Source: Saccharothrix sp. ALI-22-I | GTDB taxonomy: Bacteria > Actinomycetota > Actinomycetes > Mycobacteriales > Pseudonocardiaceae | Direction: 5' to 3' | NCBI RefSeq assembly: GCF_001984175.1 | Contig: NZ_MTQP01000065.1 | Span: 1 to 64,000, forward strand | DNA: 64,000 nt | In this document: piece after piece, positions 1 through 64,000 of the stretch | Layout of the letters: the number at the start of each line of letters is the position of its first letter | Numbering within the stretch: position 1 is the stretch's first letter | Notes under the pieces: generated by a model | Seen by the model: the letters and a program-made list of their open reading frames with translations, nothing else | Database searches by the model: none | What the model was told of the DNA's origin: nothing | Made by a program: the position numbers and the translations under genes

Positions 1-1720
1 GTTCGGGCTCGCCGCGGGCGTCGCGGTGCAGGCGCTGGTCGGCAGCGTGGTCGAGACCTGGTACACCGCGCGGCAGCAGGCCACCACCGCGGCTGCCAAG
101 GACTTCGACGCGGAGGTGCGCCGGGCCGAGGGCGCCCGGCGCCGCCAGGCGCTGCTGGAACCGATCGTCGCGCGATTGCGCGTCCCGGTGGACCTGTCAC
201 CGCCGACCGCGTCGCCGTCGGGATCGCGCCCGACAGAGCTGCCGCCGTGGTGGGTGACCGCGGTGCGGCGGGGCGTGCCCGTGCTCTCGGGCGCGGCGGT
301 GGTGACCGCGCTCGGGCCGATCGGCATCCCGCTGGGGACGCTGATCGCGTCGTGGGGCGTTGCCGCGGTGGCGGTGACCGTCGGTCCGCTCGCCGAGCGC
401 TACCGGCTGCGGCAGGAGCTGGCCGCGGACGTCGACCGCGCCGATCTGCTCGCCCGCGAGGTCGACGTCCGTGACGCGGCGCTGGAGGTGGCCCTCGCCG
501 AGGCGCTGCACGCGTTGCTGGACCGGCTCGACCGGATCTTCGAACAACGCCCTGTCGACCACGACCCGCCGTCCCGCCCCGCCCCCGTGCCCGACTCCGC
601 CGCGCCAGGGCGTAAGGAGTACCTGGTGAAGGGGGCGTTCGAGGGTGGCCACCACGTCGTCCGGCAGACGGCGGGCGCCGTGGACCAGGCGGCGACGGAC
701 CCGATGGGCAAGCTGGTGGCCCAACTCGACCCCATCATCCACGGGCTGAGCCGGCTCATCGCCGGCGTGGTCACCGCGGGGTACGTCGAACGCGCGTGGC
801 GCGAGCGCGAGGTCGCCACGAGCGCCGAGCGGTCCCGCTACGACCAGGCCCTGGACCAGGCCGAGCTGCACCTGCGCAAGTGGGAGGTGGCGCAGGAGCT
901 GCTGGCCCTGGCGCGGCGGCAGGCCGACGAGGCCGAGTGGCTGGTCGCCGAACAGCAGGCCCTGCTGCGCTCGGTCGCGCACCGGGCGGCCCGCATCGCC
1001 CGCGAACCGGTGCCGCCCGCGGACCCGGGCGCGCTCACCCCCCGCCCGCCCGGCGGGCGACCGCCGGGCCGGCCGAGCAGGCGCGCGTTCGCGGTGCGCG
1101 CCGGGGTGCCCGCCGTCGTCGCGGTCGCGGTCGCGGCCACCCTCGGGGTGCCGGAGGGCGTCTTCTGGGCGGTGGCGGCTTCGGCCGCCGTCGAGCCCGG
1201 TGGAGCGGTCGGCCAGTGGTGGAAGAGGAAGGCCGAACTCGCCGCCGCGGACGCGAAGCGGGAAGCCGAGCGCGGCCCGGGAGCCCGGCGCGCCGCCGCC
1301 GAGATCGAGGCCGTGCACCGGTTCGCCTCGGACCTGGTGCGCCGCGAACTGGACGCCCGCACCGAGCAGGTCCGCCGCGCCGCGCGGGTCCGCCGCCTGG
1401 TGGACCACCTGCGCCGCCCCCGGCAGTCGGTGTTCACCGGGTGGATCCGGCCGGACCGCCCCGAAGCCGTCCTGCGCGCCGTGGCCGAGGCCTTCCGGCG
1501 CCTGGCCACCGACCCCGGTCCGTGGGAGTCGCTGCCCGCCCGGCTGGCGGCGCTGCGCGAGATCGAGGTCCTGGCCCACCGCGTGCGGCGGTTCACCGAG
1601 CACGCCGAGGCCACCGGCCGGTCCGCGCCGCTGGCGCAAGCGCGGACCGACCTGGGGCGGGCGCTCGACGCCTACCACGACCTGCTGCGCGAATCCGGCC
1701 TGCCCGCCCAGTTCCCCTGA
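1..1720 (+). CDS. Coiled-coil membrane protein of unknown function (5' end outside window)
   Basis: The reading frame is open to the left edge, so the N-terminus lies outside the window. The first in-window GTG (position 26) sits inside a hydrophobic stretch and is probably internal. About 570 residues are visible. Hydrophobic segments occur near residues 85-125 (AVVTALGPIGIPLGTLIASW) and near 360-390, and charged Ala/Arg/Glu-rich helices that look like coiled coils lie between and after them. The layout repeats: helix bundle, hydrophobic pair, helix bundle. That suggests an internally duplicated membrane scaffold. I do not recognise a family. It lies upstream of an EccE-containing operon on the same strand, so a type VII secretion link is possible but rests only on position. 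A degraded minus-strand gene follows it. Confidence 0.6.
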   Translation, partial: FGLAAGVAVQALVGSVVETWYTARQQATTAAAKDFDAEVRRAEGARRRQALLEPIVARLRVPVDLSPPTASPSGSRPTELPPWWVTAVRRGVPVLSGAAVVTALGPIGIPLGTLIASWGVAAVAVTVGPLAERYRLRQELAADVDRADLLAREVDVRDAALEVALAEALHALLDRLDRIFEQRPVDHDPPSRPAPVPDSAAPGRKEYLVKGAFEGGHHVVRQTAGAVDQAATDPMGKLVAQLDPIIHGLSRLIAGVVTAGYVERAWREREVATSAERSRYDQALDQAELHLRKWEVAQELLALARRQADEAEWLVAEQQALLRSVAHRAARIAREPVPPADPGALTPRPPGGRPPGRPSRRAFAVRAGVPAVVAVAVAATLGVPEGVFWAVAASAAVEPGGAVGQWWKRKAELAAADAKREAERGPGARRAAAEIEAVHRFASDLVRRELDARTEQVRRAARVRRLVDHLRRPRQSVFTGWIRPDRPEAVLRAVAEAFRRLATDPGPWESLPARLAALREIEVLAHRVRRFTEHAEATGRSAPLAQARTDLGRALDAYHDLLRESGLPAQFP

Positions 1721-1734
1721 CCACCGCGCCGGGG

Positions 1735-2183
1735 CGCCACGCCGTCCGGCGACGTGGTGAACCGCGGCCCGCCACGCCTCGTCGGCGACCCGGGCATCCG
1801 CGGGAACGCCCGACCACAGGGCCGCGTCCACGCTCACCGCCAGCCGGGACAGCCCGTCCACCACCGGTCCGGTCCGACGGCCGCGGCTGCGTCCCTCACG
1901 GTCATCCCGGCTCCTATCGGCACGCCGTGGGCGCGCAAGCGGTCGCGTGCCTCCTCCCAGGCGCCCACGACCGCGGCGGGCCCGGTGGCGGCGCGCGCAA
2001 CGCCGTCGCCAGCGGTGTGCCCAGCACCCACAGCACGAGCAGCACCAGGATGGTGTCGGCGGCGCCGAGGTCGCCGACCGGCTCCACCAGCGCGCCCGAC
2101 GCGCCCAGCTCCGCGGACACCGCCACGCGCAGGTCTTCGTCGTCCTCGACCACCAGTACCCGCGAGCTCTGCCTCGCTGTCAT
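1735..2183 (-). pseudogene. Remnant: response-regulator N-terminus joined to a TgpA/transglutaminase-like C-terminus
   Basis: Reading leftward from the ATG at 2183, the first 45 codons are the start of a receiver domain (SRVLVVEDDEDLRVAVSAEL, ending near GDLGAAD). The frame then runs directly into a hydrophobic helix (TILVLLVLWVLGTPLATAL). A frameshift near 2010 leads to ATGPAAVVGAWEEARDRL, and a second near 1865 leads to DGLSRLAVSVDAALW. The last three pieces match, in order, the final membrane helix and C-terminal region of actinobacterial transglutaminase-core (TgpA-like) membrane proteins. The receiver piece closely resembles the broken regulator at 6962. This looks like a deletion fusion followed by decay. 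The end coordinate is approximate. Confidence 0.55.
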
Positions 2184-2266
2184 CAAAACCTCATGTGTCC
2201 GGGTCGATCGTATGGATCACCGGCGCGGGTCGCGCCGGGTTCGCCTACGACGAGAGGGAGTGGGTT

Positions 2267-3118
2267 TTGCTGTTCCACGTGCTCGGCCCGGTCGAGATCC
2301 GCACCCCGGACGGGGTCGTGCTCGACGCGCGGGCCCGCAAGCCGATCACCGTGCTGACCGCGTTGCTGTCGCAGGTCAACGCCTGGACACCGGTCGACCG
2401 GCTGATCGCCGCGACCTGGCCGGAACAGGCCACGCCGGCCTCTGCCGAGGCGAACCTCAAGACCTACATCTGGCAGCTGCGCCGGATCCTGCCCCCGCCC
2501 GCCACCGGGAAGCGGATCGAGAGCAGGCCGGGCGCGTACCGGCTCCGCGTCGAGCACGGCGACCTCGACACCGACCACGCCGAGCGGCTGGCCACCGAGG
2601 CCCGGCTGGCGCTGGCCGCCGGGGACGCCGAGGGGGCGCTGGCCGGGTTCACCCGGGCGCTGGACCTGTGGCGCGGCACGCCGTTCGAGCACGTCGCGGT
2701 GGACGCCGGGGTGCTGACCTGGCTGGGGGAGCTGCGCTCGGAGCTGCGCGAGGGGTTGGCCGACGCCTACGCCGCGCTCGGGCGGGTCGCCGAGGCGACG
2801 GCGGTGCTGCGCGGCCTCACCGATGACGACCCGCTGCGGGAGAGCGCGTGGGCGCGGTGGATGCGGGTGCTGAGCGAGGTCGGCCGGCACGGCGCCGCGC
2901 TGGCCGTGTACGCGAGGGCGAGCGCCGTGCTCATGGCCGAGTTGGGCGTCGAACCGGGTCCCGACTTGTCCGCCGCCCGCGCCGGGGCACTGCGCGGCCA
3001 GGCCGACGTGGCCGATGGCCCCTCGCGGGCGGAGCGGGGGACACGAGCGTGCACCGGCTGCACGCGGCTGTCCGCGCCGCGCGGCCGGGGCGAGGAGGTG
3101 CGCAGTGGACAGGGGTGA
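2267..3118 (+). CDS. SARP-family transcriptional regulator (wHTH + BTAD)
   Basis: The protein has 283 residues. It has an OmpR-type winged-helix DNA-binding domain at about 1-95 (starting LFHVLGPVEIRTPDG, with the recognition region SAEANLKTYIWQLRRIL) and a bacterial transcriptional activation domain at about 100-245 (WRGTPFEHVAVDAG; LTDDDPLRESAWARWMRVL). No NB-ARC or TPR extension is present, so it is a small SARP. I chose the TTG start because a good Shine-Dalgarno sequence (GAGAGGGAG, 2251-2259) precedes it and the domain begins immediately. The longer frame upstream is antisense to a pseudogene. Its 3' end overlaps the next gene by 14 bases, so it heads the EccE/AAA operon and probably controls it. 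Confidence 0.85.
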   Translation: MLFHVLGPVEIRTPDGVVLDARARKPITVLTALLSQVNAWTPVDRLIAATWPEQATPASAEANLKTYIWQLRRILPPPATGKRIESRPGAYRLRVEHGDLDTDHAERLATEARLALAAGDAEGALAGFTRALDLWRGTPFEHVAVDAGVLTWLGELRSELREGLADAYAALGRVAEATAVLRGLTDDDPLRESAWARWMRVLSEVGRHGAALAVYARASAVLMAELGVEPGPDLSAARAGALRGQADVADGPSRAERGTRACTGCTRLSAPRGRGEEVRSGQG

Positions 3119-4619
3119 CCACACGACCCCGGCACGGACCTCGCCGGCCGCGCCGGTCGTGAACCCGGCGGTGGTGAACCCGGCGGTGGTGAACCCGGCG
3201 GTGGTGTTCCCGGCGCCCGGTCCTGCGTCCTCGCTCCCGCCCTCCTCGTTCTCGTCCGCGGGCGCGCCTGCCGCCGTGCCGGGAGCCGCACCCGCCACCG
3301 CACCGCCCGCGGCGCCGTACGCCGCGCCGGCTGCGGTGCCGTACGCCGCGCCGGCCGCGGTGCCCGTTGCCGCGCCGTTCGGCGGACGGGCCACCGTGTC
3401 GGGCGTCGCGCCGATGACACGGCCCGCCGCGCTCGCCGCACCCGCTCACGGGGCCGCGGCCGCGCACGTCGCCGCACCCACCGCCCTGCCGACCGCTGTT
3501 TCGCCTTCTCCCTCGGTCGGTTCGGTGGCCTTCCACCCGGCGGCACGCCCACCGGCGCCCGCACCCGTTCCGCGGCGCCCCGAACGCCGTCGTCGGAACC
3601 GGTTCGCCCGGCGTCCGGACCTCGTCCGGATCGCCTGCTGGCAACTGGCCGTCGTGGCCGTCGCGCGAGCCCTCGGCGAACCGTGGCCCACCCTGCTGGC
3701 CACCACCCTGGCGGCTCTCGCCGTGCTGGCGCTGACCGCCATCCGCGTCCGCGGCCGCCTGCTGGGCGAGATCGCGGTTCGGGCGTGCTGCTTTCCCCTG
3801 CGCGCCCGGCGCCGGGACCTCCCCGCCGAGAGCCGGTCCGAGGCGCTGATCGCCCTGCTGCTGCCCGGCTCGACCGTCCGCACGGTCCAGACCGGTCCCG
3901 GTCCGGTGCTGGTGATCAGCCATCCCGGAGGTCTGACGGCGGTGGTCCGCCCCCGCGCCGACCACCCCGTCGCGCCGCTGCCGACCCCCGCCGCCCTGCT
4001 GCCCGCGGCCAAGGAGCAGCGGCACTCCTTCGGCGTGCAGGCAGTGCTCCACGTCGGTGTCCGGCGCGACGCCCCACCCCGCGTGTGGTTCGCGGTGCAC
4101 GTCGACCGCACGGTGGAGGCCCCGGACGACGACGAGCTGACCGTGGCCCTGCGCAACGGCCTGCGCCGGGTGCGCCGGGTGCTCGCCCGCGCGGGCGTGC
4201 CCGCCGACGGCCTGCCGGAGGAGGCGGCGCTCGCCGCCGTGGCGGCGCTCGGCCACGTCACCGGCGGCCGGCACGAGATCCGTGCGGACTGGCGCTACTG
4301 GCGCACCGGACCGGTGTCGCAGGCGTGCTACCGGCTCGACGGCTGGGACCGGGTGCACGAGGGGATCCGGTGGCGACTGGCCCACGACCTGCTCACCCGC
4401 ACCGCGGGGGTCGCGGCCACCGTCACCTTCGGCGCCCGCACCGGAGCCGCGACCGGCGCCGTGCTGCGGCTCGCGGCCACCACCGAAGCGGCGGTCGAGC
4501 GCGCCGCCGCCGTGGTCGGGGACCTGTGCGGGCACTTCGACGTCCACCTCGTCCGCCTCGACGGCGCACACGTGTCCGGTGTCGCCGCTTCACTCCCGAT
4601 CGGAGGATTCCTGCCATGA
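3105..4619 (+). CDS. eccE: Type VII secretion protein EccE-like
   Basis: EccE is a membrane component at the periphery of the ESX/type VII secretion core. This 504-residue protein has a long Pro/Ala-rich N-terminal segment (about 1-165), then two adjacent membrane helices ([18 protein letters not shown] and [17 protein letters not shown]), then RVRGRLLGE and a cytoplasmic domain containing [17 protein letters not shown]. The last two are typical EccE features. The GTG start has an upstream GAGGAGG six bases away and overlaps the SARP gene. Its stop overlaps the next start (ATGA). No eccB, eccC, eccD, mycosin or WXG100 gene is visible in the window, so the partner apparatus must lie elsewhere, or this copy serves a reduced system. 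Confidence 0.7.
3156..3215 (+). repeat. Four 15-base tandem units inside eccE
   Basis: The unit GTGGTGAACCCGGCG occurs four times in a row. The first has one change and the last is degenerate. It encodes VVNPA repeated in the disordered N-terminal part of the EccE-like protein. A second, looser Ala/Pro/Val repeat ([15 protein letters not shown]) follows at about 3318-3380. Such in-frame repeats are prone to slippage length variation. Confidence 0.9.
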
Positions 4620-5311
4620 CCGCGACCGCCACCGCCGACCTCGAGCCGCCGGTGACCGTCCTGCCGCTGAGCCGGAGGGCCACCGGCCCCGCCGCCGCCA
4701 GGGTGGAGGCGCTGCTGGCCACCGCCACCCAGGAGGTGCTGGTGCTGAGCAGCGCGACGACGGCCGCCCAGAACCCGGTCGGCATCCGCCGGATCGACCG
4801 CCACAACCTGCGCCGGGGCGTGCGCTACCGGCTGCTGGTGCCCGACGCCGCCCGCACGGTCCCCCTGGCGGCCGGCAGGCTCGGTGTCTTCGCCGCGTCC
4901 GGCGCGGACATCCGCACCGTGCCCCACGTGCCCGCCGACGCGTTCGTCGTCGACGGTTCGCTGGCCGTGCTGCCGACCGACGAGACGCGGGCCGGGGTGG
5001 CGGTGTTCCAGCTGCCCGGCGTGGTCGCCACGACGGTCGAGCTGTTCGAGCGCATGTGGCCGGGCGCGGTGCCGCTGACCGCCTCCGAGCTACCGGGGAC
5101 CGCCGATCCCATCGCCAGGGAACGCGAGCTGCTGACGCTGCTGTCGACCGGCTGCACGGACGAGGCGGCCGCGGCCCGCCTCGGCATCTCGGTCCGCACC
5201 GTGCGGCGCATCGTCGCCGACGTCATGAACCGCCTCGGCGCCCGCAGCCGGTTCCAAGCCGGCGCCAAGGCCGCCGACCGCGGCTGGCTGCTGCCCGGGG
5301 CGGACCGGTGA
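4616..5311 (+). CDS. LuxR-type HTH regulator with TrmB/PLD-like sensor domain
   Basis: The protein has 231 residues. The C-terminal part (about 160-230) is a LuxR/GerE helix-turn-helix: [20 protein letters not shown], then [20 protein letters not shown]. The N-terminal part (about 15-155) resembles the phospholipase-D-like effector domain of TrmB-type regulators ([38 protein letters not shown]). No receiver domain is present. It is translationally coupled on both sides (ATGA with eccE, GTGA with the next gene), so it belongs to the SARP-EccE-AAA operon and probably regulates it or a related secretion locus. The ligand is unknown. Confidence 0.8.
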
Positions 5312-6939
5312 CCACGCCCAGGGCGCTGCTGGTGGCCGCCGACCGCCACGGCGCGTACCCGACCCTCGGCGAGGCGCTGCGCGACGCGCCCGACGGCGCG
5401 GTGATCACCGTCGCCGCGGGCGTCTACGCCGAGACGTTCGAGCTGATCGGCCGGGAGTTGACGCTCCAAGCGGCGGAGGGCGCCGACGTCGTCCTCGACG
5501 GCGCCGGCGGGGACTGGCCCGTGCTGCGCGTGCGCGGCGGTTCGCTGACCCTGCACGGCATCCGGGTCACCGGTGGCGCGGGCATCCAGGTGGAGGACGC
5601 GGAGTTCACCGCCGAGCGATGCGCCGTGTCCGACGCCGCGGGCACGGCGATCGGCGTGCGCGGCAGCCGCCGGTTCCTGCTCAACCGCTGCAAGGTGTCC
5701 GGCGCGCACCAGGGCATCGTCGTGGAGAACTCGTCGGGGCGGATCGAGACGACCACCGTGGAGGGCGTCTCCGGCGACGGGATCGTCATCGCCCGCGGCG
5801 CGGACCCCGAGATCACCAACTCGACCGTCAGCGACTGCGGTCACCGCGGCGTCTACGTCTACCAGTACGGCAAGCCGGTCATCGAGGGCTGCGAGTTGAC
5901 CCGGCTCGGCGGCGACGGGGTCGCGGTCGCGGACCGCGGCAGCCCGGTCATCCGCCGCACGACGGTGTGCGACACCCGCGGTCACGGCATCGTCTTCGGC
6001 GCGGGCTGCGCCGGCTTGGTCGAGGACTGCCGGTTGGACAACACCGCCGAACCGGCCGTCCTGGTGGCCGCGGGCGCGACGCCGACGGTGGTGGAGGCCA
6101 TCGGTCCGGCGAAGGCGGCCGAGCGCGGCCTGGAGGCGCTGCTTGCCGACCTCGACGCCATGGTGGGCCTGCCCGCGGTCAAGGCCGAGGTCCGCGCCGT
6201 GGTGGACGAGATCCAGGTCGACGAGTGGCGGCGCGGCGCCGGGCTCGCCGTGGGCACGGTGAGCCACCACCTGATCTTCGCCGGCGCGCCCGGCACCGGC
6301 AAGACCACGGTCGCCCGCACGTACGGCCACCTGCTCAAGGAGCTGGGCGTGCTGTCGCGCGGCCAGTTCCGGGAGGTGTCCCGGCGGGACCTCGTCGGCC
6401 AGTACATCGGCCACACCGCGGAGAAGACCTCGGTGGTGTTCGAGGAGGCCAAGGGCGGTGTGCTGTTCATCGACGAGGCGTACACGCTCTCCCGCCGGGC
6501 GGGCAGCGGCGACTTCGGCCAGGAGGCCATCGACACCCTGGTCAAGCTGATGGAGGACCACCGCGACGAGGTGGCGGTGATCGTGGCCGGGTACACCGAC
6601 GAGATGGGCGACTTCCTCGACGCCAACCCCGGCCTGGCGTCGCGGTTCGCCAAGACCATCGAGTTCGAGGACTACACGCCGGACGAGTTGCTGCGCATCA
6701 TCCTGCGCATGGTCGGCGCGGGCGACTACCGCCTCGATGACGACGCGCAGCCGTTGCTGCTGGCCCACTTCGCCCGCATCGCCGCCGGACCCAACTTCGG
6801 CAACGCCCGCGACGCCCGCCGCGTGTTCGAGGGCGTGCGCAAGGCCCAGGCGCAGCGGTTGCGGCTGCTGGGGCGCAAGCCGGACGTGGACGAGCTGCGC
6901 GCGTTGACGACCTCGGACGTTCTGGACGTGGTCGGCTGA
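5308..6939 (+). CDS. Right-handed beta-helix / AAA+ ATPase fusion (EccA/CbxX-CfxQ type)
   Basis: The protein has 543 residues. Residues about 5-265 form a parallel beta-helix (NosD/pectate-lyase-like) with repeating turns such as [18 protein letters not shown] and [20 protein letters not shown]. Residues about 270-543 form a CbxX/CfxQ-type AAA+ domain with Walker A GAPGTGKT, Walker [11 protein letters not shown], and a sensor-2 region around [14 protein letters not shown]. EccA proteins of ESX systems carry this AAA+ type behind a TPR domain; here a beta-helix replaces the TPRs. The GTG start overlaps the LuxR-gene stop. In this operon it most plausibly remodels or delivers secretion substrates in the cytosol. 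There is no signal peptide, so the beta-helix probably acts as a binding surface rather than a secreted enzyme. Confidence 0.85.
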
Positions 6940-6961
6940 CCGCGGCGCTACCCGTGGAGTA

Positions 6962-7617
6962 GTGCGCGTACTGGTGGTGGAAAACGACCCGGACCTCCGG
7001 TTGGCGGTCGGCGCTGCGCGGCGCCGGGCTCGCCGTCGACGACGTGGGCGATCTGCCGGCCGCCGACGAGGCGCTGTTCGTCAACTCCTACGACTGCGCC
7101 GTGTTCGACCGGATGCTGCCCTCGGGCGACGCCCTCGACTACGTCCGCGCCCGGCGTGCCCGGGGCTCGACCGTGCCGGTGCTGTTCCTGACCGCGCGCG
7201 ACGCGGTGTCCGATCGGGTCGCCGGGCTGGAGCACGGCGACGACTACCTGGTCAAGCCGTTCGCGGTCGAGGTGCTGATCGCCCGGGTGCGCAGCCTGTG
7301 CCGGCGCACGCGGGTCCACCGCCGCCCGGGTCAGGTGGTGCGGCGACCTCCAGGTCGACAGCGGGCGCCGGGAGGTCCGCCGCGCCGGCGTGCTGCTGAC
7401 GTCGACCAGGCGGGAGTTCGACGTGCTCGAACACCTCGTCGACAACCAGGGGAGCCCGGTCACAAGGGAGGAGTTGATCAGGCACGCGTGGGACGAGATG
7501 GCCAACCCGGCGTCGAACGTGCTCGACGTGCTGATCGGCCAACTGCGCCGCAAGCTGGGGCCACCGGAGCTGATCGGCACCGTGCGCACCGTGGGTTACC
7601 GCATCGACCCCGTGTGA
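6962..7617 (+). pseudogene. OmpR-family response regulator with two frameshifts
   Basis: Three overlapping frames together give a complete OmpR/PhoB regulator. The first is RVLVVENDPDLRLAV (from GTG 6962). The second is ALRGAGLAVDDVGDL to LIARVRSLCRR, with the phospho-acceptor in CAVFDRMLPSG and the conserved Lys in DYLVKPFAVE. The third is GDLQVDSGRREVRRAG to GTVRTVGYRIDPV, the winged helix. The frame slips near 7008 and again near 7340, each time by one extra base (or two missing). Both breaks are in conserved parts, so the gene is either dead or carries two sequencing errors. No sensor kinase gene is adjacent. It is a close relative of the truncated receiver at 2183. Confidence 0.75.
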
Positions 7618-7656
7618 CCGGCGCCGCGCCGCCGACAACATGATCGGCGACCGCGG

Positions 7657-8154
7657 CTAGTACAGCCGCAGGCCCTCCGAGGCGCGGGCGGTGTCCCTCG
7701 TCGGGTCGTCCGTCCTCGGCTCGAAGCGGAGGACGGCGCCGGAGGGGTCGACCTGCTCGATCGTCACGGTGATGCCGTTGGCCAGGGCCAGGTGACCCGT
7801 TCCCATCAGGGTCGCCCGCACGGCGTTCATCCGGGTGCGGATCACGGTGAAGTCGACCTTGTTCGGGGCGCTGTGGGTCACGGTGAACTGGGCGCAGCCG
7901 AACCTGTCGTCCAGCGGGACGAGCACGGTGCCGGACACCTGGAGCCGGCAGTCCGCGTTCACGCACGCGGCCGGGTCGGCATCGGCCGGCGCCGGGGGAG
8001 GGGACGTCGAGGTGGTCGTGACGGGTGTCGTCGTGGTGGTCGTCGCGGAGGCGGCGGTGCCCTGAGCCGAGGCGGTGCCGGCGGTGCTCGTCGTGCAGCC
8101 CTGCGCCAGGAGCGCCGCGGCCAGCAGGGTCAGGGCCGGCCAAGTCTTCTGCAT
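7657..8154 (-). CDS. Secreted lipoprotein, unknown function
   Basis: The protein has 165 residues. It has a type II signal peptide with the lipobox LLAQGC (Cys20), then a Ser/Thr-rich linker (about 22-55, TTTTTTPVTTTSTSPPPAP), then a globular domain of about 100 residues with four Cys near its start (ACVNADC, FGCAQF). The domain begins as SGTVLVPLDDRFGCAQFTVT and is rich in beta strands; I do not recognise it. The longer frame upstream is continuous with an integrase fragment, but the signal peptide fixes the start at 8154. A strong hairpin lies 22 bases upstream of the start codon. Confidence 0.75.
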   Translation of the reverse strand: MQKTWPALTLLAAALLAQGCTTSTAGTASAQGTAASATTTTTTPVTTTSTSPPPAPADADPAACVNADCRLQVSGTVLVPLDDRFGCAQFTVTHSAPNKVDFTVIRTRMNAVRATLMGTGHLALANGITVTIEQVDPSGAVLRFEPRTDDPTRDTARASEGLRLY

Positions 8155-8175
8155 GGTCCTTTGGTACCGGTGCGC

Positions 8176-8231
8176 ACGTCCTGGTGGCGGGGCCGTGGCC
8201 GGTAACGGCCACGGCCCACCCACCAGGACGT
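8176..8231. repeat. Long near-perfect inverted repeat (26-bp arms, 4-base loop)
   Basis: The left arm is 8176-8201, the loop GTAA is 8202-8205, and the right arm is 8206-8231, with two mismatched pairs near the middle. The arms begin and end ACGTCCTGG / CCAGGACGT. It lies immediately upstream of the lipoprotein start on the minus strand, where the leader transcript would fold strongly. There is no T-run on either side. It could be a leader hairpin, a protein-binding palindrome, or a scar of the rearranged integrase region next to it. Confidence 0.8.
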
Positions 8232-8404
8232 GACCGGTTGGTGCCACGGCGGTCCACGCGGTCGCCGGGCGTGGCCACGCTGCTCCCGCACAGCGAAGAC
8301 GTCGAGGGGAGAGCACACCGGGCCGGTGTTGCCCGGTAGCCGCCGTCCACGATGGCCGTCGGTGCCGGTACCCGGCCTGGTCGGCGTAGAAGGTGCCCAG
8401 GACG

Positions 8405-8772
8405 TCACGGGAGTTCTTGAAGTAGTTGTTGTCCACCTTGGCTTTCGCGCCGGCCCGGGAGTTGATGCCGGACTCGTTGAGGCTCGCGTAAGTGGTTGTT
8501 GTACATGTGGCCCACGCCGCCGCGCACTCGTTGTCGTGTCGCTCCAGGTGCTTGCGGAGCATGGTGATGAGGAACGGTGGCAGGGTGATCGTGCGAGCCG
8601 ATGGGGCGGTCTTGGGCGTGCCGAGCCATCGCGTACAGACGCTTTTGCGCAGAACGCCGACGTGTGGGTCGACGGTCAGCGTGCCGCGGTCGAGGTCGAC
8701 GTTGTCGTGGCGTAGTCCGGTGAGTTCGCCCCAGCGGCATCCTGTCCAGGCGGCGGTGATGATCAGACACAA
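8405..8772 (-). pseudogene. Tyrosine recombinase (integrase) catalytic-domain fragment
   Basis: Reading leftward from 8772, the frame encodes [20 protein letters not shown] (box I with the catalytic Arg), then [14 protein letters not shown] and [16 protein letters not shown]. These are characteristic of the catalytic domain of actinomycete phage-type integrases. The N-terminal half is missing. After about 8540 the frame continues without recognisable integrase sequence and lacks the HxxR and Tyr motifs. The frame stays open into the lipoprotein gene, which is accidental. It is a non-functional relic of an integrated element. Confidence 0.7.
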
Positions 8773-8866
8773 GAAGCCGGAGAACGTCCGCCGCTACTTC
8801 AAACCGTCGCTGGAGGCGATTGCCGAGCTCACGAGGCTGCTCGCGCCCGGCAGCAGCGGCCGCTGA
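8760..8866 (+). pseudogene. Integrase C-terminal fragment, opposite orientation
   Basis: The short frame [20 protein letters not shown], continuing to LLAPG and a stop at 8866, matches the tail of actinomycete tyrosine recombinases, where the [13 protein letters not shown] segment precedes the C-terminus. It runs on the plus strand and abuts the minus-strand integrase fragment at about 8760-8772. The two pieces cannot come from one unrearranged gene. The tail also overlaps the 3' end of the MFS gene by about 38 bases. Confidence 0.6.
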
Positions 8867-10070
8867 GCCGCGTTCCTTGATCCTTCTCGGTGGCGACGGC
8901 GGAGGCGGAGAGAAGCGTCGCAGCGGCGAGGCTGCCCCAGAGGGCGGTCGGGCCGTGGGGTGCCAAAGCGGTGATGGCCGCCGGGGAGACGGCCAGGCCG
9001 AAGCCCGTGGAGAGTTCGAAGCGGGCGAGGGTGCGTCCCAGGACATGGGGCGGGGCCAGGGCGGTCACGAGCGCGGTGGCGCTGCCGGCGTAGATGATCT
9101 CGCCGATGGTGCAGACCACGGACACCGCGGCGACGGCTGGGGCGGCCCAGCCGTGTCCCAGTGAGGTGGCCGTGAGGAAGCCGAGGTAGGACGCGGTGAG
9201 CACCACGCCGGCGAGAGCCAGCACGGTCCGCCGGGAGAAGCGGGACATCAGGACGGTGACCGGAACCTGGAGGGTGACCACCAGCACCGTGTTGCCCACG
9301 AAGATGGCGGCCGACCAGACCGGGGACGCGTGCAGTTGCGTCACGAGGACCAGGGGGAGCGCGATCTCGGGGACGTTGAGGCAGAAGACGTAGACCACGT
9401 TGGCGGCCAGCAGCGCGCGCATCCGGGGTGCGGGCCCGTCGGCGCCGTCCTCGGCCGGGGTGGTGGCCGGATGCGCGTGTAGGCGGACCGACCACGCCAA
9501 AGCCGCCGCGACCAGGTAGGCGAGCCCGGTGACGACTGCCAGCGCCTGCAACGCGGTGGTGCCGCCCGCCAGGCACGCGGTCGCGATGAGCGCGCCCACG
9601 CCCAGGCCGGCGTTACGCAGGGCGCGGCCCCCCGCGAGAGCGGCGTCGCGTTCCCGGCCGTGGGCGACCGTGGCCACGAGAGCCGCGTGCGCGGCCGGCC
9701 ACGCCTGATTGCCGATGCCGAGGAAGAGCGCCGCCGTCGCGAACAGCCACACGTGCCCCGTCGGGGCGGCCAGCAGCAGCGCCACGCCCAGCACCCGCAC
9801 CAGCATCGACGCCGCCACGACCGTGCTGCGTGCGCCCCGGTCCAACCATCGGCCCACCGCGGGCATGCACACCAGACCCACGACGACGGCGACCGTCATG
9901 GCGATACCGGTGACCGGCGCGGACAGGCTCAGCACCGTCATCCCGTAGAGCAGCAGGAAGGGCCGCAGCAGGCCGGTGCCGAGCGCGTCCACGGCCAGGG
10001 CGACGGCATAGCGGGGGCCTCCGGAGGCACGGACGAGGGCGCGGGCCTTGATCTTGGTGTTGGTCGGCAC
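8829..10070 (-). CDS. MFS transporter (drug exporter type)
   Basis: The protein has 413 residues and about twelve hydrophobic segments. The MFS signature loop between helices 2 and 3 is seen as GRWLDRGAR, and a second half begins after a hydrophilic loop near residue 210 ([19 protein letters not shown]). The last dozen residues ([11 protein letters not shown]) overlap an integrase remnant and may be an acquired tail. The GTG start ([14 protein letters not shown]) is the only good candidate. It is divergent from an ArsR-type regulator gene across 100 bases containing a perfect palindrome, the usual layout for an exporter repressed by its neighbour. The substrate cannot be told from sequence. 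Confidence 0.85.
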
Positions 10071-10105
10071 GGCGCCAACGGTGCGTTTCGGCCGCGGGGC
10101 GGGGC

Positions 10106-10136
10106 ACGTCGGTTGACGGACTCCGTCAACCGACGT
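10106..10136. promoter_or_regulatory. Perfect 14-bp palindrome, probable operator between MFS and ArsR genes
   Basis: The left arm ACGTCGGTTGACGG (10106-10119) and right arm CCGTCAACCGACGT (10123-10136) are exact complements around ACT. It lies 36 bases from the MFS start and 34 bases from the regulator start, in the middle of the divergent promoter region. ArsR-type regulators bind such inverted repeats, so it is the likely shared operator. Confidence 0.75.
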
Positions 10137-10170
10137 CGGCACCGGCCATCCGGTCGGCGATGCTGAGGGG

Positions 10171-11256
10171 GTGACGTTGAGGATCGACATCAGCGGCCTG
10201 CCGTCCGAGCGCCTGCGGTTCGCCGCCTCCCCGCTGGCCGAGCTGACCGCGATGCTGCACGTCCTGGCCGAACCCGGGCACCACCCGCAGCTCGCCGGCT
10301 GGGCCGGGGACGTCTGGGCCGGGCTGCGACCGGAGCTGGCCGAGCGGTTGCGGGAGGCGGAGTTCCTCTGGCGTTCCTCACAGGCCGACTTCCTGCTCCC
10401 CGCCCGACCTCGACCGACCCTCGCCGAGGAGTTGGACGACGTGGACCGGATCGACCACGAGACCTATGTGACCGCCGCGCTCGTGACCACGTGCGGCAGC
10501 AACCGGGTCCACTTCGCCGCGCCGTCGCCGCTCACCGACGCGACCGCACGCGAGCGGGCCCTGGACCTGGCCCAGGCCCGCGGCGCGCGGCAAGAGGCCT
10601 TCGCGGAACGGCTGCTCGCGGACCCGGCCGCTGTGCGGGCGCGGGTGCGCCACACCCTCGAACAGTGCGCCGAGGCCTTCTTCGACGCCGCCTGGACGGG
10701 CGTCGCCGTGCAACTCGCCACCGACCTGCGCCTGAAGAACGACCTGCTCAAGCGCCAGGGCATCGGAGCGGCACTGGCATCGGTCTCCGGCGCGGTCACC
10801 CTGGCACCGGGTGGCGACTGCATCATCGTGGACAAGCTGCAGGACAAGGCGACCGCCGCCCACGGCACCGGAGTCACCTTCATCCCCAGTGTCTTCGGCA
10901 GCCCGCACCTGGTGGTGGTCCACGCGCCCGGGTGGCAGCCGGTGGTGCAGTATCCCGTGGCCGAGCCGAGTCCGTCAGAGCCGGTATCGCTGGAAACGGT
11001 CACGCTGCGGCTGGAGGCACTCGCACATCCGGTACGGCTGCGGCTACTGCGCACCCTGGCCCGCGGCCCGCACACCACCGGTGAGCTGGCCCACGCCTGG
11101 GAGCTTTCACCGCCGGAGGTTTCCCGCCACCTCGCTGTCCTGCGCCGCGCGGGCCTGCTCACGGCCCGGCGGCACGGTCGTTACGTCCGTTACACCCTCA
11201 ACCTGCCCGATCTGACGGCGCTGGGGGCTGACCTGCTGGCGGCCGTACTGCGCTGA
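10171..11256 (+). CDS. ArsR-family transcriptional regulator with DUF5937-type N-terminal domain
   Basis: The protein has 361 residues. The C-terminal 90 residues are an ArsR winged helix: [20 protein letters not shown], then [20 protein letters not shown] and [13 protein letters not shown]. The N-terminal 260 residues match the DUF5937 type found in many actinomycete ArsR-like proteins ([35 protein letters not shown]). No CxC metal site is visible, so it probably senses an organic ligand rather than metal. The GTG start has GAGGGGG just upstream. It most likely represses the divergent MFS exporter and itself through the palindrome at 10106. Confidence 0.85.
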
Positions 11257-11461
11257 GTAGCTTCGGTCTGCCAGAACGCGGCACGGCCTCGGGCGAGGGC
11301 GCCGTCGTCGACTGCGGCCTGCCCCACCAGCCTGGGTGCGTTGTTCCGCGCGGCTTTACTTGCGCTTCGGCGACAGCCTGGAACGCTCGCACATCGGCAT
11401 GTGCGGACCTTGCACACCTGATTGGTTGGGACGCTCATGCTGCAGCACGGAGATCGGCGCT

Positions 11462-11586
11462 GAGGGCCGTGCGGGTTGTACTGGAAGAACACGTGGTGGT
11501 GGCCGTCGTGGAAGACCGGGCCGTTGGGGTTGTTGATCCAGTTCCATGGCGGCCGTAGGTGCACGGAGGGCAGGGATGTCGGCCAT
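11462..11586 (-). pseudogene. GH32 (levanase/sucrase family) N-terminal fragment
   Basis: From ATG 11586 (MADIP), after a one-base slip, the frame reads [20 protein letters not shown] and [13 protein letters not shown]. This is the N-terminal signature of glycoside hydrolase family 32 (WxNDPNG with the nucleophile Asp, then FFQYNP). Here the catalytic Asp is replaced by Asn (NNPNG), and everything after about 40 residues is missing. It follows a truncated sugar permease on the same strand, so the two are the wreck of a fructan/sucrose uptake operon. Confidence 0.6.
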
Positions 11587-11599
11587 GGCAGGCCTGTTC

Positions 11600-12148
11600 C
11601 CCCTTGGGCGCGCCTGCTGTGCCGCCGCGGACGAAGTGTCGTTGGAAGGCGAAGAACACCAGTGCCACGGGGATGGTCATGATCAGTGTCGCGGCGAGTT
11701 TGATCGGGTACTGGTTGCCGGAGCCGAGCTGACCGGAGGCGAGTGAGGCGACCCCGGTGGTCAGGGTGTTCAGTTCCGGGCTCTGCCGGGACACGATGAA
11801 GTGCGGCAGTTCGTTCCACGATCCCTGGAACGACAGGATGGTCGGGGTGATGAGCGCGGGCCGGGCCATCGGCAGCACGACGGACCAGAAGGTCCGGAAG
11901 GTGCCCGCGCCGTCGATCCGCGCGGCTTCCTCGACGCTGACCGGGATCGACTCGAAGAACTGCTTCATGATGAACACTCCCGCGGCGTCGGCGAGGAGCG
12001 GGACGATCATCCCGGAGTAGGAGTCGTACATCCCGAACTGGTTGAGGACGAGGAATTTCGGGATGAGCAGGACGACACCGGGCACGGCCATGACCGCGAT
12101 GACGGCGGCGAACAGCCTGCGGTTCACCCGGATCTCGCGGACCAGCAC
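11600..12148 (-). pseudogene. Truncated carbohydrate ABC transporter permease (MalG type)
   Basis: About 180 residues match the C-terminal two-thirds of a MalG-type permease. These include the EAA loop ([30 protein letters not shown]), the helix regions ([20 protein letters not shown]) and the usual ending [10 protein letters not shown]. The first one or two membrane helices are absent. Upstream of residue [11 protein letters not shown] the sequence is unrelated. The normal stop after APKG has been lost, so the frame runs into the GH32 remnant. A transporter half lacking its N-terminal helix is unlikely to work. Confidence 0.65.
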
Positions 12149-12422
12149 CTGCGCGTCGGGAGCCGAGGAAAGGAGATCCGCAGGGCGACGTACTCGCGGA
12201 ACTGGGCCTGCGGGGCATCACGGCGAACTCGGTGGCCCGGGGATCGTCGGCACCGAGGCTTCGGGCACTGCGGCGGGAGAGCTTGACCCTGACCCTACGT
12301 CAGGGTTGGAGCTTTGCCGCATGACGAAGAAGGGAGCAGGCACGACCGAGCAGTCCGGTGGCAACCCAAACCGGGCGGAGTGCGCGGGTCGTTGAAGTCC
12401 GTCAGAAAATGTCGTGGGGGGA
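12149..12422. other. No gene recognised between permease remnant and DGPF promoter
   Basis: This stretch has no convincing coding frame on either strand. On the minus strand next to the permease remnant, one frame reads EYVALR and another [19 protein letters not shown]. They may be the eroded start of the permease gene or of a fused neighbour. The right part leads into the probable ECF42 promoter at 12423. Confidence 0.4.
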
Positions 12423-12449
12423 TGTCGAGAACCCGCGTGCGGCTCCGTC
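12423..12449 (+). promoter_or_regulatory. Probable ECF42-dependent promoter of the DGPF-sigma operon
   Basis: TGTCGA (12423-12428) is followed 17 bases later by CGTC (12446-12449), about 50 bases before the DGPF-protein start. The motif reported for ECF42 sigma factors, as I recall it, is TGTCGA at -35 and CG[A/T]C at -10, found upstream of DGPF-protein genes. The match, spacing and position agree, which implies autoregulation by the sigma factor at 12915. Confidence 0.65.
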
Positions 12450-12500
12450 CCCCGCAGTGAGCACGGCCACAATGGGCCGTACCGCACCTAGGAGAACATG

Positions 12501-12908
12501 ATGGCCAAGTACCTGCTGCTCAAGCACTACCGGGGCGCGCCGGCGTCGGTCAACGACGTGCCGATGGACCAGTGGACGCCGGAGGAGATCTCGGCCCACG
12601 TGCGGTACATGAATGACTTCGCCGCTCGGCTTGAGGCCACCGGCGAGTTCGTCGACAGCCAGGCGCTCTCCCCGGAGGGCACGTTCGTCCGCTACGACGG
12701 CGAGGGGCGGCCGCCGGTCACCGACGGCCCGTTCGCGGAGACCAAGGACCTGATCGCCGGGTGGATGGTGATCGACGTCGAGACCTACGAGCGGGCGCTG
12801 GAGCTGGCCTGCGAGTTGTCCGCGGCTCCGGGCGCGGGTGGCAAGCCGATCCACGAGTGGTTGGAGGTGCGCCCGTTCTACGGCGTGCCCCCGACCGTCA
12901 CGGAGTGA
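12501..12908 (+). CDS. DGPF-domain (YCII-related) protein
   Basis: The protein has 135 residues. It has the conserved YCII/DGPF core (KYLLLKHYRG near the start; PPVTDGPFAETKDLIAGWMV in the middle). The ferredoxin-like fold is shared with dehydrochlorinase-type YCII proteins, but no catalytic function is established for the DGPF group. Two consecutive ATGs occur (12498, 12501); the second has the better spacing from AGGAGA. It lies six bases upstream of an ECF42 sigma factor gene, the hallmark arrangement of this family, so it is a probable target and partner of that sigma factor. Confidence 0.9.
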   Translation: MAKYLLLKHYRGAPASVNDVPMDQWTPEEISAHVRYMNDFAARLEATGEFVDSQALSPEGTFVRYDGEGRPPVTDGPFAETKDLIAGWMVIDVETYERALELACELSAAPGAGGKPIHEWLEVRPFYGVPPTVTE

Positions 12909-12914
12909 CGCGCG

Positions 12915-14060
12915 GTGGACGAGGCCGTGCTGCGGACTCTCACCCCCACGGTGATCGGGATCCTCGTCCGTCGCGGAGCCGACTTCGCGGCGGCCGAGGA
13001 TGCCGTGCAGGACGCCTTGGTCGAGGCCGTGCGCGTCTGGCCGGACGACCCGCCGCGGGACCCCAAGGGCTGGCTGGTCACCGTGGCCTGGCGCAAATTC
13101 CTCGACACCGTCCGTGCCGACACCTCTCGACGGCACCGCGAGGTACGCGTCGAGGGCGAGCCCGTGCCCGGCCCGGCCGAGGCGGTGGACGACACGCTCC
13201 AGCTGTACTTCCTGTGCGCGCACCCGTCCCTGACACCGGCCTCGGCCGTCGCGCTCACGCTGCGCGCGGTCGGCGGCCTGACCACGCGTCAGATCGCGCA
13301 GGCCTACCTCGTGCCGGAGGCGACCATGGCCCAGCGGATCAGCCGGGCCAAGCGGACCGTCTCGGGCGTCCGGTTCACCCGGCCCGGTGACGTCGCCACG
13401 GTGCTGCGCGTGCTCTACCTGGTCTTCAACGAGGGCTACTCCGGCGACGTCGACCTCGCCGCCGAGGCGATCCGGCTCACCCGCCGGCTGGCGGCCGAGA
13501 TCGACCACGAGGAGGTCGCGGGCCTACTCGCGCTCATGCTGCTCCACCACGCCCGGCGCCCGGCACGGACCGGCCCCGACGGCAGGCTCGTGCCCCTCGC
13601 CGAGCAGGACCGCGGCCTGTGGGACACCCGCCTGATCGCCGAGGGCGTCGACGTGCTCCAGGCGGCTCTGGCCCGCGACCGCCTGGGCGAGTTCCAGGCC
13701 CAGGCCGCCATCGCCGCGCTGCACGCCGACGCCCAGGCGGCCGAGGAGACCGACTGGGTGCAGATCGTCGGGTGGTACGACGAACTGGTGCGCCTCACCG
13801 ACAGCCCGGTGGCCCGCCTCAACCGGGCCGTCGCGGTCGGTGAGGCCGACGGCCCGCGCGCCGGCCTGGCCGCCCTGGCCGGGCTCGACCCCGCCCTGCC
13901 CCGCCACACCGCCGTCGCGGCGTACCTGCACGAGCGTGACGGTGACCCGACCACCGCGGCACGGCTCTACGCCGAAGCCGCCCGATCGGCGCCCAACCTC
14001 CCCGAACGCGAGCACCTCACGCGACAGGCCGCACGGCTCAACGCGCAACTGCGCAGCTGA
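12915..14060 (+). CDS. ECF42-type RNA polymerase sigma factor with C-terminal TPR-like domain
   Basis: The protein has 381 residues, about twice the size of a plain ECF sigma factor. Region sigma-2 is at about 10-75 (AAEDAVQDALVEAVRVWPDD, GWLVTVAWRKFLD) and sigma-4 at about 95-150 (LTLRAVGGLTTRQIAQAYLV, EATMAQRISRAKRTV). These are followed by the DUF6596/TPR-like extension (LYLVFNEGYSGD; YDELVRLTDSPVARLNRAVA). This domain order and the adjacent DGPF gene identify group ECF42. No anti-sigma gene is present. In this group the C-terminal domain is thought to control activity. The GTG start follows GAGTGACGCG, six bases after the DGPF stop. Confidence 0.9.
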   Translation: MDEAVLRTLTPTVIGILVRRGADFAAAEDAVQDALVEAVRVWPDDPPRDPKGWLVTVAWRKFLDTVRADTSRRHREVRVEGEPVPGPAEAVDDTLQLYFLCAHPSLTPASAVALTLRAVGGLTTRQIAQAYLVPEATMAQRISRAKRTVSGVRFTRPGDVATVLRVLYLVFNEGYSGDVDLAAEAIRLTRRLAAEIDHEEVAGLLALMLLHHARRPARTGPDGRLVPLAEQDRGLWDTRLIAEGVDVLQAALARDRLGEFQAQAAIAALHADAQAAEETDWVQIVGWYDELVRLTDSPVARLNRAVAVGEADGPRAGLAALAGLDPALPRHTAVAAYLHERDGDPTTAARLYAEAARSAPNLPEREHLTRQAARLNAQLRS

Positions 14061-14247
14061 GCGGCGGGGCGATGTGGACGCGGTTGGCCAGGACCAGCGG
14101 GAGGACGTCGCGGTCGCGGCATGCCTTGGCGAAGGCGGACATGAGCTCGTTCGCCTTGCCGGTGGTGCCGGCGCTGATCATCGCGATGCTTCGCGGTGCG
14201 GTGGCGGTGGGGTGCCGGCCCTCGGGTTCGGTCTCGTTGGCGATCAT
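14038..14247 (-). CDS. Short hypothetical ORF (doubtful)
   Basis: A 69-residue frame from ATG 14247 contains SIAMISAGTTGKANELMSAF and CRDRDVLPLVLANRVH. It has the feel of the first strand-helix-strand of a nucleotide-binding fold, but no family can be named. It converges with the sigma factor gene and overlaps its last 23 bases. It may be the eroded start of a longer gene or not a gene at all. Confidence 0.25.
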   Translation of the reverse strand: MIANETEPEGRHPTATAPRSIAMISAGTTGKANELMSAFAKACRDRDVLPLVLANRVHIAPPLSCAVAR

Positions 14248-14442
14248 CGTGTCGACTCGTTCACCGGAGCACCGGGTAGACAGCCGCGGTCTCCGGGGCG
14301 GTGTCCTGATAAGGGGACGTGTCCGTGAGGTTGTCGCCCCGGTTGGCGTTGGGGCGGGCCTGGCGGGTGGGGCCGTCGCCGTGCCGTGGGTGACCCTCGC
14401 AGGATGTGGCTGGGGCGTGCGGGTGTCGTCGACACTGGGCGC

Positions 14443-15333
14443 ATGGACGCGAAACGCCGGCTCGGTGAGTTCCTTCGGGTCCGCCGTTCGCAGTTGCGGC
14501 CGGAGGATGTCGGGCTGGTCGATCACGGTGATCGGCGGCGGGTGGTCGGGCTGCGGCGGGAAGAGCTCGCGATGCTGGCCGGGGTGAGTGCCTCCTACTA
14601 CTCACGGCTGGAGCAGGGGCAGTCGCCGAACGCGTCGCGCGAGGTGCTGGACGCGTTGGCTCGGGCGTTGCGGCTGGACGAGGCTGAACGCAGTCACCTG
14701 CACGAGTTGGCGGCGTGGGGCAGGCGAAAGCCCCGAGGGCGGCGTCCCGAGGTCGAGCGGGTCACTGCTGCTACGCGGCAGTTGTTGGCGGCGTTGGGTG
14801 ATGCGCCGGCGCTGGTGCTGGGACGTCGCAGCGACGTGTTGGCGTGGAACAGCGCCGGGCACGCCCTGTTCGCGGGACACCTGGACCCGGCCGCGCCGGA
14901 CCGGCCGGGGCAGCGGCCGAACATGGCGCGACTGGTGTTCCTGGACGCGCACACCCGCGAGTTGTACGCCGACTGGCCGGTGAAGGCGCGGGCGGTGGTC
15001 GGGATGTTGCGGCTGGCGTCGGGGCAGCACCAGGACGATCCCGTGCTGGCTTCGCTCGTGGGTGACTTGTCGGTGCGGAGCCGGGAGTTCGCGTCCTGGT
15101 GGGCGGACCACCGCGTCAAGTCGGGCGGTGACGCGGTGTACGAGATGCGGCATCCGCTGGTGGGCGCGATGACCGTGACCCAGCAGGGCCTGCGGACCGA
15201 GCAGGGGCAGCACGTCGTCATCGCGACCACCGAGGTCGGTTCGCCTTCGCACGCGGCCATGACCCTGCTCGTGCACAACACGGCCACCCGGCCGAGTGCG
15301 GCTGCCGCGGACCGCGAGTTGTCGCTCGAATAG
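14443..15333 (+). CDS. XRE-family regulator with MmyB-like ligand domain
   Basis: The protein has 296 residues. The N-terminal helix-turn-helix (about 1-85) reads LRREELAMLAGVSASYYSRL then EQGQSPNASREVLDALARAL. The C-terminal part (about 105-275) is the MmyB-like PAS-type domain (DAPALVLGRRSDVLAWNSAG; REFASWWADHRVKSGG; HPLVGAMTVTQQGLRTEQGQ). Members of this group often control an adjacent oxidoreductase gene, but none is nearby. The ATG at 14443 begins exactly at the conserved MDAKRRLGEFLRVRR; the longer upstream frame is not conserved. Confidence 0.9.
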   Translation: MDAKRRLGEFLRVRRSQLRPEDVGLVDHGDRRRVVGLRREELAMLAGVSASYYSRLEQGQSPNASREVLDALARALRLDEAERSHLHELAAWGRRKPRGRRPEVERVTAATRQLLAALGDAPALVLGRRSDVLAWNSAGHALFAGHLDPAAPDRPGQRPNMARLVFLDAHTRELYADWPVKARAVVGMLRLASGQHQDDPVLASLVGDLSVRSREFASWWADHRVKSGGDAVYEMRHPLVGAMTVTQQGLRTEQGQHVVIATTEVGSPSHAAMTLLVHNTATRPSAAAADRELSLE

Positions 15334-15436
15334 CTGTGTGATTTCGGTCCATTCCTGAACGACGACCACCGGCCCGCGTCTCGTGGGAACGGCGGTCGCG
15401 CGCGCCCTCGAACAGCACACTGGAGATTGAGAAACA

Positions 15437-16408
15437 ATGCGCAGAAAGGCCATCATCACCGTGATCGTGACCGTCGGAACGGCCGCCCTGGTCGCGCTGT
15501 CCGGTTCCCCCGCGTCGGCCGCGGGCCCGGAGGCGTCGACGCACACCGGAGTGGTCCGGTCGAGGATCGCGACGCACTTCGACCTGGCCGCGGGGCAGAT
15601 GCCGGAGAACATCGCCCTGGCGCCGGACGGCACCGCGTACGTCACGTTCGCGGCGGCCCGCCAGGTCGGCGCGGTCATCCCGGGCGGTAACACGCGAATT
15701 CTCGCCACCATGCCCGCCCCGGCTGACGGCGGCGTGCACACGCCGGTGTTGAATTTCGCCCTCACCACGGGAATCGTGCGCACCGGGGACGGAACCCTGT
15801 ATTTCCTCTACGCCAGTGGCGATTCCGGTTCCACCGGGCTCTACCGGCTCCGGCACGGCGGCACGCCGCAGCGCATCGCCGCGCTACCCGCCGACGGGTT
15901 GCCCAACGGGCTGGCCCTCGACGAGCGCGCCGGGACGTTCTACGTCACCGACTCCGTGCTCGGCACGGTCATGACCGTGCCGCTGCGTGGTGGCACGGCG
16001 GCTGTCTGGTCGTCGGCGCCGGAACTCGCCGCCACCGGTTTCCTCGGTGCCAACGGCGTGAAGGTGCGCGGAGGGGCGGTGTGGGCGACGAACCTGGACC
16101 AGGGCACCCTGCTGCGCATCCCGGTGCGGAACGGGCGACCCGGCCCGGTCGAGGTTCGTGCCACCGGCCTCGTCGGCATCGACGACTTCACCTTCACGGG
16201 TGACGACGTGCTGGCCACCCTGAACGCGCCGAACCAGCTGGTCCGCATCGCCCCCGACGGCACCACGACCAATCTGCTCACCTCCGCCGACGGCTTGCAG
16301 AACCCCACGTCGGTGGCCGTGCGCAACAACACCGCGTACGTGCTCAGCGCCGCCTACACCACCGCCACGGACCCGAACCTGGTGCTGGCCACGCTCTCGT
16401 GCCGCTGA
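15437..16408 (+). CDS. Secreted ScyD/ScyE-like (SMP-30/NHL) beta-propeller protein
   Basis: The protein has 323 residues with a Sec signal peptide (MRRKAIITVIVTVGTAALVA, cleavage near ASA-AG). The mature part consists of repeated propeller blades of the form PENIALAPDGTAYVTFAA, LPNGLALDERAGTFYVTDS and GANGVKVRGGAVWATNLDQG, as in ScyD/ScyE and SMP-30 relatives. No enzymatic motif stands out. It is monocistronic, with GGAGATTGAG upstream and a strong terminator hairpin right after the stop, shared with the convergent WYL-regulator gene. Confidence 0.8.
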   Translation: MRRKAIITVIVTVGTAALVALSGSPASAAGPEASTHTGVVRSRIATHFDLAAGQMPENIALAPDGTAYVTFAAARQVGAVIPGGNTRILATMPAPADGGVHTPVLNFALTTGIVRTGDGTLYFLYASGDSGSTGLYRLRHGGTPQRIAALPADGLPNGLALDERAGTFYVTDSVLGTVMTVPLRGGTAAVWSSAPELAATGFLGANGVKVRGGAVWATNLDQGTLLRIPVRNGRPGPVEVRATGLVGIDDFTFTGDDVLATLNAPNQLVRIAPDGTTTNLLTSADGLQNPTSVAVRNNTAYVLSAAYTTATDPNLVLATLSCR

Positions 16409-16418
16409 CCTGACCCGA

Positions 16419-16457
16419 ACCGCCCGCCGACCTGTGTTCATGAGGTCGGCGGGCGGT
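16419..16457. terminator. Bidirectional terminator hairpin
   Basis: A perfect 15-bp stem (ACCGCCCGCCGACCT, 16419-16433, with its complement at 16443-16457) and a 9-base loop lie between two convergent genes. The stop codon of the WYL-regulator gene (16438-16440) is in the loop. Confidence 0.85.
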
Positions 16458-17430
16458 CTCGTTCGTTCGTCCGCGCGGCGTCGGCGAAGCGGCGGGACAG
16501 GTGGGCGAAGGCGTCTTTGAGCTCGGGCGGTCCGACGACCTCGATGTCGGCGTCGAACCTGCCGATGGTGGCGGCCAGGCCGGGCCACGACCACGAGCCC
16601 AGGACCAGCCGGCAGCGGTCCGGGCCGAGGGCCTCGACGAGCCCGTCGTTGGTGTAGCGGGACACGACCTCGGCGGGCAGGTCGAGGATTACCTCGCCGC
16701 GGCAGGGCCAGCCGCCGGAGCCCTGGAACCTGCTGATCACGAACGCGGCCACCTCACCTCCGGGCAGGTCACGCGGGGTGAAGCGCGGTCCGGCGGGGGT
16801 GCGCGGGGTGATCCGGTCGGCGCGGAAGGTGCGCCAGTCGTCGCGGTCGAGGTCCCAGGCGACGAGGTACCAGCGTCCGCCCCAGGTGACGAGGTGGTGG
16901 GGCTGCACCCGGCGCGGCGGGGCGTCGGCCGCAGGCGCGGACGCGGAGGTGTAGTCGAAGCGCAGGACTTCGCGGGCGTGGACGGCGGCGCTGAGCGCCA
17001 TGAGCACACCGCTGTCGGCCTGCGGGTTCGGTCGGGTCGTGGGCCGCTCGACGGCGGTGACGTGGAGGGTGTCGATGCGGCGGCGCAGCCGTGGGGGCAT
17101 GACCTGCCGGACGGTGGTCAGCGCGCGTGCGGCGGCTTCCTCGATGCCGGCACCGGCGGTGGTGGCGATCTGGAGTGCGACGGCGAGGGCGACGGCCTGC
17201 TCGTCGTCGAACAGCAGCGGCGGCAGTTCCGCGCCGGCGCCGAGCCGGTATCCGCCGTCGGGGCCTTTGGTGGCCTGGATGGGATAGCCGAGTTCGCGCA
17301 AGCGGTCGACGTCGCGGCGCACGGTGCGCGGGCTGATGTCCAGCCGTTCGGCCAGCAGCGCCCCCGGCCAGTCCCGGCGCGCCTGGAGCAGCGACAGCAG
17401 CGAGAGCAGGCGCGCTGAGGTCTTCGGCAT
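16438..17430 (-). CDS. YafY/DeoR-type regulator with WYL domain
   Basis: The protein has 330 residues. An N-terminal HTH_11 domain (LLSLLSLLQARRDWPGALLA; RLDISPRTVRRDVDRLRELG; KGPDGGYRLGAG) is followed by a WYL domain (LRFDYTSASA; VTWGGRWYLVAWDLDRDDWR, where the usual W-Y-L appears as WYL; TFRADRITP) and a WCX extension. It is divergent from a DinB-family gene with about 100 bases between the starts. This pairing is common in actinomycetes and suggests it controls that gene. The WYL domain probably binds a nucleic acid or small ligand. Confidence 0.9.
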   Translation of the reverse strand: MPKTSARLLSLLSLLQARRDWPGALLAERLDISPRTVRRDVDRLRELGYPIQATKGPDGGYRLGAGAELPPLLFDDEQAVALAVALQIATTAGAGIEEAAARALTTVRQVMPPRLRRRIDTLHVTAVERPTTRPNPQADSGVLMALSAAVHAREVLRFDYTSASAPAADAPPRRVQPHHLVTWGGRWYLVAWDLDRDDWRTFRADRITPRTPAGPRFTPRDLPGGEVAAFVISRFQGSGGWPCRGEVILDLPAEVVSRYTNDGLVEALGPDRCRLVLGSWSWPGLAATIGRFDADIEVVGPPELKDAFAHLSRRFADAARTNERDRPPTS

Positions 17431-17533
17431 GAGTCCCGATGGTGCCAGGAGAAGCGGCCACAACCTGGCCGCTTCCCCTGCGAGCGTTGTTCCCGTGCCA
17501 GACAACGAGAACAACCGGAAGGACCCGATCACC

Positions 17534-18112
17534 ATGACCGCCACGACCACGCCCGCCTCGGCTCTCGACGCCGAGCGGGTCGAGCTGCTCGCCGCGCTCG
17601 CGACCGCGCGATCCGCCCTGACCAACACCACGCGCGGGCTCAGCGACGAGCAGGTCGGCGAGCGTCCGACGGTCAGCGCGTTGTGCCTGGGCGGGCTGAT
17701 CAAGCACGTCGCGTCCGTCGAGGAAGGGTGGATGCGTTTCGTGGTCGAAGGTCCCTCGGCGATGCGCTACGACCTGCCCGACGGTGTCACCTGGGCCGAC
17801 CTCACGGCCGGTACCGCACGCGAGTTCCCGCAGTGGGCGATCGACTACCAGAACGACTTCCGGATGCTGCCCGGCGAGACGTTGGCGGGGGTCGTCGCGC
17901 GCTACGAGCAGGTCGCCGCCCGGAGCGAGGAGATCGTCGCCGCCGTCCCCGACCTGTCGACGACGCACCCGTTGCCGGAGGCGCCCTGGCACGAGCCGGG
18001 AGCGGTGCGCAGCGTGCGCGGGGTGCTGATGCAGGTCATCGCCGAGACCGCCCAGCACGCCGGGCACGCGGACATCCTGCGCGAGGCGCTCGACGGGCAG
18101 ACGTCGAGCTGA
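17534..18112 (+). CDS. DinB-family protein (DUF664-like)
   Basis: The protein has 192 residues and a four-helix DinB/YfiT-like fold with the usual metal-ligand histidines: one in LGGLIKHVASVEEGWM and another pair in VIAETAQHAGHADILREAL. The family includes thiol-dependent transferases using mycothiol or bacillithiol, but the substrate here is unknown. I chose ATG 17534, preceded by GGAAGGA; a GTG at 17497 would add twelve residues (PDNENNRKDPIT). It is divergent from the WYL regulator. Confidence 0.85.
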   Translation: MTATTTPASALDAERVELLAALATARSALTNTTRGLSDEQVGERPTVSALCLGGLIKHVASVEEGWMRFVVEGPSAMRYDLPDGVTWADLTAGTAREFPQWAIDYQNDFRMLPGETLAGVVARYEQVAARSEEIVAAVPDLSTTHPLPEAPWHEPGAVRSVRGVLMQVIAETAQHAGHADILREALDGQTSS

Positions 18113-18172
18113 TCCCGACCAGGTGAACCAGGGCCGTGCAGCTCGGCGAGTCGGGCGACGGCCATCGGCTCG

Positions 18173-18478
18173 TTGAGCGCGTTCCGCGAAGCTCACCCGT
18201 CCGTGAGCGCGGTGGCCGCGTTCGACGACGCTCTGGCGCTGCGGCTGCTGTCGGCGTCGCACGAACTCCGCATCGCGGTGCCGGGCGATCTCGCGGTGAT
18301 GGGTTTCGACGCCACCGAGTACGGCGCGTTCGTCACCCCCGCGCTCACCACCGTGCACACCACCGTGCACACCGACGCCGACTCGTTCGGCCGACGGGCG
18401 GCGCGCATCGCGCTCGGCCTCGACACGTCCACCGTGGTCACCAATGCGGCGAGTGTCGTAGTGCGTGACTCCGCTTGA
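18173..18478 (+). pseudogene. LacI-family regulator, C-terminal remnant
   Basis: About 100 residues correspond to the last third of a LacI-type regulator: AVAAFDDALALRLLSASHEL, then IAVPGDLAVMGFDATEYGAF and VTPALTTVHTTVH, ending SVVVRDSA. The DNA-binding domain and the first two-thirds are absent, and upstream sequence in the frame is unrelated. A 12-base direct repeat (ACCGTGCACACC twice) has duplicated TVHT. It lies just upstream of a CebR-type operator and a cellulase gene, so it may be the wreck of a local cellulose-utilisation repressor. Confidence 0.7.
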
Positions 18479-18619
18479 TACGTAACTTTTCGTGGTCGAT
18501 GGACCACTTGTTGCGCTAGGCGGGTGGACTGGTCCGTGCTGATCGAGTGAATCGGCCACGCCCGGGAACCGATCGGTTGACTGTCCCGGCCTCCAGGCGC
18601 GACCGTGCTGACGGTCTAC

Positions 18620-18633
18620 TGGGAGCGCTCCCA
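18620..18633. promoter_or_regulatory. CebR/CelR-type operator
   Basis: The exact 14-bp palindrome TGGGAGCGCTCCCA lies 46 bases upstream of the cellulase start codon. This is the canonical site of CebR (Streptomyces) and CelR (Thermobifida), LacI-family repressors released by cellobiose or cello-oligosaccharides. It predicts cellobiose induction of the downstream gene(s). Confidence 0.9.
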
Positions 18634-18678
18634 GTCGAGACGGGATGGACTTGACCTCGGGTGCACAAAGGAGTGCCG

Positions 18679-20220
18679 ATGTTGGGAAGAGCCAGGAAAC
18701 GCCGCACCGCGCTGGCCGCGTTGGGCGCCGCGGCCTCCGTCGCGGTCACGGTCCTGTCGGCGGCGGCGGGATCGTGGGCGAGTGACGCGGGCGCGGCGGC
18801 GGTGTTCGCGTGCAAGGTCGACTACACGACCAACGACTGGTACACCGGCTTCGGCGCCAACGTGACCGTCACCAACCTCAGCGCGTCGGCGGTCAACGGG
18901 TGGACCCTGACCTACTCCTACACCGGCAACCAGACCCTGCAACAGGGCTGGAACGGCGTCTGGTCCCAGTCGGGCAAGCAGATCACCGTCACCAACACGA
19001 CCTGGAACGGCGCCATCCCCGCCAACGGCAGCGTGACTTCGGGCGCGAACTTCGCCTACAGCGGCAGCAACGCCAAACCGACCGACTTCGCGGTCAACGG
19101 CGCCGCCTGCACCGGCACCAACCCGACGACGACCACCACCACGACCACGACCACGACCACCACCACCACCACCACGACCACGGGCAACCCGCAGCCCGGT
19201 GGCGCGGCGCCGGCGCTGCGCGTGTCCGGTAACAAGCTGCTCACCGCCGCCGGCGCGACCTACCGGCTGCTCGGCGTCAACCGCGCCAGCGGCGAGTTCG
19301 CCTGCGTGCAGGGCAAGGGCATGTGGGACAGCGGCCCGGTGGACAAGGCGTCGGTCGACGCGATGAAGGCCTGGAACATCCGCGCGGTGCGGATTCCGCT
19401 GAACGAGGACTGCTGGCTGGGCCTGTCCGGCTCGCCCAGCGGCGCCACCTACCAGCAGGCCGTCAAGGACTACGTGAACGTGCTGGTGGCCAACGGCATC
19501 AACCCGATCCTCGACCTGCACTGGACGCACGGCCTGTACACCGGCAACATCTCGGCCTGCTCGGACGTCAACGCGACCTGCCAGAAGCCGATGCCGAGCA
19601 TGCAGCACACGCCGACGTTCTGGACGCAGGTGGCCACCGCGTTCAAGGGCAACAACGCGGTCGTCTTCGACCTGTTCAACGAGCCCTACCCGGACGCGTC
19701 CAACAACTGGTCCGACGCGGCCGCCGCGTGGCGCTGCCTGCGTGACGGCGGCACGTGCACCGGCATCGACTACCAGGTCGCCGGTATGCAGGACCTGCTC
19801 GACGCGGTGCGCGCGACCGGCGCCACCAACGTGGTCATGACCGCCGGGCTGACCTGGACCAACGACCTCACCCAGTGGCTGGCGTACAAGCCGAACGACC
19901 CGACCGGCAACCTGATGGCGTCGTGGCACTCCTACAACTTCAACGCCTGCGTGACCGTCGCCTGCTGGGACAGCCAGATCGGCGCGGTCGCCGCGCAGGT
20001 GCCGGTGCACGCCGGTGAGATCGGCCAGGACACCTGCGCGCACGACTACATCGACCAGGTGATGACCTGGCTCGACTCGAAGCGGCTCGGCTACACCGCC
20101 TGGACCTGGAACCCGTGGGGCTGCAGCGGCGGCAACGTGCTGATCGAGGACTACAACGGCACGCCGTCCAAGACCTACGGCGAGGGCTTCCGCGCGCACC
20201 TGCTCTCCGTCACGCCTTAA
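18679..20220 (+). CDS. Secreted cellulase: CBM2 + Thr linker + GH5
   Basis: The protein has 513 residues. The signal peptide is at about 1-40 (RKRRTALAALGAAASVAVTV). A family 2 carbohydrate-binding module follows at about 43-145, with paired Cys (FACKVDY, GAAC) and Trp residues. The linker is nearly pure Thr. The C-terminal GH5 domain (about 175-513) contains the acid/base in VFDLFNEPYPD (Glu335) and the nucleophile in VHAGEIGQDTC (Glu447). It is an endoglucanase or mannanase-type beta-1,4-glycanase acting on plant polysaccharide outside the cell. ATG 18679 is preferred over GTG 18661 because AAAGGAG is correctly placed before it. The CebR box upstream indicates cellobiose control. Confidence 0.9.
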   Translation: MLGRARKRRTALAALGAAASVAVTVLSAAAGSWASDAGAAAVFACKVDYTTNDWYTGFGANVTVTNLSASAVNGWTLTYSYTGNQTLQQGWNGVWSQSGKQITVTNTTWNGAIPANGSVTSGANFAYSGSNAKPTDFAVNGAACTGTNPTTTTTTTTTTTTTTTTTTTGNPQPGGAAPALRVSGNKLLTAAGATYRLLGVNRASGEFACVQGKGMWDSGPVDKASVDAMKAWNIRAVRIPLNEDCWLGLSGSPSGATYQQAVKDYVNVLVANGINPILDLHWTHGLYTGNISACSDVNATCQKPMPSMQHTPTFWTQVATAFKGNNAVVFDLFNEPYPDASNNWSDAAAAWRCLRDGGTCTGIDYQVAGMQDLLDAVRATGATNVVMTAGLTWTNDLTQWLAYKPNDPTGNLMASWHSYNFNACVTVACWDSQIGAVAAQVPVHAGEIGQDTCAHDYIDQVMTWLDSKRLGYTAWTWNPWGCSGGNVLIEDYNGTPSKTYGEGFRAHLLSVTP

Positions 20221-20234
20221 CTCCCCGCACGTAC

Positions 20235-20274
20235 TCGGACCGGCCCGTCACCTGTTCGTGGCGGGCCGGTCCGA
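20235..20274 (+). terminator. Intergenic hairpin between cellulase and esterase genes
   Basis: A perfect 13-bp stem (TCGGACCGGCCCG and its complement) with a 14-base loop ends a few bases before the ribosome-binding site of the esterase gene. It could attenuate or stabilise a joint transcript rather than terminate it completely. Confidence 0.6.
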
Positions 20275-20291
20275 CCACGGAGGAAACCGCC

Positions 20292-21377
20292 ATGTCCAGG
20301 AAGAACACGATCAGAAAGCCCCTCCTGTTCGCCGTGATCGCCGCCCTCGGCGCGGCGTTGGCGCTCACGGCGGTCCAGCCCGCGCTCTCGGCCCAGCCCG
20401 CGCTCTCGGCCGCCGCCCCGGTGCGGATCATGCCGCTCGGCGACTCCATCACCGCCGGTCCCGGCTGCTGGCGCGCCTACCTGTGGGATCGCCTGCAGCG
20501 GACCGGGTACACCGATATCGACTTCGTGGGGACCCAGCCGGGAGGCGGCTGCTCGGTGCCGTTCGACGGCGACCACGAGGGGCACGGCGGCTACTCGGCC
20601 ACCGGCATCGCGGACCAGAACCAACTGCCGCCGTGGCTGGCTTCGGCCAGGCCCGACGTCGTGCTCATGCACTTGGGCACCAATGACATGTGGGGCAACT
20701 TCCGCCCCGTCGAGTCCGTCATCGCCGCGTACTCCAAGCTCGTCGACCAGATGCGGGCGAGCAACCCGAACATGAAGATCCTGGTCGCGAAGATCATCCC
20801 GATGGCCTGCCCCGAGTGCACGCACGTGGTGGCGCTCAACAACGCGATCCCGGGCTGGGCGGCCGGCAAGACGACGGCGCAGTCGCCGATCACCGTGGTC
20901 GACCAGTGGACGGGCTTCGACACGACCACCGACACGGGCGACGGGGTGCACCCGAACGACGCGGGCTTCCGCAAGATGGCCGATCGCTGGTACCCCGCCG
21001 TGACGGCGGCCCTCGGTGGCGCTCCCGTGCCGACTACAACTACGACTCCGATCACGACCACCACGACGCCGTCGGGTGGCTGCGTCGCGACGTATCGCCT
21101 GATCAGCCAGTGGAACGACGGCTTCCAGGGCGAGGTGACCGTCCGCAACTCCACGACGGCCCCGACGTCGGCGTGGACCGCTGCGCTCGACTTCACCAAC
21201 GGCCAGCGCGTCACCCAGGCGTGGAACGCCACCGTCACCCAGACCGGAGCGACAGCGACCGCACGGAACATGAGCTGGAACGGCACGCTGAGCGCCGGTG
21301 GCACGGCCACGTTCGGCTTCACGGCGAGCCGGCAGAGCCTCAACCCGGCCCCGACGGTCAGCTGCACGCTCGGCTGA
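20292..21377 (+). CDS. Secreted SGNH hydrolase (CE3-like acetylxylan esterase) with C-terminal CBM2
   Basis: The protein has 361 residues. The signal peptide is at about 1-43 and contains a duplicated QPALSA. An SGNH esterase domain (about 44-240) follows, with block I IMPLGDSITAG (nucleophile Ser), block III LMHLGTNDMW, and block V DGVHPNDAG (catalytic Asp/His). A Thr-rich linker leads to a CBM2 (about 260-361, TYRLISQWNDGFQGEVTVRN). The likely role is deacetylation of hemicellulose next to the GH5 cellulase, with which it may be co-transcribed from the CebR-controlled promoter. GGAGGAAAC precedes the ATG. A strong terminator follows. Confidence 0.9.
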   Translation: MSRKNTIRKPLLFAVIAALGAALALTAVQPALSAQPALSAAAPVRIMPLGDSITAGPGCWRAYLWDRLQRTGYTDIDFVGTQPGGGCSVPFDGDHEGHGGYSATGIADQNQLPPWLASARPDVVLMHLGTNDMWGNFRPVESVIAAYSKLVDQMRASNPNMKILVAKIIPMACPECTHVVALNNAIPGWAAGKTTAQSPITVVDQWTGFDTTTDTGDGVHPNDAGFRKMADRWYPAVTAALGGAPVPTTTTTPITTTTTPSGGCVATYRLISQWNDGFQGEVTVRNSTTAPTSAWTAALDFTNGQRVTQAWNATVTQTGATATARNMSWNGTLSAGGTATFGFTASRQSLNPAPTVSCTLG

Positions 21378-21384
21378 CCCGCGT

Positions 21385-21428
21385 GGATCGCCCGCCGACC
21401 CGAAGCCGACCGGGTCGGCGGGCGATCC
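21385..21428 (+). terminator. Strong terminator hairpin after esterase gene
   Basis: A perfect 18-bp stem (21385-21402 and 21411-21428) with an 8-base loop begins seven bases after the stop codon. Confidence 0.85.
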
Positions 21429-21430
21429 GA

Positions 21431-21493
21431 TCACCTGCCGTAGGTCAGCCGACGCAGCAACCACTCGGCCGGGCCGCTCTTGTTGGCCGCCAT
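21431..21493 (-). pseudogene. DUF418/YeiB-like protein, last 20 codons only
   Basis: The minus-strand frame from ATG 21493 reads MAANKSGPAEWLLRRLTYGR and stops at 21431. Intact DUF418-family membrane proteins end in a very similar GPLEWLWRRLTYG. Nothing else of that gene can be seen upstream. This is a short relic; the assignment rests on one motif. Confidence 0.4.
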
Positions 21494-21585
21494 CGTCGAC
21501 GAAGCGTTGCTCCCGGCCCTCGGTTTCCCGCCCGGGTGAGCGAGGGCCGGTCGACTCGACGTGGTGGGACGAATCCGGTGTGCCG

Positions 21586-22743
21586 TCAGCCGGTGGGCGT
21601 GACCGGCGTGACCGTCGTGGGCGCAGGTGCCTGGGCGGACGGCGTCGGCGTCGACGGCGGGGTTGTCGGTGCGGCGCTGCCCGACGGGACGGTGCTCGCC
21701 GGGGGGACGGTGGTGGTGAGGTTGGGAGTGGGCAGGACGATCGCGAACGGCGGGACGCCGGGGATTTCGCGGCAGCCGTTCTCGTCGTGCACGACCCTGG
21801 GGCGGGGGTAGCGGTTGTCCTCGCCGCTCGAACGTCCGTCGCAGCCGTACCACGGGGTTTCCAGCGGCTGGCCGTTCTCGTCGTAGAGGTGGACGTCGGT
21901 CAGCGGCTTGCCGTCCTTGTCGAACACGTAGATGTTGTCCGGCGTCGAGGGCTGTGGGTTGTACGAGGCCTGAACAGGGGAGGGGGCGTCGAGCTGCGAC
22001 GCCAGTGAGCCGAGGATGAGCAGCAGCACGCCGAGGGCGGCGCCGGTCGCGGGCAGGCTGATCCACAGCCACCGCCGGTCGGTCCGCGCCTTCGGGCCGG
22101 CCACCAGCGACAGGACGCCGAGCGCCAAGACCAGCAGCGCGGCGGGCTCGTATCGGTACGACATCAGTGCCACCGACCCGATGAGCAGCGCCCGACCCAG
22201 CCACCACACCGGCTGGAACGTGCGCAGGGACGCGAGCACCCGTTGCGTGTCGCCCTGCTCCAGCCGCCTGAGCCCGTCCGTGAGGGCGGCCGTCTCCGGC
22301 AGCCTCTCGATCTCCGGCATGAGAGCGCTCTGCCGGAACACCAACACGGTGGCCGCGACCGCGCAGAGCCCGATGAGCAGCGTCAGTTCCTCGCTGTCGC
22401 CTCCGCTCATGCCGGAGGCGAACGCCATGACGGTGCCCGCGACGAGGCTCCACAAGGCGAACCGGGCCAGGATCGTCGGCCGGGAACCCGTCGGCACGTC
22501 GACAGCAGCGGGGGAGGGGTAGCCGGCCGCGGCACGCAGTTCCTGCGCGTACGCGTGCGGCGTGCCCAGCCGGTCGGTCAGCGCGGCGAGGGAGAACTCC
22601 TCGCCCATCTCCTCGGCGACCTCGACCACGTGCGCCCCGGCGTCGTCCATGATCTCGCCCACCTCGGTGGCGGGCAGATCGGCCAAGGCCTCGCGCATCC
22701 GGTCCAGGTAGTGCTGCACCTCGGCGTTCGTCTGCGTGTTCAT
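21586..22743 (-). CDS. Membrane protein with N-terminal HAAS signalling domain
   Basis: The protein has 385 residues. Residues 1-75 form a HAAS domain (VQHYLDRMREALADLPATEV, EFSLAALTDRLGTPHAYAQE), which couples PadR-type regulators to membrane proteins. About five membrane helices follow (for example FALWSLVAGTVMAFASG and PAALLVLALGVLSLVA). The C-terminus is an extracytoplasmic tail with YVFDKDGKPLTDVHLYDENG and a Pro/Thr-rich end. It overlaps the upstream PadR gene (ATGA), the standard PadR-HAAS pairing, so the PadR probably controls this protein in response to envelope or drug stress. Confidence 0.8.
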   Translation of the reverse strand: MNTQTNAEVQHYLDRMREALADLPATEVGEIMDDAGAHVVEVAEEMGEEFSLAALTDRLGTPHAYAQELRAAAGYPSPAAVDVPTGSRPTILARFALWSLVAGTVMAFASGMSGGDSEELTLLIGLCAVAATVLVFRQSALMPEIERLPETAALTDGLRRLEQGDTQRVLASLRTFQPVWWLGRALLIGSVALMSYRYEPAALLVLALGVLSLVAGPKARTDRRWLWISLPATGAALGVLLLILGSLASQLDAPSPVQASYNPQPSTPDNIYVFDKDGKPLTDVHLYDENGQPLETPWYGCDGRSSGEDNRYPRPRVVHDENGCREIPGVPPFAIVLPTPNLTTTVPPASTVPSGSAAPTTPPSTPTPSAQAPAPTTVTPVTPTG

Positions 22744-23063
22744 GCACCCTCCCCCAACAGATCGTCGAGCGCCTGCGCGAACGACTTCCAGGTCTTGCCC
22801 GATTCGAGCAGGCGCGTGCGGCCCGGCTCGTTGAGGCTGTAGTACTTGCGGTGCGGGCCCTCTTCGCTGGGCACCACGTACGACGTGAGCAGACCGGCGT
22901 TGTACAGCCGGCGCAGCGTGCCGTAGACCGACGCGTCCCCGACGCCGTCCAGGCCGCCTTGGCGCAGTCTGCGCAACACGTCGTAGCCGTACCCGTCCTC
23001 CTTGCGCAGCACCGCAAGGACGGCGAGGTCCAGCACCCCCTTGAGCAGTTGACTGGTGTCCAT
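22740..23063 (-). CDS. PadR-family transcriptional regulator
   Basis: The protein has 107 residues and the full PadR winged helix: LLKGVLDLAVLAVLRKEDGY, GDASVYGTLRRLYNAGLLTS and HRKYYSLNEPGRTRL. It is the short form without the long C-terminal helix. The ATG at 23063 has GGGGAGAG upstream. Its stop overlaps the start of the HAAS membrane protein. It is probably autorepressing; upstream the pair TACT...AGTA (GTACTGCGCATTCCGTAGTA, complement of 23095-23114) is a weak operator candidate. Confidence 0.9.
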   Translation of the reverse strand: MDTSQLLKGVLDLAVLAVLRKEDGYGYDVLRRLRQGGLDGVGDASVYGTLRRLYNAGLLTSYVVPSEEGPHRKYYSLNEPGRTRLLESGKTWKSFAQALDDLLGEGA

Positions 23064-23183
23064 AGAGCTCTCCCCGGTGGTGTGCGATGGATGCTACTAC
23101 GGAATGCGCAGTACCGTGCACAGGGTTGTAGCTTCGGTTCCCGTCCCGATCCGGGCGGAGGTGGTCGTGGCCGGTATTCGAGA

Positions 23184-23238
23184 GGTGAGCCGAATGGGCC
23201 GGGTGTCGGAGGACGGCACCCGGCCCATTCGGCTCACC
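23184..23238. terminator. Terminator hairpin with perfect 22-bp stem
   Basis: Arms 23184-23205 and 23217-23238 are exact complements (GGTGAGCCGAATGGGCC at the outer end of the left arm) around an 11-base loop. It lies between the 3' end of the beta-galactosidase gene and the PadR promoter, both on the minus strand, and insulates them. Confidence 0.85.
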
Positions 23239-23277
23239 CGCCGTGGATCACGCGATGGTTTGGGCGGGGAAGCCCAC

Positions 23278-25317
23278 TCAGGACCTGAGCACGGCCGTGC
23301 CGCCGGCGGGCACGCACAGCTCGGACTCGCAACGCTGTCCGGTGAGCAGTTCGGTGCCGGACGCGGCCAGTCGCACCTCGGTGTCGGTGTGGTTGAGCAC
23401 GAACAGGTAGTCGGCGTCGACACCGCGGCGGCGGACCACTTCCACGTCACGCGGCAGGTCGTCGTGGGTCTCGACGCCGGCCTGCGGGTAGATCTCGCGC
23501 AGCACGTGGTCCAGCGCCGCGCCGCGCAGCCGGGTGGAGACGTACCAGGCGCTGCCCGCGCCGAGCCGGTGCCGGGTGACGGCCGGACCGCCCGCGGCCG
23601 GGCCGTCGAGGTAGTCCAGGACGCGTTCCGCGCCCTCCAGCCGGATGTGCTCGGCCCACACGTCACCGTGCAGCCCGCCGTCGAGCGAGACCTCCTCGCC
23701 TTGGCGCAGCGGCAGGAACTCCTCGACCTCCAGGCCGAGCACGTCGCGCAGCGCGCCGGGGTGCCCGCCGGGGTGCATGGCGTCGTTGGCGTCGACGATG
23801 CCGGAGAAGTACGAGACGACCAGCGTGCCGCCACCGGCCACGTAGTCGTGCAGCACCTTCGCCGCTGCGGTCGTCGTGAGGTACAGCGACGGCACCACGA
23901 CGAGCCGGTAGCCGCTCAGGTCCGCTTCCGGTGCGACGAAGTCCACCGTCAGCCGGGCGTCCCACAGCTGTTCGTAGTAGGCGGCGACGCGTTCCCGGTA
24001 GAGGAGTTCGATCGACGGCCGCCAGGACAGTTCCAACGCCCACCAGGACTCCCAGTCCCACAGCACGGCGACGTCGGCCTGCACCAGGCTGCCGCGCACC
24101 TCGTGCAGGGCGCCGAGATCCTTGCCCAACCGCACGACGTCCTGCCACATCCGGCTGCGCGTGCCGGAGTGCGGCAGCATCGCGGAGTGGAACTTCTCCG
24201 CGCCGAAGCGGGAGGCCCGCCACTGGAAGAACATCACCGCGTCCGCCCCGCGCGCCACGTGGGTCAGGCTGTTGCGGTTCATCTCACCGGGCCGCTTGGC
24301 GATGTTGCGCGGCTGCCAGTTCACCGCGCCGGTGGAGTGCTCCATGAGCATCCACGGCCGGCCGCCCGCCACGGCGCGGGTCAGGTCGGCCGACATCGCC
24401 AGGTCGATGTGGTTGCGGTCGGCCTCGGCGGTCAGGTAGTGGTCGTTGGCCACCACGTCGACCTCGCGCCCCCACCGCCAGTAGTCGATCGACTTGCAGT
24501 TGGTGGTCATGAAGTTGGTGGTGACGGGCAGCTTCGAGTGGCTGCGCAGGATGTCGCGCTCGGCGGTGTAGCAGGACAGCAGCTCGTCCGAGCAGAACCG
24601 GGCGAAGTCCAGCTCGTGGGCCGGGTTGCCGGCGGTGCCGGAAACGCGCGGCGGCTCGATCTCGGCCCACTCGCCGTAGCGCTGGCCCCAGAAGGTGGTG
24701 CCCCAGGCCTCGTTGAGCGCGTCGAGGGAGCCGTGGCGGGCCCGCAGCCAGCGCCGGAACGCGGTGGCCGACTCGGGGCAGTAGCACGAGCCGACCGGCG
24801 CGCCGTACTCGTTGTGCACGTGCCACAGCGCCACGGCCGGGTGGTCGCCGTAGCGGGCGCCGAGCTTGCGGGTGATGTTCGCGGCGGCCTGGCGGTAGGC
24901 GGGCGCGCTGGGGCAGAACGTGGCGCGTGACCCCCGTTCCAGTTCGATGCCGTCACGCGTGACCGGCCGGACCTCGGGGTGCGCGCGGTAGAGCCACGCG
25001 GGCGGCACCACCGTCGGCGTGGCCAGGTTGACCGAGATGCCGGCGCCGTGCAGCAGGTCGAGCAGCCGGTCCAGCCAGCCGAAGTCGAACTCGCCCGGAC
25101 GCGGCTCCAGCAGCGCCCACGCGTGGATGGCGATGCTGACCAGGTTCACCCCGGCCTGCCGCATCAGCTCGACGTCCTCGACCCACACCTCCTCGGGCCA
25201 CTGCTCGGGGTTGTAGTCCCCGCCGTAGACGAGTCCGTCCACGCCTACCGGCATCCGCGGCCAGAAGGGGTCCTCCACAGCCTGCCCCTCGGCCTGGCGA
25301 GGCACCACAAACGTCAT
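23278..25317 (-). CDS. Beta-galactosidase, GH42
   Basis: The protein has 679 residues, normal for GH42. The N-terminal TIM barrel starts with LVYGGDYNPEQWPEEVW. The acid/base is in VALWHVHNEYG, the nucleophile in RPWMLMEHSTGAVNW, and the Cys cluster that binds zinc in many GH42 enzymes appears around GSCYCPES. A trimerisation domain with a glutaminase-like fold follows (about 395-600), then a small C-terminal beta domain. There is no signal peptide, so it is intracellular. It is divergent from a sugar ABC transporter; an operator shared with that operon sits just upstream, so it hydrolyses the imported galactoside. ATG 25317 (with GGGGG spaced five bases) is preferred to GTG 25329. Confidence 0.92.
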   Translation of the reverse strand: MTFVVPRQAEGQAVEDPFWPRMPVGVDGLVYGGDYNPEQWPEEVWVEDVELMRQAGVNLVSIAIHAWALLEPRPGEFDFGWLDRLLDLLHGAGISVNLATPTVVPPAWLYRAHPEVRPVTRDGIELERGSRATFCPSAPAYRQAAANITRKLGARYGDHPAVALWHVHNEYGAPVGSCYCPESATAFRRWLRARHGSLDALNEAWGTTFWGQRYGEWAEIEPPRVSGTAGNPAHELDFARFCSDELLSCYTAERDILRSHSKLPVTTNFMTTNCKSIDYWRWGREVDVVANDHYLTAEADRNHIDLAMSADLTRAVAGGRPWMLMEHSTGAVNWQPRNIAKRPGEMNRNSLTHVARGADAVMFFQWRASRFGAEKFHSAMLPHSGTRSRMWQDVVRLGKDLGALHEVRGSLVQADVAVLWDWESWWALELSWRPSIELLYRERVAAYYEQLWDARLTVDFVAPEADLSGYRLVVVPSLYLTTTAAAKVLHDYVAGGGTLVVSYFSGIVDANDAMHPGGHPGALRDVLGLEVEEFLPLRQGEEVSLDGGLHGDVWAEHIRLEGAERVLDYLDGPAAGGPAVTRHRLGAGSAWYVSTRLRGAALDHVLREIYPQAGVETHDDLPRDVEVVRRRGVDADYLFVLNHTDTEVRLAASGTELLTGQRCESELCVPAGGTAVLRS

Positions 25318-25333
25318 GAAAACCCCCACTGCT

Positions 25334-25345
25334 GTGAACGTGCAC
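25334..25345. promoter_or_regulatory. LacI-type operator, beta-galactosidase side
   Basis: GTGAACGTGCAC lies in the leader of the GH42 gene, about 17 bases from its start codon. It is the reverse complement of the site at 25421 and a one-base variant of the symmetric sequence GTGAACGTTCAC. On the minus strand TTGACA (25387-25382) with TAATCT (25362-25357) forms a possible promoter upstream of it. Confidence 0.75.
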
Positions 25346-25391
25346 GGTCTGTTCGAAGATTACGGTGCAGATAAGACGGTGTGTCAAGTAG

Positions 25392-25432
25392 TTGACAGGC
25401 GTGACATGGGGCCAACTACTGTGCACGTTCAC
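25392..25432 (+). promoter_or_regulatory. Promoter with overlapping LacI-type operator, transporter side
   Basis: TTGACA (25392-25397) is followed after 17 bases by ACTACT (25415-25420), then immediately by the operator GTGCACGTTCAC (25421-25432). A repressor bound there would cover the transcription start. The ABC-binding-protein gene starts 53 bases downstream. The matching inverted site is at 25334. Confidence 0.65.
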
Positions 25433-25485
25433 AGCGCGGTTCTCGCTGGCAGTGGCGTCAGCGACGCGGAACCCCCGGAGACCTC

Positions 25486-26772
25486 ATGCGACTCGACATC
25501 GCGAAGAAGGCCGTGGCAGTCGGACTCGGCCTCACCCTGCTCGCGGCTTGCGGCGGTGGCACCGAGCAGGCCGCCGACGGCCCGGTCGAACTGTCCTTCT
25601 GGGCCTGGGCGCCCAACATCGACAAGGTGGTCGACAAGTGGAACGCGAGCCACCCGGACACCAAGGTCGTGTTCAGCAAGCAGGCCCAGGGTGACGACCT
25701 GGTGACCAAGCTCCTGACCAGCGCGAAGGGCGGTAACCCGCCGGACCTGGCGCAGGTCGAGTACCAGGCGCTGCCGACCCTGGTCAGCAACGACGTGCTG
25801 GCCGACATCTCCGAGGGCGCGGCGTCGGCCAAGGACAAGTTCGCGCCGGGCATCTGGGACCAGGTGACGCTGGGCGGCAGCGGGGTCTACGCCGTGCCGC
25901 AGGACTCCGGCCCGATGATGTTCTACTACCGCGCCGACCTGTTCGAGCAGTACGGCCTGAAGGTCCCCACGACCTGGGACCAGTACGCGCAGACCGCCCG
26001 TGACCTGCGGGCCAAGGCGTCGGACAAGTTCCTCGGCACCTTCTCGTCCAACGACCCGGGCTGGTTCGCCGGTCTCGTCCAGCAGGCCGGCGGGTCGTGG
26101 TGGTCGGTCGAGGGCGACACGTGGACGGTCTCCGTCGACGACGCCGCCACCAAGAAGGTCGCGCAGTACTGGAGCGGCCTGATCGCCGAGGGCGCGGTCG
26201 ACAAGACCCCGATGTACACGCCGGAGTGGAACAAGGCGCTCAACGACGGCACCCAGATCGGCTGGCTCAGCGCGGTGTGGGCGCCGGGCGTGCTCCAGGG
26301 CAACGCGGAGAGCACGTTGGGCAAGTGGGCGATGGCCCCGATGCCGCAGTGGGACGCCTCCGCGCCGCGCACCGGCAACTGGGGTGGCTCCACCACCGCC
26401 GTGACCGCGGGTTCGAAGAAGCAGAAGGCGGCGACCGAGTTCGCGGTCTGGCTCAACACCGATCCCACCGCCGTCGAGGCCCTGGTGACGGAGAGCGCGA
26501 TCTACCCGGCGGCCATCTCGGCCCAGGAGGCGCAGGCCAAGCCGCCCGCGTTCTTCCCGAACCAACCGGACTTCTACACCCAGGCCGCGAAGATCGCCGC
26601 GACGTCCTCCGGCTTCACCTGGGGGCCGAACGTCAACGTCACCTACACCGCGTACAAGAACGCCATGGGTGAGGCCATCAGCGGCGGCGCGGACCTGGTG
26701 CCCGCGTTGACCAAGATGCAGACCGCGACCGTGGACGACATGAAGGCCAACGGCTTCACCGTCGGCGGCTGA
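25486..26772 (+). CDS. Sugar ABC transporter, substrate-binding lipoprotein
   Basis: The protein has 428 residues with a lipoprotein signal (GLGLTLLAACGGG, Cys22). The rest is a type I extracellular solute-binding protein (SBP_bac_1, cluster B): PVELSFWAWAPNIDKVVDKW, YAVPQDSGPMMFYYRADLFE and GNWGGSTTAVTAGSKKQKAA. It delivers an oligosaccharide to the two permeases encoded just downstream. The ATPase is not encoded here; such systems usually share a MsiK-type ATPase encoded elsewhere. The neighbouring GH42 enzyme suggests a beta-galactoside or galacto-oligosaccharide substrate. Confidence 0.9.
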   Translation: MRLDIAKKAVAVGLGLTLLAACGGGTEQAADGPVELSFWAWAPNIDKVVDKWNASHPDTKVVFSKQAQGDDLVTKLLTSAKGGNPPDLAQVEYQALPTLVSNDVLADISEGAASAKDKFAPGIWDQVTLGGSGVYAVPQDSGPMMFYYRADLFEQYGLKVPTTWDQYAQTARDLRAKASDKFLGTFSSNDPGWFAGLVQQAGGSWWSVEGDTWTVSVDDAATKKVAQYWSGLIAEGAVDKTPMYTPEWNKALNDGTQIGWLSAVWAPGVLQGNAESTLGKWAMAPMPQWDASAPRTGNWGGSTTAVTAGSKKQKAATEFAVWLNTDPTAVEALVTESAIYPAAISAQEAQAKPPAFFPNQPDFYTQAAKIAATSSGFTWGPNVNVTYTAYKNAMGEAISGGADLVPALTKMQTATVDDMKANGFTVGG

Positions 26773-26783
26773 GGAGAAGGCCC

Positions 26784-27713
26784 GTGACGTCGATGCGCGT
26801 GTCCGGGCGGGGTGGTGCGGCGCCGAAAGTGGCGCCGTACGCCTTCGTCGCCCCGGCGGTGGTGTTGTTCCTGCTGGTGTTCGCGCTGCCCATCGCCTAC
26901 ACCGTCTACCTGAGCCTGTTCCGCACCGAGGTCAAGGGGCTGGGGCTGGGGCTGGGCAACCGCACTGAGGTGTTCGTCGGCCTGGACAACTACTGGCGCG
27001 CGCTCACCGATTCCGAACTGGGCGCGGGCGCGTTGCGGGTGTTCGGCTACGGCGCGATCCTCGTGCCGACCATGCTGGGCCTGGCGCTGGTGTTCGCGTT
27101 GCTGCTGGACGAGGAACGGGTCCGAGCCCGCGGGTTCAGCCGGATCGCGATCTTCCTGCCGTACGCGATCCCCGGCGTGATCGCCTCGCTGCTGTGGGGG
27201 TTCCTGTACCTGCCGGGGACCAGCCCGTTCAACCAGATGTTGCGCGAGCTGTCGTTGCCCGAGGTGAACCTGCTGTCGCCGACCGGTATCTACTTCGCGT
27301 TGGCCAACATCGCGGTGTGGGGCGGGGTCGGCTACAACATGGTGGTCCTGTACACGGCGTTGCGGTCGATCCCGCGTGACCTCTACGAGGCGGCCCGGAT
27401 CGACGGCTGCACGCCGTTGCAGATCGCGTTGCGGATCAAGATCCCGTTGTTGGCGCCCGCGCTGGTGCTGACCTCGTTGTTCTCGATCATCGCGACGCTC
27501 CAGGTGTTCGCCGAGCCGACCACGCTGGCCCCGTTGACCAATTCGCTCTCGCTCACCTGGACCCCGTTGATGAAGGTCTACCAGGACGCCTTCGGCCGCG
27601 GCGACATCTACTCCGCCGCCGCGACGTCCGTGCTGATCGCCTTGGTGATGTTCGTGATCTCGTTCGGTCTGCTGCGGATTACGCGGTCGCGGGCGTTCGG
27701 GGGTGAGCGATGA
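26784..27713 (+). CDS. Sugar ABC transporter permease (MalF/UgpA type)
   Basis: The protein has 309 residues and six membrane helices. The EAA cytoplasmic loop appears as DLYEAARIDGCTPLQIALRI, then KIPLLAPALVLTSLF. The first helix is APAVVLFLLVFALPIAYTVY. The GTG start lies eleven bases after the binding-protein stop, with GAGGAGAAGG as ribosome-binding site. Its stop overlaps the start of the second permease (ATGA). Confidence 0.92.
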   Translation: MTSMRVSGRGGAAPKVAPYAFVAPAVVLFLLVFALPIAYTVYLSLFRTEVKGLGLGLGNRTEVFVGLDNYWRALTDSELGAGALRVFGYGAILVPTMLGLALVFALLLDEERVRARGFSRIAIFLPYAIPGVIASLLWGFLYLPGTSPFNQMLRELSLPEVNLLSPTGIYFALANIAVWGGVGYNMVVLYTALRSIPRDLYEAARIDGCTPLQIALRIKIPLLAPALVLTSLFSIIATLQVFAEPTTLAPLTNSLSLTWTPLMKVYQDAFGRGDIYSAAATSVLIALVMFVISFGLLRITRSRAFGGER

Positions 27714-28612
27714 GCGCGGTGCTGGTCGAGGACCGTGTCGTGACGCCGACGCCTTCGCGGTCGCCGCGCTTGCGTTCGATCGTGTCCGCGTTGGGCGCGC
27801 TGCCGACGTTCGTGTTGCTGCTGGGCGCGGCGTACTGCCTGTTCCCGGTGGCGTGGGTGCTGATCGCGGCGACGAAGAGCAGTGGCGAGCTGTTCTCCAC
27901 CTCGACTTTGTCGCTCGGCTCGTCGCTCCTGGCGAACCTCGGCGAGTTGAACGGGTACCGCGACGGCGTGTTCTGGCGGTGGATGGCGAACTCCGCGCTG
28001 TACGCGGGGGTGGGCGCGCTGCTGTCGGCCGTGTTGTCCGGCGTCACCGGGTACGCGCTGGCGAAGTACGCGTTCCGAGGACGGGCGCTGATCTTCAACG
28101 CCCTGATCGCGGGCGTGCTGGTGCCCGCCGTGGTGCTGGCCATCCCGCAGTACCTGCTGATGTCGAAGATCGGTCTCACCGACACCTACCTGTCGGTGCT
28201 GCTGCCGAGCGTGGTCAGCCCGTACGGGATCTACCTGGCCCGTATCTACGCGGCCGCGTCGGTGCCCGAGGACGTGGTCGAGGCGGCCCGCACGGACGGC
28301 GCGAGCGAGCTGCGCATCCTGACCTCGATCGCGCTGCCGATGATGGTCCCCGGGCTGGTCACGGTGTTCCTGTTCCAGTTCGTGTCGATCTGGAACAACT
28401 TCATGTTGCCGTACATAATGCTGGCCAACGACGGCATGTTCCCGGTCACCCTGGGCCTGTACACGATGCTCAAACAGGGCAACACCACGCCCGCGCTGTA
28501 CACGCTGGTCGTCACCGGCTCGCTGGTGTCGGTGCTGCCCTTGATCGCTCTGTTCCTGACTTTGCAGCGATACTGGCGCATCGACTTGCTCTCCGGAGCG
28601 GTGAAAGCATGA
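27710..28612 (+). CDS. Sugar ABC transporter permease (MalG/UgpE type)
   Basis: The protein has 300 residues and six helices, with the EAA loop VPEDVVEAARTDGASELRIL then TSIALPMMVPGLV. It contains the typical MalG ending (ALFLTLQRYWRIDLLSGAVK). It is coupled to the MalF-type gene by an ATGA overlap and followed seven bases later by the LacI gene. It pairs with the upstream permease to form the channel. Confidence 0.92.
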   Translation: MSAVLVEDRVVTPTPSRSPRLRSIVSALGALPTFVLLLGAAYCLFPVAWVLIAATKSSGELFSTSTLSLGSSLLANLGELNGYRDGVFWRWMANSALYAGVGALLSAVLSGVTGYALAKYAFRGRALIFNALIAGVLVPAVVLAIPQYLLMSKIGLTDTYLSVLLPSVVSPYGIYLARIYAAASVPEDVVEAARTDGASELRILTSIALPMMVPGLVTVFLFQFVSIWNNFMLPYIMLANDGMFPVTLGLYTMLKQGNTTPALYTLVVTGSLVSVLPLIALFLTLQRYWRIDLLSGAVKA

Positions 28613-28619
28613 GGGAGTC

Positions 28620-29639
28620 ATGAGCGTCGATCGCAGCAGGGCACGGCACCGGCCGACCATCCACGACGTGGCGGCGGCCGCCGGCGTGTCGCGGGGGACG
28701 GTGTCGCGCGCGCTGAACGGTGGGCACAACGTCAGCCCCGGTGCGTTGGAGGCGGTCCTGAAGGCCGTCCGGACCACCGGGTACGTGGCCAACTCGGCGG
28801 CACGCAACCTGGTCACGCAGCGGGCGCACTCGGTGGCGTTCGTGCTCGCCGAACCGCAGTCGCGGCTGTTCGAGGACCCGAACTTCAGCATCTTGCTGCA
28901 GGGCTGCACCCAGGAACTCGCCGAACTCGACGTGCCGGTGCTGCTCATGACCGCCGGCACCGAGGTGGAGCGCAAGCGCACCAGCCGGTTCATCGCGGCG
29001 GGGCACGTGGATGGCGTGCTGTTGGTGTCCTCGCACAAGGGCAACCCGTTGATCCACGACCTGTACGAGGCCGGCATCCCGGTGGTCGCGTGCGGCAAGC
29101 CGTTGGGGCACGAGGGTCGGGTCGCCTACGCGGCGGCGGACGACCGTGCCGGCGCGCGGATGATGGTCGAACACCTGCTGGCGCGCGGCCGGCGGCGGAT
29201 CGCCACCATCACGGGTCCGGTGGACACCCCCGGTGGGGTGGAACGGCTCGCCGGGTACCGGGACGTGCTGGGCGACGAGGCCACGCCGGACCTGATCGCA
29301 CACGGCGACTACAGCCGTGCGAGCGGTGAGGCGGCCATGGCCGAACTGCTGCGACGCGCGCCGGATCTGGACGCGGTGTTCGTCGCGTCGGACCTCATGG
29401 CGGCGGGGGCGCTCAACGCCCTGCACGACGCCGGCAGGCGGGTGCCCGAGGACGTGGCGGTAGGCGGTTTCGACGACTCCAGCATCGCCACCTCGACCAG
29501 GCCCGCGCTGACCACGGTGCGGCATCCGTTCCAACGCATCACCCGCGAGATGGTCCGGCTCCTGCTGGAACAGATCCAGGGCGAACCACCGGCGGCGGCG
29601 ATACTGCCTACGGAATTGGTCGTGCGTGCGTCGACCTGA
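28620..29639 (+). CDS. LacI-family repressor of the galactoside locus
   Basis: The protein has 339 residues. The N-terminal HTH reads TIHDVAAAAGVSRGTVSRAL with the hinge helix further on (SAARNLVTQRAHSVAFVLAE). A periplasmic-binding-protein-like effector domain follows, ending ALTTVRHPFQRITREMVRLL. It is the last gene of the transporter operon. It most probably binds the two GTGAACGTGCAC sites at 25334 and 25421, repressing both divergent units until a galactoside or its product is present. Confidence 0.92.
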   Translation: MSVDRSRARHRPTIHDVAAAAGVSRGTVSRALNGGHNVSPGALEAVLKAVRTTGYVANSAARNLVTQRAHSVAFVLAEPQSRLFEDPNFSILLQGCTQELAELDVPVLLMTAGTEVERKRTSRFIAAGHVDGVLLVSSHKGNPLIHDLYEAGIPVVACGKPLGHEGRVAYAAADDRAGARMMVEHLLARGRRRIATITGPVDTPGGVERLAGYRDVLGDEATPDLIAHGDYSRASGEAAMAELLRRAPDLDAVFVASDLMAAGALNALHDAGRRVPEDVAVGGFDDSSIATSTRPALTTVRHPFQRITREMVRLLLEQIQGEPPAAAILPTELVVRAST

Positions 29640-29642
29640 CGT

Positions 29643-29672
29643 CGCCGGGGCGGGAGTGGGGCCGCCCCGGCG
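29643..29672 (+). terminator. Terminator hairpin after lacI-type gene
   Basis: A perfect 11-bp stem (CGCCGGGGCGG and its complement) with an 8-base loop begins four bases after the stop codon of the repressor gene. Confidence 0.7.
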
Positions 29673-29682
29673 GACGTCGGGG

Positions 29683-29930
29683 TCAGATCGTGCCGGTCGC
29701 CCCGGCGCGGACGGTGGTCGTGGCGGCGATCAGTTCGTTGTCCACGGCCTGGTCGCCTCGCTCGTGTCCTGCTGGACGGTGAACGGCAGGGCCGTGATGG
29801 GCGTCGAGTTGTCGAAATCGTCGTTGGACGGCGGCTCCGCGTGCGCGACGCCGGTCAGCAGCACGCCCAGGACTGCGGTGACGGCGCCGATCGCGGCGAT
29901 CCGGGCGCACGCGGACGCGCGCCATCGCAA
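29683..29930 (-). pseudogene. Secreted NDDF-type protein reduced to its two ends
   Basis: From about 29930 leftward the frame encodes a signal peptide (RIAAIGAVTAVLGVLLTGVA) and the start of a mature protein (PPSNDDFDNSTPITALPFTV, then QQDTSEATR), a beginning common to actinomycete secreted proteins with repeated jelly-roll domains. After EATR the frame must shift to read DNELIAATTTVRAGATGTI and stop at 29683, a typical C-terminus of the same proteins. Everything between has been lost, leaving about 80 codons. The start codon is uncertain (a TTG at 29930). Confidence 0.55.
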
Positions 29931-30091
29931 GGACAGCGTCGTGTGAATCCCCGGTGGAACTCCCCGTCCACCTGGTGGTGGACGACCCTGTGACCTGTAC
30001 ATCGGCGGTTTCGGGCGCGAGGTGACCGATCAAGCGCGAATTGGGCCGTCCGGATCACCGGCGTTACCGCCGGTGCACCAGGTGTTTCCGG

Positions 30092-31333
30092 TCAGAGGCC
30101 GATCCGGGCTTCGAGCGCGCTGCGGCGGGCGGTGACGTCGTCCGGGTCGTTGCCGTAGACGAGCAGTTGCAGGGTGCTCAGCATGACCGGGTTGTCGGTG
30201 CGGGTGGTGTCGTGGCCGGAGGTGATCAGGACGCCGCCGGCGGTCAGTGCCGGGCGGAGGTGGGTCAGTAGGTCGGCCAGTGGGGCGGCGACGGTCAGTT
30301 TCACCGATTCGGCGTGGCCGTCCAGGGCGTCGGGGCGGACCGACTGGAGGGCCAGCAGCGGGATCGAGCCGCTGGTGATCCGGAAGTTCAGGTCGAGCAT
30401 GACCAGCTGACCGTCCCGGGTCTCGGCGCAGTCCAGGCTGCACAGGCCCCGGTAGCCGACGTCGGCGGCGCGTTGGGTGATCGCCAGGCACTCGGCGAGC
30501 AGGTCCGCCGGTGGCTGGTTGACCAGGCCGAACAGTCCGCCGACGTAGACGCCGATGGCGTCCACGCGTTGTTCGGTGACGGCGAGCAGCCGGGCCACGG
30601 CGTCCGGTCCGACGTAGAGCTGGATGCCCCAGTTGCGCACGAGGTGCAGGTACTCCTCGACCACGAACTCGCCGAGCACGTCGGTGAACGCCGGGAACTC
30701 GACCGGCTCGCCCGCCTGGTGCAGGTACACGTCGAGGCTGCCGCCGTGTGCGTCGTTCGTCGCGGCTTTGAGGACCCACGACTTCTCCGCCGGCGCCGCT
30801 TCGGCCAGGTCAACGCGCTGCACGACACTGCGCCGGGCGTGGAACCGCGGATCGACGAACGTGCTGATGCTGGCCTTGTTGTTCAGGTAGCCGACCAGCT
30901 GCGCGGTCTTGACCATGCGTTCGTCCGGGCACAGCGCGGTCGGCTGCGGGTACTCCATCGAGATCAGCAGGCCGTCGGCCATCACCTCGGTGACGCGGGC
31001 GGCGAACTCGGCCTCACTGCGGAACTCGCGCAGGTCGTGGCCGACCGGGAGGCCGCCGTCGCGCAGCTGGGCGAGCAGGGCCGGGTCGGTGCCGCCGGCG
31101 GAGCAGATCACCGGGGCGTCCCCGGCGACGGCGATGGGTCTGGCGGACAGCGCGTCACAGGTGTTGCGGTGCCGGCTCGTCGCGGCGCCCGGCGCCGGCC
31201 GCGCGCACACGGCGACACCGGGGCCGTACACGTCGGTGAGCGCGCGAGGTGCGCCGATGGACGGCGACAGCGGAGTGGAGATGCTGATGACGAGCTCCCG
31301 TGGGGTGAGTCGGGACGGCCACGCACTGCCCAC
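30092..31333 (-). CDS. ATP-grasp family protein (carboxylate-amine ligase type)
   Basis: The protein has 413 residues. A pre-ATP-grasp region (about 1-140) precedes an ATP-grasp core. Recognisable parts are the lysine strand KSWVLKAATNDAHGG, the adenine-binding strand GEFVVEEYLHLVRNWGIQLY, and the metal-ligand segment LVMLDLNFRITSGS, which corresponds to ExNxR in the fold. Such proteins join a carboxylate to an amine via an acyl phosphate. The substrate is not deducible, and no precursor peptide, peptide synthetase or transporter is adjacent. It stands alone: about 300 empty bases lie upstream (31334-31630) and a convergent pseudogene downstream. The GTG start has a poor ribosome-binding site. 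Confidence 0.65.
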   Translation of the reverse strand: MGSAWPSRLTPRELVISISTPLSPSIGAPRALTDVYGPGVAVCARPAPGAATSRHRNTCDALSARPIAVAGDAPVICSAGGTDPALLAQLRDGGLPVGHDLREFRSEAEFAARVTEVMADGLLISMEYPQPTALCPDERMVKTAQLVGYLNNKASISTFVDPRFHARRSVVQRVDLAEAAPAEKSWVLKAATNDAHGGSLDVYLHQAGEPVEFPAFTDVLGEFVVEEYLHLVRNWGIQLYVGPDAVARLLAVTEQRVDAIGVYVGGLFGLVNQPPADLLAECLAITQRAADVGYRGLCSLDCAETRDGQLVMLDLNFRITSGSIPLLALQSVRPDALDGHAESVKLTVAAPLADLLTHLRPALTAGGVLITSGHDTTRTDNPVMLSTLQLLVYGNDPDDVTARRSALEARIGL

Positions 31334-31630
31334 ACGGGTGGTGTGGGCGAAGCGCCGCGTTGGTGCGGGTGAGGCCGGAGAACGGTGAAGCCGTGCCGTG
31401 AGAGGCGGCGTCCACTGCGGGGCCCGGTCGGTGCTCGGGAGCCGGATTTGTGTCCCGTGGGCGAACAGCCCGGATCCGGGCCGTATGACATCAGAGTGTC
31501 ACGTCTTCGGCATCTCACCCAAATGGTCGGCTGTGAGGTGGGACGCGTGGGGATCGGGCTTGGCGATCGTTCGGTCACCGGGTACGGCGGCGAGGTGCCG
31601 TGTCGACCTCGCCGCCGTGCGCCGCCGGGG

Positions 31631-33085
31631 TCAGACGCGCGTGACCGGGGGGATCGGGCCGAAGGTCAGGCAGAGGCGGAGCGGGTGCTCGCCCCACGCG
31701 TTCATCGCGTACATGGAGAGCAGGCCGCCCGCTTCGATCGTCTCGCGGGTGGCCGGGCCGTTCAGCGACGCCATGCCGTTCCACATCGGGGTGCCGGCGG
31801 GCGGGGTGGGTTCGGTCTGGGCGATCGAGACCTGGCGGCCCTCGTGCTCCTGCACGGCCAGCATCACGTACGGCTCGGTGAGGTCGGCGACGTGCGTGCC
31901 CGGCTCCACCGTCACGCACTCGCCTCGTTGGGCTGCCGCGACGCTGACCCGGCCGATCCAGCGGAACGCCTCCAGCAACGTGTCCGTGGTCAGCGCTTCG
32001 TGCGCTTCCCGGCCGGTCACGCGCGTGAGCGTGGTCATGCCGCTGGCGATGCCGCCGTCCTCGGAGCGGTAGCGGTTGAGGAGCATGATCGTGGACGAGG
32101 ACTCGTCCAGGGCGACCAGGTCGCGGAACCGCTGGTCGGTCAGCGGGCTGCGGGCCAGTGCGCCCAGGGCGAGCTTTTCCAGCACCGCGTCCGGGTCGGT
32201 CATCCGCCAGAACGTGCACTCGTCGTTGATCCACAGCGGTAGGTAGCCGCCGACCGGGACGCCGGGGACGACCGTGGTCAGGGTCGAGCCGACCGCCGGG
32301 CCGGGTGGCACGGGAGGCGCGGACGGTTCCGGTGCGGACGGTTCCGGTGCCGAATGCGCGCCCGGTGCGGAGTCGGAGTCGGGGGCCTGTACAGGCACAG
32401 GTGCCGTGACGGGGGCCTGGGTCGGTGCCGAATGCGCGGCCGGGGCGGCGGAGTCGGGGGCCGGTGCGGGGCCTTGGGCCGGGTCGGGCGCCTGGCCGGC
32501 GGGCTGGAAGGGCGGGAGGGCGGCGAAACGCGGGTCGACGCGGGCGGTGCGGATGATGTGGTGGGCCCACGCCCGCACCCTGGACAGCGGGTGGTTGCCG
32601 AACTGCTGGTCGTACCGGGGGTCGTCACCGGCGTGGAACGGCAGGCGTCCTTCCACCTCCGGCGCGTACGGGTGCGGCATGACCCAGTTGTCGAAACCGA
32701 CCTGCGCCAGCAGCGTCGCCTCACGGACACCGGTCGTCCCCTGCTCCACCGCCTGGAGCTTCAGCACGGCGCTGCTCTGCGCACGCGGCACGGTGAAGGA
32801 ACCGAGGAACGCCTGGCCAGTCGGCTGGTTCGGGAGCGGCACCTTCACCACCTGGAACAACGCGGGCACGTCGCCGAGTCGCACGAGGTGCGCTTCGATC
32901 AGGCAGCCGATCTCGCCGGTGGTGACGGCCAGGTCGTGCCGCAGCTTCGGCATGTCGTCCAACGACGCGGGCAGGTCCGGCACCAGGTCGAAGTAGTTGA
33001 GCGTGACCTGGTCGCCGTTGCCGGGGTTGAACCAGGTGGTCTGGTCGTGTTGCTGGAAGCCGGTCGGGTCGAATGCGATAGGCAC
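31631..33085 (-). CDS. Conserved hypothetical two-domain protein
   Basis: The protein has 484 residues and no signal peptide or membrane helix. The N-terminal domain (about 1-170, IAFDPTGFQQHDQTTWFNPG; FFDLVPDLPASL-like strands) and C-terminal domain (about 265-484, PLWINDECTFWRMTDPDAVL; LNRYRSEDGGIASGMTTLTR) are joined by a 90-residue Pro/Ala-rich linker. Both look like compact cytosolic domains; I do not recognise either. It follows the response-regulator gene by 34 bases on the same strand, so it is probably the last gene of that operon. The GTG start is the first codon of the conserved region. Confidence 0.6.
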   Translation of the reverse strand: MPIAFDPTGFQQHDQTTWFNPGNGDQVTLNYFDLVPDLPASLDDMPKLRHDLAVTTGEIGCLIEAHLVRLGDVPALFQVVKVPLPNQPTGQAFLGSFTVPRAQSSAVLKLQAVEQGTTGVREATLLAQVGFDNWVMPHPYAPEVEGRLPFHAGDDPRYDQQFGNHPLSRVRAWAHHIIRTARVDPRFAALPPFQPAGQAPDPAQGPAPAPDSAAPAAHSAPTQAPVTAPVPVQAPDSDSAPGAHSAPEPSAPEPSAPPVPPGPAVGSTLTTVVPGVPVGGYLPLWINDECTFWRMTDPDAVLEKLALGALARSPLTDQRFRDLVALDESSSTIMLLNRYRSEDGGIASGMTTLTRVTGREAHEALTTDTLLEAFRWIGRVSVAAAQRGECVTVEPGTHVADLTEPYVMLAVQEHEGRQVSIAQTEPTPPAGTPMWNGMASLNGPATRETIEAGGLLSMYAMNAWGEHPLRLCLTFGPIPPVTRV

Positions 33086-33119
33086 CCGTTGACCCTATTG
33101 GGTGAAGCCGCCCGGCGTG

Positions 33120-33764
33120 TCATTGGTTCAAATAGGCGAGGACCGCTCGCACACGTCGGTGGCTGTTGTCCGCCGGCGGCAGGTCGAGTTTGGTCAGGAT
33201 GTTGCTGATGTGCTTCTCCACCGACGGCGGCGCCAGGACGAGTTCGGCGCAGATGGCGGAGTTGGACAGTCCCTGGGCCACCAGCCCGAGGACTTCGCGC
33301 TCACGTGCGGTCAGGGCGGCGACGCGCTGGTCGCGGGTGTTGCGGGCGAACAGCTGGCGGATCACCTCCGGGTCCATCGCGGTGCCGCCGGCGGCCACCC
33401 GTTCGAGGGCGTCCAGGAACTCGTCGAGCGCGGTCACGCGGTCCTTGAGCAGGTAGCCGATGGCGCCGTTGCCGTCGGCGAGGAGTTCGGTGGCGTACGT
33501 GCGCTCGACGTACTGGGACAGGATCAGGATCGGCGCCTTCGGGTCCTGCTCGCGCACCGACAGCGCGGCGCGCAGGCCCTCGTCCCGGAACCCCGGCGGC
33601 AGCCGGACGTCCACAATGGACACATCGGGTCGGTGTTCGAGCACGGCCCGTTCCAGGTCCGGCCCGTTGTCCACGGCCGCCACCACGGTGTGCCCGGTGT
33701 CGGTCAGCATCCGCACCAGACCGTCCCTGAGCAGCAGCAGGTCTTCGGCGATCACGATGCGCAT
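33120..33764 (-). CDS. NarL/LuxR-family response regulator
   Basis: The protein has 214 residues. The receiver domain contains the acidic pair in VIAEDLLLLRDG, the phospho-acceptor Asp in VSIVDVRLPPG, and the conserved Lys in GYLLKDRV. The C-terminal HTH reads LTAREREVLGLVAQGLSNSA, then EKHISNILTKLDL. Its start overlaps the end of the histidine kinase gene by 13 bases. It probably activates the ABC transporter genes upstream in the operon when phosphorylated by that kinase. Confidence 0.92.
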   Translation of the reverse strand: MRIVIAEDLLLLRDGLVRMLTDTGHTVVAAVDNGPDLERAVLEHRPDVSIVDVRLPPGFRDEGLRAALSVREQDPKAPILILSQYVERTYATELLADGNGAIGYLLKDRVTALDEFLDALERVAAGGTAMDPEVIRQLFARNTRDQRVAALTAREREVLGLVAQGLSNSAICAELVLAPPSVEKHISNILTKLDLPPADNSHRRVRAVLAYLNQ

Positions 33765-34987
33765 GGGAACTCCGCGAGAACGGTGGTGGGGCCACCGGGT
33801 GGACTGGTCACCTCCATCGTGCCGTCCAGGGCCTCGACGCGACGCCGCAACCCGTCCAAACCGGAGCCGGACGGGTCCGCGCCGCCCCGGCCGTCGTCCC
33901 GCACCACCAGCGTCAACAGCTCACCAGACCGGCGCAGCTGGATTGCGCACTCGTCCGCCTCGGCGTGCTTGACCGTGTTCGCCAACGCCTCCGCGACCAC
34001 GAAGTACGCCGCCGCCTGCACGGCGGGTGGCAGTTCGCCCAGCTCGGCGGCGTCCACCACGACGGTCAGCGGAGCGTCGCCCGCCAACGCCGTCAACGCG
34101 GCGGTCAGGCCCCGGTCGGTGAGGATCGGCGGGTAGATCCCGCGCACCAACCGCCGCAGCTCGGCCAGCGCGTCGTCCAGTTGCCGCCGCGCGGTGAGCA
34201 CGTCGGCGCGCGCCGGGTCGTCCAGCAGACCGGCGGCACGCATCTTGCGGTCGGCCAACGCCAGCGTCATGCCCGCCGCCACGATCCGCGCCTGCGCGCC
34301 GTCGTGCAGGTCGCGTTCGATCCGTTGCAGTTCGGCGGCCTGAGCGTCCACCACCCGCAGTCGGGTCGTCCGCAGCGTGCTGACCTGCTGCCGCAGCCGC
34401 GCTCGGGGCCCGGCCTCCAGCAACTGGGCCGCGATCGACGCCTGAAGCCTCGACACCTTGCCCACCAGCCACAACACCGGCCACAGCGCGGCGAGCCCCA
34501 ACGCGGTGAGCACGAACCGGCCGCCGGCGGTGTTGAACAGCCAGTCCGCCACCGGGTAGAGGCGGGGGTTCGGCACGGCCCACAGCCACACCGGCGCGAC
34601 GATCGTGCCCAGCTCCACCACCGCGACGATCACGCCCACCAGCCCGGTCGCCACCCCGACCGGAGCCGACAGCAGCAGCCACGCCAGGTCCCGCCACGTC
34701 GCCGGTTCACGGATCACCGCACGGCCGCGCGTCCACGGGTTCGTCCCGGTCACCGGCTCGTACGGGTCGCCGATCGCCCGACCCAGCGCCCACCCGGCGC
34801 GCAGCCGTTCCAGCCGGGCAATCCGCCTGCTCACCCACGTCACGGTCAGGAACACCGGCGGTCCGAGGTAGGTGAACGACAGCACGCCGGTGGCGAGCGT
34901 GGTGACCACCGCCCAGACGAAGGACGCGGGTCCGATCACCAGACCGGCCAGCAAGTGCGCCAGTCCTCTGGCCGCGCGCGGAAACAC
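33752..34987 (-). CDS. Sensor histidine kinase (DesK/NarX type)
   Basis: The protein has 411 residues. It has about four to six N-terminal membrane helices (VIGPASFVWAVVTTLATGVL; AWLLLSAPVGVATGLVGVIV), a HisKA_3 dimerisation region with the phospho-acceptor His in IERDLHDGAQARIVAAGMTL, and a HATPase domain (EALANTVKHAEADECAIQLR; VRDDGRGGADPSGSGLDGLR). The sensor part is a membrane domain without a large external loop. Its start is four bases after the permease stop. The ABC-kinase-regulator arrangement is that of peptide-antibiotic or envelope-stress sensing modules. Confidence 0.92.
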   Translation of the reverse strand: MFPRAARGLAHLLAGLVIGPASFVWAVVTTLATGVLSFTYLGPPVFLTVTWVSRRIARLERLRAGWALGRAIGDPYEPVTGTNPWTRGRAVIREPATWRDLAWLLLSAPVGVATGLVGVIVAVVELGTIVAPVWLWAVPNPRLYPVADWLFNTAGGRFVLTALGLAALWPVLWLVGKVSRLQASIAAQLLEAGPRARLRQQVSTLRTTRLRVVDAQAAELQRIERDLHDGAQARIVAAGMTLALADRKMRAAGLLDDPARADVLTARRQLDDALAELRRLVRGIYPPILTDRGLTAALTALAGDAPLTVVVDAAELGELPPAVQAAAYFVVAEALANTVKHAEADECAIQLRRSGELLTLVVRDDGRGGADPSGSGLDGLRRRVEALDGTMEVTSPPGGPTTVLAEFPCAS

Positions 34988-34991
34988 CTGA

Positions 34992-37463
34992 TCAACCTAG
35001 CTTGGGCAGGGACCGCAGCCGGACTACGAAGCGGGCGGGCACCGCGCCGGCCACCAGCCCCAGCAGCCCGACACCCGCCACCATCCCGAGGTACCGCAGC
35101 GGGTCCGCGAACAGCCGCCACTGCCCGTCCTGGGCCACGCTGAACGCGCCCACCACGACCCCGCTGATCAGGCAGCCGAGCACCAGCGCGACCGTCACGG
35201 TGATCAACGCCTCCCGGTCGAGCAGCCGGTGCAGCTGCCGTGACGTCGCACCGGTCAGCCGCAGCTCGGCGAACTCGCGCCGCCGTGCCCCGGTGGCGAT
35301 GGCGAACGTGTTGACCACCGCGATCGCGGTGAAGCTGAGCGACACCGCCACCATCAGCTCCCACGCCGCCTGCTGGTTCTGCACCTCCGCCGTACCCGCA
35401 CGGGCGGTGCCCAGCATCGGGAAAGCCGTCAGATCCGGCTCGCCCCGCAGGTAGACGGCTCCGATCAGCCCACGCGGGTCGTGCGCCGCGACGAGTTCCG
35501 CGTCCAGCACCAGGTCACCGAAACCGCGCCAGTGCTCGAACACGGCCACCACGGTCAACGTCGTGCGGGTGCCGTCGGCCAGCCAGAACGTCGGACGGTC
35601 GCCGACCCGCCAGTTCCGCTGCTCGGCGAGCGGGCCGCTCACCGCGACCGCGTCGGCGGTCAGGTCGTCCAAGTTTCCATCGGAAACACCGAGATCAAGC
35701 GCTCGCTCGCCGGACAGCCGCAGCCCTTGCGCCGGGTAGTCCTCCGGCTTTCCCTCCTGGTCGACTACGATCCTGGTGCCGACGGTGAGGGCCGATCCGG
35801 TGACCGACGGTAGCGCGGTGACCTCTTCGGCGGTGGTGAGTGGAAGGCCGGGCGCGTTCGTCGCGGAGACCTGAACGTTCGCGGGAGCGGTGCGTGCGGC
35901 CTGCTGGTCGACGGTCACCTCGGTGAGGATGTCGCCGTTGAGCAGCATGGTGGCGTTGATGGCGAACATCAGCGTCAACGGGATCGCCACACCGACGACC
36001 CGACGGCTTTCGATCCGGGTCATCGCACCGGCGATACGACCGAGCACACCGGTCAGCCCGACGAGCCGCGACACGACCGCCGTCAGGCCTCCGACCAGGA
36101 TCGGCCCGAGCGCGGCGGCGGCGCACAGCAGCAGCGCGCACGACACGAAACCCATGCCCATGCCGAGGTTCCCGCCCAACGGCACCAGACCGAGCACCGC
36201 GACCGCACCGCCGGTGAGTACGGCCGCGCTCAGGATGCGTGGCACGCGACTGCCGTGGGTGGCGGTGACCGTCTCGCGCAAGGCCTGCGTCGGGGAGATC
36301 CGCACGGCCCGACGTGCCGCGACCGAGGTGGCCAGCAGGGTCACGAGCAGCCCCAGTGCGGCGGAGGCGATCAGCACCATCGGGTTGATCGCGACGGTGA
36401 ACTGCGCGGGGACCGTGCCCAATTCCCGGAACCTCTCGGCCACCAGGTGCGCCACCACGACGCCGGCGGGCAGTGCCGGCACTGTGGCCACGGCCGTGAC
36501 CAGGGCGATCTCCGTGTCGAGCAGTCGGCGGAGTTGGCGCGGCGTGGCACCAGCTGTGCGCAGCAGGGCCAGTTCCCGCAGCCGTTGCCGGACCGCGAGT
36601 GACACCGTGCCGGTGAGCACGAACACCGCCGCGAACCCCGTGATGCCCAGGACGAACCCGAAGATGGAGATGGCCCCGACGTAGTCCGGTACCGCGCCCG
36701 GCAGATCGGCGTTCACCTTGTCAGCGTCGGTGTGGACGGCCACCGAGTGCTTTTCGAGCGCGGCGACCACTTCGTCGCGGTCCGCACCCGGCGCGAGTCG
36801 GACCGCGACAGCCGTCGGCCCGGCCAACCCGGACAGTTCGCCGACCTGATGATCGGCCACGAACACCGCCGCCTGCCCCGGCACCCCGCCGGTCACGACA
36901 CCCGCCACCCGGCCGTCACGCGCGCCGGTCTTCGTGGTCAGCCGCACGGCCTGTCCGACCGACAAGCCGAGTTCCGCACCCACCGCGACCTCACCGGACG
37001 CGGGCGCAGCACCGTCACGCAGGACGTACGGGGTCAAAGGAGCCGAGATCCAGCCGTGGGCCACCACGGACGCACGTTCCGGCGCACGCACCGGAGTGCC
37101 CGCGATGTCCAGCGCGACGGGGAACGCCGTATCCGCCACCGCCGTGCCCACGCCCGGCGTCGCGGCAACGGCGCCGACCAGATCGGCGGGCAACGGCTGC
37201 GCGCCGGCCAACCGTTCGGTCTTGGTCTTCACCTTGACCTTGTCGCCCTTGTCCTGCCTGGTGGTCAACTCGACCGACCGATCCGCCGCGACCACGACGT
37301 CAACCGCGGCGAACCGATCCCCACCCGGTCCGGCGGTGAGCACGGAGTAGAGCAACAGCCCGCTGCCCGAGATGAGTGCGACGGCGAGGAACGCGGTCAG
37401 GAACGTCCCGGTGAACGCGCCGAGGCGCCGCCGCACGCTTGCGATGGCCAGCTTGAGCGTCAT
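34992..37463 (-). CDS. FtsX-family ABC transporter permease (duplicated, MacB/BceB-like)
   Basis: The protein has 823 residues. Two FtsX domains, each with three to four helices, are seen at about 265-400 (FVLGITGFAAVFVLTGTVSL; LRELALLRTAGATPRQLRRL) and about 700-815 (MVAVSLSFTAIAVVNTFAIA; EFAELRLTGATSRQLHRLLD). A long extracytoplasmic region follows the first helix and another lies in the second half. This architecture belongs to lipoprotein-release, macrolide and antimicrobial-peptide systems. It overlaps the ATPase gene (ATGA) and is followed by a two-component system, which suggests a stress-responsive export or resistance unit. Confidence 0.9.
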   Translation of the reverse strand: MTLKLAIASVRRRLGAFTGTFLTAFLAVALISGSGLLLYSVLTAGPGGDRFAAVDVVVAADRSVELTTRQDKGDKVKVKTKTERLAGAQPLPADLVGAVAATPGVGTAVADTAFPVALDIAGTPVRAPERASVVAHGWISAPLTPYVLRDGAAPASGEVAVGAELGLSVGQAVRLTTKTGARDGRVAGVVTGGVPGQAAVFVADHQVGELSGLAGPTAVAVRLAPGADRDEVVAALEKHSVAVHTDADKVNADLPGAVPDYVGAISIFGFVLGITGFAAVFVLTGTVSLAVRQRLRELALLRTAGATPRQLRRLLDTEIALVTAVATVPALPAGVVVAHLVAERFRELGTVPAQFTVAINPMVLIASAALGLLVTLLATSVAARRAVRISPTQALRETVTATHGSRVPRILSAAVLTGGAVAVLGLVPLGGNLGMGMGFVSCALLLCAAAALGPILVGGLTAVVSRLVGLTGVLGRIAGAMTRIESRRVVGVAIPLTLMFAINATMLLNGDILTEVTVDQQAARTAPANVQVSATNAPGLPLTTAEEVTALPSVTGSALTVGTRIVVDQEGKPEDYPAQGLRLSGERALDLGVSDGNLDDLTADAVAVSGPLAEQRNWRVGDRPTFWLADGTRTTLTVVAVFEHWRGFGDLVLDAELVAAHDPRGLIGAVYLRGEPDLTAFPMLGTARAGTAEVQNQQAAWELMVAVSLSFTAIAVVNTFAIATGARRREFAELRLTGATSRQLHRLLDREALITVTVALVLGCLISGVVVGAFSVAQDGQWRLFADPLRYLGMVAGVGLLGLVAGAVPARFVVRLRSLPKLG

Positions 37464-38185
37464 CGGGTCAGCTCCGTCATCCGGGCCGCGACCCGCTCGG
37501 CCGTGGGTGCGATCAGGTCACCGGCGAGCCGGCCGTCGGCGAGGAACACCACTCGGTCCGCCCACGCCGCCGCGGCGGGATCGTGGGTCACCATCACCAC
37601 CGTCGCGGCGGAGTCGTCCACGAAACCGCGCAGCAACGCCAGCACCTCACGTCCGGTGGACAGGTCGAGCGCGCCGGTCGGCTCGTCGCCGAAGATCACC
37701 TCCGGCCGTCCGGCCAACGCCCGCGCCAACGCCACCCGCTGCTGCTGGCCGCCGGACAGCTCACCGGGCCGTGACCGCTCCCTCCCGCCGAGCCCCACCC
37801 GTGCCAGCACCTCGCGCGCCCACGCCTTGTCCGGCCGCGTGCCCGCGAACCGCTGCGGCAGCAGGACGTTGTCCCACACCGACAGCGCGTCCACCAGGTT
37901 GAACGACTGGAACACGAACCCGACGTGCCGACGCCGCACCGTCGTCAGCTTCGGCTCCCGCAGCGCGCCGACGTCCTGCCCGGCCAGCACCACCCGCCCG
38001 CTCGTCGGCAGGTCCAACGCCGCCGCGCAGTGCAGCAACGTCGACTTGCCCGATCCGGACGGCCCCATCACCGCCGTGAAGGACCCCCTGGCGAACCCGA
38101 CCGTCACCCCGTCGAGCGCCCGCACCCCGGCCCGACCGGGGTACACCTTCGTCACGTCAGTCAGCGAGACGACATCCGTCGCCAC
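37460..38185 (-). CDS. ABC transporter ATP-binding protein (LolD/MacB type)
   Basis: The protein has 241 residues. Walker A is GPSGSGKST, the Q-loop VGFVFQSFNLVDALSVWDNV, the signature LSGGQQQRVALARAL, Walker B VIFGDEPTGALD, and the H-loop MVTHDPAAAAWADRV. These are the usual features of FtsX-partner ATPases. I placed the start at GTG 38185 because GGGGGA lies about seven bases before it and the protein then begins ATDVVSLTDVTKVYPG; ATG 38209 would add eight residues. It heads an operon with the permease, kinase and regulator. Confidence 0.9.
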   Translation of the reverse strand: MATDVVSLTDVTKVYPGRAGVRALDGVTVGFARGSFTAVMGPSGSGKSTLLHCAAALDLPTSGRVVLAGQDVGALREPKLTTVRRRHVGFVFQSFNLVDALSVWDNVLLPQRFAGTRPDKAWAREVLARVGLGGRERSRPGELSGGQQQRVALARALAGRPEVIFGDEPTGALDLSTGREVLALLRGFVDDSAATVVMVTHDPAAAAWADRVVFLADGRLAGDLIAPTAERVAARMTELTR

Positions 38186-38280
38186 CCGCGAATCCCCCAC
38201 CAGAACCATGCCGAGGACTCTTCCGCCCGGCCACTCCCGAACCCACCGTGCGCGCTTTGATCTCCAAGGTATGGCTGTCC

Positions 38281-38356
38281 CTACCTGTCGGTGGTGAGGC
38301 CGTGCTCGTAGGCGTAGATCACCGCGTGCACGCGGGTGCGGAGGCGACAGATCTCG
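38281..38356 (-). pseudogene. LuxR-type response regulator, C-terminal tail only
   Basis: The minus-strand frame ending at TAG 38281 reads LRTRVHAVIYAYEHGLTTDR. This corresponds to the last helix of NarL/LuxR regulators, usually LRDRVQAVIFAYESGLV. Nothing else of the gene remains; the sequence before it becomes the start of jetD on the other strand. It is a short relic at the boundary where the Wadjet operon was probably inserted. Confidence 0.5.
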
Positions 38357-38378
38357 GCCGGTCCCTAACCTGACAGGC

Positions 38379-39602
38379 GTGAACGTGTTCGCCCGACTCG
38401 ATTCGCCCGCTCTCGCGCCGCTCTGGCAGGCGTTGCACGACCGCCTGTCGTCGGGACGGCAGGTCAGCCGGGTCAAGGTCGGCCCGCTGGACGACGGGCA
38501 ACGCGCCGCGCTGGCCGACCTGCTGGGGAGCGAACGCCTGCCCGACGAGTACACGTCGGTCTCCCTCGCCGCCCTGGACGAACTGCTGGTGGCGTCCGTC
38601 GGTGCCGATACGCGCGAAGTCGTCGGCGCACTCGTCGGGCCACTCGACGACCGAGCGGGTCGGCGGGCGCGGGACGAGGCCGAACGAGCCGGGTTGTGGG
38701 ACTGGCTGGAGCGGCACGAGGTCGTGGCCGGGCAACCGGTCCTGGGCGACTGGGTGGCCGTGGTCCGGAGATCCGGCCTGATCGGCGGGTCCGTGGCGCG
38801 GACGCGGGCCGAACTCGACGGGGCGTTGCGGGTCGTCGGCCGACTGCCCGGGACGGGCGTTCCGCTGCCGGTGCTGGCGGAGGACGTGTTGGGCGATTCC
38901 CATGCCCTCGATGAGGGGACTCGCTGCGCGGGCCTGGTGCTGCGGGCCCTGTCGGTTCTCTACGGTGTCGATCCGCCTGGTGACGCGCAGCAGCGACGGG
39001 CACTGTGGGAACGGGCGGGCGTGGTCGAGGACGAGTTGTCGTCGGTCGTGCTGGTCGCGGGTCTGCGCCTGGGCGGTGACGATGTCGGCGGTCGGGTGTT
39101 GGGTGTGTGCGCCGATGCCGGGCAGGTCGCGGCGCTGACGCTCGCGCAGGTGCGTGCCACCTCGTTCGCAGGGGCGCCGGGGGACGTGTGGGTGTTCGAG
39201 AACCCGAGCGTGTTGGCCGTGGCGACGGCGCGGTTCGGTCGTCGGTGTCCGCCGATCGTGTGCACTTCGGGATGGCCGAGCAGTGCGGTGATCGCGTTCC
39301 TGCGCGGGTTGTCCTCGGCCGGATCGGCGTTGCGCTACCACGGTGATTTCGACGGTGAGGGTCTCCGCATCGCCGCGCACGTGATGGCGCGAACCGGCGC
39401 GACGCCGTGGCGCATGACCACCGCCGACTACCTGTCCGCGTCGGCCGGGGCGGGGCCGGGCACGGCTGTCGGCCGGGTCACCGAGGCGCCGTGGGACGAC
39501 GCTCTCGCGGCGGCGATGCGGGAGCGGGGCATGGCGGTCGTCGAGGAACGGGTCACCACCCGGCTGCTGGACGAACTCGACGAACTCGACGAACTCCGAT
39601 GA
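38379..39602 (+). CDS. jetD: Wadjet JetD, TIGR02679/DUF2399 family nuclease subunit
   Basis: The protein has 407 residues. JetD is the topoisomerase-VI-like subunit that cleaves closed circular plasmid DNA after the JetABC motor has detected it. The DUF2399 Toprim-type acidic residues are visible as FENPSVLAVA (Glu near 274) and YHGDFDGEGLRIA (near 322-327). The N-terminal part (about 1-150) is the helical arm that contacts the SMC complex. The C-terminus is a short DEL repeat (LLDELDELDELR). It is the first gene of the operon; type II loci more often place jetD last. The GTG start follows a run without a strong ribosome-binding site. Confidence 0.88.
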   Translation: MNVFARLDSPALAPLWQALHDRLSSGRQVSRVKVGPLDDGQRAALADLLGSERLPDEYTSVSLAALDELLVASVGADTREVVGALVGPLDDRAGRRARDEAERAGLWDWLERHEVVAGQPVLGDWVAVVRRSGLIGGSVARTRAELDGALRVVGRLPGTGVPLPVLAEDVLGDSHALDEGTRCAGLVLRALSVLYGVDPPGDAQQRRALWERAGVVEDELSSVVLVAGLRLGGDDVGGRVLGVCADAGQVAALTLAQVRATSFAGAPGDVWVFENPSVLAVATARFGRRCPPIVCTSGWPSSAVIAFLRGLSSAGSALRYHGDFDGEGLRIAAHVMARTGATPWRMTTADYLSASAGAGPGTAVGRVTEAPWDDALAAAMRERGMAVVEERVTTRLLDELDELDELR

Positions 39603-39698
39603 CCTCGATGAACGTTGACGGACCCGACGAACTCGACGATTGCGGATGAGCTCTTGAACGCCTGCCGTACGGTGGCCGGCGGCGGAGGGAGGTTTCGC

Positions 39699-41249
39699 GT
39701 GGCGGGGATGCGCGTGCCGCCGGAGATGTTCCGGTTCACGAGCGGGGAGCGGGCCGAGCTCTACGTCGCGGTCCTGCACGCGTTCGGGGAGGCCAACGAA
39801 CGGTTGGAGACCGCTCTCGGCCTGGACGACGTGCGCGCCAGGTTGCGCTCGATCGGCTGGCTCGACCCGCTGGACGACGGTGAGCTGGCCGACGCGCTGG
39901 GACAACTCAAGACCTGGCAACTGCTCGACGTCACCCAGAACCACGCGGAGAACTACCGGACCGCTGACGAGTACGAACGGCGCAACCTCCAGTACTCGCT
40001 GACCAGACGTGGTGAGGCGGCGCTGGCCGGTGTGGTGCACGCGATGAGCGTGCTGGCCTCGACCGGGGCGTTGCAGACGGCCGTGCTCGACGCGATCGCC
40101 GACCGGCTCGGTGAGCTGGCCGGGCACCTGTCCGACGCAGCCACGGCCGATCGCCGCGTCTTCAGCACGTTGACCGAGTTGGAAGGTCACCTGGAGGCGT
40201 TGCGCGGCAACACCAGGCAGTTCAACGGCGAGTTGCAGCGCCTGCTGCGCGCGGAGGGCGCCGACCAGGAGACGTTCCGAGAGGTGAAGGCCGCGACGGT
40301 GGCCTACCTGCAGGAGTTCACCGAGAACCTGGAGCAGCGGGCGCACACCATCGCCACCAGGATCGAGCTGGTCGAGCGGCACGGGGTGGGCCTGCTGCAC
40401 CACCGCGCGCTGCTCGGCGCGGAACTGCCGCCGGTTCCCGGTCAGGACCCGGGCGCCGCCTGGTTGGAGCTGCGGCGGGCCAGGTGGGAGGGGTTGCAGG
40501 CGTGGTTCCGGCCCGTGGACGGCAGCACGCCGAGGGTGTTGCAGCTGTTCTCCGTCGCCCGCCGGGCGATCATCGCGTTGTTGCAGGTGCTGGACCGGAT
40601 CACCGAATCACGGCGCCGGTCGACCAGCGCCGTGGCCGACTTCCGGGAGCTGGCCCGCTGGTTCGCGGTGGCGCCGTCGGAGGCGGACTCGCACTTGCTG
40701 TGGTCGACCGCGTTCGGACTGGGTTCCGCGCGGCACGCGCACCTGGGCCACCCCGATCCGGAGCTGGTCAGCTCGTCCGCGCGGTGGGAGGACGCGCCGC
40801 CCGTCGAGGTGTCCGCCCTCCTGCGCAGCGCGGGCCGGACCGAGCGGTTCAGCCGCACCGGCCGGGTTCGTGACGTGGCGGCCGTCAAAGCGGCCCGAGC
40901 CGACCAGGCGCGGGCCGAGCGGGCCGCGTTGAGAGCCGCGTGGGACCTGCTGGACACCGGCGGCGGTGTGCGGCTGTCCGGTTTCGAGCGGCTGGACCAC
41001 GAGGTGTTCGAACGCCTGCTGGACCTGCTCGGGCGCGCGCTGGCCACGGCTCCCGACGACGACGGCGTCCGTCGGGGGACCACGAGCGATGGGCGGGTCG
41101 AAATCCTGCTGCGACTGCCGGCGGACGACCACCGGGCGCCGGCTACCCTCCGCACGCCGCGCGGGGTGTTCGTCGGCCCGGACTGCGACGTCGAGATCCG
41201 CGTGGTGGGCGGGCGTGGCGCGTCGGGGTCGAGGGAGGCGGCCCGGTGA
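39699..41249 (+). CDS. jetA: Wadjet JetA, TIGR02677/DUF2397 family kleisin
   Basis: The protein has 516 residues. It is the kleisin (MukF-like) subunit linking the two heads of the JetC motor. The N-terminal winged helix starts FRFTSGERAELYVAVLHAFG, and a central helical region contains RGNTRQFNGELQRLLRAEGA and TRIELVERHGVGLLHHRALL. The C-terminal winged helix ends LRTPRGVFVGPDCDVEIRVV. I chose GTG 39699 because GGAGGGAGG precedes it by six bases and the conserved start MRVPPEMFRFTSGER follows; a TTG at 39615 would add 28 unsupported residues. It overlaps jetB (GTGA). Confidence 0.9.
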   Translation: MAGMRVPPEMFRFTSGERAELYVAVLHAFGEANERLETALGLDDVRARLRSIGWLDPLDDGELADALGQLKTWQLLDVTQNHAENYRTADEYERRNLQYSLTRRGEAALAGVVHAMSVLASTGALQTAVLDAIADRLGELAGHLSDAATADRRVFSTLTELEGHLEALRGNTRQFNGELQRLLRAEGADQETFREVKAATVAYLQEFTENLEQRAHTIATRIELVERHGVGLLHHRALLGAELPPVPGQDPGAAWLELRRARWEGLQAWFRPVDGSTPRVLQLFSVARRAIIALLQVLDRITESRRRSTSAVADFRELARWFAVAPSEADSHLLWSTAFGLGSARHAHLGHPDPELVSSSARWEDAPPVEVSALLRSAGRTERFSRTGRVRDVAAVKAARADQARAERAALRAAWDLLDTGGGVRLSGFERLDHEVFERLLDLLGRALATAPDDDGVRRGTTSDGRVEILLRLPADDHRAPATLRTPRGVFVGPDCDVEIRVVGGRGASGSREAAR

Positions 41250-42469
41250 GCAACCTGGCCAACCAACTCGTCATCGCCGAACGCGAAGAGGTCGCCCGGG
41301 GTATCCGGTTGTTGCTGGCCACGCCGTTGATCAGCGCGAAGTCGGCGGCGGAGGCCTTCGACCTGGTGCGCCGCAGGCGGGAGCCGATCGCGAAGTGGTT
41401 CGACTACTACTGCGGCTGGTCGTTGGTCGTCGAGCCGCGTCTGGGGTACGCGCGGCTGGGCAAGGTGCGCGTCGCCACCGACCCCACCCGGCCGGCGCGG
41501 AGGCACCGCGCGGGACGGGCGCCGTTCGACCGACGGCGGTACACCCTGCTGTGCGTGGTGGCCGCCGAACTGCTGGGCGTGCCGGTCACGACCATCGGCC
41601 TGGTGGCGGACCGGGTGGCCCAGGCCACCGCGACCGACCCGGTCGTGCCGGCGTTCGACACGTCCAACCGCGCGGAGCGGATGGCGTTCGTCGACGTGCT
41701 GCGCCTGCTGGAGTCGGTCGGCGCGGTGGAGGTCGTGGACGGCTCCACCGAGTCGTTCGTGGAGTCCACCACCGCGAAAGTGCTCTACCGGGTGGACGCG
41801 ACGCTGCTCATGCGCCTGCTCTCGGCCCCGGTCGGGGCGTCGCAGTCGGCTGTGCCGGTGGACGAGGTGCCGGTGCGCTTCCCCGAGCTGTTGCACCGGC
41901 TGTCGCGCGAACGGCGCTACGGCGGCGCGGACGAGCCGGCGTCCGACGTGCAGCGCAACCTGTGGCTGCGGCACTCCGTGTTCCGCAAGCTGGTCGATGA
42001 CCCGGTCGTGCACCGGGACGAGCTGACGCCCGCGGAACTGGCCTACCTCTCCTCGCCGACCGGTGGGCAGCTGCTGCGCCGGGCCGCCGATCAGGCCGGG
42101 TTCCTGGTGGAGGAACGGGCGGACGGCGTGATGCTGGTCGACCCGGACGGCCTGGCCACCGACACCCGGTTCCCCGACGATTCCGGCAACGCCAAGGTCG
42201 CGGCCCTGCTGCTGCTCGACACGATCACCTCCGCCCTCGGCGCGGTGACCACCGAGCAGCTGCTGGCCGAGGCCGACGGGCTGCTGCGCCGCTTTCCGAA
42301 GTGGGCCAAGGGTTACCGGGGCGAGGACGGGGCCGCGCGGCTGGTGGGCGATGCGCTGGAAGTGCTCCGCGGATTCGGGTTGATCCGATCCGACGGCGGC
42401 CTGGTCCGCGCCAGCCCGGCTGCCTTCAGGTACTCGGTGACCGCGACCAAGGACGGGGACGATTCATGA
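41246..42469 (+). CDS. jetB: Wadjet JetB, TIGR02678/DUF2398 family KITE subunit
   Basis: The protein has 407 residues. JetB is the MukE/KITE-like subunit that binds the kleisin. Tandem winged-helix segments are suggested by ERMAFVDVLRLLESVGAVEV and ALEVLRGFGLIRSDGGLVRA. The family hallmark FVDDPVVHRDEL-type segment appears as RKLVDDPVVHRDELTPAELA. Start and stop are both coupled (GTGA with jetA, ATGA with jetC), so the complex is made from one transcript. Confidence 0.9.
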   Translation: MSNLANQLVIAEREEVARGIRLLLATPLISAKSAAEAFDLVRRRREPIAKWFDYYCGWSLVVEPRLGYARLGKVRVATDPTRPARRHRAGRAPFDRRRYTLLCVVAAELLGVPVTTIGLVADRVAQATATDPVVPAFDTSNRAERMAFVDVLRLLESVGAVEVVDGSTESFVESTTAKVLYRVDATLLMRLLSAPVGASQSAVPVDEVPVRFPELLHRLSRERRYGGADEPASDVQRNLWLRHSVFRKLVDDPVVHRDELTPAELAYLSSPTGGQLLRRAADQAGFLVEERADGVMLVDPDGLATDTRFPDDSGNAKVAALLLLDTITSALGAVTTEQLLAEADGLLRRFPKWAKGYRGEDGAARLVGDALEVLRGFGLIRSDGGLVRASPAAFRYSVTATKDGDDS

Positions 42470-45400
42470 CGGTGACCGAACTGCCGCACACCGCCGTCGT
42501 TCCCGACGCGGAAGCCGTGCCCAGGTGGGTGCCCGAACGCGCCGGAATCCTCAACGTCTGGCGTTACTACGACGAGGTGTTCACGTTCCACAAAGGACGG
42601 TTGCTGCTGCGCGGGCCCAACGGCACCGGCAAGTCCAAGGCGCTGGAACTGCTGTTGCCGTTCCTGTTCGACGCCAACCTCCGCGCCAACCGGTTGTCCA
42701 CTTTCGGCACGTCCGAGCGCACCATGCACTGGAACCTGATGGGAGAGGGCGCGTCCGGCGTCACCAGGGTGGGGTACGTGTGGCTGGAGTTCCGCTTCAC
42801 CGACGGCGCGTCGGAGCGGTGGTTCACCTGCGGCGCACGGCTCGCCGCGACCAAGCACACCAGCGCCGTGCACCCGGACTACTTCACCACCGGACAACGC
42901 GTCGACGAGCCGGGTGGGCTGTTGCTCAAGGCCGACGGCCACCCGCTCACCAAGAAGGCGTTGGAGAGCGCGCTGGGCGAGCACGGCGTGCTGCACCAGA
43001 GCGCTGCCGACTACCGGGCGGCGGTGCGTTCGACCCTGTTCCCCGGCTTGAGCGAGCAGCGCTACGACGCGCTGATCACCGCGCTGCTCCAGCTCCGCAC
43101 GCCGAAGCTCTCCCAGCGGCTCGATCCCGCGTTGTTGTCGACCTTGTTGTCGAAGGCGCTGCCGCCACTGGGCGAAGCGGAGATCGGCGAGCTGGCGGAG
43201 GGCTTCGAACGCCTGGACCGGCAGCGTGAACAGCTCAAACGGCTGGACGACGAGGTCGAGGCCGCACGGGACCTCAGAGCGAAGCAGCGCGCCTACGCCC
43301 AGCGGGTGCTGCGCGCCGCGTCTGCCGGGCTCATCTCGGCGACCACCGAGATGAGCAGGCTGGCCGACGCCGCCAAGCAGTCGGAGGAAGAACACCGGGA
43401 CGCGGCGCGTCGCAAGGACGAGGCCGTGCGGCGTGGTGAGGCGCTGGACGACCGGATCGCCGACACCGAAGGCCGGATCGAAGGACTGGTCGACAGCGAG
43501 GCGTACCGGCGGGGCCAGGAACTCGACCGGCTGCGGACGCAGGCCAGGGAAGCGTCCGCGACGGCGCGATCCCGGCGTGCGGACGCCACGCGTCTCCGGG
43601 AAGTGGCGGAAGCGGATGAGGAGGAGGCCGCCTCGGCCGCCGGCATCGTGGAGTCCCGGTCGGCCGCGGTGCGTTCGATGGCCGACGAGGTCGTGGCCGC
43701 CGCCACCCGGGTCGGTCTCGGCGCCGTGCCCGCCGAGATCGGCAACGACCCCGCCGACACGTCCCGATCCCGGATGCTGCTGCGCGCGGCGGTGCAGGCC
43801 CGAACCGAGCAGGTGACGTCCGTTCGCGCGGCCTTGGACGAGCACGACCGCGCGGTGAGCGGCCGACAGCAGGCGGAAACGGCGCTGGAAGAGGCCAGGG
43901 AGGACCTGTCGGAGGCCACCGCGCACCGCGTCGAGGCCGCCGAACACCGGGACACCGCGCTCGCGGAACTGACCGACGCCGTCCGTGACTGGGCGGCCGG
44001 GTGCCGTGAACTCGTGTTCCCCGATCCCGACGCCGTGGCCGACCTGGTGGCGTCGGAGGCGGCCGTGCTGGCGGAGGTCGACGCCGCTGCGGGCCGGGTG
44101 CTGCACGTGATCACGAGGGACGAGACGCTGGCCGAGTCGGCGGTGCGCGAGGCCGAGCGGGAGAAGGCGGCGATCGCGGCCGAGATCGCGCGCCTCTCCG
44201 GCGTCGAGGATCTGCCGCCGGACCCGCCCCCGACCCGCACCGCCGACCGCGCCACCCTGACCGGCGCGCCGCTGTGGCGGCTGGTCCGTTTCGCCGACGC
44301 CGTGCCCGACCACGTCCGGGCCTCGGTGGAAGCCGCGCTCCAAGCCTCCGGGTTGTTGGACGCCTGGGTCGGGCACGACGGGGCGGTCGAGGGACACGAC
44401 ACGTTCGCCGTTCCCGACGCGGCGCCCGCGGCTCCCGGTGGTTCGCTCGCCGACATCCTCGTTCCGGAAACCGACGCGGCGGTGCCCGCGGACGTCGTGA
44501 TCCGCCTGCTGGCCGGTATCGCCTACGGCGAGCGCCTGCCCGACGGCCACCCGGCGGCGATCGGCGCCGACGGCGGGTGGCGACTGGCGAACGTGCGCGG
44601 CACCTGGCACAAGGACGAGGCCGCGCACATCGGCGCCCTGGCCAGGCGCAACGCCCGGCAGCGACGGCTGGCGGAGCTGCGGGAGCGGATCACGGCGCTG
44701 GACGCGGTGATCGAGGAGCACACGGCCGTGTTGCGGTCGCTGGCCTCCCGGCGGGCGGCGCTCGAAGCCGAGCGGGCCGGCCGGCCCGGCCACGCGCGGG
44801 CCGACGAGGCGGCACTGGAGCTGACCCGGGCGGAATCGGCGGTGTCCTCGGCGGACGGCGTGGTGCGGCGCTCGCTGGACGCGTTGGCCGGGAAGGAGCA
44901 GGAGGTGAACCGGGCACTGCGCGGGCTGACCGCCGTGGCGGCCGAGCACGGCCTGCCCGCGGACCGGGCGGCGCTCACCGCCGTCGATGCCGCCGTGGCG
45001 GGTTTCCGGGCGCAAGCCGACGCGTGGATCGACGGACACGCGGTCCTGCTGTCCGCGCGGGACACGGCCGCCCGGCTCGCCGCGCAGGCCGGCCGATCCC
45101 GGTCCATCGCCGAGCAGCGGGAGTCGGAGGCGGGCGAGGCCGAAACCCGGGCGCTCCGGCTCGGCGGCGCGCTGGAAGCGGTCGAGGGGACCATCGGCGT
45201 CGACTACCGGCAGGTGCTGGACGAACTCGCCGACCTGCGCGACCTGCTCGTGGAGCTCAAGCGGCAGGCGAACGCCAACCGCGGGGAGGCCAACGGGCTG
45301 GCGGAGCGCCTGGGTGAGCTCAACAGCCGGCGGGTGACCGACGCGCAGGCGCGCGACCGTGCCGCCGAGGCACGGGACCTGGCCGCGGAACGCTTCCGGC

Positions 45401-46527
45401 ACCTGGCCCGGGGCAGCTTTCCCGCCGACGGCGATATCGCCGACCTGCCGTCGTTCGCCCAGGTCCGCGGCGCGTCGAGCGGTGTCCGGGCGGTCCTCGA
45501 CGCCGCGCGGGCCGTCGCCGCGACGTGGCCGACGTTGCCGCACTCCCCGAAGAACCTCGGCGACGCGGCGCACCGGTTGGCCGAGTCGGTGCACGCCTGT
45601 CGTGCCGTGCTCAGCGGTCGGGCGGATCTCGACCTGGACTCCGACGAGGACGTCCAGGTCTTCTCCGCGATGGTGGACGGGGTCCGGGTGGGCGCCGCCG
45701 CGCTGTTCGACCTGCTGCGGCGGGAAGCGGACCAGAGCCGTCAGGACATCACCGGCCAGGAGCGGGAGCTGTTCGACAAGACCCTGACCGGCGACACCCG
45801 TCGCCACCTCGCCGCGCGGATTCGGCAGGCGCACGAGCTGGTCGACGGCATGAACGCCCGCCTCGAACGCGTGCGCACCGCGTCCAAAGTGGCGGTTCGG
45901 CTGGTCTGGGAGGTCTCACCCGACCTGCCGCCGGGCACCAAGGCCGCCCGCGACCTCCTGCTGAAGGACCCGGTGCGGCTGACCGACGCGGACCGGGAGT
46001 CGCTGCACCGGTTCTTCCGGGACCGCATCGAGCAGGCGAAGGCCGACGACACCGCGGTCGGCTGGGAACAGCAGCTCGGCCAGGTCTTCGACTACACGGG
46101 GTGGCACCGCTTCGTGGTGAAGGTCGACCGGGCCAACGGTTCCGGCTGGCAGCCGCTGACCAGGAAGCTGCACGGCGCGCTGTCGGGTGGTGAGAAGGCG
46201 ATCGCCCTGCACCTGCCGCTGTTCGCCGCCGTGGCGGCCCACTACCAGGCGGTGTCCGAGGCGCCGCGGATCATCCTGCTGGACGAGGTGTTCGTCGGCG
46301 TCGACAGCGCCAACCGCGGCCAGGTGTTCGAGCTGTTGTCGGCCCTGGACCTGGATCTCGTTCTCACCTCCGACCACGAGTGGTGCACCTATCGCGAGTT
46401 GGACGGCATCGCCATCCACCAGTTGATCACCGGTGGCGACGGCGACGACGCGGTCACCACCGCCCGATTCGTGTGGGACGGCGCCGACCTGGTCACCGGG
46501 GAAGCACGTGGTGATTCCGGGTCGTGA
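42466..46527 (+). CDS. jetC: Wadjet JetC, TIGR02680 family SMC-like ATPase
   Basis: The protein has 1353 residues, typical for type II JetC. Walker A is GPNGTGKS (residues 50-57), the Q-loop region RTMHWNLMGEGASG, the signature LSGGEKA (1239-1245), and Walker B RIILLDEVFVGVD (about 1268-1280). Two long coiled-coil stretches (about 260-560 and 730-1080) enclose a hinge-like segment (about 590-720) starting LWRLVRFADAVPDHVRASVE. It extrudes DNA loops and senses small circular DNA. A short AT-richer tract without genes follows the stop (46528-46711). Confidence 0.92.
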   Translation: MTVTELPHTAVVPDAEAVPRWVPERAGILNVWRYYDEVFTFHKGRLLLRGPNGTGKSKALELLLPFLFDANLRANRLSTFGTSERTMHWNLMGEGASGVTRVGYVWLEFRFTDGASERWFTCGARLAATKHTSAVHPDYFTTGQRVDEPGGLLLKADGHPLTKKALESALGEHGVLHQSAADYRAAVRSTLFPGLSEQRYDALITALLQLRTPKLSQRLDPALLSTLLSKALPPLGEAEIGELAEGFERLDRQREQLKRLDDEVEAARDLRAKQRAYAQRVLRAASAGLISATTEMSRLADAAKQSEEEHRDAARRKDEAVRRGEALDDRIADTEGRIEGLVDSEAYRRGQELDRLRTQAREASATARSRRADATRLREVAEADEEEAASAAGIVESRSAAVRSMADEVVAAATRVGLGAVPAEIGNDPADTSRSRMLLRAAVQARTEQVTSVRAALDEHDRAVSGRQQAETALEEAREDLSEATAHRVEAAEHRDTALAELTDAVRDWAAGCRELVFPDPDAVADLVASEAAVLAEVDAAAGRVLHVITRDETLAESAVREAEREKAAIAAEIARLSGVEDLPPDPPPTRTADRATLTGAPLWRLVRFADAVPDHVRASVEAALQASGLLDAWVGHDGAVEGHDTFAVPDAAPAAPGGSLADILVPETDAAVPADVVIRLLAGIAYGERLPDGHPAAIGADGGWRLANVRGTWHKDEAAHIGALARRNARQRRLAELRERITALDAVIEEHTAVLRSLASRRAALEAERAGRPGHARADEAALELTRAESAVSSADGVVRRSLDALAGKEQEVNRALRGLTAVAAEHGLPADRAALTAVDAAVAGFRAQADAWIDGHAVLLSARDTAARLAAQAGRSRSIAEQRESEAGEAETRALRLGGALEAVEGTIGVDYRQVLDELADLRDLLVELKRQANANRGEANGLAERLGELNSRRVTDAQARDRAAEARDLAAERFRHLARGSFPADGDIADLPSFAQVRGASSGVRAVLDAARAVAATWPTLPHSPKNLGDAAHRLAESVHACRAVLSGRADLDLDSDEDVQVFSAMVDGVRVGAAALFDLLRREADQSRQDITGQERELFDKTLTGDTRRHLAARIRQAHELVDGMNARLERVRTASKVAVRLVWEVSPDLPPGTKAARDLLLKDPVRLTDADRESLHRFFRDRIEQAKADDTAVGWEQQLGQVFDYTGWHRFVVKVDRANGSGWQPLTRKLHGALSGGEKAIALHLPLFAAVAAHYQAVSEAPRIILLDEVFVGVDSANRGQVFELLSALDLDLVLTSDHEWCTYRELDGIAIHQLITGGDGDDAVTTARFVWDGADLVTGEARGDSGS

Positions 46528-46711
46528 GGTGAACTCGCGATAAGGTGAAATAATCCCAACTACATTGCTGAACCGGTTACTTGGTGACGTTCGCTCCTCC
46601 TGTTCGTCGGGAATGGCGGAAATGACGCACCGGGCGTCGGCGTCGCAAAGCCTCGCACGCGCCACCACACGCCCCGCACACACGCCGTGCACAGTCAGAG
46701 CGACTGCCGGG

Positions 46712-47359
46712 TCACCGGTCCGCTGCGGTGGGGTAGTCGGCCGAGAACACGTCCACCTGCGGCAGGTCGTGACCCAGCCGGTCCCGTTTCGCGGTGAGGT
46801 AGCCGATGTTGTGCTGGTTCGGGCGCATCAGGTGCGGCACGCGGGCCGCCACCTCGATGCCGCGGCTCTCCAGCGCCTCGATCTTGTCCGGGTTGTTGGA
46901 CATCAACCGCACGGACAGCACGCGCAGGTGCTTCAGGATGCGTGCGGCGGGGGTGTAGTCCCGGACGTCGACCGGCAGACCCAGGGTGGTCGCGGAGTCG
47001 AGCGTGTCCATGCCCTGCTCGTCCTGGAGCACGTGCGTGCGCACCTTGGCCACCAGGCCGATCCCGCGTCCCTCATGGCCTCGCAGGTAGATCAGGATGC
47101 CGGCGCCCTCGGCGACGATCCGGTCCAGTGCGGCGTCGAGCTGGTCGCCGCACTCGCAGCGCATCGCACCGAAGATGTCACCGGTCATGCACTCCGAGTG
47201 CACGCGCACCAGCACGTTCTCGCGCATTCTGGTCCGGCCGTAGACGAGGGCCATGTGTTCGTGCCCGTCCGCCCGGAACGCCACCGCGCGGAACGTGCCG
47301 CGGCGCGTGACCAGGTCGGACTCCGCCACGTCCTGGTCGTTGAAGGCTTCCTCGTGCAT
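46712..47359 (-). CDS. ribA: Divergent GTP cyclohydrolase II (possible FAPy-producing type)
   Basis: The protein has 215 residues, the length of a stand-alone GCH II. Zinc ligands Cys57, Cys68 and Cys70 lie in HSECMTGDIFGAMRCECGDQ, the phosphate/GTP loop in RGHEGRGIGL, and the nucleophilic Arg in VDVRDY (Arg133). Compared with the E. coli enzyme, the two tyrosines in RAYALQDQGYDT are replaced here by His109 and Met117, with one inserted residue. In Streptomyces coelicolor SCO6655, as I recall, a Tyr-to-Met switch makes the enzyme stop at the formyl-pyrimidine FAPy. No riboflavin genes are nearby. It is divergent from a PTPS homologue, as part of a pterin-like gene cluster. Confidence 0.85.
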   Translation of the reverse strand: MHEEAFNDQDVAESDLVTRRGTFRAVAFRADGHEHMALVYGRTRMRENVLVRVHSECMTGDIFGAMRCECGDQLDAALDRIVAEGAGILIYLRGHEGRGIGLVAKVRTHVLQDEQGMDTLDSATTLGLPVDVRDYTPAARILKHLRVLSVRLMSNNPDKIEALESRGIEVAARVPHLMRPNQHNIGYLTAKRDRLGHDLPQVDVFSADYPTAADR

Positions 47360-47449
47360 CCGGCTCCCTCGTCCACCCGACACCGGTCCAACGTTCACTA
47401 CGCTCGACCGGAACTTGCACCGTAGCTCGCTCACTCGGCGGAGGTCACC

Positions 47450-47848
47450 CTGTTCAGCATCACCGTTCGTGATCACGTGATGATCGCCCACAGCTTCCGC
47501 GGCGAGGTCTTCGGTCCGGCACAGCGCCTGCACGGAGCAACGTTCGTAGTGGACGCGAGGTTCAAACGGGCCGATCTCGACTCGGACAACATCGTCGTCG
47601 ACATCGGACTGGCGACCGAGCAACTGCGCTCGGTCCTGGGCGAACTCAACTACCGCAACCTCGACGACGTGCCCGCGTTCGCCGGGATCAACACGTCGAC
47701 CGAGTTCCTGGCCAAACACATCGCCGACCAACTCGCGGACCTGGTCCACGCGGGTGCGCTCGGCGAAGGCGCCCGCGGCCTGGCGGCCATCGAGGTCAGC
47801 CTGCACGAGTCGCACGTCGCCTGGGCGAGCTACGAACGCCCGCTGTGA
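47450..47848 (+). CDS. 6-pyruvoyl-tetrahydropterin synthase homologue lacking catalytic and zinc residues
   Basis: The protein has 132 residues and is a single T-fold domain. The start appears to be CTG: CGGAGG (47438-47443) is six bases upstream, and the resulting N-terminus [20 protein letters not shown] is what the family requires. The GTG at 47477 would cut the first strand. The zinc/catalytic motif CxxxHGH of PTPS/QueD is AQRLHGA here: the Cys position is Ala24 and the second His is Ala30. The pterin-anchoring Glu region is kept ([13 protein letters not shown]). It resembles SCO6650 of S. coelicolor, reported to lack zinc and the catalytic triad. Its end overlaps the glycosyltransferase start (GTGA). 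Confidence 0.8.
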
Positions 47849-48870
47849 CGCTCCACTTCGTCCTGCCCGGCGACGTGGACGACCCCACGTCGCCGAGCGG
47901 CGGCAACGTCTACGACCGCCGCGTCATCCAGAGCCTGGCCAAGCTGGGCACGGCAGTGCGCGAGATCACCATCCCCGGCACCTGGCCGCAGCCCTCGCAC
48001 ACCGCCCGTGCGCGGCTGGACCAGGCACTGGCCGGCATCGAGGACGGCGCGGTCGTGCTCCTGGACGGCCTGGTGGCGTGCGGCGTGCCTGAGGTGGTCG
48101 TGCCGCACGCCGGTCGGCTGCGCCTGGTGGTCCTGGTGCACCTGCCGTTGGCCGACGAGACGGGCCTGCCACCCTCGGTTGCCGCACGCCTGGACGCCGC
48201 CGAACGCGAGTGCCTGCACGCCGCCGGCGCCGTCGTGGCCACCAGCCCGTGGGCGGCACGACGACTAGCCGGCCACCACGGCCTGGCCCGAGTCCACGCC
48301 ATCACCCCCGGCACCGACCCCGCGCCGCCGGCCACCGGCACCGACGGCGTGTCCCGGCTGCTCTGCGTCGCCTCGCTGACTCCGCGCAAGGGCCACGACG
48401 TGCTGGTGGAAGCCCTGGCCACCGTCACCGACGTCCCGTGGACCTGCGCGTTCGTCGGTCCTGAGCGATCCGGCGGTCCAGTCCGTGACCTGATCGCCCA
48501 ACACGGGCTAGCCGACCGGATCGACCTGATCGGCCCACTCACCGGCAAGCCACTGGACCGCGCGTACGCGACCGCCGACCTGTTCGTGCTGCCATCCCGC
48601 GCCGAGACCTACGGCATGGTCGTCACCGAGGCACTGGCCCGCGGCGTGCCGGTGATAGCGAGTTCCGTACCCGACGCACTCGGTAACGGCGGCCTGCTCC
48701 TCCCACCCGACGACGTGACCGCGTTCGCGCAGGCCCTGCGCCGGTGGTTCACCGACGAGGACTGGCGCCGTGACCTGCGCAGCCGTGCTCTGACCCGCCG
48801 CACTGAGCTGTCCACATGGGACGAAACGGCGGCCGAACTGGTGAGGGTGCCGGCTAGTCTGCGGGCATGA
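47845..48870 (+). CDS. Glycosyltransferase family 4
   Basis: The protein has 341 residues with a GT-B fold. The N-terminal glycine-rich acceptor motif is [20 protein letters not shown]. The C-terminal donor domain contains [20 protein letters not shown] and the EX7E motif in [20 protein letters not shown]. There is no signal peptide. It sits between the PTPS homologue and a methyltransferase in an operon with overlapping ends. It probably transfers a sugar to the pathway intermediate. Donor and acceptor cannot be told from sequence. Confidence 0.9.
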
Positions 48871-49661
48871 GCGACTTCGCCCCGGAATGGCTGGCACTGC
48901 GTGAGAAGGCCGATGCGGACGCCCGCGCGGTGGATCTGGTCGAGCGGCTGCGCAAGATCGATCTGAACCGGACACCCCTCGTGGTGCGTGATCTCGGGTG
49001 TGGAACGGGATCGTTGGGACGATGGCTCACCGGGCGGTTGGACGGTCCGCAGCACTGGGTGCTGCAGGACCGCGACCCCCGTCTGCTCGGCATCGCGGCG
49101 GCGGGCATGACGGGCGTCACCGTGGAGACGCGGGAGGGCGACCTGACCGCGCTCACTGCCGCTGACCTGGCCGGCACGTCACTCGTCACGGCGTCGGCTC
49201 TGCTCGACTTGCTGACGGCTGACGAGGTCGAGGGGCTGGCTGAGGCGTGCGTCGGCGCGGGGTGTCCGGCGCTGCTCACGCTGTCCGTGGCGGGGCGGGT
49301 CGAGTTCGACCCCGCCGAACCGTTGAACGCGGAGCCTGCCGACGCCGAGTTCGAGGCCGCGTTCAACGCCCACCAACGGCGGGAAGTGGCAGGTCGTCGG
49401 CTGCTCGGGCCGGACGCCGCCGAGGCTGCGGTCAAGGCCTTCGAACGCCGGGGCGCGGAGGTGACGACGAGCCCCAGCCCGTGGCGGCTGGGGCCGGACC
49501 AGGCCGCGCTGGCAGGGGAGTGGCTGCGCGGCTGGGTGGCCGCGGCGGTCGAGCAGGAGCCCCGCCTCGCCGCCGAAGCCCCCGCCTACCTGCGACGCAA
49601 GCTCGACAACGGTCCGCGCGTGGTCGTGCACCACACCGATCTGCTGGCGGTGCCTCGGTGA
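48867..49661 (+). CDS. Class I SAM-dependent methyltransferase
   Basis: The protein has 264 residues. Motif I is VVRDLGCGTGSLGRWLTGRL, the acidic motif II VLQDRDPRLLG, and motif III/IV region GTSLVTASALLDLLTADEVE, all in a Rossmann methyltransferase fold. An additional C-terminal 70 residues (GPDQAALAGEWLRGWVAAAV) are helical. It overlaps both neighbours (ATGA, GTGA), so it is strictly co-expressed with the glycosyltransferase and the membrane protein. The target atom is unknown. Confidence 0.88.
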   Translation: MSDFAPEWLALREKADADARAVDLVERLRKIDLNRTPLVVRDLGCGTGSLGRWLTGRLDGPQHWVLQDRDPRLLGIAAAGMTGVTVETREGDLTALTAADLAGTSLVTASALLDLLTADEVEGLAEACVGAGCPALLTLSVAGRVEFDPAEPLNAEPADAEFEAAFNAHQRREVAGRRLLGPDAAEAAVKAFERRGAEVTTSPSPWRLGPDQAALAGEWLRGWVAAAVEQEPRLAAEAPAYLRRKLDNGPRVVVHHTDLLAVPR

Positions 49662-50608
49662 AGCGGCTCTGGCCTTGGCTGCGGTTGCTCGGCGCGATCG
49701 GCATCCTGGTGGCGCTGGGGTGGCGGTTGGGTGCGGATGCGTTTGTGGACGGACTCCGTGCGGTCAATGTGTGGTCGGTTGTCGCGGCGCTTGGTATTGG
49801 GCTGTTGACCACGGTGCTCAGTGCGTGGCGGTGGTGTGTCATTGCTCGTCGCCTTGGGCTGCCGCTCACCCTTGGGACGGCCGTGTCGGACTACTACCGG
49901 GGGCTGTTGCTCAACGCGGTGCTGCCCGCCGGCGTGCTGGGTGACGTGCACCGGGCGGTGAGTCACGGGCGGCAGGCCGGTGATGTGGGGCGCGGTGTGC
50001 GGGCGGTGGTGTTCGAGCGGGCTGCGGGGCAGGTGGTGCTCATCGGGCTTGGTGTCGCGGTGCTGTTCAGCCAGTCTGTGCCGGTTGAGCTGCCTGGTCG
50101 GGGTGTCCTGGTGACGGGGCTGGTCGTGCTTGCAATAGCGGGCGTGGTCGCGGGGCGGTCCACCAAGGTGCGTCGGATGCTCGGGACGACGTGGGCGGAC
50201 GCTCGAACGGGTCTGGTGAACCGCGAGGTGCTGCCGAAGGTCGTGCTGCTGTCGGCGGCGACGTTGGCCGGGCACGTGGCGCTGTTCGTCGTCGCGGCCA
50301 GGGTCGCCGGCTCGGAGGCTTCGATCGGACGGCTCGTCCCGCTGATCGTGCTCGCGTTGCTGGTGATGGCCGTGCCGGTGAACGTCGGTGGCTTCGGGCC
50401 GCGTGAAGCGTTCCTGGCGGTGGCGTTCGGCGCGGCGGGTCTGGGTGCGGCCCAAGGGTTGACGACCGGGGTCGTTTACGGGGTGCTGGCGATGATCAGC
50501 AGCCTGCCCGGTGTCCTCACGCTGTTCCGCCGCACCTCAGAACACCGCGAGGTACTGACCGAACGACTCGACCAGCGCCGCGAGCAGGTCCCGGCCCTTG
50601 TCGGCTGA
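49658..50608 (+). CDS. LPG-synthetase/flippase-like membrane protein (UPF0104 family)
   Basis: The protein has 316 residues and about eight helices. The UPF0104/lysylphosphatidylglycerol synthase TM-region signature is seen as DYYRGLLLNAVLPAGVLGDV, then HRAVSHGR, and VPVNVGGFGPREAFLAVAFG. Proteins of this fold move or modify lipid-linked molecules across the membrane. In this operon it may flip a glycolipid-like product. The GTG start overlaps the methyltransferase stop. Its last 72 bases overlap the 3' end of the convergent creatininase gene. Confidence 0.85.
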   Translation: MKRLWPWLRLLGAIGILVALGWRLGADAFVDGLRAVNVWSVVAALGIGLLTTVLSAWRWCVIARRLGLPLTLGTAVSDYYRGLLLNAVLPAGVLGDVHRAVSHGRQAGDVGRGVRAVVFERAAGQVVLIGLGVAVLFSQSVPVELPGRGVLVTGLVVLAIAGVVAGRSTKVRRMLGTTWADARTGLVNREVLPKVVLLSAATLAGHVALFVVAARVAGSEASIGRLVPLIVLALLVMAVPVNVGGFGPREAFLAVAFGAAGLGAAQGLTTGVVYGVLAMISSLPGVLTLFRRTSEHREVLTERLDQRREQVPALVG

Positions 50609-51220
50609 CGCCAGCGAAGGACGGCCGATCACCCCGGACGACGTGTACGGCGCGAGGCCCAACGTGAGCATGTGCGGCCGGTCGTCGGCCAGGTGGTCGC
50701 TCGTCTCGTAACCGTATTTCAGCAGCTCAGGGTGGGCGTGCAGGAGGATGGAGGTCTCCAGTTCGCCCGCGTGCATATCGCTGCGGGACGAGGTCTTAAG
50801 GCCGGCGGCAGCGCGCGCCACGGCCCAGTCGCCGCTGGCGGGGAACAACGCCATCCCCTCGGACTCCTGCACGATGTTCGACAGCACGTAGTTCCCGCCG
50901 TGCCCGTTGACCAGCACCAAGTGCGGCACGCCGGACCGGCGCAACGAGTCCGCGACGTCCCGCACCACCGAGTACAGCGTCCGCGCCGAGATGCTCACCG
51001 TGCCCGGCCAGTCGGCGTGCTCGTGCGAGCACGAGATCGTGATCGGCGGCAGCAGCTGCACGGGGTGCGCGTCGGCGATCGCCCGCGCGATCGTGCAGGC
51101 GATGACCGTGTCCGTCGCCAACGGCAGGTACGGGCCGTGCTGCTCGTGGCTGCCGACGGGCAGCACGGCCACGGTCGCCGCACGCGCCCGCACGTCCTCG
51201 GTGGTGTCAGGCAGGTACAT
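50537..51220 (-). CDS. Creatininase-family amidohydrolase (possible ArfB-like formamide hydrolase)
   Basis: The protein has 227 residues. The metal site is intact: LPVGSHEQHGPYLPLATDT (Glu26, His28, Asp37), NGHGGN, and HAGELETS. The family includes creatininase, MftE peptidases and archaeal ArfB, which deformylates FAPy in riboflavin and F420 synthesis. With a FAPy-type cyclohydrolase and a RibD-type reductase in the same cluster, an ArfB role is the most economical reading; this is inference. ATG 51220 lies inside the end of the dehydrogenase gene (14-base overlap), so the two are coupled. Confidence 0.85.
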   Translation of the reverse strand: MYLPDTTEDVRARAATVAVLPVGSHEQHGPYLPLATDTVIACTIARAIADAHPVQLLPPITISCSHEHADWPGTVSISARTLYSVVRDVADSLRRSGVPHLVLVNGHGGNYVLSNIVQESEGMALFPASGDWAVARAAAGLKTSSRSDMHAGELETSILLHAHPELLKYGYETSDHLADDRPHMLTLGLAPYTSSGVIGRPSLASADKGRDLLAALVESFGQYLAVF

Positions 51221-52184
51221 GCCCGGGACCGTAACCAATCCGGTGGCACAGGGCCGGGAGTTCGCCACTGGCCAACCTCGGCAGCACGTCCGGCAGGTCG
51301 TCGAACCGGCTCTCACCGGTGATCAGCGCGTCGAACGCGGGATCGGCGAGCAGATCCAGAGCAAGGGACATCCGCTCGGCGTACGTCCGGTCCGGCCGCG
51401 CGACCACGCCCACCTGACTGCTGCGCAGACGCAGCCTGCGGGAGTGGAAGAACTCGCCCAGCGGCACGCTGACCCGGCGGTCGCCGTACCAACTCAGCTC
51501 GACCACCTGCCCCTCCGGCGCGAGCAGCGCCAACGACCGCTCCAGCCCCGCGTCGGTCGCACTCGCGTGCACGACGAGATCACAGTTACCCTCAGCCTCC
51601 TCGGGCAATGCGAAGGCCACGCCCAACGCGGCGGCCACCGACGCACGGCCGGGGTCGGCGTCGACCAGTTGCAGCCGCACGCCGGGGAACCGGGCGAGCA
51701 CGGCGGCCACACTGCACCCGACCATCCCGCCGCCGACCACCGCGATCCGGTCACCGATCAACGGTTTCGCGTCCCACACCGCGTTCACCGCCGTCTCCAC
51801 CGTCCCCGCCAGCACCGCGCGCGCGGCGGGCACCGCGTCCGGCACGGGCGTCACCGCGTCGGCCGACACCACGTAGTGCGTCTGATGTGGATAGAGGCAG
51901 AACACCGTGCGGCCCAGGAGCGGACCCTGTTCCACCACACCGACGTTGAGGTAGCCGTACTTGACCGGCCACGGGAAGTCACCCTCCTGGAACGGTGCCC
52001 GCATCACGTCGTGCTGGTTCTCCGGCACACCACCGCGCAGCACCAGCGTTTCCGTACCCCGGCTGATGCCCGAGTACAAGGTGCGCACGAGGACTTCACC
52101 CGGCCCGGGCTCGGGCAGGACGACCGATCGGATCTCACTTTTTCCCGATGAGGTGAACCAGAGGGCCCTCGCCTTGCGTGTCAT
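51207..52184 (-). CDS. MDR-family dehydrogenase without the usual catalytic zinc Cys (BchC-like)
   Basis: The protein has 325 residues. The GroES-like N-terminal domain has SGISRGTETLV where zinc alcohol dehydrogenases carry the catalytic Cys (CGVCGTD type). This is the pattern of the BchC-like branch. The Rossmann domain has IAVVGGGMVGCSVAAVLARF (GxGxxG) and LVDADPGRASVAAALG, with Asp favouring NAD. The structural zinc lobe is absent. It is the first gene of a two-gene unit with the creatininase homologue and is divergent from the CDP-alcohol phosphotransferase gene. It probably oxidises or reduces a sugar or side-chain alcohol of the product. Confidence 0.85.
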   Translation of the reverse strand: MTRKARALWFTSSGKSEIRSVVLPEPGPGEVLVRTLYSGISRGTETLVLRGGVPENQHDVMRAPFQEGDFPWPVKYGYLNVGVVEQGPLLGRTVFCLYPHQTHYVVSADAVTPVPDAVPAARAVLAGTVETAVNAVWDAKPLIGDRIAVVGGGMVGCSVAAVLARFPGVRLQLVDADPGRASVAAALGVAFALPEEAEGNCDLVVHASATDAGLERSLALLAPEGQVVELSWYGDRRVSVPLGEFFHSRRLRLRSSQVGVVARPDRTYAERMSLALDLLADPAFDALITGESRFDDLPDVLPRLASGELPALCHRIGYGPGHVPA

Positions 52185-52231
52185 CTATAACAAACCTCCG
52201 ATAGCCGGGGCCCACCGCCACGAGGGGCACG

Positions 52232-53140
52232 ATGATCACACTTCAGCACAGCACGGCGCCGGCCGTGCGCAGGGTCGCGCTGACCCGCACCCGCGAGGTC
52301 GCGTCGGTCGTTCGTGCCTCGTTTTCCGGCGATCACGCTCTTCGATCGTCGGAAAACGAGGCACGAGCGGTCGACTTCCAGGTGACCGAGCCCGCGACGC
52401 CGGAGGCGGCGCAATCCAACACAGCGCAATTCAACACAGAACCTGTCGCGTGGGCAGGCGTCCAAGTGCTCCTGCTCGCCGTGCTGGAGGCCACGGTCGG
52501 ACTCGGCGTGCTGGGCTGGCTCGTGGGCATCGCCTACGCAGTCGCCACCCAGGCGTTGCTGAGCGGTGCCGTGCAGCGGTCCGCGCGCGGCGTGCTCGGG
52601 CCTGCCGACCGCGTCACGCTCGCCAGGGGGCTCCTGGTCGGCGGCGTAACGGCGCTGGTGGCGGACGGTGCGCTGGTGGCCGGCGGGACCAGTGAGACAG
52701 CGGTCCTCGTCGTGTTCGCCGGCGTTGCGCTCGCACTGGACTTCGTGGACGGCCAGGTCGCACGTCGCACGGGCACGTCTTCGGCCATGGGTGCGCGGTT
52801 CGACATGGAGGTCGACGCGTTCCTGATCCTGGTGCTGAGCGTGCACGTCGCCCTGTCGTTCGGGCCGTGGGTGCTGGTGATGGGTGCCCTGAGGTACGCG
52901 TTCGTCGCGGCTTCCTGGGGTTTGGGCTGGTTGCGGAGTGCTCTGCCGGCGAGCTACGCGCGCAAGGTGGTGGCTGCCGTGCAGGGGATCGTGCTCGTCG
53001 TCGCCGCGTCCGGGCTGGTGCCGTACGCCGGTGTCCTGGTAGGACTGGCGCTGGCCTCGCTCATCTGGTCGTTCGGCCGTGACATCGCGTGGCTGTGGCG
53101 CAACGCTTCAGCGTCGGTGAAGGGAGTCAGCCATGCCTGA
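52232..53140 (+). CDS. CDP-alcohol phosphatidyltransferase-family membrane protein
   Basis: The protein has 302 residues. The complete active-site signature DGxxARx8Gx3Dx3D is present from DGQVARR to GARFDMEVD, in a bundle of about six to eight helices (AGVQVLLLAVLEATVGLGVL; IVLVVAASGLVPYAGVLVGL). The enzyme moves a phospho-alcohol from CDP to an acceptor at the membrane. The first 70 residues are hydrophilic, not conserved in type, and contain a palindromic insertion and a small tandem repeat. GAGGGG precedes the ATG. It overlaps the DoxX gene by eight bases. Confidence 0.9.
   Translation: MITLQHSTAPAVRRVALTRTREVASVVRASFSGDHALRSSENEARAVDFQVTEPATPEAAQSNTAQFNTEPVAWAGVQVLLLAVLEATVGLGVLGWLVGIAYAVATQALLSGAVQRSARGVLGPADRVTLARGLLVGGVTALVADGALVAGGTSETAVLVVFAGVALALDFVDGQVARRTGTSSAMGARFDMEVDAFLILVLSVHVALSFGPWVLVMGALRYAFVAASWGLGWLRSALPASYARKVVAAVQGIVLVVAASGLVPYAGVLVGLALASLIWSFGRDIAWLWRNASASVKGVSHA
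52312..52366. repeat. 23-bp near-perfect palindrome inside the CDP-alcohol phosphotransferase gene
   Basis: Left arm 52312-52334 and right arm 52344-52366 pair with a single mismatch around a 9-base loop. The outer sequence is TCGTGCCTCGTTTTCC, whose A/T content is unlike the surrounding gene. It is in frame and encodes residues about 28-45. It looks like an inserted palindromic (REP/MITE-like) element or an early intragenic hairpin. No second copy was seen in the window. Confidence 0.75.
52409..52438 (+). repeat. 15-base direct repeat in the same N-terminal region
   Basis: GCGCAATCCAACACA is followed directly by GCGCAATTCAACACA, giving the residues QSNTAQFNT. Together with the palindrome upstream it marks the first 70 codons of this gene as recently rearranged. 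Confidence 0.8.
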
Positions 53141-53543
53141 CGCAACTGTCCAGCCTCGGATGAGCGTCGCGCAGACGGTCGGGAACGTCGTGCTGTGGGC
53201 GTTGCAGGTGCTGCTGGCCGCGTATTTCGTCTACAGCGGGATGTCGCTGCTCGGTGACGGCTTCGTGGGCAAGTTCGACAAGATCGGCTTCGGGCAGTGG
53301 CTGCGGTACGTCACCGGTGTGCTGGAGATCGCGGGCGCGCTCGGCCTGCTCGTACCGCGCCTGTGCGGGCTCGCTGCGTTGGGCCTGGTAGGCGTGATGG
53401 CGGGAGCGGTCGCCACGGAGCTGTTCATCCTGGGCGACACGGACGGCGCGGTGCTGCCCGCGACCCTGCTCGCATTGGCCGCCGTGGTGGCGTGGTTCCG
53501 CCGCGACACCGTCCGGGCGTTGCTTCAGTCCTTCGGGAAGTAG
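53133..53543 (+). CDS. DoxX-family membrane protein
   Basis: The protein has 136 residues and four helices (NVVLWALQVLLAAYFVYSGM; LRYVTGVLEIAGALGLLVPR; ALGLVGVMAGAVATELFILG; TLLALAAVVAWFRR) in the DoxX/DoxD-like fold. The family includes thiosulfate:quinone oxidoreductase subunits and redox-stress proteins, but most members are uncharacterised. Its start overlaps the CDP-alcohol phosphotransferase stop. Its last 19 bases overlap the convergent RibD-type gene. Confidence 0.85.
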   Translation: MPDATVQPRMSVAQTVGNVVLWALQVLLAAYFVYSGMSLLGDGFVGKFDKIGFGQWLRYVTGVLEIAGALGLLVPRLCGLAALGLVGVMAGAVATELFILGDTDGAVLPATLLALAAVVAWFRRDTVRALLQSFGK

Positions 53544-54196
53544 CGCAGCACGGCGACGTCACCCAGTTTGGTGACGTCCTCCAGGTGGAAGCGCCGGGCC
53601 GGGCCGCCCGGGAACTCGGCCGGGTTGACGAACCGCGGCGCGTTGGCCTGGCCGATCAGCATCGGGGCGACGGCCATCCGGACCTCGTCGGCCAGCCCCG
53701 CGGACAGGAACGCGGTGTGGATCGTGCCGCCGCCCTCCACCATGAGCCGGTCCACGCCACGCTCACCGAGGTCGTCCAGCAGCACGCCGAAGTCGATGGC
53801 CGGGCCGAGGGACACCACGTCCGCCAGGTCCCCGACCGCCGCTTGAGCACGTGGTCGGCCGGAATCCGTGGTGTAGACGAGCTTGTCGCCGCCGTGGTGC
53901 CAGAACTTGAGCGACGGGTCCAGATCACCGCTGCCGGTCACGGTGACCTTCAACGGGTACTCGGAACGTCCCTTTGCGACCCGCGCGGCACGTCGTTCGG
54001 CGCTGTTGACCAGCAGTCGAGGGTTGTCCCGGCGGATCGTCGCGGCGCCGACCAGGATCGCCCCGGACTCCGCGCGCACCCGGTCGACGTGGTCGAAGTC
54101 CTCGGCGTTGGACAGCGGGAACCGCTCCGCACCCCGGTCGTCGATGTAACCGTCCACACTGACCGCGACACTGAGCAGGACATACGGGCGATTCAC
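53525..54196 (-). CDS. RibD C-terminal (dihydrofolate-reductase-fold) reductase
   Basis: The protein has 223 residues and is a stand-alone RibD_C domain without a deaminase domain. It shows VLLSVAVSVDGYIDDRGAER, HVDRVRAESGAILVGAATIR then RDNPRL, and the NADPH-site motif VDRLMVEGGGTIHTAF. The closest functional precedent is the archaeal or fungal 2,5-diamino-6-ribosylaminopyrimidinone phosphate reductase (ArfC/Rib7), which reduces the ribose of the ring-opened GTP product. In a cluster with a GTP cyclohydrolase II and a creatininase homologue, this role is plausible. The GTG start is divergent from the sulfatase-like gene. Confidence 0.88.
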   Translation of the reverse strand: MNRPYVLLSVAVSVDGYIDDRGAERFPLSNAEDFDHVDRVRAESGAILVGAATIRRDNPRLLVNSAERRAARVAKGRSEYPLKVTVTGSGDLDPSLKFWHHGGDKLVYTTDSGRPRAQAAVGDLADVVSLGPAIDFGVLLDDLGERGVDRLMVEGGGTIHTAFLSAGLADEVRMAVAPMLIGQANAPRFVNPAEFPGGPARRFHLEDVTKLGDVAVLRYFPKD

Positions 54197-54280
54197 GCGT
54201 CTACCGTACCCACCCCTGAACCACCGGCAGGTGTGCGCGCGTTCTACTCATAGGGGTTGGCACGAATCGCGGAGGACGGC

Positions 54281-55912
54281 ATGGCCGAGGGTGTTGTGGA
54301 TCATCGCGTCCGTCGGGTCGTGGCGATCGTCCTGACCGTCCTGGCCGCCCTGTTCGTGTCGTTCGCGCTGGTCGTCCCCAGGGACTACGACCGGTTCGCG
54401 CTCGTCGAGTTCCTGCGCATCCCGGTGGAAGGGCTGCTCGCCGTGGTGCTGGTGCTCGTGCTGCCCGAACGCGCGCGACGCGTCGTCGCGCTGGTCGGCG
54501 GGCTCGGGCTCGGGGTGCTGCTCGTGGTGAAGGTGCTGGACATCGGCTTCGAGGAGGTGCTCGACCGGCCGTTCGACCTGGTGCTCGACTGGCCGTTGCT
54601 GACGCCCGCGATCGACTACGTGGACGTGACCTCGGGGCGGTTCGCGGCGATCGCGGTGGTGGTGTCGGCGGTGTTGCTGGCGGTCGTGGTGGTGTTCCTG
54701 ATGACACGGTCCGCGCTGCGGCTGACCGGAGTGGTGGGTCGTCACCGGCCCGTGGTCACGCGTGTGGTCGCGGTGCTCGCGGTCGTGTGGATCTCGGTCG
54801 CCGCGCCGGGGCTGGAGGTCGCGCCGGGTGTGCCGATCGCGTCGCACAGCACGGCGGAGTTCGTCTACGACCACGCCCGTCAGGTGCGGGCCGGTCTGCG
54901 TGACAAGGAGCAGTTCGCGGCGGAGGCGGCCGTGGACGCGTTCCGCGACACCCCGGCCGACCAGATGCTGACCGCTTTGCGCGGCAAGGACGTCGTCCTG
55001 GCGTTCGTGGAGAGCTACGGGCGTTCAGCGGTGGAGCACCCCGAGATGGGTCCGAAAGTGGGCGCGATGCTCGACGAGGGCACGCGGCGGCTGGCCGAGG
55101 CCGGGTACGGCTCGCGCAGCGCGTTCCTCACCTCGCCGACGGCGGGCGGCGGCAGTTGGCTCGCCCAGGCCACCCTGCTGTCCGGCCTGTGGATCGACAA
55201 CCAGCAGCGCTACCGCACCCTGCTGGCCAGCGACCGGTTGACGCTGGGCGGCGCGTTCCGGCACGCGGGCTGGCGTTCGGTGGGCGTCATGCCGGGCATC
55301 GTCAAGACCTGGCCGGAGGGCGAGTTCTTCGACTACAACCGGATCTACGCGTTCGACGACCTCGGCTACCGGGGGCCCCGGTTCGGCTACACGACCATGC
55401 CCGACCAGTACACGATGTCGATGTTCCAGCGCAAAGAGCGCGATGCCGAACACGATCCGGTGATGGCGGCGATCCCGCTGCTGTCCAGCCACGCGCCGTG
55501 GTCGCCCCAGGCGTCGACGATCGAGTGGGACGAGGTCGGTGACGGCTCGGTGTACAACTCGATGCAGTCGGGCGAGGCCCCGATGGAGGACATCTTCGGC
55601 CGTGACCCCTCGGTGGTGCGGGCCGACTACGCGCGGTCCGTCGAGTACTCGGTGAACACGCTCGTGTCCTACGTCGAGAACTACGGCGACGACGACCTCG
55701 TGCTGGTGTTCCTGGGTGACCACCAGCCCGCCCAGTTCGTGACGGGCGCGGACGCGAGCCGGGACGTGCCGATCACGATCGTGACCCGTGACAAGGCCGT
55801 GCTGGACCGGACCGCTGACTGGGGCTGGAACGACGGCCTCAAGCCCGGTCCGCAGGCCCCAGTCAGCCCGATGAACGCGTTCCGTGACCAGTTTCTGACG
55901 ACGTTCCGCTAA
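54281..55912 (+). CDS. LTA-synthase/sulfatase-family membrane protein
   Basis: The protein has 543 residues. Four N-terminal helices (AIVLTVLAALFVSFALVVPR; FAAIAVVVSAVLLAVVVVFL) are followed by an extracytoplasmic alkaline-phosphatase-superfamily domain: VVLAFVESYGRSAVEHPEMG, a Thr/Ser nucleophile region near SPTAGGGSWLAQ, and the metal-binding end LVLVFLGDHQPAQFV. Relatives include lipoteichoic acid synthases and phosphoethanolamine or phosphoglycerol transferases. ATG 54281 is chosen for its GGAGGA; a TTG 24 bases upstream is weaker. As the last gene beside the pterin-like cluster it may modify a lipid-linked product, but it could be independent. Confidence 0.8.
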   Translation: MAEGVVDHRVRRVVAIVLTVLAALFVSFALVVPRDYDRFALVEFLRIPVEGLLAVVLVLVLPERARRVVALVGGLGLGVLLVVKVLDIGFEEVLDRPFDLVLDWPLLTPAIDYVDVTSGRFAAIAVVVSAVLLAVVVVFLMTRSALRLTGVVGRHRPVVTRVVAVLAVVWISVAAPGLEVAPGVPIASHSTAEFVYDHARQVRAGLRDKEQFAAEAAVDAFRDTPADQMLTALRGKDVVLAFVESYGRSAVEHPEMGPKVGAMLDEGTRRLAEAGYGSRSAFLTSPTAGGGSWLAQATLLSGLWIDNQQRYRTLLASDRLTLGGAFRHAGWRSVGVMPGIVKTWPEGEFFDYNRIYAFDDLGYRGPRFGYTTMPDQYTMSMFQRKERDAEHDPVMAAIPLLSSHAPWSPQASTIEWDEVGDGSVYNSMQSGEAPMEDIFGRDPSVVRADYARSVEYSVNTLVSYVENYGDDDLVLVFLGDHQPAQFVTGADASRDVPITIVTRDKAVLDRTADWGWNDGLKPGPQAPVSPMNAFRDQFLTTFR

Positions 55913-56001
55913 TGTCGGAATTTCCCGGGGGCCAGTCACCCATCCGCCACGAATGCACTACGGTCGGTGGCTGCAGACAGATCCACTTTCGGGGGAGCTC
56001 T

Positions 56002-57465
56002 ATGAGGTTTTTCCGACGTAGGCTGCTGACCGCCACCGCTCTGGTCGGAGCGACGACGCTGGTCAGCGCCATGACGACGGTGTCGACGGCGAGCGCCGGC
56101 GACGATGTGAGCGCTCGCCTCGCCGAGTCGCTGCGGCAGGCCGTGGTCGCGCAGGACTTCAAGGACGTCATCGACCTGACGCCGCCGGAGCAGATGACGG
56201 CGTCGTCCGGGGAGGGCACGTCCCGGGCGGGCACGTCCCGCGCCGGCGCGCCGGAGAAGTACGACTCGGTGCCCGCCGAGGAGATGGCCGCCGAGCTGTC
56301 GGCCTCGTCGAGCGCCGCCGCCGGCCGGCCGATCCACCAGATGCCGAACATGGACCTCGCGGTGATCGAGCTGGACAGCTACGGCCGGCCGATCGCGATG
56401 GCCGACGTGCTGCTCAGCCCGCAGTACCCGAACGGCGTCGTGGTGCCGCTGAACAAGCGGAAGCTGTCCACCGACCAGGTGCGCTACCGGTGGTGGGACG
56501 ACACCGAGTGGGACGTCAACGGCGGCCAGGGCACCGTTGACGTGCTCGCCGGCCGGGAGAAGGCGCCCATCGACTTCTCCTCGCCGTACCCGGCCTCGGT
56601 GCTGAAGCTGATGGTGGGCTTCGGCGTGCTGCGGCTGGCCGACGCGGGTCGGGTGAACCTCGACGCCGTCTACGACTACCAGCCGGTGACGATCAACCCG
56701 GCGTGCGGCGGCGCGTCCAGCAAGGTGATCCGGCAGCACTTCGACGAGATGATCACCAAGTCGCAGAACGAGTCGACCTGCGCGCTGATCAAGATGATCC
56801 ACGACCTGGGCGCGTGGAACGAGGTCAACCAGATGTTCGTGGACCTCGGCATGCCGACGCTGATGGTGACCGGGACCAACCCGGGCAACGGCGGCCGGTG
56901 GATCGGGTCGAACATGAGCAGCATCGACACCGCGAAGCTGCTCCTGCTGGTCAACGGCGGCTACGGCACGCTGTGGACGACCGACGCGGGCAAGTCGGTC
57001 ACCCGCAACGAGCTGAGCGCGTCGTCGCGTCGCCAGTTCCTGAAGTCGCTGGGCGACCAGGGCCACAACGAGATGCTGTCCACCACCAACCACTGCGGGC
57101 GCGACTACCCGGTCCAGGGCATCCCGCAGGTCACGCCGTCGCGCTGGGTCAAGGCCGACGGCACGATGACCGTCGGTGCGGCCGTGTACGACAGCGACGT
57201 GCGCCCGTGCGACGCCGTCGCCGAGGTGACCTTCGGTCACAAGACCGGCTGGGTCGACACGACCGGTAGTGACGCGGGCATCGTGAAGTCGTTGCCGGGC
57301 AAGAAGAAGCGCAACTACATCGTGGTCGCGTTCTCCAACCTGGGCACCGACTACGTCGACACCTACCGCCCCGCCGACCGGCCCGGCGTCTTCCCGGTGC
57401 TGTACACCGAGAAGTACGCCAAGCTGGGTGCGGCCGTGGACCGGATCGTCACTTCGCTGCGCTGA
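56002..57465 (+). CDS. Secreted class A beta-lactamase-fold serine hydrolase
   Basis: The protein has 487 residues. The signal peptide is at about 1-32 (RRLLTATALVGATTLVSAM). The hydrolase domain shows SxxK as PASVLKLMVG (Ser199, Lys202), an SxN-type triad as KSQNES (Ser254), and KTG as FGHKTGWV (Lys414). A 160-residue N-terminal extension precedes the domain. The spacing between motifs is longer than in true class A enzymes, so this is more likely a PBP-like carboxypeptidase or esterase than a resistance lactamase. GGGGGAGC precedes the ATG. It is followed by a strong terminator with a T-rich tail. Confidence 0.82.
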   Translation: MRFFRRRLLTATALVGATTLVSAMTTVSTASAGDDVSARLAESLRQAVVAQDFKDVIDLTPPEQMTASSGEGTSRAGTSRAGAPEKYDSVPAEEMAAELSASSSAAAGRPIHQMPNMDLAVIELDSYGRPIAMADVLLSPQYPNGVVVPLNKRKLSTDQVRYRWWDDTEWDVNGGQGTVDVLAGREKAPIDFSSPYPASVLKLMVGFGVLRLADAGRVNLDAVYDYQPVTINPACGGASSKVIRQHFDEMITKSQNESTCALIKMIHDLGAWNEVNQMFVDLGMPTLMVTGTNPGNGGRWIGSNMSSIDTAKLLLLVNGGYGTLWTTDAGKSVTRNELSASSRRQFLKSLGDQGHNEMLSTTNHCGRDYPVQGIPQVTPSRWVKADGTMTVGAAVYDSDVRPCDAVAEVTFGHKTGWVDTTGSDAGIVKSLPGKKKRNYIVVAFSNLGTDYVDTYRPADRPGVFPVLYTEKYAKLGAAVDRIVTSLR

Positions 57466-57481
57466 TAGTCGTTCTTCCGCG

Positions 57482-57513
57482 ATCGCCCGTCGGCTTCCGA
57501 GCCGGCGGGCGAT
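57482..57513 (+). terminator. Terminator after serine hydrolase gene
   Basis: A 14-bp stem with one mismatch (ATCGCCCGTCGGCT, loop TCCG, AGCCGGCGGGCGAT) is followed by TTCTTT, the most canonical intrinsic terminator in the window. Confidence 0.9.
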
Positions 57514-57556
57514 TTCTTTGCCGGAACGTCCAGACGGCCGCCGACCCGGCGACGTG

Positions 57557-57592
57557 GTCGCGCGGGCAGGAGGCGTGACCTGCCCGCGCGAC
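57557..57592 (-). terminator. Terminator for the SnoaL-like gene
   Basis: A perfect 14-bp stem (GTCGCGCGGGCAGG and complement) with an 8-base loop lies 22 bases beyond the stop codon of the minus-strand gene at 57615. Confidence 0.75.
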
Positions 57593-57614
57593 GACGCGCG
57601 ATGACGTGACGACG

Positions 57615-58163
57615 TCAGCGGCCGTCGAGGCGGTCGGGGATTCGGGCCAGTTTGTAGGTCTTCCAGAAGAACTGGTCGGCGGCGTGCTGGTCGGAGGCGT
57701 AGTTGACGGCTTCCACGATGCGCCGGCCGCGGATGCGGAACGCCAGGGCCCAGGTGATGTCCAAGCCCACCGGGGTGGTGCTCCAACCGCGGTGCAGGTC
57801 GACGACCCAGTCGCCGTCGGCGGCCAGGAAGATCGTCTCCGCGCGGAAGCCGGCTTTGCCGAGTTGGGCGAAGAACGCCACCACCTCCTCGACGCCGACC
57901 TTGGTGCCGGACAGGGGGTGGTGGCCGGGGATGGTCCAGCGGATGTCGTTGGCGAAGAACCGGCGCAGTTTGTTCAGGTCACCCGACCCGTAGGCGGCGT
58001 AGTAGTCCTTGATCAGCTTGACGTTCGGGTGGTCTTGGCTGCCCGGGGTGGCGGTGGCGGTACCGGCGCCGAGCAACGAGCCTGCCGCCACCCCCACCGC
58101 GGTCAACCCGAAACCGCGCAGCAGATCGGCACGGGACACGCCTGCAGGGTCTTCCGTCGTCAT
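57615..58163 (-). CDS. Exported SnoaL-like (NTF2-fold) protein
   Basis: The protein has 182 residues. The N-terminus is a probable export signal (RADLLRGFGLTAVGVAAGSL, cleavage near ATA-TP), Tat-like in length but without twin arginines. The mature part is a single NTF2/SnoaL domain (LIKDYYAAYGSGDLNKLRRF; DIRWTIPGHHPLSGTKVGVE; TWALAFRIRGRRIVEAVNYA). The family covers polyketide cyclases and limonene-epoxide-hydrolase relatives, but most secreted forms have no known function. AGGAGTG precedes ATG 58163. It is monocistronic. Confidence 0.85.
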   Translation of the reverse strand: MTTEDPAGVSRADLLRGFGLTAVGVAAGSLLGAGTATATPGSQDHPNVKLIKDYYAAYGSGDLNKLRRFFANDIRWTIPGHHPLSGTKVGVEEVVAFFAQLGKAGFRAETIFLAADGDWVVDLHRGWSTTPVGLDITWALAFRIRGRRIVEAVNYASDQHAADQFFWKTYKLARIPDRLDGR

Positions 58164-58267
58164 GCTCACTCCTGGTTGAGGGGTCACGAATCCCATCGGG
58201 GTATGGGAATTCGTTGACACCCCGACCGTATGGTCGCCGAGCGTGACAGGTCCAATACTTGCCGCGA

Positions 58268-60409
58268 TTACACATCCGTATAGGTATCGGGCATCAGCCA
58301 CAAAACGCCCATCGGCGGCAGGGTGAGCACCGCCGAAGCGGGTTGACCCTGGTACGGCACCTCCTCCGCGACCACCTCGCCGAGGTTGCCCACCCCGGAC
58401 CCGCCGTAGTCGCCGCCGTCCGTGTTGACGGCCTCACGCCACCGGCCCGCCTTCGGGAGCCCGATGCGGTAATCCGGACGCGGCACGCCGGCGAAGTTCG
58501 CCACGCACGCCACCACGTCACCTTGCGATTCACCGTGCCGGAGGAACGCGAACACCAGGTCCGACCCGTGCACCCAGGTGAACCCGTCCGGGCTGGTGTC
58601 CCGGCTGTGCAGGGCGGGCGTGGACCGGTAGACCCGGTTCAGGTCCGCCACCAGCCGCCGCACGCCCGAGTGCGCCGGCGCGTCCAGCAGGTGCCAGTCC
58701 AGCCCGAACTCCGACCACTCCTCCCGCTGCCCGAACTCCCCGCCCATGAACAGCAGCTGCTTGCCCGGGTGCGCCCACATGAACGCGAACAACGACCGCA
58801 GCGACGCCGCCTTGTTCCAGTCGTCCCCCGGCATCCGCCGCCACAACGACCCCTTGCCGTGCACGACCTCGTCGTGCGACAGCGGCAGCACGAAGTTCTC
58901 ACTCCACGCGTAGCTCAACGAGAACGTGATCTCGTCCTGGCGCGGCCCGCGATCGACCGGTTCCAGCCCGAAGAACCGCAGGTCGTCGTGCATCCAGCCC
59001 ATGTTCCACTTGAACCCGAACCCCAACCCGTCGTGGTCGGTCGGCCGGGTCACGCCGGGCCAGGTGGTGGACTCCTCGGCGATCATCACGACCCCGGGGT
59101 GGTGCTTGTAGACGGTCGCGTTCAACTCCTGGAGGAACCGCACCGCCTCCAGGTTCTCCCGTCCACCGTGGACGTTCGGCTCCCACGCGCCCTCGGGCCG
59201 CGAGTAGTCCAGGTACAGCATGGACGCCACCGCGTCCACCCGCAGCCCGTCGACGTGGAACTCCTCCACCCAGTACAGGGCGTTGGCCACCAGGAAGTTG
59301 CGCACCTCGGGCCGCCCGAAGTCGAACACGTACGTGCCCCAGTCCGGGTGCTCGCCGCGCCGGGGGTCGGGGTGCTCGTACAGCGCGGTCCCGTCGAACC
59401 GCGCCAACGCCCACTCGTCACGCGGGAAGTGCGCCGGCACCCAGTCCACGATCACGCCGATACCGCGCTGGTGCAGCGCGTCCACGAAATACCGGAAATC
59501 GTCCGGCGAACCGAACCGCGAGGTCGGCGCGTAGTACGACGTCACCTGGTAGCCCCACGACCCGCCGTACGGGTGCTCGGCCACCGGCAGCAGCTCCACG
59601 TGCGTGAACCCGAGCTCGGTGACGTAGTCGGCCAGCTCGACGGCCAACTCCCGGTACCCCAACCCCGGCCGCCACGACCCCAAGTGCACCTCGTACACCG
59701 AAACCGGTGCACGCGACCAGTCGGTCGCCGACCGCGCGGCCAACCAGGAATCGTCGCCCCACTCGTGGACGGACGTGTGCACCACCGACTCCGGCAACCG
59801 GGCCGCGAACGCCATCGGGTCGGCCTTCTCGCGCCACACCCCGTCCGCACCGAGCACCCGGAACCGGTACTCCGCGCCCGCCGCCACACCCGGTACGAAC
59901 AGCTCCCACACCCCGGCGTCCAGCCGCCGCATCGGCAACCCGAACACCTGCACGCCCGACGCGTGAGGCGCCCACACCGCGAAGGCCGTGCCGGACACAC
60001 CCCCCAGCGAACGGGGGTGCGCGCCCAGCACCTCCCACAACCGCTCGTGCCGTCCCTCGCCGATCAGGTACAGGTCCAGCTCACCGACCGTGGGCAGCCA
60101 CCGGTACGGGTCGTCCACCAGCTCGATCCGGTCGGCGGACACCACCTCGAACCGGTAGTCCGCCAACCGCACCGGCACCACACCGGAGAACAGCCCGTCC
60201 CGCAACCGCCCCAACCCGAACCGCTCACCGGCCGAGGTCACCACCGTCACCTCGGCCGCGCCGGGTTGCAGCGCACGCACCACCGCACCGGCGGGCCGTG
60301 GATGCGCGCCCAACACCTGGTGCGGGTTCGCGTGGGTTCCGGCGAGCAGCCGGTCCACCGCGTCCGGGTCCGGCGCCCCGAGGTCCACAACGGACAGTTC
60401 AACGGTCAT
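58268..60409 (-). CDS. glgB: 1,4-alpha-glucan branching enzyme GlgB
   Basis: The protein has 713 residues. It has an N-terminal CBM48 region and a GH13 barrel. The nucleophile is in [13 protein letters not shown], the acid/base in [13 protein letters not shown], and the third acid with [16 protein letters not shown]-terminal beta domain follows. It makes alpha-1,6 branches in the glucan built by GlgE. Its start overlaps the end of pep2 by 11 bases, and it is the last gene of the glgE-treS-pep2-glgB operon. Confidence 0.97.
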
Positions 60410-61882
60410 CGTCGGCCTCCTGGCCCACCAGCCGCCGCACCGCGCGCAGCGGGATGTCGACCCAGTCGGGCCGGTTGCGGGTCTCGTACACCGTCTCGTA
60501 GACGGCCTTCTCCAGCTCGAACGCGGTCAGCAGCGGACCGGTGGGGTCGAACCCGGCCACCTCCGCGTACCCCGCGATGAACGCCGAGCGGTTGTGCGTG
60601 GTCCACTGCCGGGCCCGCCGGCGCAGCTCCGGCGCCGGGTTGAACAGCCGCAACTGGTGCTGCGCCGCGTAGTCCAGCGACCGCAACATGCCCGCGATGT
60701 CCCGCAACGGCGACTGCAACGCGACCCGTTCCGCGATCGGCGCGGCCGGCTCACCCTCGAAGTCGATGAGCAACCAGGTCGACGGCGTCCGCAACGCCTG
60801 CCCGAGGTGCAGGTCACCGTGCACCCGCTGCACCGGCACCCTGCTCGGCACCCCGCCAGGCAACCCGCCCGTCGCTCGACCTGGCATCCCACCTGGCACC
60901 GAAGCGACTGCGGCGAACGCGGCCCGCAAGCGGTCGGCGTGCGGTGCCAACTCCGGCACCACCGCCAGCGCCGACTCCAGGTGCGCCGTCATCCCGTCGC
61001 TCAACGACCGCGCGTCGACCACGTCCGTGCCCAGTTCCCGCGCCAGATCGGCGTGCACCGCGGCCACCGCGCCGCCCAGCCGCCGCGCCTCGGCGGCGAA
61101 ATCGGCACCGGCGTCGGTCGGCGGTGCGGCGGTGTCGCCGAACAGGTCCCGGACGCTGGTCATCGCCATCGCCCAGCCCTCGGCCGCGTTCGCCGCAAAC
61201 GCTTGCAGCATGCCGAACGTGGCGGGCGCGCCGTCCACCGAACCCTCGACCGCGCCGAGCAGCGTGGCGATGTGCCGCGACCGGGCCCGGCGCAGCGCGC
61301 GGTGCGCCTCCAGGTCCGGGTTCAGCCCCGCCGCGACCCGCCGGTACAGCTTGAGGATGTACCGGTCGGCGTACACGATCGAGGTGTTCGACTGTTCGGC
61401 CCCGATCGGCCGGCCGACCAGCCCGCGCCGACTCGACCCGGTGAACGACGGCTCCGGCGTGAACGAAAGATCACCCCGCCGCGCCCGCTGCCCGATCAGC
61501 TGCAACAACACGGAGTTCAGCTCGGCATCACCGGTCGCGTCGTACACGACGCACCCGTCGAACCCGGCCAGCACGGCGGGCGCCAGCTGGTCCGGCAACG
61601 TGGAGCGCACGCCGATCGGCACCTGGTACCGCTCGGCCGGGCCGCCGTCGGCGAACCGCACCGACGCCACGACCAGCAGCCCCAGCGGACCGCCGGACGC
61701 GCGCCGGTCGACCAGTTCGGTGGTCTGCTCGACGTCGACACCGTCGACCGGGCGGCCCTTCCCACCGAACCAGCGCTGCCACGGCAACCAGGCGGCCAGG
61801 GCGCGCTCCAGCCGGGGCCGCAGGTCTGCCGTCGGCGGAGCCGACGGTTCGGCCGGAAGCGGGGCCGACGATCGGACCGGGG

Positions 61883-61886
<4 letters not shown>
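60399..61886 (-). CDS. pep2: Maltokinase (Pep2/Mak)
   Basis: The protein has 495 residues. Maltokinase makes maltose 1-phosphate from maltose and ATP. The N-terminal cap domain starts [20 protein letters not shown], and the aminoglycoside-kinase-like domain has the catalytic loop [15 protein letters not shown] and the metal site LLIDFEGEP. Its ATG overlaps the treS stop (ATGA), which fits direct use of the maltose made by TreS. Together they convert trehalose to maltose 1-phosphate for GlgE. A short Gly/Pro-rich loop ([16 protein letters not shown]) lies before the catalytic loop. Confidence 0.95.
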
Positions 61887-63573
<1,687 letters not shown>

Positions 63574-63577
<4 letters not shown>

Positions 63578-64000
63578 ACTTCCCCCACCGAGACGATGTG
63601 CGCGACCGCCCGCTGCGGGTCGAGCTTGACGTAGTTGGACCGGCCCCAGTCGAAGACCTCGCCGGTGACCTCGTCCCGGGCCGCGAACCGGGCGCCGTCC
63701 GGCAGGCCCAGCGCGGCCAGGTCGAGCGTGACCGTGCCGTCCTGCGGCCGGTCGGGGTCGAGGGTGACCACGCACACGACCGCGCGCCCGGTGTCCGGGT
63801 CGGTCTTCGAGTACGCGATCAGGTTGTCGTTGTCGACCTGGTGGAACCGCAGCGTGCGCAGCTGCCGCAACGCCGGGTGGGCGCGCCGGATGCGGTTGAG
63901 CCGGGCCAGCCACGGCTGCAACGTGTCACCGGAGTAGTCCCTGGGCCGCAGCTCGTACTTCTCCGAGTCCAGGTACTCCTCGCTGCCCTCGCGCACGGCC
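63574..64000 (-). CDS. glgE: GlgE maltosyltransferase, C-terminal part (cut by window edge)
   Basis: The visible 141 codons end a GlgE protein: [40 protein letters not shown], and the C-terminal beta domain to [10 protein letters not shown]. GlgE extends alpha-1,4-glucans from maltose 1-phosphate. The YLDSEKYE segment, with Tyr and Lys-Tyr conserved in GlgE, distinguishes it from other GH13 enzymes. The remaining roughly 500 residues lie beyond the right edge. It is the upstream member of the treS-pep2-glgB unit. Confidence 0.9.

Follow-up and report, generated by a model that had tools for sequence, protein, structure and literature searches.

In the archaeal Arf route, ring opening of GTP to FAPy by ArfA, a GTP cyclohydrolase (GCH) III, is followed by the action of a separate deformylase and a separate RibD_C reductase, and the deformylase, ArfB, belongs to the creatininase family. 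In Streptomyces coelicolor, the GCH II protein SCO6655 was reportedly found by Spoonamore in 2006 to form FAPy through loss of a tyrosine, and we take the residue at the position corresponding to Tyr105 of the E. coli enzyme to be Met. To our knowledge, SCO6655 and the PTPS homologue SCO6650 have so far remained orphans (2006 and 2008), and no description of the SCO6650–SCO6655 locus as a pathway was found in the titles and abstract openings of the open-access literature searched.

These systems are compared here with a locus of Saccharothrix sp. ALI-22-I that lies within the window, the whole stretch of 64,000 nucleotides analysed. By its description, BrbF of Sinorhizobium and Brucella is likewise a bacterial creatininase-family FAPy formamidase but, unlike our reading of the cluster, it acts in riboflavin synthesis, and the sections of the report drawn on here state that its FAPy source was not yet found (PMC9478397). 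The pepteridine cluster likewise encodes a secondary pathway and includes a PTPS homologue, although it starts with GCH I and employs NRPS-like acylation, and the sections of its description drawn on here mention neither a GCH II nor a creatininase or glycosyltransferase (PMC5384830).

Genes of the Saccharothrix locus

All ten families named for positions 46712–54196 in an initial annotation are present, as judged by Pfam and, for the dehydrogenase, by a weak match to the NCBIfam BchC model. The GCH II gene, of SCO6655 type (46712–47359, reverse strand; GTP_cyclohydro2, E 4.5e-59), is predicted to convert GTP to FAPy (AFRPP). On the forward strand lie genes for the PTPS (T-fold) homologue (47477–47848; PTPS, 4.9e-21), a GT4-family glycosyltransferase (47845–48870; Glyco_trans_1_4, 5e-28), a SAM-dependent methyltransferase (MT; 48867–49661; Methyltransf_25, 3.3e-7) and a flippase-like membrane protein of the LPG_synthase_TM or UPF0104 type (49658–50608; LPG_synthase_TM, 3e-30). 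The GT4 gene overlaps both the PTPS and MT genes by 4 bases, and the region from PTPS to the flippase-like gene (47477–50608) is apparently a single transcription unit.

A creatininase-family amidohydrolase, the predicted FAPy deformylase, is encoded on the reverse strand (50537–51220; Creatininase, 7e-62) and carries the motifs EQHG, NGHGGN and DMHAGExETS. A CDP-alcohol phosphotransferase gene of uncertain start (52232–53140, forward; CDP-OH_P_transf, 8e-12) has the motif DGx2ARx8Gx3Dx3D in its translation and is followed, on the same strand, by a gene for a lineage-specific DoxX-like membrane protein (53133–53543; DoxX_2, 5e-17). The RibD_C reductase (53525–54196, reverse; RibD_C, 6e-39) has no deaminase domain and is predicted to convert DARoPP (2,5-diamino-6-ribosylamino-pyrimidinone 5'-phosphate) to a ribityl product. 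Beyond these ten genes lies that of a sulfatase-family membrane protein, perhaps a phosphoalcohol transferase, for which the Pfam match is just under the cut-off (54257–55912, forward).

The remaining gene (51207–52184, reverse) encodes a BchC-like MDR dehydrogenase (DH) which lacks the usual zinc ligands in the alignment and is a candidate polyol or secondary-alcohol dehydrogenase. Its Pfam match is weak (ADH_zinc_N, 8e-4) and BchC, the best NCBIfam model, lies far under its cut-off (9.9e-12). Foldseek matched its AlphaFold model (pLDDT 89) to many MDR proteins, threonine, butanediol, sorbitol, xylitol and idonate dehydrogenases among them, with 14–20% identity in the 50 matches listed, a spread that singles out no one substrate.

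Kinship with SCO6650–SCO6655, which the initial annotation had pointed to, is borne out by the PTPS homologue, for which SCO6650 (3D7J), its orthologue, was the sole PDB match (E 1.1e-59). It is also consistent with the order DH-PTPS-GT4-MT-flippase-creatininase-GCH II in Streptomyces loci which, as judged from Streptomyces loci other than that of S. coelicolor, fits the SCO6650 to SCO6655 numbering. The window differs in having RibD_C and DoxX as well, in the location of its DH gene beside that of the creatininase, and in the His of its GCH II where Met is seen in the Streptomyces loci.

The window PTPS, which is 64–90% identical to 21 other cluster PTPSs, shares with PTPS and QueD the family PF01242 and the invariant Glu111 (17/17 aligned), presumably the pterin-anchoring residue. 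It had been described as having an inactive site, and this holds: its motif, FGPA..LHGAT, lacks the catalytic Cys. Ala occupies the QueD catalytic Cys position in all 17 aligned sequences, and the GPA motif occurs in 177 of 178 loci; we assume Cys to be the wild-type QueD residue there, the aligned QueD entry 4ntk carrying Ala. The His of the Asp-His pair is replaced by Tyr in 16 of the 17, including the window, and is kept in L132. One of the three zinc His residues is lost in actinomycete cluster PTPSs; among the 178 loci, the motif is HGA in 166, including the window, and HGH in 11 (177 read).

Conservation of the gene set

The loci surveyed comprised 80 that were the best of 514 found by PTPS, together with 98 further loci, and a set of 144 stretches was formed from loci with at least 8 kb on both sides, including most of the 80. 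The models used were built on the 80-locus set and L114–L133. PTPS counts are high by construction, since the loci were found by PTPS; a PTPS relative occurs in at least 514 stretches and, in the best 80, most of the other cluster genes accompany it.

Genes for DH, PTPS, GT4, MT, the flippase-like protein, the CDP-alcohol transferase and GCH II recur in both the 80 loci and the 144 stretches, in varying order and strand. DH was present in 143 of the 144 stretches, GT4 in 142, the flippase-like protein in 137, the CDP-alcohol phosphotransferase in 129, GCH II in 123, RibD_C in 89 and the sulfatase-family gene in 73. Moreover, within the host's family, the cluster DH was found in 29 of 30 PTPS-positive genomes and in none of 30 PTPS-negative genomes, and in one genome DH and PTPS lie about 129 kb apart and both are still retained. 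Because gene content is kept despite changes of order and strand, the association exceeds chance and the cluster is a real conserved unit; the co-occurrence across actinomycetes that had been set in advance as a check was thus found in the 80 loci, the 144 stretches and the 30 versus 30 genomes. Many actinomycetes share the gene set, S. coelicolor probably included. DoxX, previously counted as part of the pathway, is sporadic (18/80 loci, 25/144 stretches) and probably a passenger. At least 12 of the 80 loci have an inositol-monophosphatase-type gene, one member of which was checked with Pfam, next to GCH II or creatininase; it is a candidate for a pathway phosphatase.

A second class of loci carries the core RibD_C-DH-PTPS-GT4 in 11 of 11 cases, with FolB adjacent in all 11 genomes. 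A methyltransferase is present in at least five of these loci, fused to GT4 in three; the Actinomycete MT model had no match in any of the seven full f20 loci, so that the two methyltransferases are only possible orthologues.

Creatininase and the Tyr105 position of GCH II

The description of the window GCH II as divergent proved apt: His replaces E. coli Tyr105 in the alignment, while C57, C68, C70, D131, R133 and K159, which we take to be the zinc and catalytic residues, are intact and invariant in 15 aligned GCH IIs. With creatininase scored as present above 250 bits, it occurred in 76 of 78 loci with a non-Tyr GCH II and in none of 58 with a Tyr GCH II. Loci fetched after this rule was stated, a subset of these, gave 26/26 and 0/36, respectively. 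This exchange of creatininase and Tyr is a new observation. The residues found in place of Tyr vary (H, M, Q or L), as if that GCH II step were no longer needed. Loci with creatininase extend over 13 named genera and 13 further genus groups, with possible overlap, and show no clear loss of one partner; the one later locus (L143) that has creatininase without a local GCH II carries a His-type GCH II elsewhere in the genome.

In the GCH II tree the Tyr trait changes twice, or once without the degenerate L082, and in the core tree the Tyr and creatininase traits change twice each, with only two independent pairs. On these trees a claim of many independent switches was rejected; Tyr was lost about once and the association, although exact, is therefore nearly a single event. 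Fisher values, which take no account of kinship, do not count as proof here. Since the presence of creatininase tracks the Tyr-less GCH II, both activities foreseen in the initial annotation gain support from the 76/78 versus 0/58 pattern: the window GCH II probably makes FAPy, and the creatininase homologue probably deformylates it.

A cluster-type creatininase was also observed in a lanthipeptide-like neighbourhood of one genome (G517) in which the GCH IIs are all of Tyr type, and this counts against the main reading.

A proposed pathway and its alternatives

We consider it reasonably probable that the genes encode a dedicated pathway, widespread in Actinomycetes, that leads from GTP to a glycosylated, methylated 2-amino-4-oxopyrimidine or pterin in seven steps. 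The Tyr-less GCH II would open GTP and stop at FAPy, as SCO6655 reportedly does and as its residue here suggests, and the creatininase homologue would remove the formyl group to yield DARoPP; in Micromonosporaceae-type loci one Tyr GCH II would stand in for both steps. RibD_C may then turn the ribosyl into a ribityl chain, with no deamination, DH may oxidise one side-chain hydroxyl, and the Cys-less PTPS may bind the 2-amino-4-oxo ring via Glu111 and act on ring or side chain. Subsequently, GT4 would glycosylate the compound and MT would methylate it; in Actinomycetes, export or attachment to a lipid or envelope polymer may fall to the flippase-like protein and the CDP-alcohol transferase, often together with the sulfatase-like protein. 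Comparative evidence supports the first two steps, while steps three to seven and the product are inferred from family and context. The Arf-like entry would be only a precursor supply, since one ordinary Tyr GCH II can replace it. Moreover, RibD_C is missing from many loci, and its reduction step may therefore not be general; of the 17 later creatininase-type genomes without a cluster RibD_C, 16 were searched, and every one of these has RibD_C matches at other sites, most of them in frames that could hold an ordinary RibD.

The earlier view of the locus as an analogue of the Arf route stands with a qualification: the logic is shared, but the locus is not a member of that route. The window employs a GCH II (PF00925) rather than a GCH III, its creatininase scores 38.7 bits with the ArfB model NF033501 (cut-off 180), its RibD_C scores 135.4 bits with the archaeal DARoPP reductase model ArfC, TIGR01508, which is its best NCBIfam model (cut-off 186.45), and its genes lie with GT4, MT and PTPS rather than with riboflavin genes.

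The product may instead be a ribityl-pyrimidine or a flavin-like 8-ribityl-pterin glycoconjugate, with the chain retained on the ring nitrogen and DH acting at a different hydroxyl or at the sugar. RibD_C leaves the chain as ribityl and a zinc-less MDR may act on sugar, but the T-fold PTPS and the FolB neighbour point to dihydroneopterin-like substrates, and we regard this as possible but doubtful. Rather unlikely, in our estimation, is a route that reaches the dihydroneopterin skeleton without GCH I, in which DARoPP from GCH II and creatininase would be reduced by RibD_C to a ribitylamine and oxidised by DH to a C2' ketone, these redox steps together equalling the Amadori rearrangement of GCH I, leaving the Cys-less protein of PTPS fold to close or shape the pterin ring; the product would be glycosylated, methylated and extracellular, in Streptomyces mainly in the aerial phase. 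GCH I was detected in all 16 genomes tested, and a second pterin source, such as the dedicated pathway would be, is therefore not obviously needed; folate rescue for a missing GCH I was rejected on the same count.

The creatininase could also be an MftE-like peptidase, or act on another pathway amide, its link to the Tyr-less GCH II reflecting common descent only. MftE is its best NCBIfam model (137 bits, cut-off 172, against only 38.7 bits for ArfB), a RiPP-like locus also harbours a close homologue, and the loss of Tyr about once fits; yet neither partner is clearly lost among the creatininase loci, creatininase is absent wherever a Tyr GCH II lies with the core, and BrbF provides a bacterial precedent for FAPy deformylation (PMC9478397, in the sections drawn on), rendering this improbable. 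Still less credible is a spare or regulated supply of riboflavin or F420 precursors, with GCH II, creatininase and RibD_C feeding the flavin pathway beside unrelated neighbours. These are riboflavin-type steps, and BrbF serves riboflavin, but the window genome already has one RibBA-type and one further Tyr GCH II elsewhere, and GCH II is absent from more of the 144 stretches than DH or GT4. A riboflavin operon was rejected for the window: no lumazine or riboflavin synthase occurs among the genes scanned (46712–57465), and the window has no match to any Rfam family, the FMN riboswitch included. Furthermore, SCO6655 expression opposes the predicted riboflavin flux in S. coelicolor (r −0.61; Table 2 of PMC2853524, as excerpted).

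For the favoured dedicated pathway, the wide spread of the gene set suggests a product useful to many actinomycetes, and the exchange of creatininase and Tyr makes two of the steps sharply and cheaply assayable, so that genes hitherto orphan become part of a pathway open to test. By gene order SCO6652 would be the cluster methyltransferase. In the tables drawn on, SCO6652 belongs to the most strongly raised genes of the second mycelium (log2 4.3 at 48 h and 4.1 at 72 h; Table 3 of PMC3610822) and SCO6655 is listed with genes mostly rising in stationary phase (PMC2853524), a hint that the cluster functions late or during development.

Gene content, distribution and co-retention of the cluster

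The ten families that the initial annotation placed in one stretch of alternating units were all found at 46712–54196, and the coordinates give units on alternating strands over 46712–55912: GTP cyclohydrolase II (GCH II) (−); the PTPS homologue, GT4, SAM-dependent methyltransferase and LPG_synthase_TM/UPF0104 flippase-like protein (+), with 4-base overlaps; the overlapping genes of an MDR dehydrogenase and a creatininase homologue (−); CDP-alcohol transferase and DoxX (+); RibD_C (−); and a sulfatase-like protein (54257–55912, +). The GCH II was rightly called divergent, in that His occupies the position of E. coli Tyr105, where the two other GCH IIs of the genome carry Tyr. Among PDB sequences the PTPS homologue matches, at E ≤ 0.001, only 3D7J ('Uncharacterized protein SCO6650'); SCO6650 and SCO6655 were reportedly the subject of work by Spoonamore (2006/2008).

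Directly adjoining the cluster, at 38379–46527, lies a Wadjet type II-like locus encoding JetA2, JetB2, JetC2 and a DUF3323/DUF2399 protein which we take to be JetD-like. A Beta-lactamase2-family protein with a signal-peptide-like stretch, judged by eye, follows immediately after the sulfatase-like gene (55912–57465), and positions 1–4000 show the highest G+C content (0.773) among the sixteen 4-kb blocks of the window.

A contig scan matched at least 595 stretches, at least 514 of them encoding a PTPS relative, and the best 80 of the 514, spanning 18 genera, were retained as a named set. In these best 80, tblastn detected GT4 in 80, the dehydrogenase in 78, methyltransferase and flippase each in 76, CDP-alcohol transferase in 75, GCH II in 73, creatininase in 49, RibD_C in 47 (weak matches counted), sulfatase in 40 and DoxX in 18. 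A further 98 stretches were drawn from matches in three genome sets: the window's family (60 genomes, 30 matches, 23 added and the remaining 7 taken, from contig data, to coincide with the window or with loci of the named set), the phylum (396 genomes, 31 matches, window included) and a Micromonosporaceae-type family (81 genomes, 51 with matches, three left out and one excluded from counts). With the window, and less one duplicate, this gave 178 loci, of which 151 extend at least 8 kb either side of PTPS, 144 of them outside f20, a group of another class. Among these 144, PTPS is present throughout by construction, followed by the dehydrogenase (143), GT4 (142), flippase (137), CDP-alcohol transferase (129), methyltransferase (126), GCH II (123), RibD_C (89), sulfatase (73), creatininase (72) and DoxX (25), while gene order and strand differ from lineage to lineage. 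Conserved co-occurrence across actinomycetes is borne out for the dehydrogenase, PTPS, GT4, methyltransferase, flippase, CDP-alcohol transferase and GCH II; DoxX is sporadic and probably a passenger. RibD_C is missing at many Streptomyces and Amycolatopsis loci; among the later creatininase-type genomes 17 lack it at the locus, and the 16 of these that were searched all gave RibD_C matches elsewhere. Other Streptomyces loci carry a different RibD_C between flippase and creatininase.

Comparing genome-wide presence allowed the linkage of dehydrogenase and PTPS to be tested independently of neighbourhood. Of the 60 genomes of the window's family, 30 have PTPS; 29 of them also carry the cluster dehydrogenase (E ≤ 1e-60), which occurs in none of the 30 PTPS-negative genomes. 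The one PTPS-positive genome that lacks it (G028) has a completeness of 86%, and its PTPS gene sits close to the end of a contig; in another genome (G013) both genes are retained about 129 kb apart. The pathway is real and widespread, and no description of it was found as far as literature searches reach.

Exchange of the entry module

Creatininase was scored present above 250 bits within the stretch, and reading GCH II by the Tyr105 column agreed with the motif in 136 of 137 rows (duplicate counted), L082 having no motif. In the named set plus window (81 loci), creatininase accompanies 50 of 52 non-Tyr GCH IIs, the exceptions being L036, where the contig stops soon after GT4, and L082, with a degenerate GCH II; it occurs with none of 22 Tyr enzymes and at none of the 7 loci without GCH II. 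The rule was drawn from this set; the 97 later loci were added afterwards, though from related families, and were read with models built on the named loci and L114–L133. There, creatininase is present at 26 of 26 non-Tyr loci, 0 of 36 Tyr loci and one of 35 without GCH II (L143, whose genome encodes a GCH II of His type on a separate contig). Creatininase loci cover 13 genera and 13 genus groups, which may overlap; most Tyr loci belong to Micromonospora or other members of its family, and Pseudonocardia, a MAG and groups f10, f20 and f22 contribute one each.

By sequence, then, the same core is fed either by a module of two enzymes, Tyr-less GCH II plus creatininase, or by one enzyme alone, the Tyr GCH II; this would be expected were creatininase to supply the deformylation lost by the Tyr-less enzyme. 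The association is exact, yet its independent origins are few: on the core tree the Tyr and creatininase traits each change twice, and the GCH II tree shows two changes of Tyr, or one if L082 is removed, and five of the residue overall. A counter-case is G517, where all GCH IIs are Tyr and a cluster-type creatininase homologue (L242, contig C39, 9380–10141, 332 bits) adjoins lanthipeptide-like genes, with LanB-type dehydratase-like and PIMT-like methyltransferase genes nearby (by eye); it was perhaps recruited into a RiPP pathway.

At least 12 of the 80 loci (L044, L048, L055, L058, L062, L063, L066, L068, L074, L075, L083 and L105; Pfam on the L083 member) have an inositol-monophosphatase-type gene next to GCH II or creatininase, and its product is a candidate for 5'-phosphate removal. 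Amycolatopsis loci (L048, L053, L062, L066, L075, L105 and L111) carry a second cluster-type GT4 (373–410 bits) 3' of GCH II/creatininase, at about 15.4–17.2 kb.

The core in group f20

All 11 f20 loci, from eleven genomes, carry RibD_C-DH-PTPS-GT4 (DH, the dehydrogenase). A methyltransferase is present in at least 5 of the 11, five loci having been checked by Pfam; it is 3' of the core in L118 and L128 and GT4-fused in L119, L120 and L126, and the Actinomycete methyltransferase model gave no match at the 7 f20 loci with full flanks. GCH II is in place only at L128; for the other f20 genomes that were searched, every RibBA-like GCH II read carries Tyr. All 11 genomes have a FolB gene no more than about 3 kb from PTPS, in 10 of them the sole FolB, and GCH I was found in all 11. 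The f20 PTPS keeps HGH with Ala in place of Cys, and the top PDB match of the L128 protein is again 3D7J. Because f20 carries the four genes, RibD_C, DH, PTPS and GT4 look like an older core, joined by a methyltransferase in some f20 members at least, and the flippase, CDP-alcohol transferase, sulfatase and Arf-like entry seem to have been added in Actinomycetes. An acyltransferase-family gene (Pfam on the L128 member) adjoins FolB at L128 (12754–13659) and in a like place in nine other loci, clustering in 10 of 11.

Proposed pathway

The gene set, co-retention and entry-module exchange are established at the level of genome comparison, and the exchange across loci supports the entry steps, as the initial annotation had supposed in proposing an Arf-like GCH II and creatininase. 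Thereafter RibD_C would act as reductase; the archaeal DARoPP reductase is its top NCBIfam model and a PDB entry so named is among its matches. No deaminase was found among the window genes at 46712–55912, so the 2-amino group should be retained, in keeping with Glu111, the pterin-anchor residue of the PTPS homologue. The zinc-less MDR dehydrogenase, related in fold to polyol and secondary-alcohol dehydrogenases among others, may provide an oxidation step; on a bold reading, reduction and then oxidation at C2' would be equivalent to the GCH I Amadori step. Glycosylation, methylation and export or anchoring would follow.

BrbF is the bacterial precedent for FAPy deformylation by a creatininase-family enzyme (PMC9478397). 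Expression of SCO6655, annotated to riboflavin, opposes predicted flux (r −0.61); the table with this value, most of whose genes are described as rising in stationary phase, also lists SCO2687, another GCH II, at −0.52 (PMC2853524). SCO6652, by gene order presumably the cluster methyltransferase, has log2 values of 0.8, 4.3 and 4.1 at 24, 48 and 72 h (PMC3610822).
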